Shown here: piece after piece, positions 1 to 64,000 of the stretch
Position numbering within the stretch: the stretch's first letter is position 1
How the letters are laid out: each line of letters begins with the position of its first letter
DNA from: Planktothrix paucivesiculata PCC 9631
GTDB taxonomy: Bacteria > Cyanobacteriota > Cyanobacteriia > Cyanobacteriales > Microcoleaceae
Direction: 5' to 3'
Length of the DNA: 64,000 nt
Assembly (NCBI RefSeq): GCF_900009265.2
Contig: NZ_LR734998.1
Location: forward strand, 16,241 to 80,240
The notes under the pieces: generated by a model
The model's database searches: none
What the model was told of the DNA's origin: nothing
The model's input: the letters and a program-made list of their open reading frames with translations, nothing else
Translations under genes and position numbers: made by a program

Positions 1-1761
1 GCCGGACTGTACGCGCCATAAACCCGCATAAATACCTGGTGCTTCTAAGAGGTTTTCATGGGTTCCTGATTCGACTAATTTTCCCTGTTCCATCACATAA
101 ATACAGTCGGCATTTCTAACCGTTGAAAGGCGGTGAGCGATCGCAATTGTTGTCCGATTTTTGGTAATCTTTTCTAAAGATCTTTGAATGGCGGCTTCGG
201 TTTCATTATCGACGGCCGATGTCGCTTCATCTAAGATTAAGATGGGGGGATTTTTTAAGACTGCCCGGGCGATCGCAATTCTTTGTCGCTGTCCGCCGGA
301 TAATTTCTGACCCCGTTCTCCTACAATTGTCTCATATCTTTGGGGTAAATCCTGAATAAATTCATCGGCTTCGGCGATTTTTGCCGCTTCAATAATATCA
401 GTTAAGGACGCATCAAAGGTTCCATAGGAAATATTTTCGGCAACGGTTCCATGAAACAGAAACACATCTTGACTGACTAAGCCAATCGCTTGTCGTAAAT
501 CCTCTAATTTCAAACGGTTTAATTCTATCCCATCTATAGTAATTACCCCGGCATTAATTTCATATAACCTCAATAATAGTTTTACTAAGGTACTTTTTCC
601 CGAACCCGTAGCACCGACAATGGCAATAGTTTGTCCGGCGGGAATTTTTAGGGATAAATCTTGAATAATCTGATTTCGATTTTGATAGGAAAAATAGACA
701 TTTTTTAACTCTATTTCTCCCCTGACTGAAGCCACGGGTAGGGCAATATCCCCGGTATGAATTTCTATGGGAGTATCTAATAAATTCATCACCCGGTTAA
801 TAGAAGCCATAGCCCGTTGATATTGATCAAAGGTATCTCCCAGGCGGGTTAAAGGCCATAATAACCGTTGGGTAATAAACACTAAAACGCTATAGGTTCC
901 CACGGCTAAAGCCCCAGAAGTGACTTGTAAACCACCTAATAATAAAGTTGCAATAAATCCAAATAAAATTAAACTTCTAATCACCGGAACGTATGCAGAA
1001 GATAGGGTAATTGCCCGACGATTACTTTGGCGATAGGCTTCACTATGTTCGGTAATTCTTTGGATTTCATACTGTTCGGCGGTAAAACTTTTAATAGTGG
1101 TAATACCGCCTAAATTATTAGCCAGTTGTCCATTCAGTAACCCAACTTTTTCCCGCACATCGGCATAACGGGGGGCGAGTAATTTCTGGAACCAAACCGA
1201 ACCCCAAACAATAAAAGGCATGGGTAACATTGCCCACCAAGCAACAGTTGGGGCTAAAATAAAGAAGGCTGCTCCAATTACAATTACCGTTGTAATGACT
1301 TGGATAATTTCATTCGCTCCGATATCTAAAAACCTTTCTAACTGGTTAATATCATCATTTAAAATTGACATTAAATCGCCACTACTGCGTTCTTCAAAAT
1401 AGGCTAATTCTAAGTTTTGTAAATGTCCATAGGCATCTAATCTGAGATTATGTTGCAAGGTTTGGGCTAAATTTCGCCACAACACTTTATAAGCATATTC
1501 AAAAACTGATTCTAAAGTCCAGATAATTAAGCTCAAAAACGATAACATTAACAATTGATTAAATGCCCCTTGAATTCCCCACTGGGACAGGAAGGAAACC
1601 TGGGGGTTAATGACAACATCAACGGCCCAGCCAATTAATACGGGCGGGGCTAAATCAAAGATTTTATTTAAAATTGAATAAACCGTTGCTAACCCAATCG
1701 TTTTTTGATAGGGACGAGCATACTGTAGAAGACGCTGTAACGGATGAGTTGTTTTAGACAT
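1..1761 (-). CDS. ABC exporter (MsbA/HlyB type, fused TMD-NBD), C-terminus cut by window edge
   Basis: This is a half-transporter with the membrane domain followed by the ATPase, as in lipid, peptide or drug exporters that act as homodimers in the inner membrane. The start is the ATG at 1761 (MSKTTHPLQRLLQYARPY). About 587 residues are present and the frame is still open at base 1. Residues about 20-300 hold the hydrophobic segments of the exporter fold. The ATPase domain shows Walker A GATGSGKST (near 600-620), the signature LSGGQRQRIAIARA (near 270-305), Walker B ILILDEATSAVD and the H-loop histidine in IAIAHRLSTVRNAD. The last codons read LWRVQSG, where such proteins normally end, so only a few residues are probably missing. 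The substrate cannot be told from sequence. Confidence 0.93.
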   Translation of the reverse strand, partial: MSKTTHPLQRLLQYARPYQKTIGLATVYSILNKIFDLAPPVLIGWAVDVVINPQVSFLSQWGIQGAFNQLLMLSFLSLIIWTLESVFEYAYKVLWRNLAQTLQHNLRLDAYGHLQNLELAYFEERSSGDLMSILNDDINQLERFLDIGANEIIQVITTVIVIGAAFFILAPTVAWWAMLPMPFIVWGSVWFQKLLAPRYADVREKVGLLNGQLANNLGGITTIKSFTAEQYEIQRITEHSEAYRQSNRRAITLSSAYVPVIRSLILFGFIATLLLGGLQVTSGALAVGTYSVLVFITQRLLWPLTRLGDTFDQYQRAMASINRVMNLLDTPIEIHTGDIALPVASVRGEIELKNVYFSYQNRNQIIQDLSLKIPAGQTIAIVGATGSGKSTLVKLLLRLYEINAGVITIDGIELNRLKLEDLRQAIGLVSQDVFLFHGTVAENISYGTFDASLTDIIEAAKIAEADEFIQDLPQRYETIVGERGQKLSGGQRQRIAIARAVLKNPPILILDEATSAVDNETEAAIQRSLEKITKNRTTIAIAHRLSTVRNADCIYVMEQGKLVESGTHENLLEAPGIYAGLWRVQSG

Positions 1762-2040
1762 TGCAATTATTAAAAAATAGACTGTTGAAACATGAATCCT
1801 TTAGGACTTAAGCAACTAGCATAATAGCTAAGAAGAGGGCGATGTTTCCTCAGCCCTACTGATTTAATAGAAATTAACGATGAGTTTCCTCTAATTCTGT
1901 ACCCAGTATTCCCTAATATTTTCCCACAATAAACGGGGTATTAATTTTTCTGGCGCAATTTAGCTAAATTGGTTAAAGTATAATTAATTTATAGTTAGTC
2001 AAATATTTATATTTCTTAAGAGATTATATCAGGTCAATGC

Positions 2041-2199
2041 TTATGGTAGCATAAAAAAATAGCAGGTTATTGAATAACCAATAATTGTTATCAACTTTTT
2101 CATTAATTTTGGCTTTAGCTGACGAGCATATTTAGCCCCCATGTAACCCCCCATCATTGTTCCCGCCATCATGACTAATCCTTGCTGGCAAGCCAACAA
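2041..2199 (-). pseudogene. C-terminal remnant of a TauE/SafE (TSUP) permease
   Basis: The frame ending at 2041 encodes about 50 residues that look like the last two helices of a sulfite-exporter TauE/SafE family permease. Key parts are GTMMGGYMGAKYARQLKP, with the family's glycine-rich GGYxGA turn and Ala-Arg-X-Leu-X-Pro, followed by a final hydrophobic helix ending CYFFMLP. Members are normally about 250 residues, so most of the gene is missing. The open frame extends upstream to an ATG at 2259, but that part is low-complexity and runs into the inverted repeat at 2245-2306, which probably marks where the gene was cut. The assignment rests on a short segment. Confidence 0.5.
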
Positions 2200-2244
2200 T
2201 TTGCTCCATTTTGGTGTTAATCCTGAGAGAATGCTAAATTTAGA

Positions 2245-2306
2245 GATTCTTCGTTTCACTCAGAATGACAAATCTCCTCCTGTCATGCTGAATGAAATGA
2301 AGCATC
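2245..2306. repeat. Imperfect inverted repeat (MITE/REP-like hairpin)
   Basis: The arm at 2245-2270 (ending CACTCAGAATGACA) pairs with 2281-2306 (starting TGTCATGCTGAATGAA) around a 10-base loop, with about four in five bases matching. It lies between the TauE/SafE remnant and the ATP-grasp gene. The sequence style is that of short interspersed palindromes in cyanobacterial genomes; copy number elsewhere is unknown. Confidence 0.6.
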
Positions 2307-2360
2307 TGAGAGAATATTAAATGTTGTTTACGGAATGATTCTGTTTCGGGATTTCAAGCG

Positions 2361-3638
2361 TTAAGCTCCAGGTGAAATAACTTTTACATCCAAAAGATCG
2401 GCGATCTCCTCAAGAATATCTCCAATGTCTTGCGTTTGCTCACATTGGGCAACAACATATCCAAGGACATAGCTGTTAAACTTTTCAGCAGGTAAATAAA
2501 CCTGATCTCCAACGTAACGTAATTGAGCAAATTCTCGAAAACAGGGATGGGTTTTAATTGCATCAATGCCATTAATAGAAGAAATACATCCCGGTTGGGG
2601 TGGAAGTAACGCTCTTAACCCCGATCTAAAAATGGTATCCTGATAATACTCATCTTTTGTAAAGGGATTCTGTCCTTGAATTACTTGCATGATGCAATCG
2701 TAGGGATTTAAGGCAGGATTGGAAAGCGGAATCAGATGAGAGTTAATACATTCACCCCCTAACCTACCGCCAATCTCTAAAATTTTAGGTTGACTGTTAA
2801 CAACCATTATGTCAATGTGAAAGCCACACCAATTAATCCCGGTCAAGGGAATAGCCTGTTTTGCCATCTTAACAATCTTGTGTTGAATTTCTGTTGTTAA
2901 TAAAGATGGCGTAATATTTTGATACTGAATTGGAAGTGTCAAGTCGTTTTCTTTATCAACAATTGAAAGGATAATCGGCTGACTATTAACAACCATACCC
3001 GCAACTGAGTGTTCACTCCCAATCAGTTCTTGTTCAACAATAAACTCATGTTGATAAAAGCCATAAGTGGGATCATTTTCAGGTCGGACTGTTCGATAAA
3101 AGTTAGCAATCTGTTGTTCGGCTTCTTCAGCAGAACGAATTTTAAAAATCCCCCGTCCAAAAGAAGAACCTGGCGGTTTTAAGACACAGGGAAAACCAAC
3201 TTTTTCAATAGCCTGACCGATGTTATTTTTATCATTGACAATGGCAAAAATTGGGTTTGCTTCAGGGAGATATTGCTCAAGAATGCGACGGGTATTCGCT
3301 TTATTACGAACATTATGGGCTAGATCTGGGGATGTGCCTGGAAGACCCAAAGCGGCTGACAATCTCGATACCAAAGCAACAATCGGATCAGTCCATCCGA
3401 TCACCCCTGCGATTTGAAGATCATGCTGTTTAATATAAGCCAAAATGTCGTTAAATGCTTGATCCTCATCCGTGAGGGGCGTTTGAATCAGATGGGTTAA
3501 CCCATAAGCGTCATATTCTGCAATGGAGGTATCTGCTAGAAAAATATCCAGTCCATTGTTACGAGCCGCATTAATTTCTGCATCCCTCTCCAAACTGACA
3601 GAGCGGGTTCCAATATAGAGAATGTATTTTTGAGCCAT
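2361..3638 (-). CDS. ATP-grasp carboxylate-amine ligase, L-amino-acid-ligase-like
   Basis: This is an ATP-grasp enzyme of about 425 residues. The family joins a carboxylate, through an acyl phosphate, to an amine. Visible parts are an N-terminal Rossmann-like pre-grasp domain (YILYIGTRSVSLERDAEIN), the central grasp with VLKPPGSSFGRGIF as glycine-rich ATP loop, and the metal/ATP segment KILEIGGRLGGECINSH. A C-terminal domain containing LRALLPPQPGCISSINGIDA resembles the LAL_C2 domain of L-amino-acid ligases. I chose ATG 3638 rather than the in-frame ATG at 3653, because 3641 onward is insertion-sequence DNA and the extra residues MTTYL come from the IS end. The IS sits two bases upstream of the start, so the native ribosome-binding site and promoter have been displaced and expression is doubtful. 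The substrate is unknown. Confidence 0.8.
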   Translation of the reverse strand: MAQKYILYIGTRSVSLERDAEINAARNNGLDIFLADTSIAEYDAYGLTHLIQTPLTDEDQAFNDILAYIKQHDLQIAGVIGWTDPIVALVSRLSAALGLPGTSPDLAHNVRNKANTRRILEQYLPEANPIFAIVNDKNNIGQAIEKVGFPCVLKPPGSSFGRGIFKIRSAEEAEQQIANFYRTVRPENDPTYGFYQHEFIVEQELIGSEHSVAGMVVNSQPIILSIVDKENDLTLPIQYQNITPSLLTTEIQHKIVKMAKQAIPLTGINWCGFHIDIMVVNSQPKILEIGGRLGGECINSHLIPLSNPALNPYDCIMQVIQGQNPFTKDEYYQDTIFRSGLRALLPPQPGCISSINGIDAIKTHPCFREFAQLRYVGDQVYLPAEKFNSYVLGYVVAQCEQTQDIGDILEEIADLLDVKVISPGA

Positions 3639-3640
3639 TA

Positions 3641-4588
3641 AGTAGGTGGTCATAAATAGAGTTAAAATAAGAAATGAAGAAATATCAGAGGAATAGTCAT
3701 GCCACTGAGGTTAAGAATTCAACTAACAGAAGAAGAAAAACAAGAGCTACTAACTCTGTATCAGCAAGAGAAAGTTCCGAAAAGAACAAGGCAGAGAATA
3801 GATATATTAATGTTTAGTGATGGAGCGCACTAAGCGCAGAAAGAATTAGAAAAATCTTAAAAAAAAAAGACTGGCGCTGGAAAAGAACAAAAGCCAGTTT
3901 AAAGAAAAAACAGAATCCCGAAAAAACAGCGAGCAAGAAAAGAGATTTGGAGACGTTAAAGCGTTATGAAGAAGAGGGTTTGGTCAGATTAAAATATTTA
4001 GATGAGGCAGGTTTTTGTTTATGGAGTCCTGTGAGTTACACCTATGTAAAAAAGGGGAAGCAGAAACAAATAAACCAGACGAAAAAGCGAGGAAAAAGAT
4101 TGAATGTAATTGGAGTATTAGAAAAAGGAAAAAGTTTTGAGTACGGTTTAAGTTTGTCAGGAATTACAAGTGAGAATTACATAAAATTTATAGATTGGCA
4201 AGCGGAAAAAGCTGAAAAGCATTTTCAAAATACTCGACAAATTACCGTACTGATTCAAGATAACTACAGTGTCCATAAAAGTCAAAAAATACAAGAAAAA
4301 GAAAGGGAGTGGCAAGACAAAAAATTAGAATTTTTCTTCCTGTCTGCTTATAGCCCTGAATTGAATGAAATCGAACCAGAATGGCATCAATTAAAAACTC
4401 ATGAACTGGCGGGAAGAATGTTTGAAGATGAATATGATTTGAGCCAAGCTGTGATTCAAGCCATTGAAGATAGAAACGAAAGAAATGATTGTACCTGCGA
4501 TCGCTTGCGATTTAATTCCCTGAGTAACTCTCAAGAATTATCCTAAACAATCTTTTTCTATTATTGACTTTATTTATGACCACCTACT
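3641..4588 (+). mobile_element. IS630-type element, internally deleted copy
   Basis: Terminal inverted repeats AGTAGGTGGTCATAAATA (3641) and its complement ending at 4588 are flanked by TA at 3639-3640 and 4589-4590, the target duplication of IS630/Tc1-mariner elements. The length is 948 bp. The intact copy at 47391-48573 is 1183 bp, and the 235-bp difference is one internal deletion whose junction lies near 3826. It is inserted between two leftward genes. Confidence 0.9.
3699..4546 (+). pseudogene. IS630-family transposase, frameshifted by a 235-bp deletion
   Basis: The sequence matches the intact transposase at 47433-48515 from the ATG at 3699 to the stop at 4546, but lacks 235 bp (equivalent to 48154-48388 of the intact copy). 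That removes most of the N-terminal helix-turn-helix region and shifts the frame. An open frame resumes from about 3947 and still carries the whole DDE catalytic part: [23 protein letters not shown] and [12 protein letters not shown]. Without the DNA-binding domain it is unlikely to transpose itself, though its ends could be used by the intact copy's enzyme. Confidence 0.88.
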
Positions 4589-5345
4589 TACTAGCCAGAA
4601 GTTGGCTTCCAGAACCTAGAAAACAATGGCTTTGCTTGAGGTTGACTTCTAAGATTGATAAGCGTTTTGCCAATTCTAATGGCAGATGTAGGGGGTCAAC
4701 GGTGCGGTTAATTTCTTCTATTATTGTTTGATTACTGTCTTTGAGCGCAAAGACGCAAAGGGCTGCAATCAAATAACGTTCTTCATTGCTGAGATCTGCC
4801 CAATCTAAACTAGATTCACTCACTTGTATTTTTTGCAAAATTGCGCTCAGTTCACCTTTGCGCTCAGAGCGCTCGCCTCCCCGTTCAACAATTGCTTTTC
4901 CACCCAGACCCAGAATAAAATCAGTTGCCGTAATGGATTTAATCAGAATCTGCAAATATAGGAATCCCTTGAGCAAAAACTCACCGCCTTCATCCTGAAC
5001 TGATATTTGCGGTTTCGTAGCGAAGTCCTTACAGATATTATGAATTGCGATCGCAAGCTCTTGGGTTCGCAGCTTGTCAGGGGTGTTATACCGTCGTACC
5101 GAGTCAAGAACAGATCGAGCCGGATCGTACTGAACTTCTGAGGATTCCCAAATGTTAGGAACTCCATACAATAGAGATGAACTTTGAGTCATACCTCGAT
5201 AAGCACTCAGCAATTCTGGAGGCAGTTGATCAGTTAATATTTCATTGCTCAGATTTGCCTCGTTGGGATCGGCTCGGTGTTGGTTCGCTCCCTGTAAGTC
5301 ATTTTCAGCAGTTCTGGGACTTTTGAGATCAGTGGTTGTTTGCAT
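4584..5345 (-). CDS. Unknown protein, C-terminus altered by an IS insertion
   Basis: I do not recognise this 253-residue protein. The start is ATG 5345 with AAAGGA about eight bases upstream. The first 45 residues are polar and probably disordered. The middle is mostly helical (DSVRRYNTPDKLRTQELAIA), followed by a hydrophobic LYLQILIKSITATDFILGLG stretch. The last codons (Ser-Lys-stop) and the stop itself are made by the IS end at 4584-4588, so the original C-terminus is lost; before insertion the frame would have run about 20 codons into the ATP-grasp gene. This suggests the two genes once formed a coupled operon. Repeat-like stretches near 4745 and 4855 are inside the frame. No signal peptide is seen. 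Confidence 0.65.
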   Translation of the reverse strand: MQTTTDLKSPRTAENDLQGANQHRADPNEANLSNEILTDQLPPELLSAYRGMTQSSSLLYGVPNIWESSEVQYDPARSVLDSVRRYNTPDKLRTQELAIAIHNICKDFATKPQISVQDEGGEFLLKGFLYLQILIKSITATDFILGLGGKAIVERGGERSERKGELSAILQKIQVSESSLDWADLSNEERYLIAALCVFALKDSNQTIIEEINRTVDPLHLPLELAKRLSILEVNLKQSHCFLGSGSQLLASK

Positions 5346-5493
5346 CGTTTTATCCTTTATTTTTTTATCGTTCTGGTGGATAGTTGATGATCAAGCCAAA
5401 AAGTTTTGGCGAATAGTGTAAGTAAATTATTTAATTATACGAATGAGGGATTTTTAAAATTAAAATCAATGTTAATTTTTATATGAGCTTTCA

Positions 5494-5544
5494 GACGAGG
5501 GGCATCAAATAATCCTTCTTTTTCTTGATTTATGACCACCTACT
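5494..5544. mobile_element. IS630-type solo fragment (internal piece joined to one terminal repeat)
   Basis: Bases 5494-5532 match the interior of the intact IS (about 48277-48313, one mismatch). They are joined directly to the terminal TGACCACCTACT ending at 5544, followed by TA. The joint shares ATTTAT with both sides, which suggests a microhomology-mediated deletion. No matching left end is seen nearby. It lies just beyond the sbtB terminator, at the edge of the sbtAB segment. Confidence 0.75.
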
Positions 5545-5563
5545 TAGTCTGCGGAATATAGTT

Positions 5564-5592
5564 AAAAAGCCGGGGCCATGCCCCGGCTTTTT
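5564..5592 (-). terminator. Intrinsic terminator of sbtAB (bidirectional)
   Basis: A perfect hairpin has 13-base arms (AAAAAGCCGGGGC and its complement) around a 3-base loop, with an A tract on one side and T tract on the other. It starts 20 bp beyond the sbtB stop. The GC-rich stem matches the composition of the sbtAB cassette. Confidence 0.92.
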
Positions 5593-5611
5593 AGATCTGC
5601 GTTGTCTCTAT

Positions 5612-6040
<429 letters not shown>

Positions 6041-7171
6041 TTAGCCGCCACCTATCGCCTGGGCGAGCCCAAGGAAGAGCGGTATACACAAGCCGATCGC
6101 AACGGGTGTACCGATGGCTGTGGATGCGCCGATGTAGGCGGAGGGATTGGCCGACGGAATCCCGGCTCGCAACGTGGGTGGGCCTGAGATATCTGAACTC
6201 GAAGCCGCGATTACGGCCAGGATCACAACACCGCCTAGGCTGAATCCCGTGGCGTAGTGGGCAATCATGCCGAGACCGAAGGCGATGAACCCATGCACCA
6301 GGGGTGCGACTACACTATAAACAACGTACCACTGGGCTACCTTACGCAGTTCGCCAATCCTTGACCAAGCCTCCATACCCATGACCAGCATCAAGATCGA
6401 AAGCAAGCCACGGAAGAGGGGATCGTAGAAGCTTTTATAGACACTTTCCGGCTGGGTCAACAGGCCAAGAGCAATGCCGAGCAACATTGCCGATAGGGCA
6501 GGCCCCTGAAGGCTTTCCTGTATGATCGGCCATATTTTGACCCGATTATCCTCAGACTGCTGATTGCTGAGATACTCTTGCCGGGTGCCGGGATAATCTT
6601 GCTGATCGGGATAATTACCTGCCGCCACGGGCTGCTTGCTGAGATACTCCTGCTTGCTGAGAGACTGGCCTGCTGCACTAACCTTCTTCTTGTTGAGATA
6701 AATGTTTGCCACCACAATCGCCGTTACGAGCGCTGGGATATCCATGAAGGGATAGAGTGCCGCAGCCCATGCCTCGTATTGGATGTTTTGTTCTTCCAGT
6801 AGCGTCAGGGCGGCAGCCATGGTAGAGCCACTCACAGCACCAAATAATCCCCCGGTCGCAATCGCATCTACGGTTTTGACCTTCGGCAGATTGGCCAAAG
6901 TATAGCGTGCGATGAATACAACAAGAACCCCTACTGCTATAGCAAACGCTGCGGGTAAAATCATCTCCGTCAGGTTGGAATTGCGGATCGCCTGACCACC
7001 GGTCAGACCAATTTTCATGAGCAACATGAAGACGATGATCTGACAAATCGCCTCTGGAATTACCAATTCGCTACCGAGAGCGGCAATGACCATACCACCA
7101 ATCAAAAACCCCAGTGTCGGGGACTGCAACTGCTTAACGAAGTCCATTAAAAACAATGACCAAAAATCCAC
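6041..7171 (-). CDS. sbtA: SbtA, sodium-dependent bicarbonate transporter
   Basis: SbtA is a high-affinity Na+/HCO3- symporter of the plasma membrane and part of the cyanobacterial CO2-concentrating mechanism. The 376-residue protein has the family's two five-helix halves and diagnostic segments LQSPTLGFLIGGMVIAALGS, LLMKIGLTGGQAIRNSNL and GLFGAVSGSTMAAALTLLEE. Between the halves is a polar cytosolic loop (about residues 165-215) with repeated QEYLS motifs, the usual variable region. The start is GTG at 7171, giving the expected MDFW N-terminus, with AAGGAGG seven bases upstream. It heads an sbtA-sbtB unit. No HIP1 octamer occurs in this stretch and its composition differs from the flanks, which suggests later acquisition. 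Confidence 0.96.
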   Translation of the reverse strand: MDFWSLFLMDFVKQLQSPTLGFLIGGMVIAALGSELVIPEAICQIIVFMLLMKIGLTGGQAIRNSNLTEMILPAAFAIAVGVLVVFIARYTLANLPKVKTVDAIATGGLFGAVSGSTMAAALTLLEEQNIQYEAWAAALYPFMDIPALVTAIVVANIYLNKKKVSAAGQSLSKQEYLSKQPVAAGNYPDQQDYPGTRQEYLSNQQSEDNRVKIWPIIQESLQGPALSAMLLGIALGLLTQPESVYKSFYDPLFRGLLSILMLVMGMEAWSRIGELRKVAQWYVVYSVVAPLVHGFIAFGLGMIAHYATGFSLGGVVILAVIAASSSDISGPPTLRAGIPSANPSAYIGASTAIGTPVAIGLCIPLFLGLAQAIGGG

Positions 7172-7521
7172 GAATACCTCCTTCCGCCTCCTCTAACGAA
7201 GAGCAATTATTGTGATCAGTGAGCTTTAAGAAGTAAGGGTGCAGCGCTTCAACCCTATAGCACAGGTGTTACGCGAACACTTGTCGGCAGGGGGTTCAGA
7301 GATAGACGCTCTCCGAATGGGGCTGGAAGGTGTCGCTGTCCCTCAACAACTTCTATAGGTTAAGATCTATCAAGATCCAAAATTCCATGTATTTAAGTCT
7401 ATCCTTAAATGAGCACAAACTTGCGATCGCTTTACATGGATCTGCCAAATAAATTTCAAATTCAAATCAAATGCAGCATTTCAACGGTTTGTCGCAGCAG
7501 GGATGCAGATGATTCAATCCT
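7172..7521. other. 350-bp gene-free region upstream of sbtA
   Basis: The part next to sbtA (to about 7330) is GC-rich like the cassette, then composition drops to the local level. A HIP1 octamer lies at 7422-7429. This should hold the sbtAB promoter and any low-carbon regulator site, but I could not place a convincing promoter or LysR-type operator. No open frame with coding character is seen. Confidence 0.5.
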
Positions 7522-8961
7522 TTAGTTTACTTTCGTAATAATGCGATTTCTGCCTTTTTGTTTGGCTTCATATAAGGCTTCATCTGCCCGTTTAATTAAT
7601 ACTTGAATTGAGTTTTCTTTTGTTGGAATTAAAGTTGATATTCCTAAACTGAGGGTGAGCAAATCACTGACTTGGGATTGGGAGTGGGGAATATTTAACT
7701 CCCGAATGGCGGTCTGAATTTGTGTGGCTATTTGTAAGGCTTCGACTAGACGGGTTTGGGTCATAATCACCACAAATTCCTCCCCCCCATAACGGGCGAG
7801 TAGATTTCCGGGGGATTGAATCACTTGGTCGATGGCTTTAGCGACTTTTTTAAGACAATCATCTCCTTCTAAATGACCATAGGTATCGTTATAGGCTTTG
7901 AAATAATCTACATCACATAAAATCAAGGAAATCGGTTGTTTTTCCTGTTTATTTCTCAGCCATTCTTGATTTAAAAACTGCTCAAAACAATGACGGTTAG
8001 CAATTTGAGTTAACCCATCTAATCTAGCTAAACGAGATAGGTCTATTTCCATCTGTTTTCGTTCGGTAATATCTCGAATAGCTACAGAAAATCCATCCCC
8101 AAGTTTTACGGCAATAAAATGATACCAACCTTGATTATTTTTGCCTTTATAAAAAATATCCTCAATCAGAGGGACTCCAGTTTCTACTAAATTAACAAAT
8201 TTTTTAAATAGATTAATATCTATTTTTTTTAAGATTTTTTTTAAAATAATTTTACCCTGTAAATTATATCGATCTCGGCTCAAAATTTGGCCGATAATTG
8301 GATTAATCACTAAACAGCGAAAATCCATAATTTCTCCATTTGTGGGGTCTCGCACCGACTGAAAGGCGGCGATTCCATCCATGGAAGTATTTAAAACACT
8401 TTGAATTAAGGCGCGAGATTGATATAAAATTTCCTCGGTTTCTTTGCGTCGGATAATTTCTGCTTGTAATTCTTGTTCTTTAACTAAACGTTGTTGAATT
8501 TCGATTTTTAACCGATGTTCCTGGGCTTGGCGGTATTGAATTTCTGCCTGTAACTGGTTTTTCTGTCTTTGAATCGTAAACTGAGTTTTAATCCGGGCTA
8601 TGACTTCTTCGACTTGAAAGGGTTTACTAATATAATCCACCCCTCCTAATTCAAAGGCTTTAACTTTATCTAAAACTTCGTTTAAACCACTAATAAAAAT
8701 AATCGGAATTTCCTCAGTCTGAGGATCACTTTTGAGTTGTTGACAGACTTCATACCCATCCATATCCGGCATTTTGATATCCAATAAAATCAAATCCGGT
8801 GGAGCAGAATGTATGGCTCTTAATCCTGATGTTCCATTAATTGCTTGACGAATTTTATAGCCTTGGTGTTTAAGCATTTCGGATAAAACTTTTAAATTTT
8901 CAAGTTTATCATCTATAATTAAAATTCCACCGGAATATTGTTTTTTTTCTCTAATATTCAT
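7522..8961 (-). CDS. Receiver-PAS-GGDEF diguanylate cyclase
   Basis: This 479-residue response regulator should make c-di-GMP when phosphorylated. Order: receiver at about 12-130 with acidic pair IDD, phosphoacceptor Asp in LILLDIKMPDMDGYE and Lys in YISKPF; a coiled coil rich in Gln and Glu at about 135-190; a PAS-like sensor domain at about 190-305 (ending [15 protein letters not shown]); and a GGDEF domain with catalytic ARYGGEEFVVIM. The RxxD product-inhibition site usually found five residues before GGEEF is absent (SPGNLLARY), so feedback inhibition at that site is not expected. It overlaps the upstream kinase gene by 11 bp, which implies translational coupling and makes that hybrid kinase its likely partner. 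It is the last gene of the operon that starts near 14161. Confidence 0.93.
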   Translation of the reverse strand: MNIREKKQYSGGILIIDDKLENLKVLSEMLKHQGYKIRQAINGTSGLRAIHSAPPDLILLDIKMPDMDGYEVCQQLKSDPQTEEIPIIFISGLNEVLDKVKAFELGGVDYISKPFQVEEVIARIKTQFTIQRQKNQLQAEIQYRQAQEHRLKIEIQQRLVKEQELQAEIIRRKETEEILYQSRALIQSVLNTSMDGIAAFQSVRDPTNGEIMDFRCLVINPIIGQILSRDRYNLQGKIILKKILKKIDINLFKKFVNLVETGVPLIEDIFYKGKNNQGWYHFIAVKLGDGFSVAIRDITERKQMEIDLSRLARLDGLTQIANRHCFEQFLNQEWLRNKQEKQPISLILCDVDYFKAYNDTYGHLEGDDCLKKVAKAIDQVIQSPGNLLARYGGEEFVVIMTQTRLVEALQIATQIQTAIRELNIPHSQSQVSDLLTLSLGISTLIPTKENSIQVLIKRADEALYEAKQKGRNRIITKVN

Positions 8962-10885
8962 TATTTTTTATTGTTTGAATAATATTAAAAATCTGATCAA
9001 GTTTATAATTAGAAACGAAATCCGTTAAGGTCTGGGATAGACCCGCCTGTTCCGAAGGAATTTCTTGAATTAAATCTAAAACCAAATCATAATCTAAATC
9101 CATACTAGCTTGATACAGTTCATCGACCCAAGCGGAGGGCATTTGGTTAAAGCTCTCATGGGTGAGAATAGAATTGGGGGGTTTGAACAGGTTGGGGGTG
9201 GGTTCAGCATAAATGTACTCAAGACCTAGATATTTTTTCATCATCTCAAAAATATGAAATTCCCGAAAGGGTTTTGTGATAAAATCATCACAACCCATAG
9301 CAAAGATCTGGGCTTTTTGGTCTTCTAAAACAGTCGCTGTAACTGCAATAATTACAGTATTATTATCCTTAGAACTACTTTTAATCTGTTGTGTGGCTTC
9401 CGAACCACTCATAATCGGCATAATCATATCCATAAAAATTAAATCCGGTTTCCATCCTTGAAAAATTTCTACAGCTTCCTTGCCATTGGCAGCTTCTTTT
9501 AATTGAAATCCCAAGGGTTGAAGCAGTTGGAATAATAACTTCCGATTGGAAAATTTATCATCAACAATTAATATTTTATAGGCGGGTTGATGGGGAACTA
9601 AACCAATGACTTGCTTGGGATAAATTTCCGGGGATAAATCTATATTTTCAATAGAGTGAGCTTGAATATCAAAGGTAAAGGTTGTGCCCATACCGACTTG
9701 GGAATTAACTTGAATTTCTCCTCCCATCAGTTGCACAAATTTTTGAGTAATTGATAGACCTAATCCGGTGCCTTCCTGGGTTTCTTTTCCGGTTTTGGTC
9801 TGTGTAAAGGCTTGAAAAAGCTGATTCATTTCTTCGGGTTCAATTCCAACTCCCGTATCTTTGACGGCAAAAATAAGTCGAATTTGTGAAGATGCAATTA
9901 GCCGACAAGCAACCGTTAAATTTATGCCACCTTTTGAAGTGAATTTGAGCGCATTATTTAGTAAATTAATTAAAATCTGACGCAGTTTAATTTGATCCGT
10001 ACAGATATATTCAGGGACGGTTTCGGCACAGGTAAATTTTAAAAATAAGTTCTCATTTTGGGCTTTCAGGGAAAACATATCCTCTAAATCTTGAAGCAAA
10101 TTATATAAATTAAAGTTAGTCTCATTTAAGGTAATTTTACCGGCTTCAATTTTAGCTAAATCTAATAGTTGATTAATTAAATTTAATAAATGTTCTCCGC
10201 TTTGTAAAATGATCTCGACTTGTTCTTGATGTTCGGGAGAAAGGGTTTTACTTCGATTCATTAATTGAGCAAAGCCTAAAATCGCATTCAGGGGCGATCG
10301 CAATTCATGACTCATATTTGCTAAAAAGGTACTTTTAGTCTGGTTTGCGACTTCAGCAGCCTGTTTTGCCTGTTCTAATTCTGCGGTTCGTTCGGTAACT
10401 TTTTGTTCTAGGGAAATATTTAATTGTTGTAATTCTATATTTAATTCTTGTAATTTTTGATTTTGTTCTAAAAGTTGTTGTTCTTGAGTATAGCGTCTTA
10501 ATGCTTCTTGAACCGTTAAAATTAGGTCAGTTTCATCCCAAGGTTTACTAATATAACGATACAAACTTGCTTGATTAACCACATTACCCACGGATTGAAC
10601 ATCCGCCTGTCCGGTTAACATTATTTTTAACATTTGGGGATAATTTTGATGCAGTTGAATTAATAACTCATCTCCTTGCAATCCTGACATAATTTGATCG
10701 GAAATAACTAATGCGACTTCTAACCCTTCCTGGTATAATTCGGCAATCACTTCTAAGGCTTCTTCGCCACTTTCTGCCGATTCTAATTCATAATTTTGAG
10801 GTAAATGCCGTTTGAGTTGTTCTTTGAGACTTTCTAAAATAACGGGTTCATCATCTACACATAAAATTGCTAGTTGTTTATTCAT
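8951..10885 (-). CDS. Hybrid histidine kinase, receiver-coiled coil-HisKA-HATPase-receiver
   Basis: This is a soluble 644-residue kinase with no membrane segment. An N-terminal receiver (about 5-125; Asp in LVISDQIMSGLQGDE, Lys in YISKPW) is followed by a long coiled coil (about 130-180). Then come the HisKA domain with phospho-His in [16 protein letters not shown], ATPase boxes LRQILINLLNNALKFT, VKDTGVGIEPEE and GTGLGLSITQ, and a C-terminal receiver (Asp in LIFMDMIMPIMSG, Lys in FITKPF). A helical tail of about 80 residues ends the protein. It sits between a lone receiver gene and a receiver-GGDEF gene, so it is probably the middle step of a relay controlling c-di-GMP. The tail is common in cyanobacterial hybrids but its role is unclear. 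Confidence 0.94.
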   Translation of the reverse strand: MNKQLAILCVDDEPVILESLKEQLKRHLPQNYELESAESGEEALEVIAELYQEGLEVALVISDQIMSGLQGDELLIQLHQNYPQMLKIMLTGQADVQSVGNVVNQASLYRYISKPWDETDLILTVQEALRRYTQEQQLLEQNQKLQELNIELQQLNISLEQKVTERTAELEQAKQAAEVANQTKSTFLANMSHELRSPLNAILGFAQLMNRSKTLSPEHQEQVEIILQSGEHLLNLINQLLDLAKIEAGKITLNETNFNLYNLLQDLEDMFSLKAQNENLFLKFTCAETVPEYICTDQIKLRQILINLLNNALKFTSKGGINLTVACRLIASSQIRLIFAVKDTGVGIEPEEMNQLFQAFTQTKTGKETQEGTGLGLSITQKFVQLMGGEIQVNSQVGMGTTFTFDIQAHSIENIDLSPEIYPKQVIGLVPHQPAYKILIVDDKFSNRKLLFQLLQPLGFQLKEAANGKEAVEIFQGWKPDLIFMDMIMPIMSGSEATQQIKSSSKDNNTVIIAVTATVLEDQKAQIFAMGCDDFITKPFREFHIFEMMKKYLGLEYIYAEPTPNLFKPPNSILTHESFNQMPSAWVDELYQASMDLDYDLVLDLIQEIPSEQAGLSQTLTDFVSNYKLDQIFNIIQTIKNNEY

Positions 10886-10899
10886 AAAAAGGGAAATGA

Positions 10900-10924
10900 G
10901 AATTACGAATTACGAATTACGAAT
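10900..10924. repeat. Heptamer tandem repeat, (GAATTAC)3
   Basis: Three copies of GAATTAC plus GAAT lie in the 54-bp gap between two signalling genes. The same heptamer recurs at 16081-16105 and, inverted (ATTCGTA), at 44414-44455. These are typical short tandemly repeated repetitive sequences of filamentous cyanobacteria. Confidence 0.9.
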
Positions 10925-10939
10925 GGGCAATAACTCGAC

Positions 10940-11329
10940 TTATCCTAATGCTGAGGCAATGGTTTGGGCTAATTCTTCTTCTGTCCAAGGTTTATAAATA
11001 CAGCGATATAAATTAGCGTGTTTTTGGGCCCGTTTGATGGCTTCCTCATCCGCTTGTCCGGTTAACATCACTTTGATAATTTTAGGAAAGCGACGATGAA
11101 CTTCAATTAAAAATTCATCACCTCGCATTTCTGGCATTAACCAATCAGAAACAATAATTAATACTTCAATAGCTTCTTGTTGTAAATCTTCTATAATATC
11201 TAAGGCTTCTGGGGCACTTTCTGCTCCTTCATAGATATACTCATTACCAAATCTACGTTTGAGTTGTTCTAGGATACTTTCTAAAATAAACCCTTCATCA
11301 TCCACACAAATAATTGCTTTTTCTACCAT
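10940..11329 (-). CDS. Single-domain response regulator (CheY-like)
   Basis: This 129-residue protein is a lone receiver with all active-site residues: acidic pair in ICVDDEGF, phosphoacceptor Asp in IIVSDWLMPEMRGDEFL, the conserved Thr/Ser switch region VMLTGQAD and Lys in CIYKPWTEEEL. It has no output domain, so it probably shuttles phosphoryl groups or acts by protein contact. Its sequence is close to the N-terminal receiver of the hybrid kinase encoded next (8951-10885), including LMLTGQAD and KPW, which suggests the two arose by duplication. The upstream gene is a Cache-HAMP-PAS kinase lacking its own receiver, its likely phosphodonor. Confidence 0.92.
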   Translation of the reverse strand: MVEKAIICVDDEGFILESILEQLKRRFGNEYIYEGAESAPEALDIIEDLQQEAIEVLIIVSDWLMPEMRGDEFLIEVHRRFPKIIKVMLTGQADEEAIKRAQKHANLYRCIYKPWTEEELAQTIASALG

Positions 11330-11434
11330 TTTTTTATATCCTTGATTTTAATTAATGATTTTGGTATTAATTCCCAAACGGGTATCGGCATGGATCGATT
11401 CTAACATAAATTATTAAAGTAGGCTGTTATTAGC

Positions 11435-14161
11435 CTAAGAGCGAGGTAAACACAGGGTAAAAGTTGTGGTTCCAGGTTGGCTTTCAACGGCGATCTCTCC
11501 TTGATGTTTACTAATAATTTTTTTAACAATATCTAATCCTAAACCGCTTCCTTCTCCCAGGGGTTTAGTGGTAAAAAATGGTTCAAAAATTCGCGTTTGA
11601 ATTTCAGAGGGAATCCCACAGCCAGAATCCGTAATTTTAATTATAAACTCGGTTTCTTTTTCTTCAACTAAAATTTTGATGGTTCCCTTACCATTCATGG
11701 CTTGAATACTATTATGAATTAAATTTGTCCAAACCTGCATTAATTCATCGGGATAACACTCAAAGGGATGGTTAATTTGATAGATTCGAGTTACTTCTAT
11801 TCCCCGTTTAAGCTGATTATGATAAAGTTCTAAAACCGTATCAATTCCTTCTGTAATTAAGATCGATTGTTTTTTCCCACTATTATCATGACGGGCATAA
11901 TTTTTGAGGGCAAAAACGACTTTAGAAGCTCGTTCTATGGCTGTGATCATGGTTTGATTATTGCGTTGCAGTCGCGCCAGATTATAAGTTAAATTTAATA
12001 ACCATTCTTGTTCAGGATGTTGCAGAATAGGTAAAAATGATTCTGGATGATCATAAATCCCAATATCCACTAAGATATCAGCCACTTTTCGATGGGATTC
12101 GATGTGATAATCTTTTAGGGTTTGGGTTAATTGACGTTTATATTCGCGCTGTTCTCTCGTGGAAAGTTGTTGGGGATTGGTACGCGATCGCTCTAACATA
12201 CTAAAAAACAAAAATTGTAGGTCTGGATTGAGTTTTTGAGAGAGTTTAGGTAATTCAACTAAAGATTCAATTAGAGCTTGACTATTATTATTGATAGAGG
12301 CTTGAATTGCCCCTAATGGCGTATTAATTTCATGGGCGATGCCTGCTACTAATTGTCCTAAAGCTGCCATTTTTTCCGATTGGATCAATTGACTTTGAGT
12401 GGCTTGTAACTGTTGCAGAGTTTGGAATAATTCCTGGGTTCTTTCATTGACTTGACGTTCTAAAGTTTGGTTATATTCAGCTAAAATTTGTTCAGCTTCT
12501 TTGCGGGAGGTAATATCAGTAATTGTGCCAACATATCCGGTAATTTTTCCTTGATTATCGCGTTCAGCCAGGGCTTTTCCATAGACCCAAATACTACTTC
12601 CATCCTGTCTAAGAAAACGATATTCGCACTGAAAAGGAATCCCTTCTTCGAGAAATGCTAACCAACTGGAAACGGTATGATCTCGATCTTCGGGATGAAT
12701 TGTTTTTGTCCAGCCCATCCCCGTCGCCTCCTCTGGACTAAGACCGATCATTTCAAAGCTTTGGTCATTACCATAAATACAATTTCCTTTAATATCTGTG
12801 CGAAAAATTCCTACGGGTGCCGCTTTTGCTAAACTGGCATAGCGTTGTTCACTAATTTGTAAGGATTGATTCAGTTCTTGCATTTGAGTTAAAGTGGTTT
12901 GTAATTGCTTAATCATATTATTAAAAGAGCGAGTCAGTTCTCCTAATTCATCTTGGCGATTGGTTTCTAAGGGTTGATCCCATTGTCCAGCCGCAATATT
13001 TTTTGAGGACTGATTCAGTCGAATAATCGGTAATGTCACCCATCTCGCGGTTAAAATACCAATAATAATTGCCATTATTAAAGTTAATAAACACAATAAT
13101 AAAGTAGTACGATTATTGGCTTTAATTTGATCTAAAAAATCATCTTCAGGCACAACTAAAATAATTAACCAGCCCAATTTTTTGTTATTAGAAAAAGGAA
13201 TAACATTGAGAAAATGTTTTTCTTGATTAATAGAAAAATTAAATTTTGTGGAGATAGAAATATCATTAATATTTTTAAATTTTGTTAATAAATGTTGTGT
13301 TGCCGCTTGAGTTACTTGATTGTGGCTGGCTGTTGCTAAAAACAGTTGATTTTGATCTCCAACTTTTCTAAACGGTTGCTCTCCGGTAGAACTGGCTAAC
13401 AAATGACCTTGAGGATCAATAATAAAAACCTGTCCGGTTTTTCCGATATTTAAGCCTTTGAGAAAAGCAATAATTTGGTCAAGCCGCAAGGTCGCCATTA
13501 AAATCCCTTCAATTTTTTTCTCCTGATTATAGATAGGTTCTAATGCACTAATTAATAAGCTGGGTTCTAACATAGAAACAAATACGTCACTCCAGACAGA
13601 TTGGCGTTCTCTAAGGACTTTTAAATAAATGGGATGCTGACGTAAATTATAGTCTTTTTTAATTAATTTACCTTGACTTCGATTTCCCTGAGCATCGAGC
13701 TTGAAAGTATAGAAATTATTGCCCACATCATCCCCGACAACATTAACTTGAAAATCCCCATTTATAAGTTTTTGTCCTGTTCGTTGTTTATTTTGATTCG
13801 TCGCAATGCCAATAAAAGTGATATCGGGATAGAGTTTAACCTGTCGCCAAAGATATTTTTCCCAAGGATATAAATTATTTGTGTTTAAAAAACCTAATTT
13901 AATTTGATTAGAATTGGTTTGGTTAATCTGTTCGGGAGTTTCTAAGAAAAACTGTAAATTTTCCTGAACCCGATTGCTGACTTGATAAATTAATTGTTGG
14001 GCTAAATTTTCAACGTCTTTTTGTCCATTTTTAAAGGAAAAATAACCAACTAATCCCACTGTAGCGGTAATTTGTACGACAAATGGTAAGATTAAAACCG
14101 TTCTTAAGGGGAGTTTCCCAATGGTTTTGGCTAGTAATTGATTCGGGGGTGGAAGTAACAT
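11435..14161 (-). CDS. Membrane histidine kinase, dCache-HAMP-PAS-HisKA-HATPase
   Basis: This is an inner-membrane sensor kinase heading a four-gene signalling operon. From ATG 14161 it has a first membrane helix (LRTVLILPFVVQITATVGLVG), a double-Cache periplasmic domain of about 300 residues (GQVFIIDPQGHLLASS is typical), a second helix (LLLCLLTLIMAIIIGILTA), HAMP, coiled coil, PAS (EQRYASLAKAAPVGIFRTD), HisKA with LVAGIAHEINTPLGA and an ATPase domain with ITDSGCGIP and GSGLGLDIV. About 130 residues separate His and the N-box, longer than usual. In-frame alternatives are ATG 14203 and TTG 14242; I prefer 14161 because family members begin close to LLPPPNQLLAKT. None has a clear Shine-Dalgarno sequence. 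Cache domains usually bind small organic ligands; the ligand here is unknown. Confidence 0.92.
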   Translation of the reverse strand: MLLPPPNQLLAKTIGKLPLRTVLILPFVVQITATVGLVGYFSFKNGQKDVENLAQQLIYQVSNRVQENLQFFLETPEQINQTNSNQIKLGFLNTNNLYPWEKYLWRQVKLYPDITFIGIATNQNKQRTGQKLINGDFQVNVVGDDVGNNFYTFKLDAQGNRSQGKLIKKDYNLRQHPIYLKVLRERQSVWSDVFVSMLEPSLLISALEPIYNQEKKIEGILMATLRLDQIIAFLKGLNIGKTGQVFIIDPQGHLLASSTGEQPFRKVGDQNQLFLATASHNQVTQAATQHLLTKFKNINDISISTKFNFSINQEKHFLNVIPFSNNKKLGWLIILVVPEDDFLDQIKANNRTTLLLCLLTLIMAIIIGILTARWVTLPIIRLNQSSKNIAAGQWDQPLETNRQDELGELTRSFNNMIKQLQTTLTQMQELNQSLQISEQRYASLAKAAPVGIFRTDIKGNCIYGNDQSFEMIGLSPEEATGMGWTKTIHPEDRDHTVSSWLAFLEEGIPFQCEYRFLRQDGSSIWVYGKALAERDNQGKITGYVGTITDITSRKEAEQILAEYNQTLERQVNERTQELFQTLQQLQATQSQLIQSEKMAALGQLVAGIAHEINTPLGAIQASINNNSQALIESLVELPKLSQKLNPDLQFLFFSMLERSRTNPQQLSTREQREYKRQLTQTLKDYHIESHRKVADILVDIGIYDHPESFLPILQHPEQEWLLNLTYNLARLQRNNQTMITAIERASKVVFALKNYARHDNSGKKQSILITEGIDTVLELYHNQLKRGIEVTRIYQINHPFECYPDELMQVWTNLIHNSIQAMNGKGTIKILVEEKETEFIIKITDSGCGIPSEIQTRIFEPFFTTKPLGEGSGLGLDIVKKIISKHQGEIAVESQPGTTTFTLCLPRS

Positions 14162-14246
14162 TATTTTTATAATAACTATCAGTAATAGTGAGGGGATAGC
14201 CATTGGTGTCAACTTAAGCCGAAAATCTCTGATTATAGCCAAGATT

Positions 14247-14311
14247 AGATCCCCCTAAATCCCCCCTTCGGCAAGCTCAGGGCACGGCCTTAAAAAGGGG
14301 GACTTGGATCT
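14247..14311. repeat. Interspersed palindromic repeat (GATCCCCC...GGGGGAC type)
   Basis: AGATCCCCCTAAATCCCCCC on the left is complementary, with mismatches, to CCTTAAAAAGGGGGACTTGG on the right. This is a repeat type widespread in cyanobacteria. A short CTTCGGCAAGCTCAGGGCAC segment sits in its loop and looks like a second, independent repeat. It lies between the Cache kinase and the next gene upstream. Confidence 0.7.
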
Positions 14312-14356
14312 CCTCCTAGAATATAGGGTTTAAATACATAACAGCTTACTGTTAAT

Positions 14357-14965
14357 TCAGTTTCCAGGAGAAGCTGGAGGAACTTCGGGCTCGGGAGACT
14401 GCATGATTGTAGGAGAATTTTGATAGGATTTATTAAAGCTCATGGCAACTAATGAAAATCCCAAATAAGCGGGTAAAATAATCGCAGTAATAAAAGCCAA
14501 AACCGTTAACCAAGACCCTAAATCATTGGATTTTCCATAGGTAGAACGATAGGGATCTTGCTTAATTTGATAGGGGTTTTCTTGAATTTCTAATCCTCTT
14601 AAACGCTTAAATCTAACCCGTCGGTCATCTAATTTTTCCACTAAAATCCAACCCATTTCGGCTTCTTCCTGACATAACCGTTTAAAAACCGTGGGATTGC
14701 GAAATACATCTTGACTGGCGCGGACAATCTTGTATTCCCATTCCTTGACTAAGGGTTCAAGAGATTCGGCATTGGAATAGCCGTTAGATTGTACGGATTT
14801 TGCACGCATTTTTTTGATATCTTCTGAGTCGTAGCGAGTCAATGTTTCTTCCTCCTCCTGTTCTAATTCTAAATTAATTTGGATGGAACAGAGCCAGTTA
14901 GCGAGTAAAACCGCATCAATTCCTAGACTACTGACCATCAGACTTAATACAGCAATTTCACTCAT
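14357..14965 (-). CDS. Cyanobacterial conserved protein with two membrane segments, unknown function
   Basis: This is a protein of about 202 residues from ATG 14965, two bases beyond the ribD stop; the alternative ATG 14998 would overlap ribD. It has an N-terminal hydrophobic helix (MSEIAVLSLMVSSLGIDAVL), an acidic linker, a compact central domain (KEWEYKIVRASQDVFRN, then EEAEMGWILVEKLDDRRVRF) and a second hydrophobic helix near the end (LTVLAFITAIILPAYLGFSL) before a Pro-rich tail. The central segment looks like a conserved cyanobacterial family without assigned function. Close spacing suggests co-transcription with ribD, but I see no link to riboflavin. Confidence 0.78.
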   Translation of the reverse strand: MSEIAVLSLMVSSLGIDAVLLANWLCSIQINLELEQEEEETLTRYDSEDIKKMRAKSVQSNGYSNAESLEPLVKEWEYKIVRASQDVFRNPTVFKRLCQEEAEMGWILVEKLDDRRVRFKRLRGLEIQENPYQIKQDPYRSTYGKSNDLGSWLTVLAFITAIILPAYLGFSLVAMSFNKSYQNSPTIMQSPEPEVPPASPGN

Positions 14966-14967
14966 AA

Positions 14968-16056
14968 TTAAGTGGGAGATAAATAACCTTCTATCCACAA
15001 ATCACAACCCACAGAACCCCAAGTCATTCTTTCTAATAAAAGTGCCTCTGTCATTTGAGTAAAACCCAAATCTCCTACGGGAGAAAGTGCCGTTTTTCCC
15101 CCAATAATTTTAGGAGCAATAAAGGCTAAAACTTTATGAATGCTGCCATCTTTGAGTGCATTGGCGGCGAGGGTTCCCCCACATTCCCACAACACTGATA
15201 AAAATTGACGTTCATAGAAATAAGTCATGACCTGGGCGGGTGTCAAGGGGGACAATTCCGCGACCTCTACCCCCTTATTCTGTAGAAAATGTTGGAAATC
15301 TGGATTTATACCCTCCTCTGTTATAACTAAAGTTTTTGCCTCTTGAGTGTCCCATAAATGGGCTTGTTTGGGTAAATCTAAGGTACGACTCATGACCACT
15401 CGCAAGGGGTTGGGTTCCCCAGCATCGTGAGTTGTGAGCAAGGGATTATCTTGTCGGACGGTATTTCCGCCCACAATTACCGCATCACAGGCGACTCGTA
15501 ACTGATGAACTTTTTGTCGGGCTTCTGTTCCCGTCACCCAATAACTATGACCGGTTGTAGTGGCAATTTTTCCATCTAAGGTCATGGCATATTTCCAAAT
15601 TCCTAGGGGTTGATGATGTAGGATTTGATGAATAAATGCTTCATTTAATTGTTGACAATCGGTTGTTTCTATGCCTACAATTACCTCAATTCCCGCATCT
15701 TTTAACCGTTGAATTCCTGTGCCTGAAACCAAGGGGTTAGGGTCAACCATTCCGACTATAACTTTAGCCACTTTCGCGTCAATTAGGGCTTCTGTGCAGG
15801 GGGGAGTCCGACCAAAATGATTACAGGGTTCTAAATTGACATAAACCGTTGATCCCTGGGCTTGTTCTCCGGCATTTCTCAGGGCAAAAACTTCTGCATG
15901 GGGTTGACCCGCCCCGGGATGAAACCCTTCTCCAATAATATTTCCATCTTGAACAATCACACAGCCTACTAAGGGATTAGGTGCAGTTTTTCCTAATGCT
16001 TGACGGGCTAATTTTAAGCATTGCTGCATCATTTGTTGATCAAAATTTAAGGTCAT
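14968..16056 (-). CDS. ribD: RibD, bifunctional riboflavin deaminase/reductase
   Basis: RibD catalyses the second and third steps of riboflavin synthesis: deamination of diaminohydroxyphosphoribosylaminopyrimidine, then NADPH-dependent ribosyl reduction. The 362-residue length is normal. The N-terminal deaminase (about 1-145) shows the zinc site GQPHAEVFAL and PCNHFGRTPPC and the family start MQQCLKLARQALGKTAPNPLVG. The C-terminal reductase (about 146-362) has TLDGKIATTTGHSYWVTG, GGNTVRQDNP and the closing GG-loop segment VLWECGGTLAANAL. The start is ATG 16056. The gene downstream begins two bases after its stop. Confidence 0.96.
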   Translation of the reverse strand: MTLNFDQQMMQQCLKLARQALGKTAPNPLVGCVIVQDGNIIGEGFHPGAGQPHAEVFALRNAGEQAQGSTVYVNLEPCNHFGRTPPCTEALIDAKVAKVIVGMVDPNPLVSGTGIQRLKDAGIEVIVGIETTDCQQLNEAFIHQILHHQPLGIWKYAMTLDGKIATTTGHSYWVTGTEARQKVHQLRVACDAVIVGGNTVRQDNPLLTTHDAGEPNPLRVVMSRTLDLPKQAHLWDTQEAKTLVITEEGINPDFQHFLQNKGVEVAELSPLTPAQVMTYFYERQFLSVLWECGGTLAANALKDGSIHKVLAFIAPKIIGGKTALSPVGDLGFTQMTEALLLERMTWGSVGCDLWIEGYLSPT

Positions 16057-16073
16057 AAAATAGGGGTTAAGGG

Positions 16074-16105
16074 TAATTACGAATTACGAATTACGAATTA
16101 CGAAT
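16074..16105. repeat. Heptamer tandem repeat, TAATTAC + (GAATTAC)3
   Basis: One degenerate and three exact GAATTAC units lie directly upstream of ribD, the same unit as at 10900-10924. Confidence 0.9.
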
Positions 16106-16130
16106 GGGTTATGGGTAATTAACAGTTAAC

Positions 16131-16181
16131 TAATAGCTAATAACTAATAACTAATAACTGATGACTGATAACTGATGACTG
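16131..16181. repeat. Degenerate heptamer tandem repeat (TAATAAC/TGATGAC)
   Basis: Seven heptamers run in register: TAATAGC, TAATAAC three times, TGATGAC, TGATAAC, TGATGAC. Unit variants alternate, which suggests slippage within a diverging array. It ends three bases before the stop codon of the coiled-coil gene at 16184. Confidence 0.85.
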
Positions 16182-16183
16182 TT

Positions 16184-16765
16184 TTAACTGTTTTCAATGG
16201 CGGGAAGTTGGGGTAGGATTTGGGACTCGGGAAGTTGGGGGGTTGTGGGGGAATTTCCTTGATAATCAGGGTTTAGGGTTGTGAAAATTGAAGTTCCAGA
16301 GGGGGATTGATTTTGGGCTTTGGTGAGTAAATCAACCGTATCCCCTAAAGCCATGGTTAAACTATTACGAGTTTCTAAATGGGCAGTTTTTTCGGCTTCG
16401 AGGGCTTCAACCAGTTGATGAATTTGTTCTCGGGAGCGATCGCGTTCTAACATCACCTCAATTAATTTTGCCTTAACTTCATCCAAGGTTTTTAACAGGT
16501 CAATCTCTTGGCGAACGGCGACCCGCACCTGTAGCTCATTAGGCAAGGGAGACAGACGTTGCCATCGTTCTAACTCGCCTCGCAGTTCTCCCACCTGTTC
16601 TAAATAGCGTCCGGCTTCTTGGCGTCGTTGTTGGGCTTCAGTATTGTAGCGTTGTCGCCATTGGTCGGAACTTTCGACCGCCGCATTGAGATCCCGTTGG
16701 GTTTGTGCCAACTGTTGTTTCAAGCGCTTAATTTCATCGAGCCACTGCCGAACATCCTGGGTCAT
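16184..16765 (-). CDS. Coiled-coil protein, cyanobacterial, unknown function
   Basis: This is a 193-residue cytoplasmic protein from ATG 16765. Residues about 5-130 are almost continuous coiled coil rich in Gln, Arg and Glu (IKRLKQQLAQTQRDLNAAVE; LERWQRLSPLPNELQVRV as a break; then a second helix). The last 55 residues are Ser, Pro and Thr rich and probably disordered. No catalytic motif, signal or membrane segment is visible. It looks like a short structural or scaffolding protein, but I recognise no named family. A TnpB element lies just upstream (left end near 16812) and may have displaced its promoter region. Confidence 0.75.
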   Translation of the reverse strand: MTQDVRQWLDEIKRLKQQLAQTQRDLNAAVESSDQWRQRYNTEAQQRRQEAGRYLEQVGELRGELERWQRLSPLPNELQVRVAVRQEIDLLKTLDEVKAKLIEVMLERDRSREQIHQLVEALEAEKTAHLETRNSLTMALGDTVDLLTKAQNQSPSGTSIFTTLNPDYQGNSPTTPQLPESQILPQLPAIENS

Positions 16766-16811
16766 AGAACTGGGAAAAATAAAAAATCGGGCAATTAATT
16801 GATTCTAAGAT

Positions 16812-18176
16812 TTTATAACACAAGTCTGGGAGCTTGAAAACAAGCGTGTCTTCAGACCACCAGATCAAAAGCGACCCAGGGAAATTTATTCCCCTGTGAA
16901 TATTTCCTAATCTATGTTAACATAAGTTAGGTCGAAAAAAGGAGATTTCTATGATAGTTCTGGAATTCAAAGTTAAAGGCAAACCCCATCAATACAAAGC
17001 GATTGATCAAGCAATTCGCACAACCCAATTCATTCGTAATAAAGCGATTCGGTATTGGATGGATAATTCAAGAGAATTAAAAGTTGATAAATTTGCCTTA
17101 AACAAATATTCCACAACTCTTAGAAAGGAATTTCCCTTTGTTGCCGACCTAAATTCAATGGCAGTCCAATCCGCCGCCGAGCGAGGATGGACTGCCATTG
17201 GTCGTTTTTACGATAATTGTAAGAAAAGGATTTCTGGTAAAAAAGGATATCCCAAATTTCAGAAAGATTGCCGTTCTGTTGAATATAAAACATCGGGATG
17301 GAAGTTACACCCCACTAAAAGACAGATTACCTTTACCGATAAAAATGGGATTGGTAAAGTTAAATTGTTGGGGAAGTGGGATCTCCATACTTATAATACA
17401 AAAGACATAAAACGAGTGCGTTTAATTCGTCGTGCCGATGGATATTACGCTCAGTTTTGTCTAAACATTACCGTCGCCGATGTTCAACCGAAAACTGGTA
17501 AAGAGATAGGACTTGATGTTGGTATTGAGTCATTTTACACAGACTCAAATGGTTATCAAGAAACGAATCCTAAGTTTCTGAGAAAGGCTGAACAATCAAT
17601 CAAGCAATCTCAGAGACAAATCTATAAGAAAGTTAAGGGTTCATCAGGGCGACGGAAAGCTAGAAAAGTTTACGCCAAAAAACACTTAAAAGTAAGTAGA
17701 CAACGGAATGAACACGCAAAGAGAATTGCGCGTAACGTATGCACATCTAACGATGTAGTCGTCTATGAAGATTTAAGTGTTAGAAATTTAGTTAAAAACC
17801 ATTGTTTAGCTAAATCAATTAGTGATGCAAGTTGGTATTTGTTTCGGAAATGGATAGAGTATTTTGCAGCTAAGTTTAATAAATTGGCAATTCCGGTTGC
17901 ACCCCATTACACTTCGCAGAAATGCAGTAATTGTGGGGTAATAGTAAAAAAATCTCTATCAACCCGCACCCATATTTGTAATTGTGGATGTGAGTTACAT
18001 AGAGATACAAATGCTGCAATTAATATTCTAAATCTTGGGAAACAAACTAGGGATGGGCAATCCCGAAGTAACGCTAATGGACTAGAAACCTCTACTCTAC
18101 TTGGGGAAACCCTGGCGGAGCAAGTATCTAGGTTGAAGTTAGAATCGAGCCTGTCTTCAGACGGTGAGAGTGTCAA
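16812..18176 (+). mobile_element. IS200/IS605-family element carrying only tnpB
   Basis: There are no terminal inverted repeats and no Y1 transposase gene. The left end has a subterminal hairpin (GGGAA at 16879-16883, TTCCC at 16889-16893), and the right end a small hairpin around GTCTTCAGAC near 18153-18162. Boundaries were placed by comparison with the decayed relative at 55236-55686: similarity runs from about TTTATAA (16812) and on the other side to TGTCAA (18176). Exact ends are uncertain by several bases. Confidence 0.8.
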
Positions 18177-18180
18177 CTAA
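16951..18180 (+). CDS. tnpB: TnpB, RNA-guided nuclease of IS200/IS605 family
   Basis: This 409-residue TnpB is the transposon-encoded ancestor-type relative of Cas12. Family members cleave DNA next to a short motif, using an omega RNA from the element's right end as guide. The RuvC residues are all present: Asp189 in IGLDVG, Glu272 in VVYEDLSV and Asp351 in HRDTNAAINI. The zinc ribbon is present as Cys324, Cys327, Cys342 and Cys344/346. The N-terminus (about 1-180) is the usual recognition part. The start is ATG 16951 with AAAGGAG eight bases upstream. The C-terminal 40 residues after the RuvC Asp are poorly structured and overlap the element's right end, as usual. No tnpA is nearby, so mobility would need a transposase elsewhere. 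Confidence 0.93.
   Translation: MIVLEFKVKGKPHQYKAIDQAIRTTQFIRNKAIRYWMDNSRELKVDKFALNKYSTTLRKEFPFVADLNSMAVQSAAERGWTAIGRFYDNCKKRISGKKGYPKFQKDCRSVEYKTSGWKLHPTKRQITFTDKNGIGKVKLLGKWDLHTYNTKDIKRVRLIRRADGYYAQFCLNITVADVQPKTGKEIGLDVGIESFYTDSNGYQETNPKFLRKAEQSIKQSQRQIYKKVKGSSGRRKARKVYAKKHLKVSRQRNEHAKRIARNVCTSNDVVVYEDLSVRNLVKNHCLAKSISDASWYLFRKWIEYFAAKFNKLAIPVAPHYTSQKCSNCGVIVKKSLSTRTHICNCGCELHRDTNAAINILNLGKQTRDGQSRSNANGLETSTLLGETLAEQVSRLKLESSLSSDGESVN
18030..18176 (+). ncRNA. Predicted omega RNA of TnpB (3' end of element)
   Basis: In known TnpB systems the guide RNA scaffold overlaps the 3' end of tnpB and ends at the right end, with the guide taken from flanking DNA. Here the last part of tnpB reaches the right-end hairpin (around 18153-18162), and the same hairpin shape is kept in the decayed relative at 55236-55260. 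The 5' limit is a guess. This is inference from family behaviour, not from a visible RNA signal. Confidence 0.35.
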
Positions 18181-18196
18181 ATATTGGTAAAATCTG

Positions 18197-21100
18197 TTAG
18201 ATCTGATTAAAATACTGTTCAATATGAACTTTCAGAATTTCTAAGTTTAGTTTAATGCTCTGAAATAATTCGGAACAGAGGGTAATATTCTGCTGTTCTA
18301 CGGCATCTTCTAGTTGATAGGCGAGTTGAGAAATCATTGTTGCCCCCACATTACCACTAGAACCCTTGAGCCGATGGGCATATTGGTGTAGGACTGTGAA
18401 ATTCTGGCAGGCGATCGCTTCTTGAATTTCCATAAAATCCTGTTCGCTTCGGTCTATATAAACCTTTAATAGCTTTTGTTGAAACTCTTTTTTACCTCCC
18501 GAAATTCTTTGGAGTCGTTCTATATTTAAGGGATAATTTTCAGAGGAGAATGTTGCCATTGGAGCCGCTGTGAATAAGGAAGGGAGAGAAATGTCAGACT
18601 TGTGATTTTCTTGATGAATAATATAAGTCCATTTCATTAAAGTTGCCGCTAATTCCTCCTCTTGGACGGGTTTACTCAGATAATCGTCCATTCCAGCCGC
18701 TAAACATTTTTCCCGATCGGTGGGTAGGGCATGGGCGGTAAGGGCGATAATAATGGTATGGTGATCAGTTTCTTGTTGTCGGATTTTTTGAGTAGTGGCA
18801 TAACCATCTAATTGGGGCATCTGACAATCCATAAACACAATATCATATTGTTTTTGATGCAAAATCTCTAGGGCTTCCAGACCATTATTCGCTAGATCGG
18901 CTTCATATCCCAAGAGACTCAGTTGATTTAAAATCACTTCTTGATTAATTAGATGATCTTCAGCTAAAAGAATCCTTAACTGGGGTTTAGATGGGGTTAA
19001 GAATTTGTCATCCCAGACAATTCTAGCTTGAGATTGTTGTTGGATATTCGATGAAATCTGGATCGCCATGGTTTTTAAGATCGCATCAAATAAACGAGAA
19101 GCCCTAACAGGTTTAATTAAATAACTGGCTATACCTTTATCTAATAGGTTTTCGGCTTTATCTCGGTGATTGTTCCGGGTCATTAAGACTAATTTTGTTG
19201 AGGATAAATTGTGATCTTTTTGGATAATATCAGTAATATTATTTGAATAAAAAGTTAATAATTTTTGATCGAAAATCGCGATATCATAGGGTTTTCCCAG
19301 GGTTCCTGCTTGGCCCAATAAAGTTAATGCTGATTCTGTATCCATGGCTTCATCTAACTCTATTCCCCAGGATTGAGTTAAAAAACGAATCGATTGACGA
19401 ACTGCACTACTGCGATCAGCAACTAATAATTTTAAATTGATTAAACTAGGGGGGACAACTCGAGTAGGTTTGGTTTCTCCGATTAAAAATTGAGCGGTAA
19501 ACCAAAATATTGATCCTTTACCGACTCTACTTTCAACCCCAATCTCACCGCCCATTAAATCAACTAATTGTTTAGAAATGACTAACCCTAATCCTGTCCC
19601 TCCATACTGACGGGTGGTGGAAGCATCCAATTGGGAAAAACACTGGAAAAGCTTATCTTTTTCTTCCGCAGCAATCCCAATACCAGTATCGGAAATTTCA
19701 AACCGTAATCGGGTTGTATGGGACGTATGAGAAAGTTGATTCACCCGGACGACGATTTCTCCGGCGGGGGTGAATTTAATCCCATTTCCTAATAAGTTTA
19801 ATAGAATTTGGCGTAAACGACCCGGATCTCCGCGTAACTGACGGGGTACATTAGTATCAACAATAATAGCGAGTTCTAATCTTTTTTCTTCTGCCTGAGT
19901 TGCCACCCAATCAACAACGGTTTCTAAACAATTTTCCAAATCAAAATCTAGTGTTTCTAGTTTGACTTCGATCGCTTCTAATTTAGAAAAGTCAAGAATA
20001 TCATTAATAATTGCCAATAAATGTTCCGCACTCATGCGAATTCCGTTAACAAAATTATGTTGTTTGGGAGTTAATTCGGTTTTTAATAATAATCCTGCCA
20101 TCCCTAAAACTCCATTCATAGGAGTGCGGATTTCATGACTCATATTGGCCAGAAATTGAGACTTAATCCGGGCATTCTCTAAGGCGGCTTCCCGAGCTTC
20201 TACTAATTCATCAATTCGATCTGCTGCAATCACCACACCCCCAATTTGTTGATTGGATTCATACCAAGGATGAATCGCCCAGCGAATAATACTTTTTTTA
20301 CCATTGGCATCATAAAATATATCTTCAGAATTGGAAATAATCTTTCCTTTTAATCCTTTTTTAAAGGCTTTTTTCCAAGTGTAAGGCATTTGAGGAAACA
20401 CTTTTGAATCAGACTGTTTAAGGGAAGAAAGTTGTTGTTTTAATCGGACTAAACCAAAATCGGATAACCATTTATCACTGTAGGCAATATAGCTCATTTC
20501 TCGATTAAACATGGCCATGGCTACGGGAGCATGGGTAATAATTTGTCTGAGTTGTTGACTTTCTCTTTCGATCGCATCTTCTACTTGTTTGCGTTCTGTA
20601 ATATCTCGACCGGTTCCATACATTAATCCAGTCTGGGCAACTCTAACACAATTCCAAGCAATCCATTTATAGGAATTATCTTGACAACGAAGTTGGGTTT
20701 CAAAGGAAAAGATCAGAGCTTCTTGAGTATTTTCTTCACTAATAGATTGTTCAACGGAACTTAAATGATCGGGATGAACTAGGGAGGTAAAGCAGGTTTT
20801 TTGGAGTTGTTGGGGAGTAAAACCCAGAATTTTTTCTACGGAGGGACTTACCCGTTTAAATAGTAAATTTCGATCAACAATAATTAGCATATCAACGGAT
20901 AATTCAAAAAAGCGATCGCGTTCTAACTCTAATTGTTTGCGATCGGTAATATCTTCAATCACCGCAATACCATAGCGTTTTTCCTCCCTTTGATAATAGG
21001 GAGATTTATCTAACCATGATCCTAGGGAAACTGTTAAATTAATCCAGACAATTGAGCCATTTTTATGAATATAACGTTTCTCGATTGAATAACTGGAAAT

Positions 21101-22018
21101 TTCTTGATTAATCAGGTTTTTAAATAACAATAAATCTTTATTAATATCCTCGGGATGGGTCAGATCGGTTAACCTATATCTTAATAGTTTTTCTCGGGGA
21201 TAACCCAAAATATCACATAATTTTTGATTGACTTTTAGCCATTTTTGGGATATGGAAATATGACCTATGCCCACAGCAGCTTGTTCAAAGGTATCTCTAA
21301 ATAGCTTTTCTTGGGCATGGGTTTGGGCTATTTGCAAGGCTAACTGTTGATCTAATTTTTGCATTAAATATCTGGCGAAAATAGATCCTAAAATTCCTAG
21401 TCCGGTTACGGCAAACATGGATAGCCATGTTAATTGAATCTGATCATTTTGATTCTTTCTACGTTCCTCAATACTCAGTTCTTCTTCGTCAATTAATTGA
21501 TAAATCTCCTGGCGAGTAATCTGCATTTGTTCCCCCATCTCCAGTAAAAGATTTTGTGAATTTGCTGACTGCTGGGGGGATTTAACTGGAGATTTGATTG
21601 TATTTAAGTATACTTTAAAAAGTGCATTAGATTTATCAATAGACGTTTGCAGAGTTTTTAGTTTTTGAATTGTATTCGGATTATCTTTGGCTAAATCTCT
21701 CATTTCATTCAAGGAAATAAGTAGATTTTTAGTTGCTTTTTCGTGACTGTCTAAATATTTTTTTTGACCCGTTAACCCATAATCTTTGACAACAACTTCT
21801 GTGGTCAAAACTTGCGTTAGCAATTCTTGAGCTTGGTTTTTGACAAGATAGGTATGGTAAACTCTGTCTCTAGCTTCTTGTGCTTGGTATTGAAATGTGG
21901 CTGCGATCGCTAGACCAATGATTAAACTAGATATGGGAATCACAGCAATCAGACTGGCGCGATGACGTTGGATAAACCTTAGCCACTTCGGTAAGGAATC
22001 GGTAAAATCTGTATTCAT
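18197..22018 (-). CDS. CHASE3-PAS hybrid kinase with two receivers and HPt
   Basis: This is a 1273-residue membrane phosphorelay protein that carries the whole relay in one chain. Rough order: first helix (23-43), CHASE3 extracytoplasmic domain (to about 200; contains [18 protein letters not shown]), second helix, three PAS domains (about 238-610), HisKA with [15 protein letters not shown], ATPase domain ([22 protein letters not shown]), first receiver (about 860-985), second receiver (about 1015-1135; [15 protein letters not shown]) and HPt with His1215 in HRLKGSSGN. The first receiver keeps an Asp ([10 protein letters not shown]) and Lys (LIKPVR) but lacks the usual MPxMDG, so it is divergent. 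The layout resembles BarA/ArcB-type kinases. No partner regulator is adjacent and the signal is unknown. Confidence 0.95.
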
Positions 22019-22386
22019 ATCTCCATCTTAAAGCAAGCCGTTAAACCAGAACACCGACATCTAACCGTTTCAATAAGTTAATCAACCCATAACAACATCT
22101 ACAAAAACACCGATCTGAAGCGAGATCGGTGCATTGGGGGTGTTATGCCCCCTACCATAACAGATGAACACTCCGCTTTGAGGGGAACCTTGTGCTAGTT
22201 CTAAAATTGTCACAAGAATCAAATTCTCTAAGAGTTTGATTAATTCAGGTTCAAAAAACAGAGAAGATTAAGTTTAAGAGTTGTATAATAATACAACATT
22301 TGTAAAAAAAATTGATCGCCAATAGCCTAAGTCCTTCTTTTGAGGCAATTGGGTTATCTATTGTTTAATTCTGATTGAATCACCCT
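22019..22386. other. 368-bp divergent intergenic region with two hairpins
   Basis: This region separates a leftward kinase from a rightward glycosyltransferase. It holds a perfect 9-bp-arm hairpin (CACCGATCT at 22108, complement ending 22131) and a second 7-bp-arm hairpin (TGTTATG, 22140-22146, pairing with CATAACA ending near 22162). A palindrome at 22280-22297 is listed separately. Neither hairpin is followed by a T run, so they do not look like terminators. A small RNA or a degenerate mobile repeat is possible. No coding frame is apparent. Confidence 0.4.
22280..22297 (+). promoter_or_regulatory. Operator-like palindrome containing a -10 hexamer
   Basis: GTTGTATAATAATACAAC is a perfect inverted repeat with 7-base arms around AATA, and includes TATAAT. 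It lies 90 bp before the glycosyltransferase start. Overlap of a symmetric site with a -10 box would suit a repressor, but I see no good -35 box. Confidence 0.4.
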
Positions 22387-23601
22387 ATGAATATTTTAAT
22401 CATCTCCTCTACATTTCCCTATCCACCCAGTCGAGGAGGAACGGAGATTAGAACGTTTAACTTGCTCAAATATCTTCATTCTCGCCATCATGTTACTTTG
22501 ATTACCCAAAGACATTCGGGGGTTAGTGATCAGGATGTAGAAGAATTGCGTCAATGGGTGAGTCAACTGGTGGTGTTTCCCCTGCCTCCCGAACCTCCGA
22601 CTGGGGCTGTGGCTAAAGTCGGTCGGTTTATTAATTCCCTGGTCAAAAGTACCCCTCCTAATGTCCTTTATCGATATTCCCAAGAAATGCAAACTTGGAT
22701 CGATCAAGCCGTTGAACAGGGCAAAGTTGATGTGATTACTTGCGAACATAGTGTTAATGAAATTTATATTCGACCGTCCTATTTAAAGCAGGTTCATACC
22801 GTTGTTAATATTCATAGTTCCGTTGTCGGTTGGACTCGTAATCATTTAGAAATGGGGGCTTCTCCCCATCCCCAACGCGATCGGATTTATTTACAATTAC
22901 TCCTAGAACGCTATGAAAAACGTTATGCGGCTAAATTTCATGATTTAGTTGTCACCACCGAAGATGATGAAAAACAGTTTCGCCAATTTCAACCCCAGGG
23001 AGAAATTCATGTGGTTGCGAATGGGGTGGATTTAGAATTATTTCCCATGCGATCGCTTGATCCCAATAATCATAACCTGGTATTCGTCGGGGCCATGGAC
23101 GCCTCCCATAATATCGACGCCGCCAGATTTTTCAGTCTCGAGGTCTTACCCATCCTGCAAAATTCCTATCCCGATACCACCTTTACCATTATCGGCGCCC
23201 GACCCGTTCCCGAAGTTCTACAATTAGCGAAGCATCCCGGTGTAATCGTCACGGGGGGAGTTCCCAAGGTCGTCGATTATTTACATCAGGGTACGGTCTG
23301 TGTCACGCCCCTCCGCAGTGGCTACGGAATTAAAAATAAAACCCTGGAAGCCATGGCCGCCGGGGTTCCGGTGGTAGCCAGCGATCGCGGTTTAGAAGGA
23401 TTGGCCGTGGATGGGCCCCATGACCCCCATCGCGCCCTGCGCGCTAACACCGTGGCCGAATATGTAGAAACCATCAGCCGACTGTTTGAACATCCCCATC
23501 TGAGGGAAGAATTGTCGCAAAATGGGAGATTATTAATTGAAACTGAATATACTTGGGAACGAGCCGGTCAACTTTATGAACAAGTCTTACTGCGCCGTTA
23601 G
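22387..23601 (+). CDS. Glycosyltransferase, GT4 family
   Basis: This GT-B fold transferase of about 404 residues moves a sugar from a nucleotide donor to a glycan or lipid acceptor in the cytoplasm. The N-terminal domain begins MNILIISSTFPYPPSRGGTE, with the glycine-rich acceptor loop. The C-terminal domain shows VANGVDLELF, NLVFVGAMDASHNIDA, TFTIIGARPVPEV and the donor-binding KTLEAMAAGVPVVASDRGLE, where Glu contacts the sugar nucleotide. I chose ATG 22387, the normal family start; an in-frame TTG at 22375 is less likely. The next gene starts 25 bp downstream and may be co-transcribed. The substrate is unknown; surface polysaccharide is a reasonable guess. Confidence 0.9.
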   Translation: MNILIISSTFPYPPSRGGTEIRTFNLLKYLHSRHHVTLITQRHSGVSDQDVEELRQWVSQLVVFPLPPEPPTGAVAKVGRFINSLVKSTPPNVLYRYSQEMQTWIDQAVEQGKVDVITCEHSVNEIYIRPSYLKQVHTVVNIHSSVVGWTRNHLEMGASPHPQRDRIYLQLLLERYEKRYAAKFHDLVVTTEDDEKQFRQFQPQGEIHVVANGVDLELFPMRSLDPNNHNLVFVGAMDASHNIDAARFFSLEVLPILQNSYPDTTFTIIGARPVPEVLQLAKHPGVIVTGGVPKVVDYLHQGTVCVTPLRSGYGIKNKTLEAMAAGVPVVASDRGLEGLAVDGPHDPHRALRANTVAEYVETISRLFEHPHLREELSQNGRLLIETEYTWERAGQLYEQVLLRR

Positions 23602-23625
23602 AATCCTTCCATCCTATCAATCCCC

Positions 23626-25272
23626 ATGATGAATCCGTTAGAGACAGGTCATCAACCCTCGCCCAGAAAAAAGAGTCAACCCCAAAAACCTACGGCTAAA
23701 CCCGCTAAATCGGGGCAACAGCAGCGTCCAAATCGACGTTCCCAAACGACTGCTTTACCTGCGGGCAAAAAAACAGCCCCCCAAGCCCTGAAACCCAAAT
23801 CGTCCCAGCCCATCAGCCGATTCTGGAAAAAATGGATTGCCGATGGAGTGGCTTTTACCCTACTTTTTGGGGGTACGACCCTAATTGGGGGCTGTGCCTG
23901 GTTTAGTTATCAACTAATTGTTAATCCTGATATTGGGGTTTGGTTAAATCAATTGTTACCCAGTTGGACACAAATTCCCCTACAACGCCGAGACTCAATT
24001 GTTACCTTAGAGGAAATTAATCAAGCCCTCAAAACTGAAGGATTAAGGGTGGGAAAATCCCTAACTTTACCGATGGTTGATTCCGTTTCTAAAACGGTGA
24101 ATGAGCAAAAATCCGCATTCCCCCTTAACTCTTTATTTGTTAATGCCGACGGCGCTGTTCAACAGTCGAATGATTTATTAATTCCCATTATCAAAAGCCG
24201 TGAATCGAGTGTGACCCATCCCTGTGAAGGAGTATGCGAGGAAATTGTACAGGTGCGGGTTTATCAAGCGGTTAAAACCCCCTATCAGCGCCAGGGTAGC
24301 ACTCAATATTATCGGTTAATTCAGCAGCTAGAAACTAAGGGGCCAGCCGAATCTTTTGTGATTGCATCATTAATTGGAACCGAATCTAATCAACAGGGTT
24401 CTAATAAGCCCTTACCCTTAACTAGACTGACACAATTTAAAGGCAAAGTTCCTCAAGGGGGGGTCTGGTTTAGTGTCCATAGTGAGCGGATAATCGCAGA
24501 TAAAACCGTTCCCTATGGACAGATTCTGCATTACAATCCGAGTCATAATTATTTGAGTATGATGTTGGAATGGAAAAGTGCCGCCGGACAACAACCCATC
24601 TGGCAAGAAGTGACTGGAGGCAAAGATCCAGAATTATTAATTGAACAAACCATTGGGTTAGAGCCTCAGTTTAGTATTTATCAAGTCCAACCCTTGCAAT
24701 TTATTCCTAACCCGATTCAATTAACTGCGATTTCCTTAGATGAAACCTTTTTAGATGATTATAATTATCGACAGGCTTTAAGATTAGCCCGCAGTGGTTT
24801 ATGGTCACCAGCATTGGATTTAATTAAACCCTTGAAAAAAAATATAGTCTCTGGAAATAGTCCTAATTTGAAATGGTCAATGGCGGTTCAAGCCCAGTTA
24901 GATTTAATCGAATTTCATGCTAAAATTACTAAGGCTCAAGCGATCGCAGCTTGGGCAAGTCCCAGTCAACAGGTCTTAGCTAGTTTGATTGATGGACGCT
25001 GGAATGAAGCCCTAGAGTTCTTAAAAAATAGCCCAGGAAATCAACAGGAAATTGGCAATTTATTAAGATCAAATGGAGGAAGAATTAAAAATCGTTTGAA
25101 CGCAGCTTTATTAGAAAATCCTGAACAATTGGAATTAAAGACCTGGGGAACTTTAATGATTGCGGCGGAAAATGGTAGAAATCGAGCGATTACTTGGTTA
25201 GATGAACAACCCCAAACAGAGCAAAAAGACCGCCAAGAAATCCTAGAGTTATTATTAAAATCCATAGAATAA
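23626..25272 (+). CDS. Cyanobacterial membrane-anchored protein, unknown function
   Basis: This 548-residue protein has a basic, Pro/Gln/Lys-rich N-terminus (about 1-65), one membrane helix (VAFTLLFGGTTLIGGCAWFS, about 75-100) and a large domain on the far side. The N-terminus is positively charged, so the large domain is probably extracytoplasmic. After the helix there is an extended beta-rich region, then from about residue 380 helical segments that look like TPR-type repeats (YRQALRLARSGLWSPALDLI). The family seems cyanobacterial, but I know no function. It lies 25 bp after the glycosyltransferase, and a role in the cell envelope is plausible. Confidence 0.78.
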   Translation: MMNPLETGHQPSPRKKSQPQKPTAKPAKSGQQQRPNRRSQTTALPAGKKTAPQALKPKSSQPISRFWKKWIADGVAFTLLFGGTTLIGGCAWFSYQLIVNPDIGVWLNQLLPSWTQIPLQRRDSIVTLEEINQALKTEGLRVGKSLTLPMVDSVSKTVNEQKSAFPLNSLFVNADGAVQQSNDLLIPIIKSRESSVTHPCEGVCEEIVQVRVYQAVKTPYQRQGSTQYYRLIQQLETKGPAESFVIASLIGTESNQQGSNKPLPLTRLTQFKGKVPQGGVWFSVHSERIIADKTVPYGQILHYNPSHNYLSMMLEWKSAAGQQPIWQEVTGGKDPELLIEQTIGLEPQFSIYQVQPLQFIPNPIQLTAISLDETFLDDYNYRQALRLARSGLWSPALDLIKPLKKNIVSGNSPNLKWSMAVQAQLDLIEFHAKITKAQAIAAWASPSQQVLASLIDGRWNEALEFLKNSPGNQQEIGNLLRSNGGRIKNRLNAALLENPEQLELKTWGTLMIAAENGRNRAITWLDEQPQTEQKDRQEILELLLKSIE

Positions 25273-25326
25273 ATTCTATTCCATCAGATCATAACTTTTA
25301 ACTTATTTTATAGCCTATCTAAATTT

Positions 25327-26145
25327 ATGGGAGATCCAATTTCATCCCCATCTCAATTCGGTTTTTGGGAACATAAACGCCAGAAAGTCGCCTTTTATTT
25401 AGAAGATATTAATACTCCCATCGGAAAAACCGTTAATTTAACCTTAACCGGATTAATTTTAATCTCCTTAACCAGTTTTATCGCCCAAACCTATCCGATT
25501 TCTGATTTAGTTCATTCTCGGTTAGAATTGCTGGATTTTGTGATTTTAATTTGTTTTACAATTGAGTATTTAATTCGATTTTGGGCGGCTGATAATAAAA
25601 AAGAATTTCTATTCAATCCTTTATCTATTATTGATTTAGTTATTATTTTACAGGGTTATTTGAGATTTTTAAATATTAGTTATTTAAGAATATTTCGTTG
25701 GTTTAGAATCCTACGACTGATTCGATTTATTGATGTTAAAATCTCAATTTTTAGGATTAGAAGCGAAGATGGAGTCATTTTAGCTCGCATTATTTTTACC
25801 CTATTAACCATTATTTTTATCTTTTCCGGCTTAATTTATCAAGTCGAACATCCCGTTAACCCAGAGGTTTTTAAAACCTTCTTAGATGCGGTTTATTTTT
25901 CCGTCGTTACCATGACTACCGTAGGGTTTGGGGATGTCACTCCCATCTCAGATAAAGGAAGATTTTTAACCATCTTAATGATATTAACCGGAATTGCTTT
26001 AATTCCTTGGCAATTAGGGGATTTAATCAAACAATTACTCAAAACAACTAATCAAATAGAAACGATTTGTTCCGGGTGTGGGTGGTCAATTCATGACCAA
26101 GATGCGCGCTTTTGTAAACGCTGTGGCACTCAATTAAACCCTTAA
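25327..26145 (+). CDS. Voltage-gated potassium-type channel with C-terminal zinc ribbon
   Basis: This 272-residue six-helix ion channel has S1-S3 at about 35-120. The S4 voltage sensor LRIFRWFRILRLIRF carries Arg at every third position, and the S5-pore-S6 module has the potassium filter TVGFGD. Such channels are plasma-membrane tetramers. After S6 a short helix leads to a four-cysteine zinc ribbon (CSGCGW, then CKRCGTQLN), which replaces the cyclic-nucleotide or RCK domain found in many relatives. The ribbon may gate the channel or aid assembly, but this is inference. It starts 54 bp after the upstream gene, with no obvious functional link. Confidence 0.92.
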   Translation: MGDPISSPSQFGFWEHKRQKVAFYLEDINTPIGKTVNLTLTGLILISLTSFIAQTYPISDLVHSRLELLDFVILICFTIEYLIRFWAADNKKEFLFNPLSIIDLVIILQGYLRFLNISYLRIFRWFRILRLIRFIDVKISIFRIRSEDGVILARIIFTLLTIIFIFSGLIYQVEHPVNPEVFKTFLDAVYFSVVTMTTVGFGDVTPISDKGRFLTILMILTGIALIPWQLGDLIKQLLKTTNQIETICSGCGWSIHDQDARFCKRCGTQLNP

Positions 26146-26156
26146 TTCATGATTAC

Positions 26157-26176
26157 GTTGTTGCGCTTAAGCGCAA
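26157..26176. terminator. Palindrome between convergent genes (TTGCGCTTAAGCGCAA repeat)
   Basis: GTTGTTGCGCTTAAGCGCAA contains a perfect 16-base palindrome between the channel stop and the GH31 stop. The same unit forms the hairpin at 53465-53511, also between convergent genes, so it is an interspersed repeat that may serve as a terminator. There is no strong T run. Confidence 0.5.
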
Positions 26177-26188
26177 TCTTTACAAGGG

Positions 26189-28549
26189 CTATAAACCAAC
26201 AACAGGTTGATAACCAAACCTTAATATTTTCCCCCGACCCTCATCTTGAAAACGCTGTTCTCCCACTCCCACCACATCAATAATTATCTCACGGTCAGGG
26301 GGATTCCATTCTCCTTGACGGGGTTTAATTTCAATAATTAATTCCTGACTTTCTGGATAAACTTGATATTCTGTTATTGAATAAACTCCCTGAAGATACT
26401 CAAAAGAATCACCATCATCTTCATATAAAATCCCCTCTCCCGTCCCGGGAAACACCTTAAAAGTTAAACAATCAATGGGTTTTTCATCCACATATTGCAT
26501 CACCGGTTGTAAAGGAATAATTGAACCTCCTTTTCCATAAAGTGGCATCCGTTCTAAAGGAGCATCTGCTAAAATATATTGTGATCCCGCATGGGGTTTT
26601 CCCGTCCACCAATCATACCAAATTCCTGCGGGTAAATACACCGCCCGAGATTCAATTCCGGGGCGATAAATCGGAGCAGCTAAAATAGCAGAACCCAATA
26701 AAACTTGATCGGATAAAGTATAGGTTTTGCTATCATTAGGATAGTGATAAAATAGGGGACGAAGAATTGGCGCGCCCGTTTGTGTCGCTTCCCAAAATAA
26801 GGTATAAAGATAGGGTAAAAGACGATAGCGTAATTCTAAATACTCCCGACAAATGCGTTCAACCCGTTCTCCAAATGCCCAGGGTTCATGTTGGGAGGTT
26901 GACAAAGCAGAATGACCTCGCATCAAGGGATATAAGATTCCCAATTGCATCCAACGGGCGAATAATTCCGGTGTAGCATTGCCTCCAAAACCTCCAATAT
27001 CAGACCCTACAAATCCTACCCCCGACAACCCCATATTACACAACATCGGCAGAGACATTTCTAAATGTTCCCAAATCGAATGGTTATCCCCCATCCACAC
27101 CGATGACCAGCGTTGAATCCCCGCATATCCTGACCGAGTTAAGACAAAAGATCGCTGTTTTGGTCGCAATTTTAACAACCCTTGGGCGCTAGATTTTGCC
27201 ATCATTAATCCATATAAATTATGGGCTTCAGCGTGGGTTGTTTGTTCTTCTTTTGGCCCCTGTAAACTCTCTAAAGGAAAGGTAATTTTAGTTCCCTTAT
27301 CCCCCAAAGGACGGTCATCGATGGCGGGTTCATTCATATCATTCCAAATGCCCGCAATACCAATATTTGTTAAGGTTTGATGGCATTCTCCCCACCATTT
27401 TTGGACTTGGGGATTTAAAAAATCGGGAAACACGGCTTTATCCGGCCAAACATAACCATGAAATAGTTCTCCGTTGGGTTTTCTAATAAAATAATTCTGT
27501 TTTAATCCTTGATCAAAAATAGTATAATTGGCTTCGGGTTCATATTTAACTCCCGGGTCAATAATGGTCACGGTTTTAAAGCCATTTTTTGATAAATTTT
27601 GAATCAAATTTTCTGGATTTGGAAATCGTTTTTCACTCCAGGTAAAAACTCGATATCCCTGCATATAATCAATATCTAAATGAATCACATCACAAGGAAG
27701 TTTACGGGTTCTAAATTGTTTTGTTAGTTCTTGAACAACGGTTTCTGATTCATAACTCCAACGACATTGATGATAACCTAAAGCCCAACGAGGAGGTAGG
27801 GGCATTCGTCCGGTTAGTTGGGTATAGGTATTTAAAATTTGCTCCGGTTTCGGGCCATAAATAATATAATAATCTAATTCTGGGGCGTGGGTTTCTATCT
27901 GCAAAATCCCTGGTTTTTTGACTCCAATATCGAAGCGACTCCAATAGGTACTATTTAAAAAAATGCCATAACTTAATTCCGGTCGTAGGGCTATAAAGAC
28001 AGGAATGGCTTGATACATGGCATCAGTTAAAGCGTCATACTTGCGACAATTCTCTGTCCAATTGGTTTTAATTTCTCCCGTTTTATCTAAAAATCCGGTG
28101 CGTTCTCCAAAGCCATAAAAATGTTCTTCTGGTTCAATCTTTTTGTCAACTGCTGTTAACCCGGGTTGCCATTTAAACCCTAATTCTGCATCGGTTCCAA
28201 AGGGTTGATTTTGCCGATCATAACATTGAATTCGGTAAGGGTGATGTTGAACAGATATTCTGATTTTTTCGGTAATAATTTCTGTAGTTTCTTCGGTTTG
28301 GTTAGTTTGAAAGGGAGTGGGCTGCCATTCACTATCATCTAAATTAATCGCCCAAGATCGACGGGGAAGAAAATCACCAGAAGGAGAATAACGAATTCTA
28401 ATTAAATTATTAGCTAATATACTAATTTTAACATAGACATTGCCGCAGTTAAAGAGAAGATGGCGATCGCCTATTTCTACACTTTGCACCGCTTCAATTG
28501 TTGACCAATTGGCGTCTAGGGCGTGTAACTGTCCGAAATATTGGGGCAT
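26189..28549 (-). CDS. GH31 alpha-glucosidase
   Basis: This 786-residue glycoside hydrolase of family 31 cleaves terminal alpha-linked glucose from oligosaccharides. An N-terminal beta-sandwich (about 20-240) precedes the TIM barrel. The family signature GIWNDMNEP holds the catalytic nucleophile Asp, and SSVWMGDNHSIWEHL the acid/base Asp. Other family segments are LPPRWALGYHQCRWSY, GFVGSDIGGFGG and RYRLLPYLYTLFWEA. C-terminal beta domains follow, with GILYEDDGDSFEY near the end. No signal peptide is seen, so it is probably cytoplasmic. The start is ATG 28549. The gene stands alone between the convergent channel gene and the SDR gene. Confidence 0.94.
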   Translation of the reverse strand: MPQYFGQLHALDANWSTIEAVQSVEIGDRHLLFNCGNVYVKISILANNLIRIRYSPSGDFLPRRSWAINLDDSEWQPTPFQTNQTEETTEIITEKIRISVQHHPYRIQCYDRQNQPFGTDAELGFKWQPGLTAVDKKIEPEEHFYGFGERTGFLDKTGEIKTNWTENCRKYDALTDAMYQAIPVFIALRPELSYGIFLNSTYWSRFDIGVKKPGILQIETHAPELDYYIIYGPKPEQILNTYTQLTGRMPLPPRWALGYHQCRWSYESETVVQELTKQFRTRKLPCDVIHLDIDYMQGYRVFTWSEKRFPNPENLIQNLSKNGFKTVTIIDPGVKYEPEANYTIFDQGLKQNYFIRKPNGELFHGYVWPDKAVFPDFLNPQVQKWWGECHQTLTNIGIAGIWNDMNEPAIDDRPLGDKGTKITFPLESLQGPKEEQTTHAEAHNLYGLMMAKSSAQGLLKLRPKQRSFVLTRSGYAGIQRWSSVWMGDNHSIWEHLEMSLPMLCNMGLSGVGFVGSDIGGFGGNATPELFARWMQLGILYPLMRGHSALSTSQHEPWAFGERVERICREYLELRYRLLPYLYTLFWEATQTGAPILRPLFYHYPNDSKTYTLSDQVLLGSAILAAPIYRPGIESRAVYLPAGIWYDWWTGKPHAGSQYILADAPLERMPLYGKGGSIIPLQPVMQYVDEKPIDCLTFKVFPGTGEGILYEDDGDSFEYLQGVYSITEYQVYPESQELIIEIKPRQGEWNPPDREIIIDVVGVGEQRFQDEGRGKILRFGYQPVVGL

Positions 28550-28600
28550 ATAAATAGGATTTTTATTTTAACTGTATATTATCATATCAAATCGAACTAT

Positions 28601-29383
28601 TTATCCTTGTAATAAAGATTGTCCCCCATCGATCCAAACTTCTGTTCCAGTAATATGACTCGAAGCATCGGATACTAAAAATAATACCAGTTGTGCCACT
28701 TGTTCAGAGGTTCCAGGTTGACCATTAGTTAAGGGAATTTTACCTTCAGGAAATTCAACGAGTTCTTGAGTTTTTTCTAAATATTGTCGTTCAGTATTCT
28801 GATCGATTTCGGTGGTAATTGCCCCCGGACAAATGACATTCACTCTAATTTTATATTTCGCTAATTCTAGGGCGGTCATTTTAGCAAAAGTAACCTGGGC
28901 AGCTTTTGTACAAGCATAAGCTGTTGCTCCAGTATTACTAAACATTCTAGTTCCATTTACAGAAGAATTAATCACCACACTTCCCCCTTGTTTCTTCAGA
29001 TAGGGTAAGGCATATTTTAAGGTATAAAAAGTTCCATCTAAATTAACAGAAATTGTGGCTTTCCATTCCTGGGGGGAAAGTTCTTCTAAAGGAGCCCAAA
29101 CTCCGTTAATACCCGCATTAGCAAAAACAATATCAATTTTTCCCCAAGTTTCTGCTATTTTATCCATGGACTGTTGTACCTGTTCGGGGTAGGAAATATC
29201 CGCCGTGGTCATCATCGCTTCCCCACCAGTTTGTTTAATCTGATCAATCGTTTTTTGACCTTTTTCCGGTGTGCGATCGAGGGTGGCTATTTTTGCCCCT
29301 TCTTTTGCTAATAAAAATGCAGTTTCTTTCCCAATTCCTGAACCCGCTCCCGTAATTACGGCAACTTTATCTCTGAGTAACAT
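28601..29383 (-). CDS. Short-chain dehydrogenase/reductase (classical SDR)
   Basis: This 260-residue NAD(P)-dependent oxidoreductase has the cofactor motif TGAGSGIG at about residues 12-19. An Asp after beta-2 (ATLDRTPEKG) favours NAD(H). The structural NAG motif is in FANAGING. The catalytic Ser is in VVINSSVNG and Tyr/Lys in YACTKAAQVTFAK. The C-terminus has CPGAITTEI and the usual VWIDGGQSL. Sequence does not tell the substrate. It is transcribed leftward, 51 bp upstream of GH31, and could share its transcript, though no joint pathway is evident. Confidence 0.93.
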   Translation of the reverse strand: MLLRDKVAVITGAGSGIGKETAFLLAKEGAKIATLDRTPEKGQKTIDQIKQTGGEAMMTTADISYPEQVQQSMDKIAETWGKIDIVFANAGINGVWAPLEELSPQEWKATISVNLDGTFYTLKYALPYLKKQGGSVVINSSVNGTRMFSNTGATAYACTKAAQVTFAKMTALELAKYKIRVNVICPGAITTEIDQNTERQYLEKTQELVEFPEGKIPLTNGQPGTSEQVAQLVLFLVSDASSHITGTEVWIDGGQSLLQG

Positions 29384-29717
29384 TGACCGACTCCTATTTA
29401 ATTTTATGAGTATTTTAATGTTTGTGATCTTTTTGATTTTTTACGTCTATCCCAAGAAAGATTTTTGTTTTTTCATGACAGTTTTTGGTTTAGTGAAGGA
29501 TGGGGAATTTTTGAATAAACCACAAAGGCACAAAGACAGGAAGAAAGATGAGTAAGTTCAGCTTTAAGGTAGAATAAACGGAGTTTAAAAGAATGGGTTT
29601 ATTATTTTTTATGATTTTCCTAAAATTGAAAATAATGTGCTATAATTAATAGCAACGTTGTTCTTGTTTCTCCCGTCATCTTGATCTTATTTCTGAATTT
29701 TTTACATTTTTCCTTCT
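29384..29717. other. 334-bp AT-rich gap, no clear gene
   Basis: The gap lies between divergent SDR and Uma2 genes. A 49-codon open frame from ATG 29407 has a hydrophobic start but no ribosome-binding site, and ends in a repeat-like stretch (CACAAAGGCACAAAGACAGG, near 29520-29540) common in cyanobacterial spacers. I do not call it a gene. Confidence 0.5.
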
Positions 29718-30398
29718 ATGATGAGTTTATCTTCGGTTACAGTATTGCTCAATTCTACAAGTTCAAAATGGCAGACTGCAACCTGGGATGATTATTTAGC
29801 CTATCGAGATCATCCCAGTTTAGAGCGAGTTAAGTTATTTTATCAGGAAGGTTATTTATTAATTGAAATGGGTGCAGAAGGAATTAATCACGCTAGTATT
29901 AGCGATTTATTTACCATGGTTTTTGCATTTTGGTTTACTCGTTTTCCCGTTGTTAGTTTTAGTTCATTAGGTCGCTGTCAACTGGAAAAAGCAAACCATC
30001 GTGCTTCAGCACCCGATCAGGTGTTATATATTGGTGAAAATTCACCTCGTTGGCAACAGGGAGAACCCCGTCGGGTTGACTTAAATCGTTGGCGGGTTCC
30101 TGATTTAGTGGGGGAAGTTTCTGATACAACTTTAGCCACTGATTTAGATGAAAAAAAACAACTTTATGCGGCGTTAGGGATTCCTGAATATTGGGTAACA
30201 GATGTTAAAGGAAAACAGGTGATTGCCTTTCGTTTACAAGAAAATGGCAAATATGAACAGATAGAATATTCTATAGCTCTTTCGGGTTTACCCATTATAC
30301 TTTTAGAGCAAACTTTAGAACAATTAACCCAAGTAGAGAATGGTTTGGCGGCTCTCTGGTTTAATCAACAAATTGCTAATATTAATATTAAGGAATAG
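29718..30398 (+). CDS. Uma2 family (DUF820) putative endonuclease
   Basis: This 226-residue protein belongs to the Uma2 group, restriction-endonuclease-like PD-(D/E)XK proteins that are very numerous in cyanobacteria. Family features include an N-terminal lead (YLAYRDHPSLERVKLFYQEG), the RCQLEKANHRASAPDQVLYI strand pair, PDLVGEVSDTTLATDLDEKK, where Glu and the later Lys form the nuclease-like core, and YAALGIPEYWVTDVKGKQV. Cellular function is not established for the family. It ends five bases before the MFS gene, so the two are probably co-transcribed. Confidence 0.88.
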   Translation: MMSLSSVTVLLNSTSSKWQTATWDDYLAYRDHPSLERVKLFYQEGYLLIEMGAEGINHASISDLFTMVFAFWFTRFPVVSFSSLGRCQLEKANHRASAPDQVLYIGENSPRWQQGEPRRVDLNRWRVPDLVGEVSDTTLATDLDEKKQLYAALGIPEYWVTDVKGKQVIAFRLQENGKYEQIEYSIALSGLPIILLEQTLEQLTQVENGLAALWFNQQIANINIKE

Positions 30399-30403
30399 AT
30401 ATT

Positions 30404-31648
30404 TTGAACACTTTTCGCAGCTTTGATCCCAAACGTCAACGCAGTTTACTGGCTTTATTTATCGCCGGTTTATGTTTCTGGACAGGGATAACCACACTAT
30501 TACCAACCCTACCGTTATATATTGAATCTCTTGGCGGAACTACACAACAAATTGGCTGGGTGATGGGGGCCTTTGCCTTGGGTTTATTACCGTCTCGATT
30601 GTGGTTTGGCCCCCTAGCCGATCGCAAAAGCCGCAAATTAGTCTTATTAATCGGAACAATAGTGGGGACGATCGCACCTTTCGGATATCTGTTTGCGGAG
30701 TCTATCCCCTTACTACTGAGTTTACGAGCCTTTCATGGGATCAGTGTGGCAGCATTTACCATAGGCTACAGTGCCTTAGTTGCCGATATAGCCCCCATTG
30801 AACGCCGGGGAGAAGTTATTGGATATATGAGTTTAGTGGCTCCGATCGGTATGGCTATTGGCCCGGCGGTGGGGGGATCAATGCAAGCGATGGTGGGTTA
30901 CGACCCGATCTTTTTATCTAGTAGCGGGTTTGCGTTTTTAGCATTTTTAGGAATTTGCCAAGTTTGGGAACCCCAACATAATAAACCAACAAAAAAAGTC
31001 GCTTCTAATTCTTTATTAGAAAAGGGTTTATGGTTGTTTAAAATGTTATGGAGTCCCCCTTTAAGGGTTCCGGCTTTTGTGATGTTAATGGTCGGTCTAA
31101 TCTTTGGAACTTTAGTCACATTTTTGCCTTTGGCGGTGAAGGAATCGGGGTTAAATTTTAATGCGGGATTATTTTATAGTACCGCCGCGATCGCTAGTTT
31201 TTTAGTCCGTATTCCTACAGGTAGAGCTTCTGACCGTTATGGTCGAGGTTTATTTATTACTGGGGGATTAATTTGTTATTTTTTAGCAATGTTACTCCTA
31301 TCTCAAACTATGCACAGTAACATTATTTTATTTGCTGCATTACTCGAAGGAATGGGGGCGGGGGTTGTGCTTCCCATGATGATTACCTTAATTACTGATC
31401 GATGTTTACCCGAACAACGGGGTCAATTTTTCTCCTTATGTTTAACCGGATTCGATGTCGGAATTGCCCTAGCTGGCCCTATTTTTGGCATCTTTGCCGA
31501 ACAGTTAGGTTATTCAGTTATGTTTGCTATAGATGCGGGTTTAGCTTTAATGGCTTTAATGAGTTTTATCACCTTTTCTAATAAAACAATTCGTCTTTCT
31601 CTCAAATTTGCTTTCGGTCAAGCTAAAGACATCTATAGTTTGAATTAA
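30404..31648 (+). CDS. MFS transporter, 12-helix
   Basis: This 414-residue major facilitator superfamily permease of the inner membrane has about twelve hydrophobic segments. The loop 2-3 signature is in LWFGPLADRKSRKLVLLIG and its counterpart in the second half is TGRASDRYGRGLFITG. The start is TTG 30404 with AAGGA about ten bases upstream; no nearby ATG would keep the first helix whole. Drug- or metabolite-efflux is typical for this branch but the substrate is unknown. Uma2 lies 5 bp upstream and lnt 22 bp downstream. Confidence 0.9.
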   Translation: MNTFRSFDPKRQRSLLALFIAGLCFWTGITTLLPTLPLYIESLGGTTQQIGWVMGAFALGLLPSRLWFGPLADRKSRKLVLLIGTIVGTIAPFGYLFAESIPLLLSLRAFHGISVAAFTIGYSALVADIAPIERRGEVIGYMSLVAPIGMAIGPAVGGSMQAMVGYDPIFLSSSGFAFLAFLGICQVWEPQHNKPTKKVASNSLLEKGLWLFKMLWSPPLRVPAFVMLMVGLIFGTLVTFLPLAVKESGLNFNAGLFYSTAAIASFLVRIPTGRASDRYGRGLFITGGLICYFLAMLLLSQTMHSNIILFAALLEGMGAGVVLPMMITLITDRCLPEQRGQFFSLCLTGFDVGIALAGPIFGIFAEQLGYSVMFAIDAGLALMALMSFITFSNKTIRLSLKFAFGQAKDIYSLN

Positions 31649-31670
31649 CCCCAGATTCCGGTAATTATTT

Positions 31671-33266
31671 ATGAACAAACGAGAACTAATTCAGCCTTTA
31701 TTATTAACAGCAATAGCTGGGGTTTTCATGGGAATTGCTGCGGAACCCTGGGGACTGTGGGGGTTAGCATGGGTGGCGTTAGTTCCTTTATGGGTTAATG
31801 TTTTATCTAATTTTACTCTCCCTAGTTTTACAGGAATTAAAACCCCTTTATTATTAGCTTTAGTTTGGGGAATCGGCTATTACGGAGTCGCCCTATTTTG
31901 GATTACGGGAATTCATCCGATGACTTGGTTAGGAGTTCCTTGGTTAGCCAGTTTAGCGATTACCATATTTTGCTGGAGTTTTATCACCCTTTGGGGGAGT
32001 GCTTTAGTAATAATTTGGACGGGATTATTTGTAATTTTATCAGCTAAATTGGCTCTAAGATTCTCTAAGATTTCCCTAGCATTAACCAGAGTTTTAATCG
32101 CCACAGTTTTATGGTGTGGTTTAGAATTTTTGTGGGGTTCGACTGCTTTATGGTGGTCTTCTTTGTCCTATACCCAAAGTTTTGGAAATCTAATTATTTT
32201 ACACTTAGGTAAAATTTCTGGCCCCACAACCATTACTGCAAGTTTATTAATTGTAAATGGGTTAATGGCGGAAGGTTTTATTTTAAATCGGGATAAATAC
32301 TATTCTCAGACTCAAGATCAAAAATCCTATTTATTATTAATTTTAGCGGTATTATTTTTTGTCTTAGCTCATGGATTGGGGTTAATTTTGTATAGTATTC
32401 CTTTACAAAAAAATCCAGAACAGGCGTTAAAAGTGGGGATTATTCAAGGGAATATTGCCAATGAAGTTAAATTAAATTATTCGGGATTTCTACAAGCCTT
32501 AAATGGCTATACAACCGGATATGTTACCTTAGCTAATCAAGGAGTAGACTTTGTAGTAACTCCAGAAACCGCCCTACCTTTTTTCTGGACTGACCAGAAT
32601 CAAAGACAAAATAGTTCGTTTTATCAAGCGGTTTTGAGACAGAAAGTTCCGGCTATAGTAGGAAGTTTTGCCTTAAAAGAAGGGGGATATACGAATAGTT
32701 TATTTTCCATGGATGGGGACGGAAATATTATCGGTCAATATGATAAAGTTAATTTAGTTCCTTTAGGGGAATTTATCCCCTTTAGTGAGATTTTAGGCAA
32801 ATTCATTAGCCGATTATCGCCTTTAGAAGCCACATTAATTCATGGTCAACCTACTCAACAATTCCAGACGGCTTTCGGTCAAGCCACGGTGGGAATTTGT
32901 TATGATTCAGCCTTTGCAGACCATTTCCGCCGCCAAACCGCCCAAGGAGGAGAATTTCTGATTACGGCTTCTAATGATGCTTACTATTCCTCCGCCATTT
33001 TAGCTCAACATCATGCCCTAGATGTGATGCGAGCCATTGAAAATCATCGTTGGACAATACGCGCTACAAACACAGGATATTCGGGCTTTATTGACCCCCA
33101 TGGAAAGACTCAGTGGATGTCAAACAAAAATACCTATCAACTCTATTCTGATACAATCTATCGTAATCAGACTCAAACCCTTTATGTGCGTTGGGGAGAT
33201 TGGCTAATGCCTGTATTATTAATTGCAGGAATAACCCTATTTTTATTGAAGATTGAGCCTTTTTGA
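31671..33266 (+). CDS. lnt: Lnt, apolipoprotein N-acyltransferase
   Basis: Lnt adds the third acyl chain to the N-terminal cysteine of lipoproteins, on the outer face of the plasma membrane. The 531-residue protein has about seven N-terminal membrane helices (ending near 260) and a nitrilase-like periplasmic domain. The triad is visible: Glu in FVVTPETALPFF, Lys in QYDKVNLVPLGEFIP and Cys in VGICYDSAFADHF. The supporting SNDAYY segment follows. A last helix (LMPVLLIAGITLFLLKI) ends the protein. The gene follows the MFS gene by 22 bp. A predicted lipoprotein in this window is the binding protein at 41571. Confidence 0.95.
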   Translation: MNKRELIQPLLLTAIAGVFMGIAAEPWGLWGLAWVALVPLWVNVLSNFTLPSFTGIKTPLLLALVWGIGYYGVALFWITGIHPMTWLGVPWLASLAITIFCWSFITLWGSALVIIWTGLFVILSAKLALRFSKISLALTRVLIATVLWCGLEFLWGSTALWWSSLSYTQSFGNLIILHLGKISGPTTITASLLIVNGLMAEGFILNRDKYYSQTQDQKSYLLLILAVLFFVLAHGLGLILYSIPLQKNPEQALKVGIIQGNIANEVKLNYSGFLQALNGYTTGYVTLANQGVDFVVTPETALPFFWTDQNQRQNSSFYQAVLRQKVPAIVGSFALKEGGYTNSLFSMDGDGNIIGQYDKVNLVPLGEFIPFSEILGKFISRLSPLEATLIHGQPTQQFQTAFGQATVGICYDSAFADHFRRQTAQGGEFLITASNDAYYSSAILAQHHALDVMRAIENHRWTIRATNTGYSGFIDPHGKTQWMSNKNTYQLYSDTIYRNQTQTLYVRWGDWLMPVLLIAGITLFLLKIEPF

Positions 33267-33420
33267 TCAGTTTAATTCATACCAATAACTATAGCAACCC
33301 GCGCTGAGGTTGTAATATTTTAATCCTAATATGAAACAACCAGAAGTATTACTCTGTATTCCCTATTCCCTGTTCCCTTTTAATCAACAATTTTGAACAC
33401 AACTCAAATGGAATTGCTCT

Positions 33421-34521
33421 ATGATTAAGTCTGATTCAATTCTAATTGTGGATGATGAACCAGATGTTTTTGATGTTTTTGAGGGTATCTTATTCCGAGA
33501 AGGATATCAATTACATTATGCTTCCAATGGATTTGAGGTGTTTAAATTCTTAGAATCAAGTTTGCCCGATCTGATTTTATTAGATGTGATGATGCCCGAT
33601 AGTAATGGCATGGATATTTGTCGGAAAATCAAACAAATTCCCGAATGGAAACCGATTCCTATTATTATGATCACAGCACTGAATTCTAAAGAAACCCTAG
33701 CTAAATGTTTAGAAGCTGGGGCGGAAGATTTTATTGGAAAACCGGTTAGTGCTTTAGAAGTTAGAGCTAGAGTTCGTTCAATGCTCCGACTCAAAAAACA
33801 GCATGATGAGTTAGAAAAGTCTCAACAAAAACTAGAAGAATTGCTACAATTGCGTGAGGATATGGCTTATTCCATAGTTCACGATCTGAGAAATCCAGTA
33901 TTTGTAATTTCATTATCTTGTGAACTACTAACCCTAACAAATTTAACGGAAAAACAAGCCCACAAAGTTCATCAAATTGCTCACTCAGGAAGACAGTTAA
34001 ATAATCTGATTAATTCTTTACTGTTGATGGCTAAACTAGAATCAGGTAAGGAATTACTGAATTCTAAACCTGTTAATCTGTCCTTGATAGTTGAAACCGT
34101 TATTAATGAATTTGAAGCCCAAATTATCAAAAAGGAGATAAAGATTACTGCTAAAATTCCTACAGTAAAACGGTTAGTAGTTGCCGATGCTGATTTAATC
34201 AAGCGAGTTATTGAAAATTTACTTGATAATGGGATTAAATTCTCTCCTTCAAACAGTGAAATTTTAATAGAAGTTGAATATCCAGTCAATACAAATACCG
34301 TTAAAGTTCATGTTCAAGATTCAGGGAAAGGAGTGAAAGATGAACTCAAGGAAAGTATTTTTAAAAAATATGAAACCGGTCAACGCTTTGAAGATGTGGC
34401 TCAAACCGGATTAGGATTAGCCTTTTGTAAAATGGTCATTGATGCCCATTTTGGTTGCCTTTCTATTCGCGATAACCAACCCCAAGGATCAATTTTTACG
34501 ATTGAATTAAAAGCAGAATAA
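33421..34521 (+). CDS. Receiver-histidine kinase, soluble
   Basis: This 366-residue cytoplasmic protein has an N-terminal receiver (about 5-125; VDDEPD, phosphoacceptor in LILLDVMMPDSNGMD, Lys in FIGKPVS), a short coiled coil, HisKA with His in SIVHDLRNPVFV, and an ATPase domain with RVIENLLDNGIKFSP, VQDSGKGVKDE and TGLGLAFCKMV. The His-Asp-Leu-Arg-Asn-Pro H-box is a variant common in cyanobacteria. With the receiver first and no membrane part, it probably passes a signal from another kinase. It stands alone, 154 bp after lnt. Confidence 0.93.
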   Translation: MIKSDSILIVDDEPDVFDVFEGILFREGYQLHYASNGFEVFKFLESSLPDLILLDVMMPDSNGMDICRKIKQIPEWKPIPIIMITALNSKETLAKCLEAGAEDFIGKPVSALEVRARVRSMLRLKKQHDELEKSQQKLEELLQLREDMAYSIVHDLRNPVFVISLSCELLTLTNLTEKQAHKVHQIAHSGRQLNNLINSLLLMAKLESGKELLNSKPVNLSLIVETVINEFEAQIIKKEIKITAKIPTVKRLVVADADLIKRVIENLLDNGIKFSPSNSEILIEVEYPVNTNTVKVHVQDSGKGVKDELKESIFKKYETGQRFEDVAQTGLGLAFCKMVIDAHFGCLSIRDNQPQGSIFTIELKAE

Positions 34522-34565
34522 TCAGTTATCAGTTAACAGTTTATTATCCATTAACCATTACCCTG

Positions 34566-34583
34566 TTACTGAGCGAAGTCGAA
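34566..34583. repeat. Short repeat TTACTGAGCGAAGTCGAA
   Basis: An identical 18-base unit occurs at 42643-42660, also inside CCATTACCC-type heptamer DNA. Related sequence occurs at about 55607-55630 and 14267-14285. It can fold weakly (CTGAG...). This is a dispersed repeat of unknown role. Confidence 0.7.
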
Positions 34584-34736
34584 ATATTACCCCAGGACTT
34601 ACGCAAGGACGCTATATATAGCGCATTCAGGATCAGGCGATCGCTTGATTCAGACAGAAGGGCGATATGCGTCCGGCACGCTACGCGAGCGCGCTTATAA
34701 AAAGAGAATTAATCTGTGTTTGAATTGATAAGTAAA

Positions 34737-35553
34737 CTAAATAAAAGAAAGCTTGAGAGAGGGATGTTTAAGCTCTTGGCTCAGGTAATCTGCTAACAAA
34801 CTAGCTTTTAACTGATAGACAGTTTGAGAAACTTTCTTAGCCATACGAGTCAGAAAAACCCAAACTAATAAAGCGCAAGCAATGTGGTTTTTTTGAATAC
34901 TCGCTTTACGGCATTGGCAAGATTCTATCCCCGTTAATTGTTTAATTTCTCGGTGAAATTCCTCAATTTTCCATCGCAGTTTACATTGAGAGATGACTTC
35001 ATCTATTGAAGACTGATTTAAATCATTTGTAGCTACATATTCCGTTCTGTTGGCAGAAACAGTTACCCGAAATAGTTTAACTTTTTTATCTCTAGGGAAT
35101 TTATTTATTTTGATTAGCTTTCCCTGTTTTTCTTCAATTTCAGACCAAATTAACTGTTCAATAGGCTGATATTTTTTTTGACCTCCTGTATCATCAACCA
35201 GCCGGTTTTTTTTGAGCGGAACATAATAAATTTTCCCTAAATTATCAATCAAAGCCATTAACTTTTGCGCTGCATATATATTGACGGCGGACAAGTTCAA
35301 TTTTCGAGGAAAATCTTTTGTCGAGTACCGTATCATCAAAAACTAAACAAGCTTCGGGATGGCTCTGAAGTTCTGAATGCACTTTTTCCCAAATCACTTC
35401 GGGTGTTAAGTTTTCTGAATTCAAGTAACGATTAATTGTATCATGGCTAAACTCTTGAATATGTTCAGCGAAGTTGGTTAGAGTATAATTGATTTGGCTA
35501 CTCAGGAGATATTGGCAATAGTATAGATAATTGATGCTCATATTTTTGGGCAT
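34737..35553 (-). pseudogene. DDE transposase of outer IS copy, 209-bp deletion and frameshift
   Basis: This matches the 341-residue transposase at 35699-36724, but 209 bp are missing at the codons after VRRQY (near 35280). That removes the residues up to the second catalytic Asp (KVLMDSWY) and breaks the frame. The N-terminal part (MPKNMSINYLYYC) and the C-terminal part with the catalytic Glu (EEFHREIKQL) remain. A few base changes near the deletion junction distinguish it from the inner copy. Confidence 0.92.
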
Positions 35554-35588
35554 AGATTCTGATGCTATTTTAACATTCCTTATTCTCC

Positions 35589-36868
35589 CAGGACTTACGC
35601 AGTGACGCTATATGTAGCGTACTAAGGAGTTAGCGATCACTAACCCAAAAGAAATCTGGAAACGGAGAATAAGGAATGTTAAAATAGCATCAGAATCTAT
35701 GCCCAAAAATATGAGCATCAATTATCTATACTATTGCCAATATCTCCTGAGTAGCCAAATCAATTATACTCTAACCAACTTCGCTGAACATATTCAAGAG
35801 TTTAGCCATGATACAATTAATCGTTACTTGAATTCAGAAAACTTAACACCCGAAGTGATTTGGGAAAAAGTGCATTCAGAACTTCAGAGCCATCCCGAAG
35901 CTTGTTTAGTTTTTGATGATACGGTACTCGACAAAAGATTTTCCTCGAAAATTGAACTTGTCCGCCGTCAATATAGCGGCAATGAACATCGAGTGATTCG
36001 AGGAATTGGTTTAATAAGCTGTATTTATGTAAATCCTGAAACCGGATCCTATTCAGTGATTGATTATCGAATTTACGATCCAGATGGGGATGGTCACACC
36101 AAGCTAGATCATGTAGCAGATATGCTGAATGATGTCGTCTTTAAAAAAAAGATTCCTGTAGCGAAAGTGCTTATGGATAGTTGGTACGCAGCCCAAAAGC
36201 TAATGGCTTTGATTGATAATTTAGGGAAAATTTATTATGTTCCGCTCAAAAAAAACCGGCTGGTTGATGATACAGGAGGTCAAAAAAAATATCAGCCTAT
36301 TGAACAGTTAATTTGGTCTGAAATTGAAGAAAAACAGGGAAAGCTAATCAAAATAAATAAATTCCCTAGAGATAAAAAAGTTAAACTATTTCGGGTAACT
36401 GTTTCTGCCAACAGAACGGAATATGTAGCTACAAATGATTTAAATCAGTCTTCAATAGATGAAGTCATCTCTCAATGTAAACTGCGATGGAAAATTGAGG
36501 AATTTCACCGAGAAATTAAACAATTAACGGGGATAGAATCTTGCCAATGCCGTAAAGCGAGTATTCAAAAAAACCACATTGCTTGCGCTTTATTAGTTTG
36601 GGTTTTTCTGACTCGTATGGCTAAGAAAGTTTCTCAAACTGTCTATCAGTTAAAAGCTAGTTTGTTAGCAGATTACCTGAGCCAAGAGCTTAAACATCCC
36701 TCTCTCAAGCTTTCTTTTATTTAGTTTACTTATCAATTCAAACACAGATTAATTCTCTTTTTATAAGCGCGCTCGCGTAGCGTGCCGGACGCATATCGCC
36801 CTTCTGTCTGAATCAAGCGATCGCCTGATCCTGAATGCGCTATATATAGCGTCCTTGCGTAAGTCCTG
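35589..36868 (+). mobile_element. IS4-superfamily element (inner copy), apparently intact, 1280 bp
   Basis: The ends are CAGGACTTACGCAGTG (35589) and CCTTGCGTAAGTCCTG (ending 36868). It lies in opposite orientation inside the outer copy, just upstream of the latter's transposase, with a 5-bp target duplication TCTCC at 35584-35588 and 36869-36873. Both ends carry subterminal palindromes (GCTATATGTAGC; GCTATATATAGC). Family placement rests on the transposase and is tentative at subgroup level (IS701-like). Confidence 0.92.
35699..36724 (+). CDS. DDE transposase, IS4-superfamily (IS701-like)
   Basis: This is a 341-residue transposase for the element around it. Catalytic residues are the first Asp in LVFDDTVLDKRF, the second in VAKVLMDSWYAAQ and Glu in WKIEEFHREIKQLTG, with the YREK-like spacing of IS4-type enzymes. 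After the Glu comes CQCRKASIQKNHIACALLVW, a helix-rich end common to IS701-like proteins. The frame is complete. The start could be ATG 35699 or ATG 35711 (MSINYLYYC). Recent activity is supported by perfect ends and clean target duplications. Confidence 0.88.
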   Translation: MPKNMSINYLYYCQYLLSSQINYTLTNFAEHIQEFSHDTINRYLNSENLTPEVIWEKVHSELQSHPEACLVFDDTVLDKRFSSKIELVRRQYSGNEHRVIRGIGLISCIYVNPETGSYSVIDYRIYDPDGDGHTKLDHVADMLNDVVFKKKIPVAKVLMDSWYAAQKLMALIDNLGKIYYVPLKKNRLVDDTGGQKKYQPIEQLIWSEIEEKQGKLIKINKFPRDKKVKLFRVTVSANRTEYVATNDLNQSSIDEVISQCKLRWKIEEFHREIKQLTGIESCQCRKASIQKNHIACALLVWVFLTRMAKKVSQTVYQLKASLLADYLSQELKHPSLKLSFI

Positions 36869-36950
36869 TCTCCGTTTCCAGATTTCTTTTGGGTTAGCGA
36901 TCGCTAACTCCTTAGTACGCTACATATAGCGTCACTGCGTAAGTCCTGTA

Positions 36951-37006
36951 CCCATTACCCATTACCCATTACCCATTACCCATTACCCATTACCCATTAC
37001 CCATTA
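36951..37006. repeat. Heptamer tandem repeat, (CCCATTA)8
   Basis: Eight exact copies of CCCATTA end 21 bp before the start of the CBS-GAF kinase. The outer IS copy is inserted directly at the array edge, so its target duplication TACCC is part of the repeat. Copy number may vary between strains and sits where it could affect expression of the downstream gene. Confidence 0.95.
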
Positions 37007-37027
37007 CCTACCCCAAATCTTAATTTT

Positions 37028-40000
37028 ATGTCTAGTGATTCTGATAATTTGTTTATTTCTCCTTTACAAAAGGCTATCACTACTGATCCATTGACCGTGA
37101 TGCCAGAAACAATATTAAGTGAGGCGATCGCAATTTTCAACCAATCTCAAACCACCTGTTTATTAACTCCCAATTCCTTAGCCATAAATCAGGGGAAAAC
37201 CTGTCTAATTGTTACCGTAGATCACCGACCCATAGGAATATTAACCCATCGGGACATTGTGCGTTTAATTGCTCAACAAGTTGATCTCAAAAGTTTGACC
37301 GTCAGGGAAGTTATGACTCAACCAGTAATTACCCTGCAACAAACAGAATTTAGCCATTTAAGCACAACTTTAAACCTACTCCAAAAGCATAAAGTTCGCC
37401 ATTTACCCTTAGTTAATCCCGATGGTAAATTAGTCGGTTTACTCACCCATCGAGATTTAAAAAATGCCCTAGAACCTACGGATTTATTAAAACTACGAAC
37501 CATTGAGGAGGTAATGACTTCCAAGGTTGTACAAGCACCTGTTAATATTTCCCTCTTAAAATTGGCTGAGTTAATCAATTCTGCCCAGGTGAGTTGTGTG
37601 GTTTTAGTTGAGGAAAAAATCTGCAATCAACAGCCATTAAAAATTCCCATGGGTTTACTAACGGAAGGAGATATTATCAAGTTTCAAGCATTAGGTTTAG
37701 ATTGGAACCTAGAAGCCAAAAGCTTCATGAGCACCCCCGTCTTTTGCCTAAAGCCCAATGATACATTATTAGCGGCTCATCTGTTAATGCAGAAACACCA
37801 TATTAATCGAATACCGATTGTTGACGATCGCGGGGAACTCAGAGGAATTATTACTCCGACGAGCATTTTGCAAGGAATTAACCCGATTGATTTATTAGAA
37901 TTAGTGAATGTATTGCGACAAAAAGTTAATAATTTAGAAGTCCAAAAACTACAATTACTTCAAAGTCAAAATACTAAACTTGAAGAAAAAATTCAAGAAC
38001 GAACAAATGCTTTAAAACGGGCTAATCAAAAATTGAAAGATGAGATTCAAGAACGAAATTTGATCGAAGCTAAAATGGCTTTACAGGCTTCTCTTTTAGA
38101 TCAGGTACAGAATGCTATTATTGCCACGGATTTAGAAGGAATAATAATTTATTGGAATCAATATGCTCAAACTTTATATCAGTGGACAGCAAAAGAAGCC
38201 CTAGGTAATAATATTATTAATTTTTTTGTTCCTCTGGATCAACAGGATTTAGCCGAGGAAATTGTTTATGAAGTTATCAACAAAGGATATTGGGAAGGAG
38301 AATTTACCACCTCGCGTAAAGATGGTAGCACTTTACCGATTCATGTTTTTGATACTTTAATTCGAGATCAAGCGGGAAATCCCATCGGTTTAGTCGGGAT
38401 TAGTTTTGATATTAGCGAACGCAAAAAAGCAGAACAGCAATTACACCAACGAGTTCAAAGGGAACGGCTATTTTACCAAACCGCCCTGCATATTCGTCAA
38501 TCTCTGAATTTAACCGATATTCTGAATAATGCCGTGGTTGATATTCGGACAATTCTCAATTGTGATCGGGTTTTAGTCTATGAATTTGATTCTACATTTA
38601 ATGGAACAATTGTGGCGGAATCGGTGGGAGAGGGCTGGACTTCCTGCTTAGGAATGTATTTGGAAGATATTTGTTTTAAAGCCGGAGGTGCTTTGGATTA
38701 TTTGCAAGGTAAAAAAATTGCTATTAATAATATTCAAACAGCAAATTTATCAGAATGTCATGAACAATTATTAACTCGACTTCAGGTTAAATCTAATTTA
38801 GTTGTGCCGATTTTAATTCAAGATCAGAATCGAGAAAATGGAAATTTTATTTGGGGATTGTTAATCGCACATCAATGTTCTTCTCCTCGCAATTGGCAGC
38901 CCAGTGAATTAGAATTATTAGATGAAATTGCGGTGCAATTGTCAATTGGTATTCAACAATCCCAACTTTATCAAACGGCGGAAATGGAAATCAAAGAACG
39001 ACAAAAAATTGAACATAAGTTAAGAATTCTGAATCAACAATTAGAAACTAGAATTTTAGATCGAACTGCTAAATTAGAACGTCAAGAACGCAAATCCCGT
39101 TTATTTGCCGAAATCGCTTTAAAAATTCGTCAATCTTTAGATATTGACCAAATTTTACAAACTACTGTAACCGAAGTTCAAAATATTTTAGGGTGCGATC
39201 GCGTGTTAATTTATCGAGTCTTTGACAATGGAACAGGAAAGACGATCGCAGAAAGTGTATTACCCGGATGGAATTCCATTCTCAATGTTGACTTTCCCGA
39301 AGAAGTTTTTCCCCTAGAATATCAACAACTTTATTCTAATAGAACTGTAAAAGCTATTGCAGATATCTACCAAACCTATCAAGAGACTACTCCCTGTTTA
39401 GTTGAATTTTTACAAGAATGGAAGATTAAAGCTAAATTGATTGTTCCGATTATTCAAAATAATATTTTTTGGGGATTTATGATTGCCCATCACTGTGTTT
39501 CTCCTCGAAAATGGACGGATTTTGAGATTGAACTGATGCGAGAAATTGCCGATCAAGTGGGTGTGGCTTTAGAACAAGCTCAATTAGTAGAAACCCTGCG
39601 GGAAAGAGAACAATTTATTGAAAGTATTGCCGATAGTAGTCCTAATATTTTATATCTCTACGATGTAGAGCAGAATCGCAGTATTTATAATAGCCGATCC
39701 TTAACGAACATTTTAGGATATACCTCGCTAGAATTATCTATAATGGGGGATAACTTTTCAATGCTTTTTCATCCTGATGATCAAGAAACAGTCATTAAAC
39801 ACCTAGAAGAAACCGCTCAAATGAGTGATCGAGAGATTAGTTACGTGGAATATCGCATCCAGCATAAAAATAAGGAATGGTTATGGTTTTCCAGTCATGC
39901 TACTGTGTTTAAACGAGATTCATCAGGAAACACCCAACAAATTTTAGGCGTGGCTCAAAATATTAGCGATCGCAAACAGGCTGAAGATAATCTTAAACGT

Positions 40001-41581
40001 CAGTTAGCGGCTGTAGAGGCTTCTATTGATGGAATTTCTATTTTAAAAAATGAAGAATATATTTATGTGAATAATGCCCACTTAAAACTATTTGGTTATA
40101 GTAGTCCCGAAGAATTATTAACTAAAAATTGGCGAGTCCTTTATACTTTGGAGGTAGTAAAATGGTTTGAAAAAGATATATTTCCCCTGTTAAAACAACA
40201 AAAATTCTGGCGGGGAGAAACCATCGGTTTAAGAAAAGATGGTACAACTTTTAATCAAGAGGTTTCCTTTACCGTCACCGAAGATGGGGATTATATTTGT
40301 ATTTCTCAAGATATTAGTGAACGCCAAGCTGCCCTACACGAACGCCAACAAGCTGAAATTCAACTGCGTCAAACCAATGAACAATTGGCGATCGCCAACG
40401 CCGAACTTGCTCGGGCTTCCCGTCTGAAAGATGAATTTCTAGCAAATATGAGCCACGAACTCAGGACGCCCCTGAACTCAATTTTAGGAATGTCAGAAGT
40501 CCTACAAGAACAAACCTTTGGAGAACTCAATGAACAACAAAATCAAGCCCTAAAGCTAATTTATAGAAATGGAAAATACCTACTCGAACTAATTAACGAT
40601 ATTCTCGATCTCTCCAAAATTGAAGCCGGAAAATTAGACCTAGAATGCTCTCCCGTTTCTGTGAATGAACTCTGTCAACACAGTTTAAGTTTTGTCAAAC
40701 AACAGGCTCACCAAAAAAATATTCGCCTCAGTTATCAGATTGAAGATGTCACCGAAGCCCTGAATGTAGATGAACGTCGCATCCGTCAAGTTTTAATTAA
40801 TTTGCTCAATAATGCGGTAAAATTTACCTCTGAGGGTGGGAGGGTGCGCCTGGAAGTCAGAGGAGATATCGATGAAAAAAGGGTGTGTTTTTCCGTCATT
40901 GATAATGGAATTGGTATTGCTCTCGAAGATCAAGCCCGATTATTTCAAGTGTTTGTACAAATTGATAGCCGTTTATCCCGACGTTATGAAGGCACAGGTT
41001 TAGGATTAGTTTTAGTTAAAAAACTCGTGGAAATGCACGGCGGGACGGTTACCCTTGACAGTCAACCCGGAAAAGGCAGTTGCTTTACCGTCGCCCTCCC
41101 TTGGAATCCTGGGAGAGAATTGCCGACGCTGACTCCAGCGAAACTTTTAGACAGATCAGCCTGGTCGGGGAACACCCCTCGACAATCAAAACGTCCTTTA
41201 ATTTTGCTGGCTGAAGACAATCCCGACAATATTCAAACCCTGCTTAACTACCTACAGGCGAAGGGATTTGATCTCGAAGTCGCCAAAAATGGGATCGAAG
41301 CAGTTCAAAAAGCGGTTAGTCTGCATCCAGATTTGATTTTAATGGATATTTCCATGCCAGAAATGGACGGCTTGGAAGCCATGCGCCAGATTCGGGCTAA
41401 CCCACAACGGGCTACCCTACCCATCATTGCCCTCACTGCTTTTGCAATGGCTGGGGACAGGGAAAAATGTTTAGCAGCCGGAGCGAATGAATATCTGGCT
41501 AAACCCGTACAAATTCGGCAGTTAGTTCAGTTAATTCAGAGTTTTCTGTGGGAAAATCAGAGGAATAATCATGAACAATAG
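37028..41581 (+). CDS. CBS-PAS-GAF hybrid kinase with cyanobacteriochrome-like GAF
   Basis: This is a soluble 1517-residue hybrid sensor kinase. Four CBS motifs (about 10-290; each ends like GILTHRDIVRL) usually bind adenine nucleotides. Then come coiled coil, PAS (about 350-465), GAF1 (480-645), GAF2 (690-850), two PAS domains (860-1110), HisKA with [16 protein letters not shown], ATPase (VIDNGIGI, GTGLGLVLVK) and a receiver with Asp in LILMDISMPEMDG. GAF1 has the marks of a bilin-binding cyanobacteriochrome: the motif Asp547-Ile-Cys549-Phe, canonical Cys577-His578 and the following LQVKSNLVVPIL. The 28-residue spacing of the two cysteines equals that of TePixJ (Cys494/Cys522). GAF2 keeps a Cys (790) followed by Leu. 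Bilin binding is inferred. It overlaps the binding-protein gene by 11 bp. Confidence 0.93.
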   Translation: MSSDSDNLFISPLQKAITTDPLTVMPETILSEAIAIFNQSQTTCLLTPNSLAINQGKTCLIVTVDHRPIGILTHRDIVRLIAQQVDLKSLTVREVMTQPVITLQQTEFSHLSTTLNLLQKHKVRHLPLVNPDGKLVGLLTHRDLKNALEPTDLLKLRTIEEVMTSKVVQAPVNISLLKLAELINSAQVSCVVLVEEKICNQQPLKIPMGLLTEGDIIKFQALGLDWNLEAKSFMSTPVFCLKPNDTLLAAHLLMQKHHINRIPIVDDRGELRGIITPTSILQGINPIDLLELVNVLRQKVNNLEVQKLQLLQSQNTKLEEKIQERTNALKRANQKLKDEIQERNLIEAKMALQASLLDQVQNAIIATDLEGIIIYWNQYAQTLYQWTAKEALGNNIINFFVPLDQQDLAEEIVYEVINKGYWEGEFTTSRKDGSTLPIHVFDTLIRDQAGNPIGLVGISFDISERKKAEQQLHQRVQRERLFYQTALHIRQSLNLTDILNNAVVDIRTILNCDRVLVYEFDSTFNGTIVAESVGEGWTSCLGMYLEDICFKAGGALDYLQGKKIAINNIQTANLSECHEQLLTRLQVKSNLVVPILIQDQNRENGNFIWGLLIAHQCSSPRNWQPSELELLDEIAVQLSIGIQQSQLYQTAEMEIKERQKIEHKLRILNQQLETRILDRTAKLERQERKSRLFAEIALKIRQSLDIDQILQTTVTEVQNILGCDRVLIYRVFDNGTGKTIAESVLPGWNSILNVDFPEEVFPLEYQQLYSNRTVKAIADIYQTYQETTPCLVEFLQEWKIKAKLIVPIIQNNIFWGFMIAHHCVSPRKWTDFEIELMREIADQVGVALEQAQLVETLREREQFIESIADSSPNILYLYDVEQNRSIYNSRSLTNILGYTSLELSIMGDNFSMLFHPDDQETVIKHLEETAQMSDREISYVEYRIQHKNKEWLWFSSHATVFKRDSSGNTQQILGVAQNISDRKQAEDNLKRQLAAVEASIDGISILKNEEYIYVNNAHLKLFGYSSPEELLTKNWRVLYTLEVVKWFEKDIFPLLKQQKFWRGETIGLRKDGTTFNQEVSFTVTEDGDYICISQDISERQAALHERQQAEIQLRQTNEQLAIANAELARASRLKDEFLANMSHELRTPLNSILGMSEVLQEQTFGELNEQQNQALKLIYRNGKYLLELINDILDLSKIEAGKLDLECSPVSVNELCQHSLSFVKQQAHQKNIRLSYQIEDVTEALNVDERRIRQVLINLLNNAVKFTSEGGRVRLEVRGDIDEKRVCFSVIDNGIGIALEDQARLFQVFVQIDSRLSRRYEGTGLGLVLVKKLVEMHGGTVTLDSQPGKGSCFTVALPWNPGRELPTLTPAKLLDRSAWSGNTPRQSKRPLILLAEDNPDNIQTLLNYLQAKGFDLEVAKNGIEAVQKAVSLHPDLILMDISMPEMDGLEAMRQIRANPQRATLPIIALTAFAMAGDREKCLAAGANEYLAKPVQIRQLVQLIQSFLWENQRNNHEQ

Positions 41582-42575
41582 TAGAATTCCAGCCAAAAAA
41601 TCCCGTAAATTGATTCATTTTTTTTCGTTGGGAATGTTAATCTGTATCGGTTTAGGAATATTAGTTAGTTGTTTTGAGCAACCGACAATACCCCTGCTTG
41701 TAGGCGTTAATAATTGGCCGGGTTTCGCCCCTTTATATTTAGCCGAGGAGTTGGGTTACTATCAAAATACTTCGATTGATATTGTTGATTATCCCTCTAC
41801 AACGGAAGTTAGTAACGCGCTGCGTAGTGGGAATTTACAAGCAGGAGGGATGAGCATTGATGAAAACTTAATCCTGGCGGAAACCTTTCCAGAGGTTAGG
41901 GCAATTATGTTGATAGATGTATCCAATGGTGCAGATGTAATTATCGGGAAACCGGAGTTACAAACCCTAGCAGATATTAAAGGAAAAAAAGTCGGGGTGG
42001 AAAACACCGCATTAGGGGCTTATATACTGAGTCGGGCACTTGATAAAGCCGGACTTTCTCTACAGGATATTACTGTGGTTTCCCTGGATTTCTCGGAACA
42101 TGAAGCTGGGTTTAAACAGGGTGAAGTTGATGCCGTTGTTACCTTTGAACCGGTTCGGTCTAATTTACTGGCAACTGGTGCTAAAGTCTTATTTGATACC
42201 ACCAAAATACCGGGGGAAGTAGTGGATGTGTTGGTGGTACGTCAGGATACCTTAGAAACTCAATCTAAGGATTTAGAGCAGTTAGTGCGGGGCTGGTTTA
42301 TGGCATTAGATTATTTAAAAAAAGAACCGGAAAATGCGGCTAAAATTATGGCAAGACGGGGAGGAATCACAGCGAAGGAATTTTTGGATTCTCTCAAATT
42401 ACTGAGTTTTTTTACACCCACAGAAAATCAAAAACTTCTCTCGCAAACCGATCCGAGTATGGTTAATTCTGCTAATAAATTATCTAAATTAATGCAGGAA
42501 AAGAAACTACTACAATCAAATATAGATTTTTCCTCATTATTAGATGCTCGTTTTTTCACTCAATTGAATCAGTAA
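41571..42575 (+). CDS. Periplasmic substrate-binding lipoprotein (NMT1/SsuA-like), orphan
   Basis: This 334-residue protein has a basic N-terminus, a hydrophobic segment and lipobox LVSC (Cys near residue 37), so it should be a lipoprotein facing the periplasm. The body is a type-II binding protein of the NMT1/SsuA/TauA-like group: VGVNNWPGFAPLYLAEELGY, then LADIKGKKVGVENTALGAYI and VDAVVTFEPVRSNLLATGAK. Relatives bind sulfonates, nitrate/cyanate, riboflavin or thiamine precursors; the ligand here is open. No ABC permease or ATPase gene is adjacent. Its gene overlaps the upstream CBS-GAF kinase by 11 bp and is followed by a membrane kinase, so a sensory role is more likely than transport. Confidence 0.88.
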   Translation: MNNSRIPAKKSRKLIHFFSLGMLICIGLGILVSCFEQPTIPLLVGVNNWPGFAPLYLAEELGYYQNTSIDIVDYPSTTEVSNALRSGNLQAGGMSIDENLILAETFPEVRAIMLIDVSNGADVIIGKPELQTLADIKGKKVGVENTALGAYILSRALDKAGLSLQDITVVSLDFSEHEAGFKQGEVDAVVTFEPVRSNLLATGAKVLFDTTKIPGEVVDVLVVRQDTLETQSKDLEQLVRGWFMALDYLKKEPENAAKIMARRGGITAKEFLDSLKLLSFFTPTENQKLLSQTDPSMVNSANKLSKLMQEKKLLQSNIDFSSLLDARFFTQLNQ

Positions 42576-42578
42576 TAA

Positions 42579-42720
42579 TCAGTCATCAGTCATCAGTCAT
42601 CAGTTATCAGTGTAAGAGTTAATACCATTACCCATTACCCTGTTACTGAGCGAAGTCGAAGTATTACCCATTACCCATTACCCATTACCCATTACCCATT
42701 CCTAATTCCCATTCCTAATT
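42579..42720. repeat. Composite heptamer repeats (TCAGTCA then CCCATTA type)
   Basis: Three exact and one variant TCAGTCA units (42579-42606) are followed by CCCATTA-type units up to about 42700, interrupted by TTACTGAGCGAAGTCGAA (42643-42660), then TTCCCATTCCTAA-like units. The block fills the 164-bp gap between the binding-protein and membrane-kinase genes. Confidence 0.88.
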
Positions 42721-42739
42721 CCCCCTAAACCTCGAATCC

Positions 42740-44428
42740 ATGAAACGTTTTGCTTTTAGTCTACCTCTGCGCGTCACTATTCCCAGTTTACTTCTATTTT
42801 TAAGTAGTGGACTAGGTTTATATAGTTTTATAACAGAAGTAAACGCAACCTACAAACGTCAGGAAAACAGAGTTGTAGAACAGGCAGATTTTTATAGTGA
42901 AAAAACTGTTGGCCTCTTAGAATTTATTTTACGGCGAGTTAACATAGATAATAAAAGTTTAGATGGGGCAAAGTTGGTGATTGGTGAAACGGGAGAAGAA
43001 CCTAACTTACAATTATCAGCTTTCCTAGATGAAAATAATATTGTTATTTTTTCCAATTACTATCAATTACAACAAAAACCCATAATTAATACAAGTTTTT
43101 CCTATCTTTACCCCCAGATTCAACAGGCTAAACAAACCAAAGTTACAGAAAAAGTTTGGTCAGATAATCGGCAAATTTTAAAGGTGATTACCCCCGTCAT
43201 ACTTCCCCCAAAACCCAATCAATTGCGTCCTCAAGTGGGAACCCTACTCTCAATTTATGATCTAACTCAAACCAAAAAACAAGCCTATCAAGATGCCTTA
43301 AACCGTTCTTTACAAATGAATGCAGTGGTGCTAATTATTTGTTTATTGGTGTGGTTATTTTTTGAAATGACCTTAACCAAAAGAGTCTCGAGGTTGGTAT
43401 TAGTGAGCCAGAATTTAGCTCAGGGAGATTTAAGCGATCGCAGCCGCCTAGAAGGGTCAGATGAATTAGCTCAAATTTCTATAGCATTTGATCAAATGGC
43501 CGAAAAAATTGAACAGGATACCTATAGTTTACAGGAATCTCAAATCGAATTGCAACAAAAAGCCACCGAATTAGAAAAAACTCTCACCCAACTCAAACAA
43601 ACCCAAACCCAATTATTACAAAGCGAAAAAATGTCAAGTTTGGGTCAATTAGTTGCCGGAATTGCCCATGAAATTAATAATCCGGTGAGTTTTATTTTTG
43701 GAAATATCACCTATGCCAAAGAATATACAGATAGCCTACTCCATTTAATTTCCTTATATCAAACCCATTATCCCCAACCTGTCCCCGAAATTCAAACCGA
43801 AATTGATGAATTAGACTTAGAATTTATCACCTCAGACCTCCAGAAAATGTTCAATTCTATGCTAACCGGAAGTCAAAGAATTTCCGATATTGTCCTATCC
43901 TTGCGTTCATTTTCCCGTTTAGATGAAGCGGATATTAAAACCATAGATTTACATGAAAATCTTGATAACACCTTGATGATTTTAAAGCATCGTCTCAAAG
44001 CCCAAGCGTCTCGACCAAAAATTAAAATTGTCAAAAATTATGGCAATATTCCCTTAATTCATTGCTATGTCGGTCAACTGAATCAAGTGTTTATGAATAT
44101 TTTTATTAATGCCATTGATGCCCTAGAAACAGTCCAACAAAACAGCCCACCCCAAATTTCCATCCATACGGATATTGTCACCGATTCCCAACCAAAAAAA
44201 TGGGTACAAATTCAAATTTCTGATAATGGCTCAGGCATGGCTGAAACCGTTCGGAGTCGAATTTTTGAACCCTTTTTTACCACCAAACCCGTTGGTCGCG
44301 GGACAGGCATGGGTTTAGCCATCAGTTATCAAATTATTGTCGAAAAACATCAAGGTCAACTGCTGTGTACCTCTACACCTGGAGAAGGGAGTACCTTTAT
44401 CATTACCTTACCCATTCGTAATTCGTAA
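42740..44428 (+). CDS. Membrane histidine kinase with extracytoplasmic sensor and HAMP
   Basis: This 562-residue kinase has a first helix at about 11-31 (VTIPSLLLFLSSGLGLYSF), an extracytoplasmic domain of about 165 residues with no family I recognise, a second helix (MNAVVLIICLLVWLFFEMTL), HAMP, a coiled coil (SQIELQQKATELEKTLTQLK), HisKA with LVAGIAHEINNPVSFIFGN and an ATPase domain with ISDNGSGMAE, FEPFFTTKPVGRGTGMGL. No receiver is attached. The preceding gene encodes a periplasmic binding lipoprotein, which could present its ligand to this sensor domain as in LuxP/LuxQ-type pairs. The stop codon lies within the heptamer repeat at 44414, which also codes the last residues IRNS. Closely similar kinase cores are encoded at 48569 and 55827. 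Confidence 0.94.
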   Translation: MKRFAFSLPLRVTIPSLLLFLSSGLGLYSFITEVNATYKRQENRVVEQADFYSEKTVGLLEFILRRVNIDNKSLDGAKLVIGETGEEPNLQLSAFLDENNIVIFSNYYQLQQKPIINTSFSYLYPQIQQAKQTKVTEKVWSDNRQILKVITPVILPPKPNQLRPQVGTLLSIYDLTQTKKQAYQDALNRSLQMNAVVLIICLLVWLFFEMTLTKRVSRLVLVSQNLAQGDLSDRSRLEGSDELAQISIAFDQMAEKIEQDTYSLQESQIELQQKATELEKTLTQLKQTQTQLLQSEKMSSLGQLVAGIAHEINNPVSFIFGNITYAKEYTDSLLHLISLYQTHYPQPVPEIQTEIDELDLEFITSDLQKMFNSMLTGSQRISDIVLSLRSFSRLDEADIKTIDLHENLDNTLMILKHRLKAQASRPKIKIVKNYGNIPLIHCYVGQLNQVFMNIFINAIDALETVQQNSPPQISIHTDIVTDSQPKKWVQIQISDNGSGMAETVRSRIFEPFFTTKPVGRGTGMGLAISYQIIVEKHQGQLLCTSTPGEGSTFIITLPIRNS

Positions 44429-44455
44429 TTCGTAATTCGTAATTCGTAATTCGTA
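44414..44455. repeat. Heptamer tandem repeat, (ATTCGTA)6
   Basis: Six exact units overlap the 3' end of the upstream kinase gene. The first units encode Ile-Arg-Asn-Ser-stop, so the reading frame terminates inside the array. The unit is the complement of GAATTAC arrays at 10900 and 16081. Confidence 0.95.
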
Positions 44456-44463
44456 ATTACCTC

Positions 44464-47274
44464 TTAACATTGAGGAGGTAACACACCTGTAGGCTGTGGT
44501 GTACCGTTGGGAGGATTAGTCACTAATTCGATAACCCCATCAGCCCGAACTATCCATCCTTGAGCCTCCTGAATATTTCGCCGTAGAGACGTGCCAATAG
44601 CCTTCGGCATGGCTGCGCCCGGGCGCGTCTCTACAGGAGATATTCTGGTGACAGGGGATGTTGTCGTGGGTTCAACTAAATTAATCCAATTGATGACCGT
44701 GGGTTCAGAACTTAAAGCATCATTGGGACTCGCAGGTAAACCCCCCCGTCCAGTAATCACAAATTGATTTTGTTCATTTCCCGAACACCGAGTTGTAATT
44801 AAGGTGGTGGGGTCAACCAAATTACTCGGTAACGACCCTATCCCGGCACTGGGGTCAACTTCTGGACTACTAATTTCCACCGCCCCGCTAAATTCCGCCC
44901 CTAACTCACTGGTGGCGGTAATATCACTGTTAGGAGTCTGAAATTCTCGAAACTGGGTTCCAAACACTCCTTGAGCATTAATTCTCACCTGTCCCCCTTT
45001 CCCTGCCTGAGCATTAGCGGTAATATCACTATTTTCCAAAGCCACTAAATTAGACGTTCCCAGGGTAATATTTCCCCCATCGGCGTTACTGGCATTAGTG
45101 GTAATTTGGCTATCCCGTCGCAGTTCCACCAGGCGCGCCTGTAACCGAATATTTCCCCCGGTTCCGGCTACCGTGGCGGCGCTAATGGTTCCGTCATTAT
45201 CCAATAAAACCCTATCCGCCTGAATTTCCAAGTTACCCGCGGCCCCTTCATTGGTTCCCCGCACCCCAATTTCCGCCCCATTTCGCACCGTTAACCGTCC
45301 GGTATTAATCCGCAAATCCCCCGCACTACCCGCGCCACTGGTATTCGACTCAATAGAACTAGGAACAATACCATCGCCAATAGTTCCAAAGGAAACAGCT
45401 TCCACCGATTCATCAATATTGGTGGCAAAGCCCACCACATCAATGGAGTCCGAGGCATTTAAGGTTAAATTTCCGGCCGCCCCTTCCCCGCCAGTGGCCG
45501 CCGAAATTTGGGCTCCGTCGCGCACAACTAACCGTTGAGTATTCACGGTTAAATCCCCGGCGGGTGCGGTGCCTTTTTGTCCCTGGACGGTTAAGAGGGA
45601 AGATGAGGTGAGTAACCCACTCAAAAACCGCCCATCCTGGGACACGCCCCGCAGTTGTACCGATTCCGCATTCACAGTTAAATTGCCCCCTTTCCCCGCC
45701 CCCGCAGCCGAAGCAGATACCTGCGCCCCTTCGGCAACGGTCAGTTCCCGGCTGTTAATCGTGATATCCCCCGCGCCTCCAGTACCCAGGGTGGCGGTAA
45801 ACAATCCCCCCGGGGAAGCGACGCCCGATTTCACCCCCCGCAGTTCCACGGTATCGGCATTCACCGTAATATTTCCCCCCTGACCTTCCCCGGAACGCCC
45901 GGGACTGGTGATGATATATCCATCTTGCAGGACGCGCAATTGGGGGGTAAAAATATTGATATCTCCCGAATCGCCAGGGCTAATAGTTCCGGTGACTACA
46001 ATGGAACCGTTAGTAATATCAACGGATTTTGAGGCCAATAGGTTAATATTTCCCCCTGACCCCACCCCCACGGTCGGGGTTAAAATCGTCGCCCCGTTCA
46101 TAATCTGGATTTGTTGAGTTTCTAGGGTGACATTTCCCGAAGCTCCTTCACCCACACTGACGCTAAAAATACCGTCATAAAGATTAGTGGGACTAAACTG
46201 TTCGGATAATAATTGTTCGATGAAAGATAGGGGTTGAGTTCCGACTAAATCAATCGAATTTTTGGCTTTAATATTAATATTTCCGGCGTTTCCTGTGCCA
46301 ATGGTGGAGGAGGAGATAAAAGCACGATTATCTAATTGAAATTGTTCGGCTTGAATTTGGATTCCAGCCCCATTTAGGGCATCTAAAGTATTAGAAATAA
46401 TCCGAGAACTATCGGTGAGGGAAACCATGCCTCCTTGAATGGTAATTAATCCCCCTCCGGCTCCACTGGTATCAATTTGACTTTGATTTAATAATTTAAT
46501 TGAGCCGAATTGAAGGGTAGGGGCGTTGAATTGTTCGGGTTGGGGTTGTAAAGACCAAGTGCCATTTTTTAGGGCTGCTAATTCAATTCTACCATTAAAA
46601 GCGGTCAGATAACCTTGATTTAAAATCACATCTCCGCCGATTAAACTAATATTTTGACCGGGTTGGACTTGTAATCCTGTTTTTGCACTATTCCCATCAA
46701 CTCCTATACCTAAAGATTGGGATTGATTTGTAATAGCACCGGGTTGATTTCCTAGTTGTAACCCGATAGGAACATTAACGGTTAATAGGGGCGGTGCTTG
46801 GGGATTGCTGGCACTAAATTCACCACCCTGCTCAAAAATAATACTATTAGCGGTACTAGCAGTAAAAGACCCTCCAATATTTAGTTGAGCATTGGGGCCA
46901 AATAATATTCCATTGGGATTAATTAAGAATATATTGGCTGTACCATTGGCTTGAATTAAACCTTGAATATTGGAAATATTATTGCCTGTAACCCGACTCA
47001 TAATATTTTTAATCTCAATAGAATTATTGAAAAAGGCAGCCACACCTTCGGGAACTGAAAACTCTTTAAAACTATGGAATAAGTTAATCCCATTTTGGGT
47101 TCCACCTTCTATTTTAATGATACTACCATCGGGGGTAATAATAGTATTTTGAGGTAGGGTTTGGTCGGGTATAATTTGAGCGATCACTTTTGATAAATTC
47201 CAACTATTAATTAAGGGAAAAACCAATAAAATCAATGTTGTTTTCAAAAGAGATTTATTGTTTAAATTTTTCAT
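44464..47274 (-). CDS. Filamentous-haemagglutinin-type exoprotein (TPS/TpsA)
   Basis: This is a 936-residue secreted beta-helix protein exported by two-partner secretion. A signal peptide (about 1-33, ending near KVIAQ) precedes the TPS domain (about 40-170), whose markers are FHSFKEFSVPEG, the NPNGILFGPNAQLNIGGSF box and NSIIFEQGGEF. The rest is a right-handed beta helix of imperfect repeats such as GNLTVNAESVQLRGV and GDLTVNTQRLVVRDGAQIS. The end has an RCSGN motif and a final Cys, common in cyanobacterial members. The central repeat region is richer in G+C than neighbours. No TpsB transporter gene is nearby. A palindromic repeat (44583-44634) is inserted in frame near the C-terminus. The role is likely in adhesion or the cell surface. 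Confidence 0.92.
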   Translation of the reverse strand: MKNLNNKSLLKTTLILLVFPLINSWNLSKVIAQIIPDQTLPQNTIITPDGSIIKIEGGTQNGINLFHSFKEFSVPEGVAAFFNNSIEIKNIMSRVTGNNISNIQGLIQANGTANIFLINPNGILFGPNAQLNIGGSFTASTANSIIFEQGGEFSASNPQAPPLLTVNVPIGLQLGNQPGAITNQSQSLGIGVDGNSAKTGLQVQPGQNISLIGGDVILNQGYLTAFNGRIELAALKNGTWSLQPQPEQFNAPTLQFGSIKLLNQSQIDTSGAGGGLITIQGGMVSLTDSSRIISNTLDALNGAGIQIQAEQFQLDNRAFISSSTIGTGNAGNINIKAKNSIDLVGTQPLSFIEQLLSEQFSPTNLYDGIFSVSVGEGASGNVTLETQQIQIMNGATILTPTVGVGSGGNINLLASKSVDITNGSIVVTGTISPGDSGDINIFTPQLRVLQDGYIITSPGRSGEGQGGNITVNADTVELRGVKSGVASPGGLFTATLGTGGAGDITINSRELTVAEGAQVSASAAGAGKGGNLTVNAESVQLRGVSQDGRFLSGLLTSSSLLTVQGQKGTAPAGDLTVNTQRLVVRDGAQISAATGGEGAAGNLTLNASDSIDVVGFATNIDESVEAVSFGTIGDGIVPSSIESNTSGAGSAGDLRINTGRLTVRNGAEIGVRGTNEGAAGNLEIQADRVLLDNDGTISAATVAGTGGNIRLQARLVELRRDSQITTNASNADGGNITLGTSNLVALENSDITANAQAGKGGQVRINAQGVFGTQFREFQTPNSDITATSELGAEFSGAVEISSPEVDPSAGIGSLPSNLVDPTTLITTRCSGNEQNQFVITGRGGLPASPNDALSSEPTVINWINLVEPTTTSPVTRISPVETRPGAAMPKAIGTSLRRNIQEAQGWIVRADGVIELVTNPPNGTPQPTGVLPPQC
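44583..44634. repeat. GTAGAGACG palindromic repeat inside a coding region
   Basis: GTAGAGACG (44583-44591) pairs with CGTCTCTAC (44626-44634) around a 34-base centre that itself contains near-palindromic GCCTTCGGC-like parts. Repeats with these GTAGAGACG arms are frequent in cyanobacterial spacers. Here it encodes about 17 residues (RPGAAMPKAIGTSLRR) of the TPS exoprotein without breaking the frame. Confidence 0.82.
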
Positions 47275-47390
47275 ATCTAATTCCTCAAATTAAGGGTTGA
47301 AAAACGGAAAATATAGCAAATCAATTTCCCTGATTTAATATAGAAACTTGTTTTTTGTACAGATTATTTTGCATCGGCATTTCCTGAGTA

Positions 47391-48573
47391 AGTAGGTGGT
47401 CATAAATAAAGTCAATAATAGAAAAAGATTGTTTAGGATAATTCTTGAGAGTTACTCAGGGAATTAAATCGCAAGCGATCGCAGGTACAATCATTTCTTT
47501 CGTTTCTATCTTCAATGGCTTGAATCACAGCTTGGCTCAAATCATATTCATCTTCAAACATTCTTCCCGCCAGTTCATGAGTTTTTAATTGATGCCATTC
47601 TGGTTCGATTTCATTCAATTCAGGGCTATAAGCAGACAGGAAGAAAAATTCTAATTTTTTGTCTTGCCACTCCCTTTCTTTTTCTTGTATTTTTTGACTT
47701 TTATGGACACTGTAGTTATCTTGAATCAGTACGGTAATTTGTCGAGTATTTTGAAAATGCTTTTCAGCTTTTTCCGCTTGCCAATCTATAAATTTTATGT
47801 AATTCTCACTTGTAATTCCTGACAAACTTAAACCGTACTCAAAACTTTTTCCTTTTTCTAATACTCCAATTACATTCAATCTTTTTCCTCGCTTTTTCGT
47901 CTGGTTTATTTGTTTCTGCTTCCCCTTTTTTACATAGGTGTAACTCACAGGACTCCATAAACAAAAACCTGCCTCATCTAAATATTTTAATCTGACCAAA
48001 CCCTCTTCTTCATAACGCTTTAACGTCTCCAAATCTCTTTTCTTGCTCGCTGTTTTTTCGGGATTCTGTTTTTTCTTTAAACTGGCTTTTGTTCTTTTCC
48101 AGCGCCAGTCTTTTTTTTTTAAGATTTTTCTAATTCTTTCTGCGCTTAGTGCGATCGCTCTCTCTCGCAGAAGTTTTTCCGACAGTTGACGGCTATTATA
48201 AGTTCTTTCATCTGACTCTATACAAGTTTCTAAATATTCTATATCTTCTTCTTTCCACCTCCGTTTTCTTCCCGAACGAGGAGCATCAAATAATCCTTCT
48301 TTTTCTTGATTTATCCATCGAGTTATTGTTTTTCTTACCATGGCTTCTGAACACCTTAAAGTCTGGGCTATTTTTGAGACCATCCATCCTCCATCACTAA
48401 ACATTAATATATCTATTCTCTGCCTTGTTCTTTTCGGAACTTTCTCTTGCTGATACAGAGTTAGTAGCTCTTGTTTTTCTTCTTCTGTTAGTTGAATTCT
48501 TAACCTCAGTGGCATGACTATTCCTCTGATATTTCTTCATTTCTTATTTTAACTCTATTTATGACCACCTACT
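47391..48573 (-). mobile_element. IS630-type element, intact, 1183 bp
   Basis: Terminal inverted repeats AGTAGGTGGTCATAAATA lie at both ends, flanked by TA at 47389-47390 and 48574-48575. It carries one complete transposase gene. It is inserted between the TPS exoprotein start and the 3' end of the kinase at 48569, whose stop codon it provides. It is the reference for the deleted copy at 3641-4588 and fragments at 5494 and 53445. Confidence 0.95.
47433..48515 (-). CDS. IS630-family transposase, complete
   Basis: This is a 360-residue transposase. N-terminal helix-turn-helix domains for end recognition occupy about 1-150 (KIAQTLRCSEAMVRKTITRW is the clearest). The DDE_3 catalytic domain shows the first Asp in [14 protein letters not shown], the second in [14 protein letters not shown] and Glu in [16 protein letters not shown], in the IS630/Tc1 D-D-E arrangement. 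The frame is complete from ATG 48515 to 47433. This is the only copy in the window likely to be active. It could act in trans on the deleted copy at 3641, which keeps both ends. Confidence 0.93.
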   Translation of the reverse strand: MPLRLRIQLTEEEKQELLTLYQQEKVPKRTRQRIDILMFSDGGWMVSKIAQTLRCSEAMVRKTITRWINQEKEGLFDAPRSGRKRRWKEEDIEYLETCIESDERTYNSRQLSEKLLRERAIALSAERIRKILKKKDWRWKRTKASLKKKQNPEKTASKKRDLETLKRYEEEGLVRLKYLDEAGFCLWSPVSYTYVKKGKQKQINQTKKRGKRLNVIGVLEKGKSFEYGLSLSGITSENYIKFIDWQAEKAEKHFQNTRQITVLIQDNYSVHKSQKIQEKEREWQDKKLEFFFLSAYSPELNEIEPEWHQLKTHELAGRMFEDEYDLSQAVIQAIEDRNERNDCTCDRLRFNSLSNSQELS

Positions 48574-49987
48574 TAATGGGAATTTCAATAATAAATTCTG
48601 TTCCCTGTCCCGGGGTAGAAATACATTGTAAACTACCTTGATGTTTTTCCACCACTATATTTTTGCAGATAGATAAACCAATCCCAGTGCCTTTCCCTAC
48701 GGGTTTAGTCGTCAAGAAAGGTTCAAATAAATTATTTAAAATTTCCTCAGCCATACCCCCAGCATTATCACTAATTTTAATCGTGACATTATGATCATTG
48801 ATAATATCAGTTTTAATCACAATCTGACCCGGATTAACCTGCAATTGTTCCATATTTTTTTGTTGATTGTTTTCTTCAATGGCATCAATCGCATTCGCTA
48901 AAATATTCATAAAAACTTGATTCATTTCTCCTCCATAACATTCAACCAAAGGTAAAGAAGAACTATATTCTTTGACTACATGAATTGCGGGATGATCCTG
49001 TTTTCGTTTTAACCGATTTTGTAAAATCATTAAGGTGCTATCAATGCCTTCATGAAGATTAGTTGCTCTCATTTTAGAACCATCCTGACGGGCAAAACTG
49101 CGTAAACTCAGAACAATTTCTCGAATTCGTTCTGCACCCACCTGCATCGATTCTAACATCTTAGGCAAATCTTCTAAAATAAAGTTTAATTCTACTGCTT
49201 CAACTTGCTGTTTAATCACCGGATGGGGATTAGAATAATACCGTTGATAAAGTTCAAAAATATTTAAAAGATTGTCGGTATATTCTTGAACATAAGCTAA
49301 ATTTCCATAAATAAAATTAACCGGATTATTGATTTCATGGGCAATTCCCGCTAACATCTGCCCTAGGATTGACATTTTTTCATTATTCACTAACTGGGTC
49401 TGAATAATCTTAATTTGGTTTAAACAGTGTTCTAAAGCAATTTTATTATTTTCTGATTCTGCCATGGATATTTTTAATGCTTGAGCGGAGGATTCGACCG
49501 CCATCTCTAATTGATGATTGATTTTTTCAATTTGCAACTTTTCCTGTATTTCTATTTCTAACTGCTCTTGCAATAAATGATAGCTTTGTCTAATTTCTTT
49601 TCGAGCTTCTGCCATCCTCAAATAGTTACTAACTTTAAGTAAAAATTCCTCGGTTTCTAAGCAAGTAAAAAGATAATCCATCACCCCTAAGCTCAACCAT
49701 GTTTTAATAGTTTCTTGTTCCTGGGAGTTCGTAATTAAAATAATCGGAATATTTAGACCCGAACTCTGCAATTGTTGACAAAACAAAAATTCATTCTCAC
49801 CGGGCATGGAAACCGCTATAAAAATCAAATCAGCTAAAGAGGATTCCTCCATAGAAACCGCAGATTTATCAAGGTTTACCGACAATAAATTGACCTGTTT
49901 TTGACTCAATAAATCTAATAATATATGTAGGTCAATTGAACGATTATCAATAATTAATATGGTAGTTAATGCGGACTCACTCATCAT
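48569..49987 (-). CDS. Histidine kinase with non-phosphorylatable pseudo-receiver
   Basis: This is a 472-residue soluble kinase. The N-terminal receiver-like domain (about 8-125) has Ala where the phosphoacceptor Asp should be (LADLIFIAVSMPGENE) and Thr in place of the conserved Lys (DYLFTCLE), so it cannot be a normal phosphate acceptor. A coiled coil (about 130-215) leads to HisKA with MLAGIAHEINNPVNFIYGN and an ATPase domain with ISDNAGGMAEEI, FEPFLTTKPVGKGTGIGLSI. The last codons, Lys and stop, come from the IS630-type end at 48569-48573; kinases of this group end at about the same place, so little is lost. The core resembles those at 42740 and 55827. Confidence 0.92.
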   Translation of the reverse strand: MMSESALTTILIIDNRSIDLHILLDLLSQKQVNLLSVNLDKSAVSMEESSLADLIFIAVSMPGENEFLFCQQLQSSGLNIPIILITNSQEQETIKTWLSLGVMDYLFTCLETEEFLLKVSNYLRMAEARKEIRQSYHLLQEQLEIEIQEKLQIEKINHQLEMAVESSAQALKISMAESENNKIALEHCLNQIKIIQTQLVNNEKMSILGQMLAGIAHEINNPVNFIYGNLAYVQEYTDNLLNIFELYQRYYSNPHPVIKQQVEAVELNFILEDLPKMLESMQVGAERIREIVLSLRSFARQDGSKMRATNLHEGIDSTLMILQNRLKRKQDHPAIHVVKEYSSSLPLVECYGGEMNQVFMNILANAIDAIEENNQQKNMEQLQVNPGQIVIKTDIINDHNVTIKISDNAGGMAEEILNNLFEPFLTTKPVGKGTGIGLSICKNIVVEKHQGSLQCISTPGQGTEFIIEIPIK

Positions 49988-50259
49988 TTCTTATTCCTCA
50001 ATAAATAGTCAAAATTTACAATTGATTGCCTTTGATAAATTGTTTGAATAGGGGATTGGACAACTAACCTGTACAAAAAAGATATAACTTATTATTTGCC
50101 TTAACTGCCTTGCCCTAATATTCTCTCAAGAGTACCCCAGATACCTAAATCATACAATATTGTTAGGAAATGACAGGAAATTGAGGAATAAGGTTTCGAG
50201 GGTGGCGGAATGTTAACATACGACAAACCCCCTAATACCGACTTTACCCCCTTGATTCC

Positions 50260-51120
50260 ATGAGCTTTCAATGTCCAGTCTGTGACTCTGACTATCAAAA
50301 ACCGATTCCGCAAACTTGTTTAGTCTGTGGATGGGATTTACAATTCCATATATCAATACCAGAAGGTTTAAAACAGAATCAAAATCATTTAGATTGGGCA
50401 AAACAAACTTGGAAATACCGCCAAATTGTCGATATTGACCAACATAAAACTCCTTCTAAATCAAAAAAAAGATTAACTATTGCCGATCTTTTACCTCGGT
50501 TAGAATCCCTGGAAAATCAACTCCAACAAGCTACTCGGGAAAGACAAAACCTACAAAATTTGTTAGACTGGATATTACATTATTTAGAAAGTATTAACCC
50601 GGAATTATTAGTTAATATAACTCCCCCATCCGATCAAAATTTTCCTCAATCAGAAATTGGCATAGACTACAGTTCCCTGATTGAATTATTAGCCCATGGA
50701 GATTGGAAAACCGCCGATGAATATACCTGGAAATTAATGTTATATATTGCCGAAAGAGAAGCCGAAAAATGGTTAAGACCCGAAGATATTGAACGGTTTC
50801 CCTGTACGGATTTAAACACTCTAAATTGGCTCTGGGAATATTATAGTCAGGGATTATTTAGTTTAACCCGTCAATGGGAAATTTTCTATAATTTAGAAGG
50901 AGATTATCCAAAATTTTGTGACCAAGTTGGTTGGTGTCGGGGAGAAAGTTGGCTTTATTATGAAGAATTAAATTTTACCCTGAATGCACCTTTAGGACAT
51001 TTACCTATTATTGCTTGGCGAAAACGAGCCTGTTATGGTGTAGGTAATACAACACCAAACGAAAATTTATCCTTAATTTTTTCGCGCCTTTCCACCTGTA
51101 GTAAGCCCTTCAGGGCTTAA
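50260..51120 (+). CDS. Zinc-ribbon, coiled-coil and GUN4 domain protein
   Basis: This 286-residue protein has three parts. An N-terminal zinc ribbon has CPVC (near residue 5) and CLVCGWDL (near 20). A basic linker and short coiled coil follow (about 65-105), then a GUN4 domain (about 125-260). GUN4 marks are YSSLIELLAHGDWKTADEYT, RFPCTDLNTLNWLWEYYSQG, VGWCRGESWLYYEELNFTL and NAPLGHLPIIAWR. GUN4 itself binds porphyrins and activates Mg-chelatase. Many cyanobacterial GUN4-domain proteins are not the chelatase cofactor, and the zinc ribbon suggests a different, regulatory role. The last residues (CSKPFRA) and stop come from the inverted repeat at 51098. Confidence 0.88.
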   Translation: MSFQCPVCDSDYQKPIPQTCLVCGWDLQFHISIPEGLKQNQNHLDWAKQTWKYRQIVDIDQHKTPSKSKKRLTIADLLPRLESLENQLQQATRERQNLQNLLDWILHYLESINPELLVNITPPSDQNFPQSEIGIDYSSLIELLAHGDWKTADEYTWKLMLYIAEREAEKWLRPEDIERFPCTDLNTLNWLWEYYSQGLFSLTRQWEIFYNLEGDYPKFCDQVGWCRGESWLYYEELNFTLNAPLGHLPIIAWRKRACYGVGNTTPNENLSLIFSRLSTCSKPFRA

Positions 51121-51168
51121 TCCCCCAAAACTTAAAAATATACAAGAAAGCCCTAAAGGGCTTACTAC
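51098..51168. repeat. Inverted repeat between convergent genes, supplies both stop codons
   Basis: GTAGTAAGCCCTTCAGGGCT (51098) and its complement ending at 51168 form 21-base arms with one mismatch around a 29-base centre. Each arm also folds on itself (AAGCCCTTCAGGGCTT). It probably acts as a bidirectional terminator. The GUN4-type gene ends in the left arm and the methyltransferase gene in the right arm. Confidence 0.88.
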
Positions 51169-52238
51169 GGTTTTTTTAGGATTAAGATATCTTGGTAGTT
51201 GGTAGCTAGTGTTCGTCCACACCATAACCCATAATATTTGGCGGAAACTGTAAAACCCAATGCTTGAATCCACTTCATAACTAAGGCTTCTCGATGACCC
51301 ATATCACTTTCGGGAATTTCTAAATTAGAGAAAAATGAGTCTTCAAATTCATGGATTAAATTTTGAGAACTTTTTCCTGCTTTAATCAGGGCTTCTGATT
51401 CTTCATTTAATAAAAAGAATGTACATAAACACCGTCCTCCGGGTTTAAGCACTCGATAAACTTCTTTAAGATAATTCTGAACTGCATTCGCATATAAGTG
51501 GGTAAATACGGAAGTTAGGAAAACAAAATCAAATTGTTCATCTGCATAGGGGAAATCATAGTTTTCTACTTTAATTGTTCCTTCTGTATTATAGCGTTTA
51601 CTATAAATATTTGCCCATTTAAAGTTAAAATTAGGTCGATGTTCATGAATCATAGATTGATTCCAGTTAATCCATTTTTCAACAATATCAAACCCTTCAT
51701 AACGAGCGCTATCATCTAAATAATAGGCGAGGGAATAGGCCATGCGACCCACGCCACATCCGGCATCTAAAATAGATTCGTGGGGTTTTAGTTGCGCTTT
51801 ATTCACAAAATGACCAAGAAAATCACAGGCGACAAATTTAAAACTTCCTCCGACTCCTACTCGGTCTTCTTTCTCTGGAACCGGAAGACTAGATTCTAAT
51901 AAATTAAATAAAACTTCTCCTGCTTCTCCGTTGACTAAAGGAATTAATTGTACTAAAGTATTAAATTGATTCGGTGCAACCACCTCTACAGGAATATAAA
52001 TTAAAAATCGAGCTTGGTCAGCTTTAGGTAAGGTGGGAAATAGTTTATAAACATCGGGACTAGGCAGGTTTTTTTCAATTTTGAATTGAGTGATTTCTTG
52101 CCCCCCAATGATTAACTTAAACCCTTCTATGGGTTCACCTTGCAGTGAAGTTATCCATCCTTTTAAGCGGACATGATCGGTTTCTAGGGTGACATCTCCT
52201 AAACAACCTAGGGTTTTGAGGGGGGGATTAGATTCCAT
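51165..52238 (-). CDS. SAM-dependent methyltransferase (class I) with N-terminal extension
   Basis: This is a 357-residue protein. The first 120 residues form a separate domain (VRLKGWITSLQGEPIEGFKL) that I do not recognise. The rest is a class I methyltransferase: motif I ESILDAGCGVGRMAYSLAYY, the acidic residue in YEGFDIVEKWINWN, then DFVFLTSVFTHLYANAV and VYRVLKPGGRCLCTFFLL. The layout resembles methyltransferases of surface-polysaccharide or secondary-metabolite clusters, but no such cluster is adjacent. The stop codon is in the inverted repeat at 51098-51168. The start is ATG 52238. Confidence 0.88.
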   Translation of the reverse strand: MESNPPLKTLGCLGDVTLETDHVRLKGWITSLQGEPIEGFKLIIGGQEITQFKIEKNLPSPDVYKLFPTLPKADQARFLIYIPVEVVAPNQFNTLVQLIPLVNGEAGEVLFNLLESSLPVPEKEDRVGVGGSFKFVACDFLGHFVNKAQLKPHESILDAGCGVGRMAYSLAYYLDDSARYEGFDIVEKWINWNQSMIHEHRPNFNFKWANIYSKRYNTEGTIKVENYDFPYADEQFDFVFLTSVFTHLYANAVQNYLKEVYRVLKPGGRCLCTFFLLNEESEALIKAGKSSQNLIHEFEDSFFSNLEIPESDMGHREALVMKWIQALGFTVSAKYYGLWCGRTLATNYQDILILKKP

Positions 52239-52636
52239 AAGGTAATTTTTGCTAACTTTAATTAGATAGGGAATTATTATCTTATTTTTGTTAACTTGTC
52301 AAGGGTAATAATATTAATAAATATAAATAAAATGTAGACTGTAGGTTGAAAAACAAACAGATTGATCATGTATTTTTAGCTTTAAGTTTATACTAATGCT
52401 TACTGATCACCGATCTCTTAATCAAAACAATTTTAAAAGATAACATCTTAAATTATTTTTTACAATAAATGATAATTTTTATGATTTCTTAACAATTGAT
52501 CAAGGAATTATTAATTTTTACTGAATTTGCCACATATCACACCAAAATTAAACAATTTTATGGTAGGTTTCAACTGAAACTTATCAGGGTTAAACCTGAT
52601 AGTTCAACTCCAGATATATTTTCAAGAGGTTTAATC
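52239..52636. other. 398-bp AT-rich divergent intergenic region
   Basis: This separates the methyltransferase from aqpZ and should hold both promoters. An open frame runs in from 52496 in phase with aqpZ, but its first 47 codons have no aquaporin similarity, so I treat it as leader. No clear repeat or operator was found. Confidence 0.5.
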
Positions 52637-53386
52637 ATGCCGCTAACTAAGAGATGTATTGCCGAATTCTTTGGAACATTTTGGCTAGTGTTTGGTGGAT
52701 GTGGATCGGCTGTTTTTGCTGCGGCATTTCCAGATGGAACGACTAATGCCCTGGGGATTGGATTTGCTGGGGTGTCATTAGCGTTTGGTTTAACCGTTTT
52801 AACCATGGCCTATGGCATAGGTCATATTTCCGGTTGCCATCTCAATCCGGCCGTTTCCTTTGGATTATGGGCGGGTAAACGCTTCTCAGGAGGCAAAGAT
52901 TTAGCCATGTATATTGGCTCTCAAGTGGTTGGAGCGATTGTCGCATCCTTAGTGATTTATTTAATTGTCACGGGGAAAGCTGGATTTGATCCCGTTGCCT
53001 TTAGAAGTGGTTCCAACCCCTTTGCTACCAATGGATATGGAGAACATTCTCCCGGCGGTTATAATCTCGTTTCTGCTCTGATCGGTGAATTTGTCTTGAC
53101 CTTCATGTTCTTAATGGTGATTATGGGATCAACCGATCGCCGCGCCCCTCAAGGCTTTGCCCCCATTGCCATTGGTTTAGGATTAACCTTGATTCACTTA
53201 ATCGGAATTCCCGTTACCAATGTATCTGTAAATCCGGCCCGTAGCACTGGCCCCGCATTATTTGTGGGTGGTTGGGCTATCCAACAATTATGGTTATTCT
53301 GGGTCGCTCCGATTTTGGGAGGAATTGCCGCCGGGTTCACCTATAACAATTTATTTGGTGAATCTCCATCTGATCCCAATTCTTAA
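52637..53386 (+). CDS. aqpZ: AqpZ, aquaporin Z water channel
   Basis: This 249-residue tetrameric water channel of the plasma membrane has six helices and two half-helices. Both NPA boxes are present, in [11 protein letters not shown] and [14 protein letters not shown], with the arginine of the selectivity filter in the second. The start [20 protein letters not shown] is typical of AqpZ, so I chose ATG 52637 with AAGAGG about eight bases upstream; an in-frame upstream start would add 47 unrelated residues. AqpZ in cyanobacteria helps osmotic water flow. It stands alone and is convergent with prfC. Confidence 0.96.
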
Positions 53387-53444
53387 TCTAAAACAGTTTT
53401 AAATTAATCCTCGTTTTGTGTTTTGTTTAAAACCTTTCCCTGTA

Positions 53445-53456
53445 AGTAGGTGGTCA
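53445..53456. mobile_element. Solo IS630-type terminal repeat
   Basis: TA followed by AGTAGGTGGTCA matches the first 12 bases of the IS630-type terminal repeat, then departs from it. No second end is nearby. It is either the scar of a decayed copy or chance; a 14-base match including TA favours a scar. Confidence 0.5.
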
Positions 53457-53464
53457 AAAAGCTC

Positions 53465-53511
53465 GTTGTTGCGCTTGGGCACGCCGTGTCAGTGCGCTTA
53501 AGCGCAACAAC
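53465..53511. terminator. Hairpin between convergent aqpZ and prfC
   Basis: GTTGTTGCGCTT (53465-53476) pairs perfectly with AAGCGCAACAAC (53500-53511). It lies between the two stop codons and shares its sequence with the palindrome at 26157-26176. A bidirectional terminator is likely from its position. Confidence 0.65.
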
Positions 53512-53559
53512 AAGTTTAATTGTATATGCGTTGTTTATTCAGGGATCAAGATTCAAGCC

Positions 53560-55197
53560 TTATTCTTCCTCTCCCGATTCAAACGGTTTAATTGAAACTA
53601 CCGGAGCAATAGAAGTCAGTTTTAACTCAGGATGATCGGCTTCCGCTTGACGACAATTCCATTCATTTTTAAACAGCAAAACTGGACGATCCCAGCTATC
53701 TTTCACCACCGCCGCGTTAAAAATTCGTCCGACTTTATTTAAAACTTCCCAACCTCCAGTTACCCAACGGGCCACAGTATAAGGTAAAGGTTCTAATAGG
53801 GTTTCAGCCCCATATTCATTTTGCAATCTAAACTGCACCACCTCAAATTGTAGTTGACCCACGGCCGCTAAAATCGGGTCACGTTTAGATTGATCAACAG
53901 AAAACATAATTTGTACCGCCCCTTCTTCCCGCAATTCTAAAACTCCTTTATGGAATTGTTTAAACTTAGAAGGATTGGGATTTTTTAAATAGGCAAATAA
54001 CTCAGGGGTAAAACAAGGAATCCCTTCATATTCTAATTTTTTGCCCATATAAATTGTATCGCCAATGGCAAAAACCCCGGGATTATTTAATCCAATTACA
54101 TCCCCAGGATAGGCGGTTTCAATCGATTGTCTTTCCTGGGCAAAGAGTTTTTGCGGACGGGAAAGACGGACAACTTTTCCAGTCCGGGCATGATTAACCG
54201 TCATATCCTTTTCAAATTTTCCCGTACAAACGCGCACAAAGGCCACCCGATCTCGGTGTTTGGCATCCATATTCGCTTGTAGCTTAAAAACAAAGCCCGT
54301 AAACTCTGGATACTCGGGTTCCATATTTCCCAGGGTACTCAGATGGGAACCGGGTTTTAAGGCATATTCTAAGAAGGAATCCAAGAATAATTGAACCCCA
54401 AAATTAGTCATAGCACTGCCGAAGAAAACCGGGGTCATTTTTCCAGCATGAACTAAATCCAGATCAAATTCCGAACCCGCGTGCTCAAGGAGTTCTAATT
54501 CTTCTTTTAATTGTTCATAAAGATCGGGATCTAAAAATTCCTGAATGTGGGGATCATCTAAGTCAAATACCGTATCTAACGCTTCTCGACTTCCGTGGGC
54601 GCTGCGTTCAAATAAATGAATTTTTTGTTTACGACGATCAAATACTCCTTTAAAGCGATCGCCCGTGCCAATAGGCCAATTTATCGGATAGGTTTTTAAT
54701 CCTAATTCTTTTTCTATTTCATCGAGTAATTCTAAGGGTTCTTGACCCGGACGATCCATTTTATTAATAAAAGTAAAAATAGGTAGACCCCGCATTTTGC
54801 AGACTTCAAACAATTTGCGAGTTTGCGGCTCTAAACCCTTGGCCGCATCTTCTAACATCACCGCGTTATCAGCAGCGGCTAAGGTGCGGTAAGTATCTTC
54901 ACTAAAATCTTGGTGTCCGGGTGTATCTAGCAGATTAATTTGACAGTTGTTATACTCAAACTGCAAAACCGTTGAGGTAATCGAAATTCCCCTTTGTTGC
55001 TCCATTGCCATCCAGTCTGAGGTGGCATGACGTTGGGCTCTGCGTACCTTAACAGCACCGGCTTCGTGAATCGCACCTCCGTACAGGAGTAATTTTTCGG
55101 TCAGGGTAGTTTTTCCAGCATCAGGGTGAGAAATAATCGCAAAATTGCGACGTCTCTCAACCTCCGTTTGAATTTCAGTTTGAATTTCTGTAGTCAT
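53560..55197 (-). CDS. prfC: PrfC, peptide chain release factor 3 (GTPase)
   Basis: RF3 is a translational GTPase that recycles release factors RF1 and RF2 from the ribosome. The 545 residues match the usual length. G-domain motifs are G1 [20 protein letters not shown]2 [10 protein letters not shown]3 [18 protein letters not shown] and G4 [11 protein letters not shown]3-specific parts are [19 protein letters not shown] and the C-terminal segment [18 protein letters not shown]. The start is ATG 55197. It is convergent with aqpZ, with no operon partner. Confidence 0.97.
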
Positions 55198-55235
55198 TGA
55201 AGCCTAAATCGGGAATTTGTATCACATATACCATT

Positions 55236-55686
55236 TTGACACTCTCAGGTCTGAAGGCGCTGAGATTCTTGGTTCAACGAAACCACTTAATCAAAGTACC
55301 TTGCAGTGCTTTAACCAGAGGTGGGATTCTCCCCAAGCGTAAATTCGGGTATGCCCTACCCTATTCGCATTTCTGCGAGTTCTTTTTTTGCTTAAAAACT
55401 GGTCGTCTAGCTCCCATGAATCTTTTACCCACTGCTGGGGGAAAACTAGAACTTTGCAGTAGAACCCTATAGATTCAATTGTCAAGGTTCAGCGTTTTGC
55501 CGTTAGGCGACTAGGTTTTTATACAGGTTGTTTACCTTTTCCTGTTACTGGATATACTAACATAGATTAAAGAAATATTCACGGGGAATAAATTCCCCTG
55601 AGCGGTCACTGAGCCTGTCGAAGTGTCGCTTTTTATCTCAGGTATGAAGACGCTGAGTTTTTAATCTCCCAAATTTGTATTATAAA
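55236..55686 (-). mobile_element. Decayed IS200/IS605-type element without tnpB (451 bp)
   Basis: The complement of this stretch starts with TTTATAATACAAATTTGGGA, matching the left end of the TnpB element at 16812, keeps its AAAAGCGAC and GGGGAATTTATTCCCC hairpin, and finishes with GAGAGTGTCAA like the right end at 18176. Between the ends only a trace of the tnpB 3' part (near 55340-55370) remains. The right-end hairpin CTCAG...CTGAG is kept with compensating changes. A CACTGAGCCTGTCGAAGTG repeat is inserted next to the left hairpin. It could be a non-autonomous derivative. Confidence 0.7.
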
Positions 55687-55826
55687 GGTTAACGGGGATT
55701 TTTGCTGGGTTGCATAGGAACACCCGATACTGTTGGTGCTATTATCAATTATTAATTCCCTTTTTTTGAACTCAAATTCAATATTTTATTGTATCTTTAA
55801 TTCCTCAGAATAAATTCTCAATCCTC

Positions 55827-58226
55827 ATGAACCCCACCTGGATGATCTCACAACAACTGGTTGTCATAACTGCATTCATGTCCCATGGTTCCTGTTACCT
55901 TTGGGAATCTAAATTAATCGGACTTCATCTGGTCTCGGATTTATTCACTGCGATCGCTTATTTTTCCATTCCTATCGCCTTAATGTACTTTGTTAATCGG
56001 CGTAAAGATCTCCCCTTCCCTAATGTTTTAATCTTGTTTAGTGCGTTCATTTTTGCCTGTGGACTCAGCCATTTAATGTCGATTTTCACCCTTTGGTATC
56101 CGGTATATTGGTTAGCCGGAGGATTAAAAGCAATGACGGCCCTGATTTCAATTTTTACCGCTTGTACAATTATTCCTTTAGTTCCCCAACTTTTACAACT
56201 TAAAACCCCTAAAGAACTTGAAGCACTGAACCAATTATTAAATAAAAGTCAAAAATATTATCAAAAATCTCAACAAATGTTGGAATTAATTATGAATACA
56301 ATTCCCCAACGAATTTTTTGGAAAGATCGAAATTCCGTCTTTCAAGGGTGTAATTTACAAGTGGCTTTAGATACGGGATTAAAGTCTCCTGAAGATATTA
56401 TTGGTAAAACCGATTATGATTTTTTTTACAGTTTAGATGAAGCTGAATTTTATCGAAAAATTGATCAAGAGGTCATGGAAACGAATACCCCGCGCTATCG
56501 AATTATCGAAACTCAATTAAGACCTGATGGAAAAATTATTTGGTTAGAAACCAATAAAATTCCCCTTCATGATTCTGAGGGAAATGTGGTGGGAATATTA
56601 GGAACATACGAGGATATTACAGAGCGGAAATTAGCGGAAGAATTATTGGCACAATCGGGAACTCGATTTCGACAATTGGCTCAACAGGAAAAACTGATTA
56701 ATCATTTGGCAAATCAAATTCGTAACTCTTTAGATTTGAAAACAATTTTAGAAACAACTGTTTTACAGGTTTGGGAGTTAATGAAGGTAGATCGATGTTA
56801 TTTTTGTTGGTATCGACGGCCAGAAATGGGTTTTCATTCAGATTATAAAAATTTATCTCAATCCTATTCTAATGCGGCTTATTGGGAAATTGTTGCTGAA
56901 GCTAAAGATCCGGCAATTCCTAATATTATAGGTCGATATCCTATAGAAGATGGGGGGATGGGATCTGAGAAAAATTTAGATTTTAAAATAGGACGAATTG
57001 ATCAGATTGATCATGTACCTGAATCCCAAAGAAAGTCATTTTTACTCCAGTTTGGCTTAATATCGGTTCTGTCTCTCCCCATTCAAACCCAAACGGGAGA
57101 AATCGGGGTTTTAATTTGTGGAAATCATCAGGAACCCCGGTGTTGGAGTGATTCTGAAGTTGAATTATTACAGGCTGTCACGGCGCAAGTGGCGATCGCT
57201 ATTAACCAAGCCCAACTCTATAATCAAACCCGAGAAGCCGCAGCTTTAGCTAGAGCTCAAACCCTAGAATTAGAAGCGACTTTAAATAAATTACGACAAA
57301 CTCAAGCCCATTTAATTCAAACTGAAAAGATGTCTTCTTTAGGTCAGTTAGTGGCAGGGGTTGCCCATGAAATTAATAATCCGATTAATTTTATTTATGG
57401 AAATGTTGATTATGCAGCCCAATATCTGGAGGATTTATTGAATTTAGTATCCCTCTATCAAGAGCATTATCCCGATCCAGTTTCTGATATTCAAGAAGTG
57501 ATTGAAACCGTAGATTTAGATTTTTTACAACGAGATTATCCCAAACTATTAAGTTCCATGAAAGTCGGGGCGAGTCGCATTCAGCAAATTGTTTTATCCC
57601 TGAGAAACTTTTCGCGTTTAGATGAAGCAGATGTTAAACAGGTGAATTTACATGAGGGCTTAGAAAATACATTATTGATTTTACAAAATCGTTTATCAGA
57701 AACCGGAGAAAGACAAAAAATTCAGGTGATCAAAAACTATGGGGAATTGCCCTTAGTCCATTGTTATGCAGGTCAGATGAATCAAGTATTTATGAATTTA
57801 CTCACTAATGCTATTGATGCAATTCAGGAGCGAATCGTAGAACAAAATCAAGAAATTATTTCTAGTCTGAATCCTAATGATGTAGAGTTATATTCTGAAG
57901 ATGATATCGGTTTTAATTCATTGAATTGTTGGAAACCCACGATTACGATTACTACAGAAGTCATGGAGGATAATCAGGTTTTAATTATCATTGCTGATAA
58001 TGGGATGGGAATGACGGAAACCGTTAAAAATAAATTATTTGATCCATTTTTTACCACAAAACCCGTGGGAAAAGGAACTGGCTTAGGATTAGCTATTAGT
58101 TATCAAATAGTTGTGGAAAGACATCTGGGTAAGTTAAAGTGTTCTTCTCAAGTTAAACAAGGATCGGAATTTATGATTGAGATCCCAATTCAACAACATC
58201 AAAATCTGACTCTTGATCAAAACTAA
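55827..58226 (+). CDS. Ethylene-receptor-like histidine kinase (EBD-PAS-GAF-HisKA-HATPase)
   Basis: This is a 799-residue membrane kinase. The N-terminal three helices (about 30-115) match the ethylene-binding domain of plant ETR1 and of Synechocystis Etr1. The residues aligned to ETR1 Asp25, Tyr32, Ile35, Pro36, Cys65 and His69 are Asp38, Tyr45, Ile48, Pro49, Cys78 and His82, all at the same offset of 13; motifs are VSDLFTAIAYFSIP and CGLSHLM. Cys and His would hold the Cu(I) that binds ethylene. Then follow PAS (about 155-270), GAF (about 300-470), coiled coil, HisKA with LVAGVAHEINNPINFIYGN and ATPase (IADNGMGMTE, FDPFFTTKPVGKGTGLGLAI). The GAF lacks a clear bilin cysteine motif. Ethylene binding is inferred from residue conservation. 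Confidence 0.93.
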   Translation: MNPTWMISQQLVVITAFMSHGSCYLWESKLIGLHLVSDLFTAIAYFSIPIALMYFVNRRKDLPFPNVLILFSAFIFACGLSHLMSIFTLWYPVYWLAGGLKAMTALISIFTACTIIPLVPQLLQLKTPKELEALNQLLNKSQKYYQKSQQMLELIMNTIPQRIFWKDRNSVFQGCNLQVALDTGLKSPEDIIGKTDYDFFYSLDEAEFYRKIDQEVMETNTPRYRIIETQLRPDGKIIWLETNKIPLHDSEGNVVGILGTYEDITERKLAEELLAQSGTRFRQLAQQEKLINHLANQIRNSLDLKTILETTVLQVWELMKVDRCYFCWYRRPEMGFHSDYKNLSQSYSNAAYWEIVAEAKDPAIPNIIGRYPIEDGGMGSEKNLDFKIGRIDQIDHVPESQRKSFLLQFGLISVLSLPIQTQTGEIGVLICGNHQEPRCWSDSEVELLQAVTAQVAIAINQAQLYNQTREAAALARAQTLELEATLNKLRQTQAHLIQTEKMSSLGQLVAGVAHEINNPINFIYGNVDYAAQYLEDLLNLVSLYQEHYPDPVSDIQEVIETVDLDFLQRDYPKLLSSMKVGASRIQQIVLSLRNFSRLDEADVKQVNLHEGLENTLLILQNRLSETGERQKIQVIKNYGELPLVHCYAGQMNQVFMNLLTNAIDAIQERIVEQNQEIISSLNPNDVELYSEDDIGFNSLNCWKPTITITTEVMEDNQVLIIIADNGMGMTETVKNKLFDPFFTTKPVGKGTGLGLAISYQIVVERHLGKLKCSSQVKQGSEFMIEIPIQQHQNLTLDQN

Positions 58227-58333
58227 TTCCTTCATATAAAAGCTCAATGAGAAACTCAAATTCTATGCTTTGTAATGTGATCACATCTCCATTTGTGTAC
58301 TCATAATAATACCACGTTTTTCCTTCCCATCGT

Positions 58334-59059
58334 CTATTCTAGGGCTTTTTCTTCAGTCCATTGCCTATATTTAAACTGATAATTTGTTCCCTTAATTGCC
58401 AAGGTTGCTAGATAGTTTTCTGCGGTTTCAATTCTTTGTAACGTCCAATTTTTAGCTAATTCCGAATCCTGGGAAATTTTCAAAATTTTTAGGTTGGAAT
58501 CCAGAGGCGTGAAAATTTCAACTTCCTGTAACCCAACCAACCCTTCTCCCGTGGCCTTTAAGTAGGCTTCTTTGCACGTCCAAAGTCGAAAAAATGCAGC
58601 ATATTGTGCTTCTGAATCAAGGGAATTTAACCACCGATATTCAGACTCACAAAAAAAGCGTTTTGCTAAGGAAATAAGTTCAATTTCCCGAATATATTCT
58701 ATATCTATGCCGATATTTTCTTCCAGGGCGATCGCATAAATAGCTTTTCCATGGGCATGGGATAAATTAAACTGTAGCGGTAAGGGATCTTGATCTAAAC
58801 TAGGTTTTCCTTTAGAACTATACTTAAATTTAATCCGTTCTGGCGAAAGGTTTAAATAGTGACCGAGAATAATTCTTAATATTCCCCGGGCAATCATAAA
58901 CGCCTGTTGATCCCGTGGGAACTTGAATTGTCTTGCTCGTTTTAGCTCAGGATCAGCCAGAATACTTTGATAAAATTCAAGGTATGGAGGCGATCCTGTT
59001 AAATTTGTTTGCCAAATATGAACCGTATTGTGATATAATTCAAGAGTTGGTGAAACCAT
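58334..59059 (-). CDS. 4'-phosphopantetheinyl transferase (Sfp/HetI type)
   Basis: This 241-residue enzyme moves phosphopantetheine from CoA to a serine of carrier proteins, activating fatty-acid, polyketide or nonribosomal-peptide synthases. Family motifs are present: KYSSKGKPSL, LQFNLSHAHGKAIYAI, the metal-binding IGIDIEYIREI and RLWTCKEAYLKATGEGL, with Asp, Glu and Lys of the active site. In cyanobacteria such enzymes act broadly on heterocyst-lipid, peptide and fatty-acid carriers. No synthase gene lies in this window. The start is ATG 59059. Confidence 0.94.
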   Translation of the reverse strand: MVSPTLELYHNTVHIWQTNLTGSPPYLEFYQSILADPELKRARQFKFPRDQQAFMIARGILRIILGHYLNLSPERIKFKYSSKGKPSLDQDPLPLQFNLSHAHGKAIYAIALEENIGIDIEYIREIELISLAKRFFCESEYRWLNSLDSEAQYAAFFRLWTCKEAYLKATGEGLVGLQEVEIFTPLDSNLKILKISQDSELAKNWTLQRIETAENYLATLAIKGTNYQFKYRQWTEEKALE

Positions 59060-59213
59060 AGCCCCGATTAAATTTTTGGTATAATAGGTAATTTAACTGG
59101 ATAGGTCTGATTCCGCTTTGAATGATTAAGAAAATAAATTGACGTTAGATTATAAGTGGTGAATAGATCAGATAATAAAGATCAATTGCCAATCCTAACC
59201 CGAGATGATCACT

Positions 59214-59348
59214 ATGGAACCCTCAAAAAATCAGCGAAAAAAGCAAGTAAAGCGGGCGCTGGAAAAAACACCTACACCGAAATATGTCGATCAATATATT
59301 AGTGTAGCGAATCTCAGCTATTACCTGCAATTTCAACAGCAGTATTAA
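59214..59348 (+). CDS. Possible small basic protein, 44 residues
   Basis: From ATG 59214 (or in-frame ATG 59205) a frame encodes MEPSKNQRKKQVKRALEKTP and continues with YVDQYISVANLSYYLQ to a stop at 59348. The first half is strongly basic, the second amphipathic. It lies in a 415-bp gap between divergent PPTase and malic-enzyme genes, with no strong ribosome-binding site. Amino-acid make-up looks protein-like rather than random, but I recognise no family. The rest of the gap shows no gene. Confidence 0.35.
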   Translation: MEPSKNQRKKQVKRALEKTPTPKYVDQYISVANLSYYLQFQQQY

Positions 59349-59474
59349 AAAAATTCGATATATAGCAGTATTACCCCTTAACCCTTACCCCTTGCTATAT
59401 GTCATGCTTACACTACAGACTGATCTTGATCTGCGGTGATATCATACCAAATGGACAGCTAATTAATACTGAAT

Positions 59475-60866
59475 ATGGTTAACTTAACACCGAATCCGAG
59501 TTATAGCGTTACAATTCGTCTGGAACTACCTAACCGTGCCGGAATGTTGGCTAGTGTTTTTCAAGCGATCGCCAGCGTCGGCGGAAATTTAGGTCAAATT
59601 GACTTAATTGAACAAACTCTGCACAAAACGATTCGGGAAATCAGTGTGGATGCCTCGAGTGAAGAACACGCAGAACAAATTGTCCAAGCGGTAAAAGATT
59701 TAACTGAGTTAAAAGTATTAGCGGTTTATGACCGAACTTTTAATCTCCATCGCGCCGGAAAAATCAGTATTCAAAGTAAAATTCCCCTAAAATCTCAATC
59801 GGATTTAGCCATGGCTTATACTCCGGGTGTGGGTCGAATTTGTAAAGCGATCGCTGAAGATCCAGAGCAAATTTATCAACTGACGATTAAACAAAATACC
59901 GTCGCTATTGTGACTGATGGTAGTGCAGTTTTAGGCTTAGGAAATTTGGGGCCAGGTGCAGCTTTACCCGTGATGGAAGGGAAAGCCATGCTATTTAAAG
60001 AATTTGGAGATATTGATGCCTTTCCGATTTGTTTAGATACCCAAGATACTGACAAAATTATCGAAACTGTTAAATATCTTGCCCCAGTTTTCGGCGGCAT
60101 AAATTTAGAAGATATTGCCGCCCCTCGCTGTTTTGAAATTGAAGCTCGACTGCGAGAGTCGTTAGATATTCCTATTTTTCATGATGATCAACATGGCACA
60201 GCAATTGTTAGTTTAGCCGCGTTAATTAATTCCCTAAAATTAGTCAAAAAATCCCGGGAAGATATTCACTTGGTTTTAAATGGGGCAGGTGCTGCGGGGG
60301 TTGCCATGGCGCGTTTATTCAAAAAAGCCGGAGTTCGTAATATTACTCTATGTGATTCTAAGGGAATTATTAGTCATAATCGCACCGATATTAACGAACA
60401 AAAACGGGAATTTGCTGTTAACTTATCGGGAACTTTAGCCGATGCGATGAAAGATGCGGATGTGTTTATGGGAGTTAGTGCTCCTGGGGTGGTAACTCCC
60501 GAAATGGTGCGATCTATGGCGAAAGATCCTATTGTTTTTGCTATGGCTAATCCAATTCCTGAAATTCAACCGGAATTAATTATAAATGATGTCGCCGTCG
60601 TAGCAACAGGACGCAGTGATTATCCCAATCAAATTAATAACGTTTTAGCCTTTCCCGGTCTATTTCGAGGTGTCTTAGATTGTGGAGCTAGAAGTTTAAC
60701 AATTTCCATGTATTTAGAAGCAGCAAATGCGATCGCTTCTTTAGTTTCTCCCACGGATTTAGATCGGGAATATGTTGTGCCTTCGGTATTTGATAAACGG
60801 GTGGCTACGGCCGTCGCCAGTGCCGTTACCCATACCGCCCGTCAAGAAGGTTTAGCCCGCAATTAA
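59475..60866 (+). CDS. Malic enzyme with N-terminal ACT domain
   Basis: This 463-residue enzyme performs oxidative decarboxylation of malate to pyruvate and CO2 with NAD(P). An ACT domain (about 8-85; YSVTIRLELPNRAGMLASVF) suggests allosteric control by a small molecule, probably an amino acid. The catalytic part shows SDLAMAYTPGVGRICKAIAE, VTDGSAVLGLGNLGPGAALP, FPICLDTQDTDKI, metal-binding EDIAAPRCFEIE, PIFHDDQHGTAIV and the dinucleotide loop LNGAGAAGVAMARL. This is the short bacterial malic-enzyme class without the phosphotransacetylase domain. In cyanobacteria malic enzyme supplies pyruvate for biosynthesis. A strong terminator overlaps its stop codon. Confidence 0.95.
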   Translation: MVNLTPNPSYSVTIRLELPNRAGMLASVFQAIASVGGNLGQIDLIEQTLHKTIREISVDASSEEHAEQIVQAVKDLTELKVLAVYDRTFNLHRAGKISIQSKIPLKSQSDLAMAYTPGVGRICKAIAEDPEQIYQLTIKQNTVAIVTDGSAVLGLGNLGPGAALPVMEGKAMLFKEFGDIDAFPICLDTQDTDKIIETVKYLAPVFGGINLEDIAAPRCFEIEARLRESLDIPIFHDDQHGTAIVSLAALINSLKLVKKSREDIHLVLNGAGAAGVAMARLFKKAGVRNITLCDSKGIISHNRTDINEQKREFAVNLSGTLADAMKDADVFMGVSAPGVVTPEMVRSMAKDPIVFAMANPIPEIQPELIINDVAVVATGRSDYPNQINNVLAFPGLFRGVLDCGARSLTISMYLEAANAIASLVSPTDLDREYVVPSVFDKRVATAVASAVTHTARQEGLARN

Positions 60867-60927
60867 AAAATCGTAGTGAGTCCTGAAGGACTCTCTTAAG
60901 GGTGTGAAAGACTCACTACGATTTTTT
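60865..60927 (+). terminator. Intrinsic terminator after malic enzyme
   Basis: The arms AAAAAATCGTAGTGAGTC (60865-60882) and its perfect complement (60910-60927) enclose a smaller AGTCCTGAAGGACT hairpin, and the right arm ends in T6. The stem's GTAGTGAGTCC resembles the GTAGTAAGCCC repeat at 51098, so it may be a repeat adopted as a terminator. Confidence 0.88.
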
Positions 60928-60957
60928 ATATAAAAAATTTATTTGAGATAAACAACC

Positions 60958-62727
60958 ATGTCTAAAATTCTGGTTATTGAGGATGAAGACTTAATTAGAG
61001 ATAACATTATCGAATTACTAGAAACAGAAAAATTTGAAGTTTTTAATGCCGGAAATGGCAAAATTGGTTTACAATTGGCAATTCAGCATCAACCAGATTT
61101 AATTTTGTGTGATGTGGCGATGCCGGAAATCGACGGTTATGGGGTTCTCGTTGCTTTACAAAAAAATCCGGTCACGGCAACTATTCCCTTCATCTTCTTA
61201 ACAGCAAACTCCGATGTCGGCGACCTGCGAAAAGGAATGCAGCTTGGGGCTGATGATTATCTAACCAAGCCTTTCACCCCCACAGAATTACTCAAAGCCA
61301 TTGTGATTCGTTTGAAAAAAAACGCCACTTTAAAAGCTAATTATACTCACCAATTAAAAATAGCTGAATCTAAACTTAATCAATTAATTTATCAAGATAG
61401 CCCCACTAACTTACCCAACCGTTTATCCCTGTTGGAATATTTTCAACAAAGGTTGGATGAGTTTTCATTGCTGTCTGTTGCTAATCAAAATTGGCAACAA
61501 AATGGGATGATACCGATTATCTATTTAGGGATAGATCGGTTTGGTAGAATTAACGATATTTTAGGTTATGAAGGGGGAGATTCCCTTTTGAAAGCGGTGG
61601 CCGAGCGGTTAAGAAAAAGTTTACCTGCTGATAATATTATTATTCATATTGATAGCAATCAATTTGCAATTTTACTCCCACCAATTTTGGAGCAACAACA
61701 GATTAAGACCGTAATTGAAAACTTACAACAGCAGATCTCCGATCCCTTTGTGTTAACAAATCGAGAAGTTTTGATCACCGTTAGTGCTGGAATTTCCCTT
61801 TATCCCCAAGATGGTCGGGATATTCAACACCTGCTGCGGGAGGCCAAACAAGCCATGAATCAAGTTAAACAACAAGGAGGAAATCATTATAGTTTTTATA
61901 TTCCTGCTTCGGAACATCAACTGTCGGAAAGGATTGATTTAGAAGTTGCTTTGCGGTATGCTTTAGAAAGAGAAGAATTGGAACTTTACTATCAACCGCA
62001 AGTCAGTTTGAAAACGGGAAATATTATTGGTGCGGAGGCCTTACTTCGCTGGAAACACCCCCAAAAGGGCAGGATTTCCCCAATAAAATTTATTCCTATT
62101 GCGGAAGAAACAGGTTTAATTGAATCCATTGGCGAATGGGTTTTATCTCAAGCCTGTCAACATAGTCAAGCCTGGCGATCTCAAGGTTTAGGACGTTTGC
62201 GCGTGGCGGTAAATTTATCGGGGCGGCAATTCCAAACACCTAATTTATGCCAAAAGTTAATGGAAATTTTACTCACTACGGGCTGTGAACCGGATTATTT
62301 AGAATTAGAATTAACCGAAAGTTTATTAATTCGAGATGCTGAATTATCCATCCAACAGTTACAGGCTTTAAAAGCCTTGGGAGTAACCATAGCTATTGAT
62401 GATTTTGGGACGGGATATTCTTCCCTAAGCTATCTGCAAAAATTCCCCTTTGATGTGCTGAAAATAGATCAATCTTTTGTCCGCAATCTCCATACTAATA
62501 AAATCAATGCCACCATCACGCAATCTTTAATTTCAATGGCTCATCTGTTAAATTTAAAAGTGATTGCTGAAGGGGTAGAAACTCAAGAAGAATTAAATAT
62601 CTTGCAGAGCTTTCAATGTGATGAAATTCAGGGGTATCTATTTAGTCGTCCGCTCAATTTAGAGGATTTTCAAACCTTAGTTAAAAGTGGAAGTCAATTA
62701 AATATTTCTCAACCTCATCCATCATAA
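60958..62727 (+). CDS. Receiver-GGDEF-EAL protein, probable c-di-GMP phosphodiesterase
   Basis: This is a 589-residue response regulator. The receiver (about 1-120) is complete: VIEDEDLIRD, Asp in LILCDVAMPEIDGYG, Lys in YLTKPFTP. The GGDEF domain (about 145-310) is degenerate: the GGDEF loop reads SNQFA (HIDSNQFAILLPP), so cyclase activity is not expected. The EAL domain (about 325-580) keeps the signature EALLRWKHP, VNLSGRQF, ELELTESLL, IAIDDFGTGYSSLSYL, KIDQSFV and IAEGVETQEEL, so it should cleave c-di-GMP, with the dead GGDEF perhaps sensing GTP. The next gene, 30 bp on, encodes a kinase whose receiver is very similar, so they form a pair. It may oppose the cyclase at 7522. Confidence 0.94.
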   Translation: MSKILVIEDEDLIRDNIIELLETEKFEVFNAGNGKIGLQLAIQHQPDLILCDVAMPEIDGYGVLVALQKNPVTATIPFIFLTANSDVGDLRKGMQLGADDYLTKPFTPTELLKAIVIRLKKNATLKANYTHQLKIAESKLNQLIYQDSPTNLPNRLSLLEYFQQRLDEFSLLSVANQNWQQNGMIPIIYLGIDRFGRINDILGYEGGDSLLKAVAERLRKSLPADNIIIHIDSNQFAILLPPILEQQQIKTVIENLQQQISDPFVLTNREVLITVSAGISLYPQDGRDIQHLLREAKQAMNQVKQQGGNHYSFYIPASEHQLSERIDLEVALRYALEREELELYYQPQVSLKTGNIIGAEALLRWKHPQKGRISPIKFIPIAEETGLIESIGEWVLSQACQHSQAWRSQGLGRLRVAVNLSGRQFQTPNLCQKLMEILLTTGCEPDYLELELTESLLIRDAELSIQQLQALKALGVTIAIDDFGTGYSSLSYLQKFPFDVLKIDQSFVRNLHTNKINATITQSLISMAHLLNLKVIAEGVETQEELNILQSFQCDEIQGYLFSRPLNLEDFQTLVKSGSQLNISQPHPS

Positions 62728-62757
62728 TCCTGAATCAAAATTATTGAGGAAATCAAA

Positions 62758-63852
62758 ATGACCAGAATTTTAGTAATTGAAAATGAAGACTTCATTCGCG
62801 AGAGTATTTTAGAACTGTTAGAAATTGAAGAATTTGAAACCATGTCCGCCGAGAATGGAAAGATCGGTTTACAACTTGCTCAAAAATCTAATCCTGATTT
62901 AATTTTATGTGATGTGGTGATGCCGGAAATGGACGGTCATGGGGTATTAAAAGCATTACGAGAAGCACCAGAAACTAAGATCATTCCGTTTATTTTTCTA
63001 ACTTCTAAATCCGATAAATTAGACTTGCGAAAGGGCATGGAATTGGGGGCAGATGATTATTTAATTAAACCCTTTACCCCCAAGGAATTGCTGAAAGCGA
63101 TCGCCACTCAACTAGAAAAAAAAGCCTCAGTTCAAAAATTTTCCCAGGAAAAATTAGATGAACTCCGTAAAAATATTACCCATTCCTTGCCCCATGAATT
63201 AAGAACTCCTTTAAATGGAATTTTAGCATCAACGGAACTTTTACTCGATGAATTAGATTTCATGGAAACTAATGAGATCCGTGAAATTGTCGAGCAAATT
63301 TCCTTATCTGGGAAACGTTTATATCGGTTGACAATGAATTTTCTGCTCTATGCGGAATTAGAACTAATTGCCACCGATCCCAAAAAGATTGCCAGCTTAC
63401 GTCAGGAGAAAACCCGATCCTCGCAAACAGTAATTACGGAAAAAGTAATGGCTCAAGTTCAAGAGGAAAAACGGCAGGCAGATTTAGTTCTCAATCTACA
63501 AGATGTGGCGATCGCCATGGCAGAAATGAGAGTAGAAAAACTGGTTGAAGAATTAGTTGATAATGCCATGAAATTTTCCGCCATCGGACAACCGATTGAA
63601 ATTAACGGATTTGTTAAAGATAATCAATTTGTTTTATCAGTTAAAAACTATGGACGAGAGATCACCCCTCAACAAATAGCTCAAATTGGAGCCCATGTTC
63701 AGTTTGAACGCAAATTGTATGAACAACAGGGTTCGGGGTTAGGATTAGCCATTGTCCAAAAACTGATAGGACTTCATCAAGGTCAACTGATCATAGAAAG
63801 TCCCAGCGATCACCAAACTCTTGTAACCGTTTATTTACCTTTGTCTGCTTGA
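62758..63852 (+). CDS. Receiver-histidine kinase paired with the EAL regulator
   Basis: This 364-residue soluble protein has a receiver (about 1-120; VIENEDFIRE, Asp in LILCDVVMPEMDGHG, Lys in YLIKPFTPKELLKAI) closely similar to that of the EAL protein just upstream, which suggests duplication. Then HisKA with His in LPHELRTPLNGILAST, and an ATPase domain with LVEELVDNAMKFS and the G2 box GSGLGLAIVQKL. The G1 box is weak (VKNYGREITP in place of DxGxG), so kinase activity may be reduced. GAGG stands about nine bases before ATG 62758. It could phosphorylate the EAL regulator. Confidence 0.92.
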   Translation: MTRILVIENEDFIRESILELLEIEEFETMSAENGKIGLQLAQKSNPDLILCDVVMPEMDGHGVLKALREAPETKIIPFIFLTSKSDKLDLRKGMELGADDYLIKPFTPKELLKAIATQLEKKASVQKFSQEKLDELRKNITHSLPHELRTPLNGILASTELLLDELDFMETNEIREIVEQISLSGKRLYRLTMNFLLYAELELIATDPKKIASLRQEKTRSSQTVITEKVMAQVQEEKRQADLVLNLQDVAIAMAEMRVEKLVEELVDNAMKFSAIGQPIEINGFVKDNQFVLSVKNYGREITPQQIAQIGAHVQFERKLYEQQGSGLGLAIVQKLIGLHQGQLIIESPSDHQTLVTVYLPLSA

Positions 63853-63905
63853 CGGTTGACTATGGCTTTTTTTCTTTGAAAAATAACTATAATATCCGGT
63901 GATTT

Positions 63906-64000
63906 ATGACAAAAAATAATAAAAAAGCAGAGAGGCAACACCTCCTTGACCAACAGGAACAAATAATTGAACAACGGGTACAACAACGCCTGCGGGAACT
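63906..64000 (+). CDS. Start of a gene cut by the window edge
   Basis: ATG 63906 begins a frame open to the end of the window. The 31 residues visible (MTKNNKKAERQHLLDQQEQI and on) are polar and helical, rich in Gln, Glu, Lys and Arg. TATAAT stands about 20 bases upstream. Function cannot be told; a coiled-coil lead into a signalling protein would fit the neighbours. Confidence 0.6.
   Translation, partial: MTKNNKKAERQHLLDQQEQIIEQRVQQRLRE

Follow-up and report, generated by a model that had tools for sequence, protein, structure and literature searches.

A hybrid histidine kinase of Planktothrix paucivesiculata PCC 9631, encoded within the 64,000-nucleotide stretch of DNA that was analysed (the window), is best read from its sequence as carrying a two-Cys blue-type cyanobacteriochrome and an RcaE-type green/red one in tandem behind a quartet of CBS repeats. 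We consider it probable that two photoactive GAF domains of different colour classes feed this one kinase. Pfam matches in the ORF comprise CBS, PAS, GAF, HisKA, HATPase_c and Response_reg, and the domain order is CBSx4-PAS-GAF1-GAF2-PAS-PAS-HisKA-HATPase-REC. The coordinates and length of the ORF, as well as the positions of D547, C549, C577, H578 and C790, agreed with those of a first-pass annotation of this DNA. The features of the gene, in window positions, are as follows.

37028..41581, + strand: hybrid kinase ORF, 1517 aa
37055..37882, + strand: CBS quartet, residues ~10-285 (Pfam and motif reading)
38087..38425, + strand: PAS domain, residues ~354-466 (Pfam)
38465..38992, + strand: GAF1, DXCF-type cyanobacteriochrome GAF, residues ~480-655 (sequence, model, fold match, tree)
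38666..38677, + strand: D547-I-C549-F550 motif, C549 being the putative second Cys (D, C and F in 7/7 orthologs from the genus)
38756..38761, + strand: C577-H578, C577 being the putative canonical bilin Cys (conserved in 7/7 orthologs; followed by His in 5 and by Tyr in 2)
39095..39613, + strand: GAF2, RcaE-type cyanobacteriochrome GAF, residues ~690-862 (sequence, tree, model/fold search)
39302..39304, + strand: E759, equivalent of RcaE E217 (alignment; RcaE numbering assumed)
39395..39400, + strand: C790-L791, C790 being the putative bilin Cys and L791, the L of CLVEF, corresponding to RcaE L249 (alignment; RcaE numbering assumed)
39434..39436, + strand: K803, equivalent of RcaE K261 (alignment; RcaE numbering assumed)
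39683..40297, + strand: two PAS domains, residues ~886-1090 (Pfam; bounds of the second approximate)
40427..41104, + strand: HisKA, with H1143 within the MSHELRTP box, and HATPase_c (Pfam)
41201..41536, + strand: C-terminal receiver domain, D1440 being the probable phospho-acceptor (Pfam)

The N-terminal region contains tandem CBS repeats. Three CBS stretches pass singly in Pfam and four G-h-h-[TS] motifs lie at residues 70, 137, 209 and 273, confirming the earlier claim that four CBS motifs and the DXCF GAF1 share one chain. The motifs GILTHRD (70), GLLTHRD (137) and GLLTEGD (209) carry the Asp, GIITPTS (273) lacks it. Hence G-h-x-[TS]-x-x-[DN], which we take to be the CBS ribose site, is present in three of the four repeats, with Ser in the fourth. 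The sequence predicts an adenylate module, a prediction that we regard as evenly balanced. That the quartet is instead structural or dimerising, or binds a ligand other than an adenylate, so that the kinase would sense light alone, is a serious possibility though not one we favour, and it is compatible with the photosensor part of our reading. Sequence cannot tell the ligand of a CBS module, the best solved match (PH1780) is an uncharacterised protein, and one ortholog (L011, genome G052) lacks two of the four repeats, CBS3-4. Against it stand the T-x-x-D kept in three of the four repeats, which we read as part of the ribose site, and the kinds of protein among the 44 distinct sequences matched by the quartet, which include 7 AMPK gamma-1, 7 IMP dehydrogenase and 5 acetoin-utilisation (AcuB-type) proteins.

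GAF1 had been proposed to be a DXCF-type cyanobacteriochrome GAF, which agrees with its motif and cysteine spacing, its matches by sequence and by fold, and its place in the tree. The domain has a D-x-C-F motif with the second Cys, and its canonical Cys is followed by the usual His. C549 and C577 are 28 residues apart, as the first-pass annotation had noted, and C494 and C522 of TePixJ fall on them in the alignment with no gap. Sequence matches to PPHK (3.3e-39) and TePixJ (5.6e-32) were far beyond chance. The AlphaFold2 model of GAF1 has a mean pLDDT of 79.6, with values below 50 at model residues 75-83, directly after the DXCF motif; its best Foldseek matches by E-value were PPHK, miRFP670nano and TePixJ. 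Phylogeny had been named beforehand as a means of refuting the assignment. In a quick tree GAF1 grouped with TePixJ (support 92), the group being drawn open with TePixJ on a long branch, and not with the non-bilin GAF, a weak control consisting of one very distant outgroup. Sequence, tree and Foldseek thus place GAF1 with cyanobacteriochrome GAFs and not with non-bilin GAFs. The TePixJ GAF (PDB 3vv4, 4fof, 4glq) shares with GAF1 the DXCF motif, Cys-His, the spacing and 40-42% identity; unlike the kinase, TePixJ bears the database label of a methyl-accepting chemotaxis protein. The best solved match, the dual-sensor kinase PPHK of Leptolyngbya sp. JSC-1 (PDB 6oap), is likewise a multi-domain kinase that contains a cyanobacteriochrome GAF, but it has D-Q-Y-F where GAF1 has D-I-C-F, and by its title the structure was solved in a green-absorbing state.

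Alignment of the bilin pocket to TePixJ, suggested by the first-pass annotation, bore out the likeness in part. D492, C494, C522, H523 and H553 of TePixJ are identical in GAF1 and N535 corresponds to N590 (position C+13), whereas H498 and W499 are replaced by a Gly-Gly pair (G553, G554), D513 by N568 and, counted on the sequences, Q526 by L581. In view of these four replacements, the exact colours assigned to GAF1 are tentative. In TePixJ, H498 and W499 hydrogen-bond the B-ring propionate, according to PMC6955287; the role of the second Cys of DXCF domains is treated in the introduction of PMC11284453. The missing counterparts of H498, W499 and D513 would fit a different arrangement, in which GAF2 alone is photoactive and GAF1, its cysteines notwithstanding, binds bilin poorly or has a single unchanging colour, serving as a spacer. 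Tyr follows the canonical Cys in two of the seven orthologs, and GAF1 is less conserved than GAF2, with lower identity in 6/6 ortholog comparisons and higher dN/dS in two of three pairwise comparisons. Yet D547, C549, F550 and C577 are invariant in 7/7 orthologs and also found in the paralogs L027 and L028, and miRFP670nano, a bilin-binding protein, has Cys-Tyr at the same place in the alignment. We consider a spacer role for GAF1 unlikely. In the three dN/dS comparisons both domains are under purifying selection (GAF1 0.22-0.36, GAF2 0.15-0.24).

GAF2 is nearest to RcaE of Microchaete (Fremyella) diplosiphon (PDB 7ckv, 8k9o) in sequence, in the fold search (by E-value, not by TM-score) and in the tree. 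RcaE was its best solved sequence match (1.3e-59; 204 bits vs 118 for the next family). In Foldseek, RcaE in the Pg state came first by E-value at 59% identity, with an rmsd of 7.1 for the pair and higher TM-scores for other bilin GAFs; identities in the Foldseek alignments to RcaE were 57-59%. In the tree, GAF2 lies within a 27-row set containing RcaE (SH-aLRT 98). We take the protochromic residues of RcaE to be E217, L249 and K261, a numbering for which no source appeared among the open-access papers listed; its spacing fits the RcaE chain. On this assignment GAF2 has all three, as E759, L791 and K803, and they are present in 7/7 orthologs. The first-pass annotation correctly saw that C790 is kept and followed by Leu where His is expected, and had suggested from this a dark relative. 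That GAF2 is dark and GAF1 the sole light sensor is very improbable, for Cys-Leu is common to RcaE, the closest solved relative, and GAF2 retains the residues taken to be protochromic. A degenerate domain was rejected on the RcaE match, the Cys-Leu of RcaE and the kept Glu, Leu and Lys. Nine RcaE-near ORFs (L079, L081, L083-L086, L088-L090) differ from the kinase in being 602-741 aa long, with no CBS repeats and no DXCF GAF. The behaviour of RcaE is described in PMC8112840.

For the mechanism, we infer bilin binding, colours, nucleotide binding and direction of output as follows. In GAF1, C577 would hold phycocyanobilin or its isomer phycoviolobilin, C549 would add reversibly to C10 of the bilin, and the domain would alternate between a dark state that absorbs violet/blue and a photoproduct at longer wavelength. 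GAF2, through C790 and E759/L791/K803, would switch as RcaE does, absorbing green when deprotonated and red when protonated. The CBS quartet, as a possible adenine-nucleotide module, may set the response of H1143 and the receiver D1440. The genome contains a PcyA, which passed its model at 354 bits (cut-off 206) and was the only bilin reductase found. Of 12 phycobilisome matches the six strongest were classified: four reach the cut-off of an allophycocyanin or C-phycocyanin model, one lies just under and one well under the allophycocyanin cut-offs, and no phycoerythrin genes were found among these six. Because the sole reductase passes the PcyA model and phycoerythrin is missing from the classified matches, a role as phycoerythrin switch is unlikely.

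The genes near the kinase gene are as follows.

33421..34521, + strand: REC-HisKA-HATPase protein gene (Pfam)
41571..42575, + strand: NMT1/SsuA-like substrate-binding protein gene, downstream (Pfam; LVSC lipobox-like stretch by reading)
42740..44428, + strand: HAMP-HisKA-HATPase kinase gene (Pfam)

The binding-protein and kinase genes share 11 bp here and are also neighbours in L009, L010, L011 and L029; the HAMP kinase gene follows in L009, L010 and L029, not in L011. In the same four loci the REC-HisKA-HATPase gene precedes the kinase gene at a distance of 11-203 bp; here an IS pair separates the two. These proteins may share a relay with the kinase. A consensus scan of positions 36700-37100 found no promoter or terminator, and Rfam gave no match at the gathering threshold.

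Matches spanning CBS and GAF occurred in 53 of the 386 sampled genomes, and 7 of the 26 fetched CBS loci combine CBS, a strict DXCF GAF and a GAF with Cys-Leu and E-L-K in one ORF; a CBS-cyanobacteriochrome chain as a unique case is thereby ruled out. Only one of these seven, L121 of genome G016, which belongs to the same family, is RcaE-like in motif. Its ORF resembles the kinase in having CBSx4, a DXCF GAF with Cys-His, an RcaE-motif GAF with E/L/K, HK and REC, and a REC-kinase-like gene, judged by reading, adjoins it. It differs in that its DXCF GAF directly follows the CBS repeats; in the tree this GAF sits on a different branch, and the RcaE-motif GAF of L121 falls outside the 27-row RcaE set. 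The rarity implied by the first-pass annotation is weakened by these frequencies. No description of such a fusion was found in the open-access literature, weak evidence of absence with most subscription papers outside its scope. Passages of PMC8846402 mention cyanobacteriochromes and CBS domains separately.

Taken singly, each GAF looks like an ordinary member of a described group. A more speculative reading is that CBS-cyanobacteriochrome kinases form a widespread cyanobacterial class, undescribed in the open-access literature searched, whose CBS quartet would make colour vision depend on the energy state of the cell. Here GAF1 and GAF2 would cover three bands (blue, green and red) with a shared green band, green light driving GAF1 back and GAF2 forward, and adenylates would set the gain. 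A two-Cys blue sensor next to a protochromic green/red one would, if true, make a compact multi-colour input. Should these proteins indeed bind nucleotide, light colour and energy charge would meet at one kinase, and the frequency of CBS-GAF matches would make this question testable in many laboratory cyanobacteria.

The kinase gene and the elements upstream of it are as follows.

34593-36948: two inverted IS701 copies between the REC-kinase gene and the kinase gene (sequence and locus comparison)
36949-37010: tandem array of a TACCCAT heptamer, directly upstream of the kinase start codon
37028-41581, + strand: hybrid kinase open reading frame, 1517 aa (translation)

The reading frame matched the Pfam families CBS, PAS, GAF, HisKA, HATPase_c and Response_reg. 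It has CBS motifs at residues 70, 137, 209 and 273; of the CBS stretches, three passed Pfam on their own. The Asp of T-x-x-D is present in motifs 1-3, with Ser in motif 4. A position check recovered D547, C549, C577, H578 and C790-L791, and the observation made in the first-pass annotation (reading frame, domains and residues) was confirmed as a whole.

GAF1 had been assigned to the DXCF cyanobacteriochromes, which by definition carry the bilin on the canonical Cys while a second Cys adds to C10 (PMC11284453). This assignment was supported by the motif, the spacing, PDB and model matches, and phylogeny. C549 and C577 align without gaps to the TePixJ cysteines, the spacing being 28 in both proteins. 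In a sequence search the best PDB chains were PPHK (3.3e-39) and TePixJ (5.6e-32); 55 distinct PDB sequences matched at E<=0.001, and the named or titled ones inspected were cyanobacteriochromes, phytochromes or fluorescent derivatives, some called merely 'histidine kinase'. An AlphaFold2 model built from 8 sequences (mean pLDDT 79.6, below 50 right after the DXCF motif) had PPHK, miRFP670nano and TePixJ as its top structural matches by E-value. In a quick tree of 95 rows, GAF1 fell within a 31-row group, drawn open, with TePixJ and other DXCF GAFs (SH-aLRT 92). Among the seven orthologs compared, window gene included, D547, C549, F550 and C577 are invariant, and residue 578 is His in five and Tyr in two. 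Comparison of the bilin pocket with TePixJ gave a divided result: the counterparts of D492, C494, C522, H523 and H553 are identical in the alignment, whereas those of H498, W499 and D513 differ and Q526, counted on the sequences, is replaced by Leu. Since H498 and W499, which bind the B-ring propionate in TePixJ (PMC6955287), are not matched, the GAF1 pocket differs from that of TePixJ in detail.

The proposal that GAF2 is a dark relative was overturned. Its best solved match is RcaE (204 bits; next family, 118 bits), which has Cys-Leu at the place equivalent to C790-L791. RcaE in the Pg state was also the first Foldseek match by E-value (59% identity, rmsd 7.1), some other bilin GAFs exceeding it in TM-score. 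The residues numbered E217, L249 and K261 in RcaE, whose spacings fit the RcaE chain, correspond to E759, L791 and K803, which are invariant in 7/7 orthologs. In the tree, GAF2 and RcaE share a 27-row set (support 98), which includes four DXCF-bearing domains (L096, L097, L098 and L127), and a 44-row set (support 100). RcaE itself undergoes a protochromic photocycle between green- and red-absorbing states (PMC8112840).

Parts of the triad have been lost from the GAF of L148 and from the second GAF of each of the paralogs L027 and L028. These loci, from other genomes of the genus, encode CBS proteins with an RcaE-branch GAF, L027 and L028 having a DXCF GAF as well. On contig C112 of the window's own genome, a REC-GAF-HK-REC protein (L025:894-3335, - strand) has an RcaE-type GAF that keeps Glu/Leu/Lys, with the bilin Cys replaced by Asp; among RcaE relatives, this GAF is a candidate for one that is genuinely dark.

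One bilin reductase was found in the genome (6.15 Mb, 184 contigs), and it passes the PcyA model (354 bits against a cut-off of 206). Among 12 phycobilisome-family matches, classification covered the six strongest. Four of them pass a model for allophycocyanin or C-phycocyanin, the other two come closest to allophycocyanin without reaching its cut-off, and none of the six passes a phycoerythrin model. The PcyA type of the sole reductase found, together with these phycobilisome classes, makes phycocyanobilin the likely chromophore.

By its nearest named loci the genome is close to Planktothrix: an Oscillatoriales MAG showed 88% over GAF1, Planktothrix sp. PCC 11201 showed 85%, and a further Oscillatoriales MAG, an uncultured one, 75%. 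An N-terminal query (kinase residues 1-860, E<=1e-90) matched in 7/10 genomes of the genus and in 0/51 others of the family; the match in G052 begins only at residue 288. The ortholog at L011:4966-9717, like that in L032, lacks CBS3-4 and has an additional GAF-like stretch between PAS domains; those of G047, G050 and G053 are ~200 aa longer than the window's kinase. Pairwise dN/dS against L009, L010 and G047 was 0.36, 0.25 and 0.22 for GAF1 and 0.20, 0.15 and 0.24 for GAF2, and identity was lower in GAF1 than in GAF2 in all six ortholog comparisons.

Downstream, the kinase gene overlaps an NMT1/SsuA-like binding-protein gene by 11 bp, and a HAMP kinase gene comes next. L009, L010 and L029 show the same order; in L011 the binding protein is followed by an unrelated minus-strand ORF. 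In all four loci the kinase gene is preceded by a REC-kinase gene at a distance of 11-203 bp. The IS701 arms in the window (684 and 312 nt) are 100% complementary, the left copy having an internal deletion. The kinase and its neighbouring genes may share a relay. Elsewhere in the window are a PAS-GAF histidine kinase with an ethylene-receptor-like ETR1_N domain (55827-58226) and more two-component, GGDEF and EAL genes (7522-22018 and 60958-63852).

The implied rarity of CBS-cyanobacteriochrome fusions was not supported. The CBS quartet and next GAF of the L121 ORF from G016 (residues 1-510, E<=1e-70) matched in 71 of the 386 genomes sampled from the phylum; of the 108 listed matches, 75 spanned both parts (start <=70, end >=480), and these come from at least 53 of the 386 genomes, at most three candidates being scored per genome. 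Cysteines were verified in fetched loci only. Another search gave 28 matches outside the genus, of which those in G358 and G388, without CBS, were left out. CBS was present in all 26 fetched loci, a GAF in which both cysteine positions are occupied in 22, strict DXCF with the canonical Cys in 19, a Cys-Leu GAF with Glu/Leu/Lys in 10, and CBS, strict DXCF and the latter GAF together in seven. In six of these seven the Cys-Leu GAF falls in a separate, long-branched clade of the tree. Of the seven, L121 alone shares the EVF motif with RcaE and GAF2, yet its RcaE-motif domain also lies outside the 27-row set; therefore the general architecture is recurrent, and the exact pairing seen in this kinase, in which a DXCF GAF immediately precedes a close relative of RcaE in a protein with CBS, was found in this genus only. 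A DXCF and RcaE-motif tandem without CBS occurs in L078 (G252), and the window's own genome encodes a second CBS-DXCF-GAF hybrid kinase of 1728 aa (contig C112, L022:1222-6405, + strand). In a search of mostly open-access literature, judged by titles and by passages of PMC8846402, no description of such a fusion was found.

ORF 37028-41581 is best modelled as a putative multi-colour hybrid kinase that adenylates may modulate.
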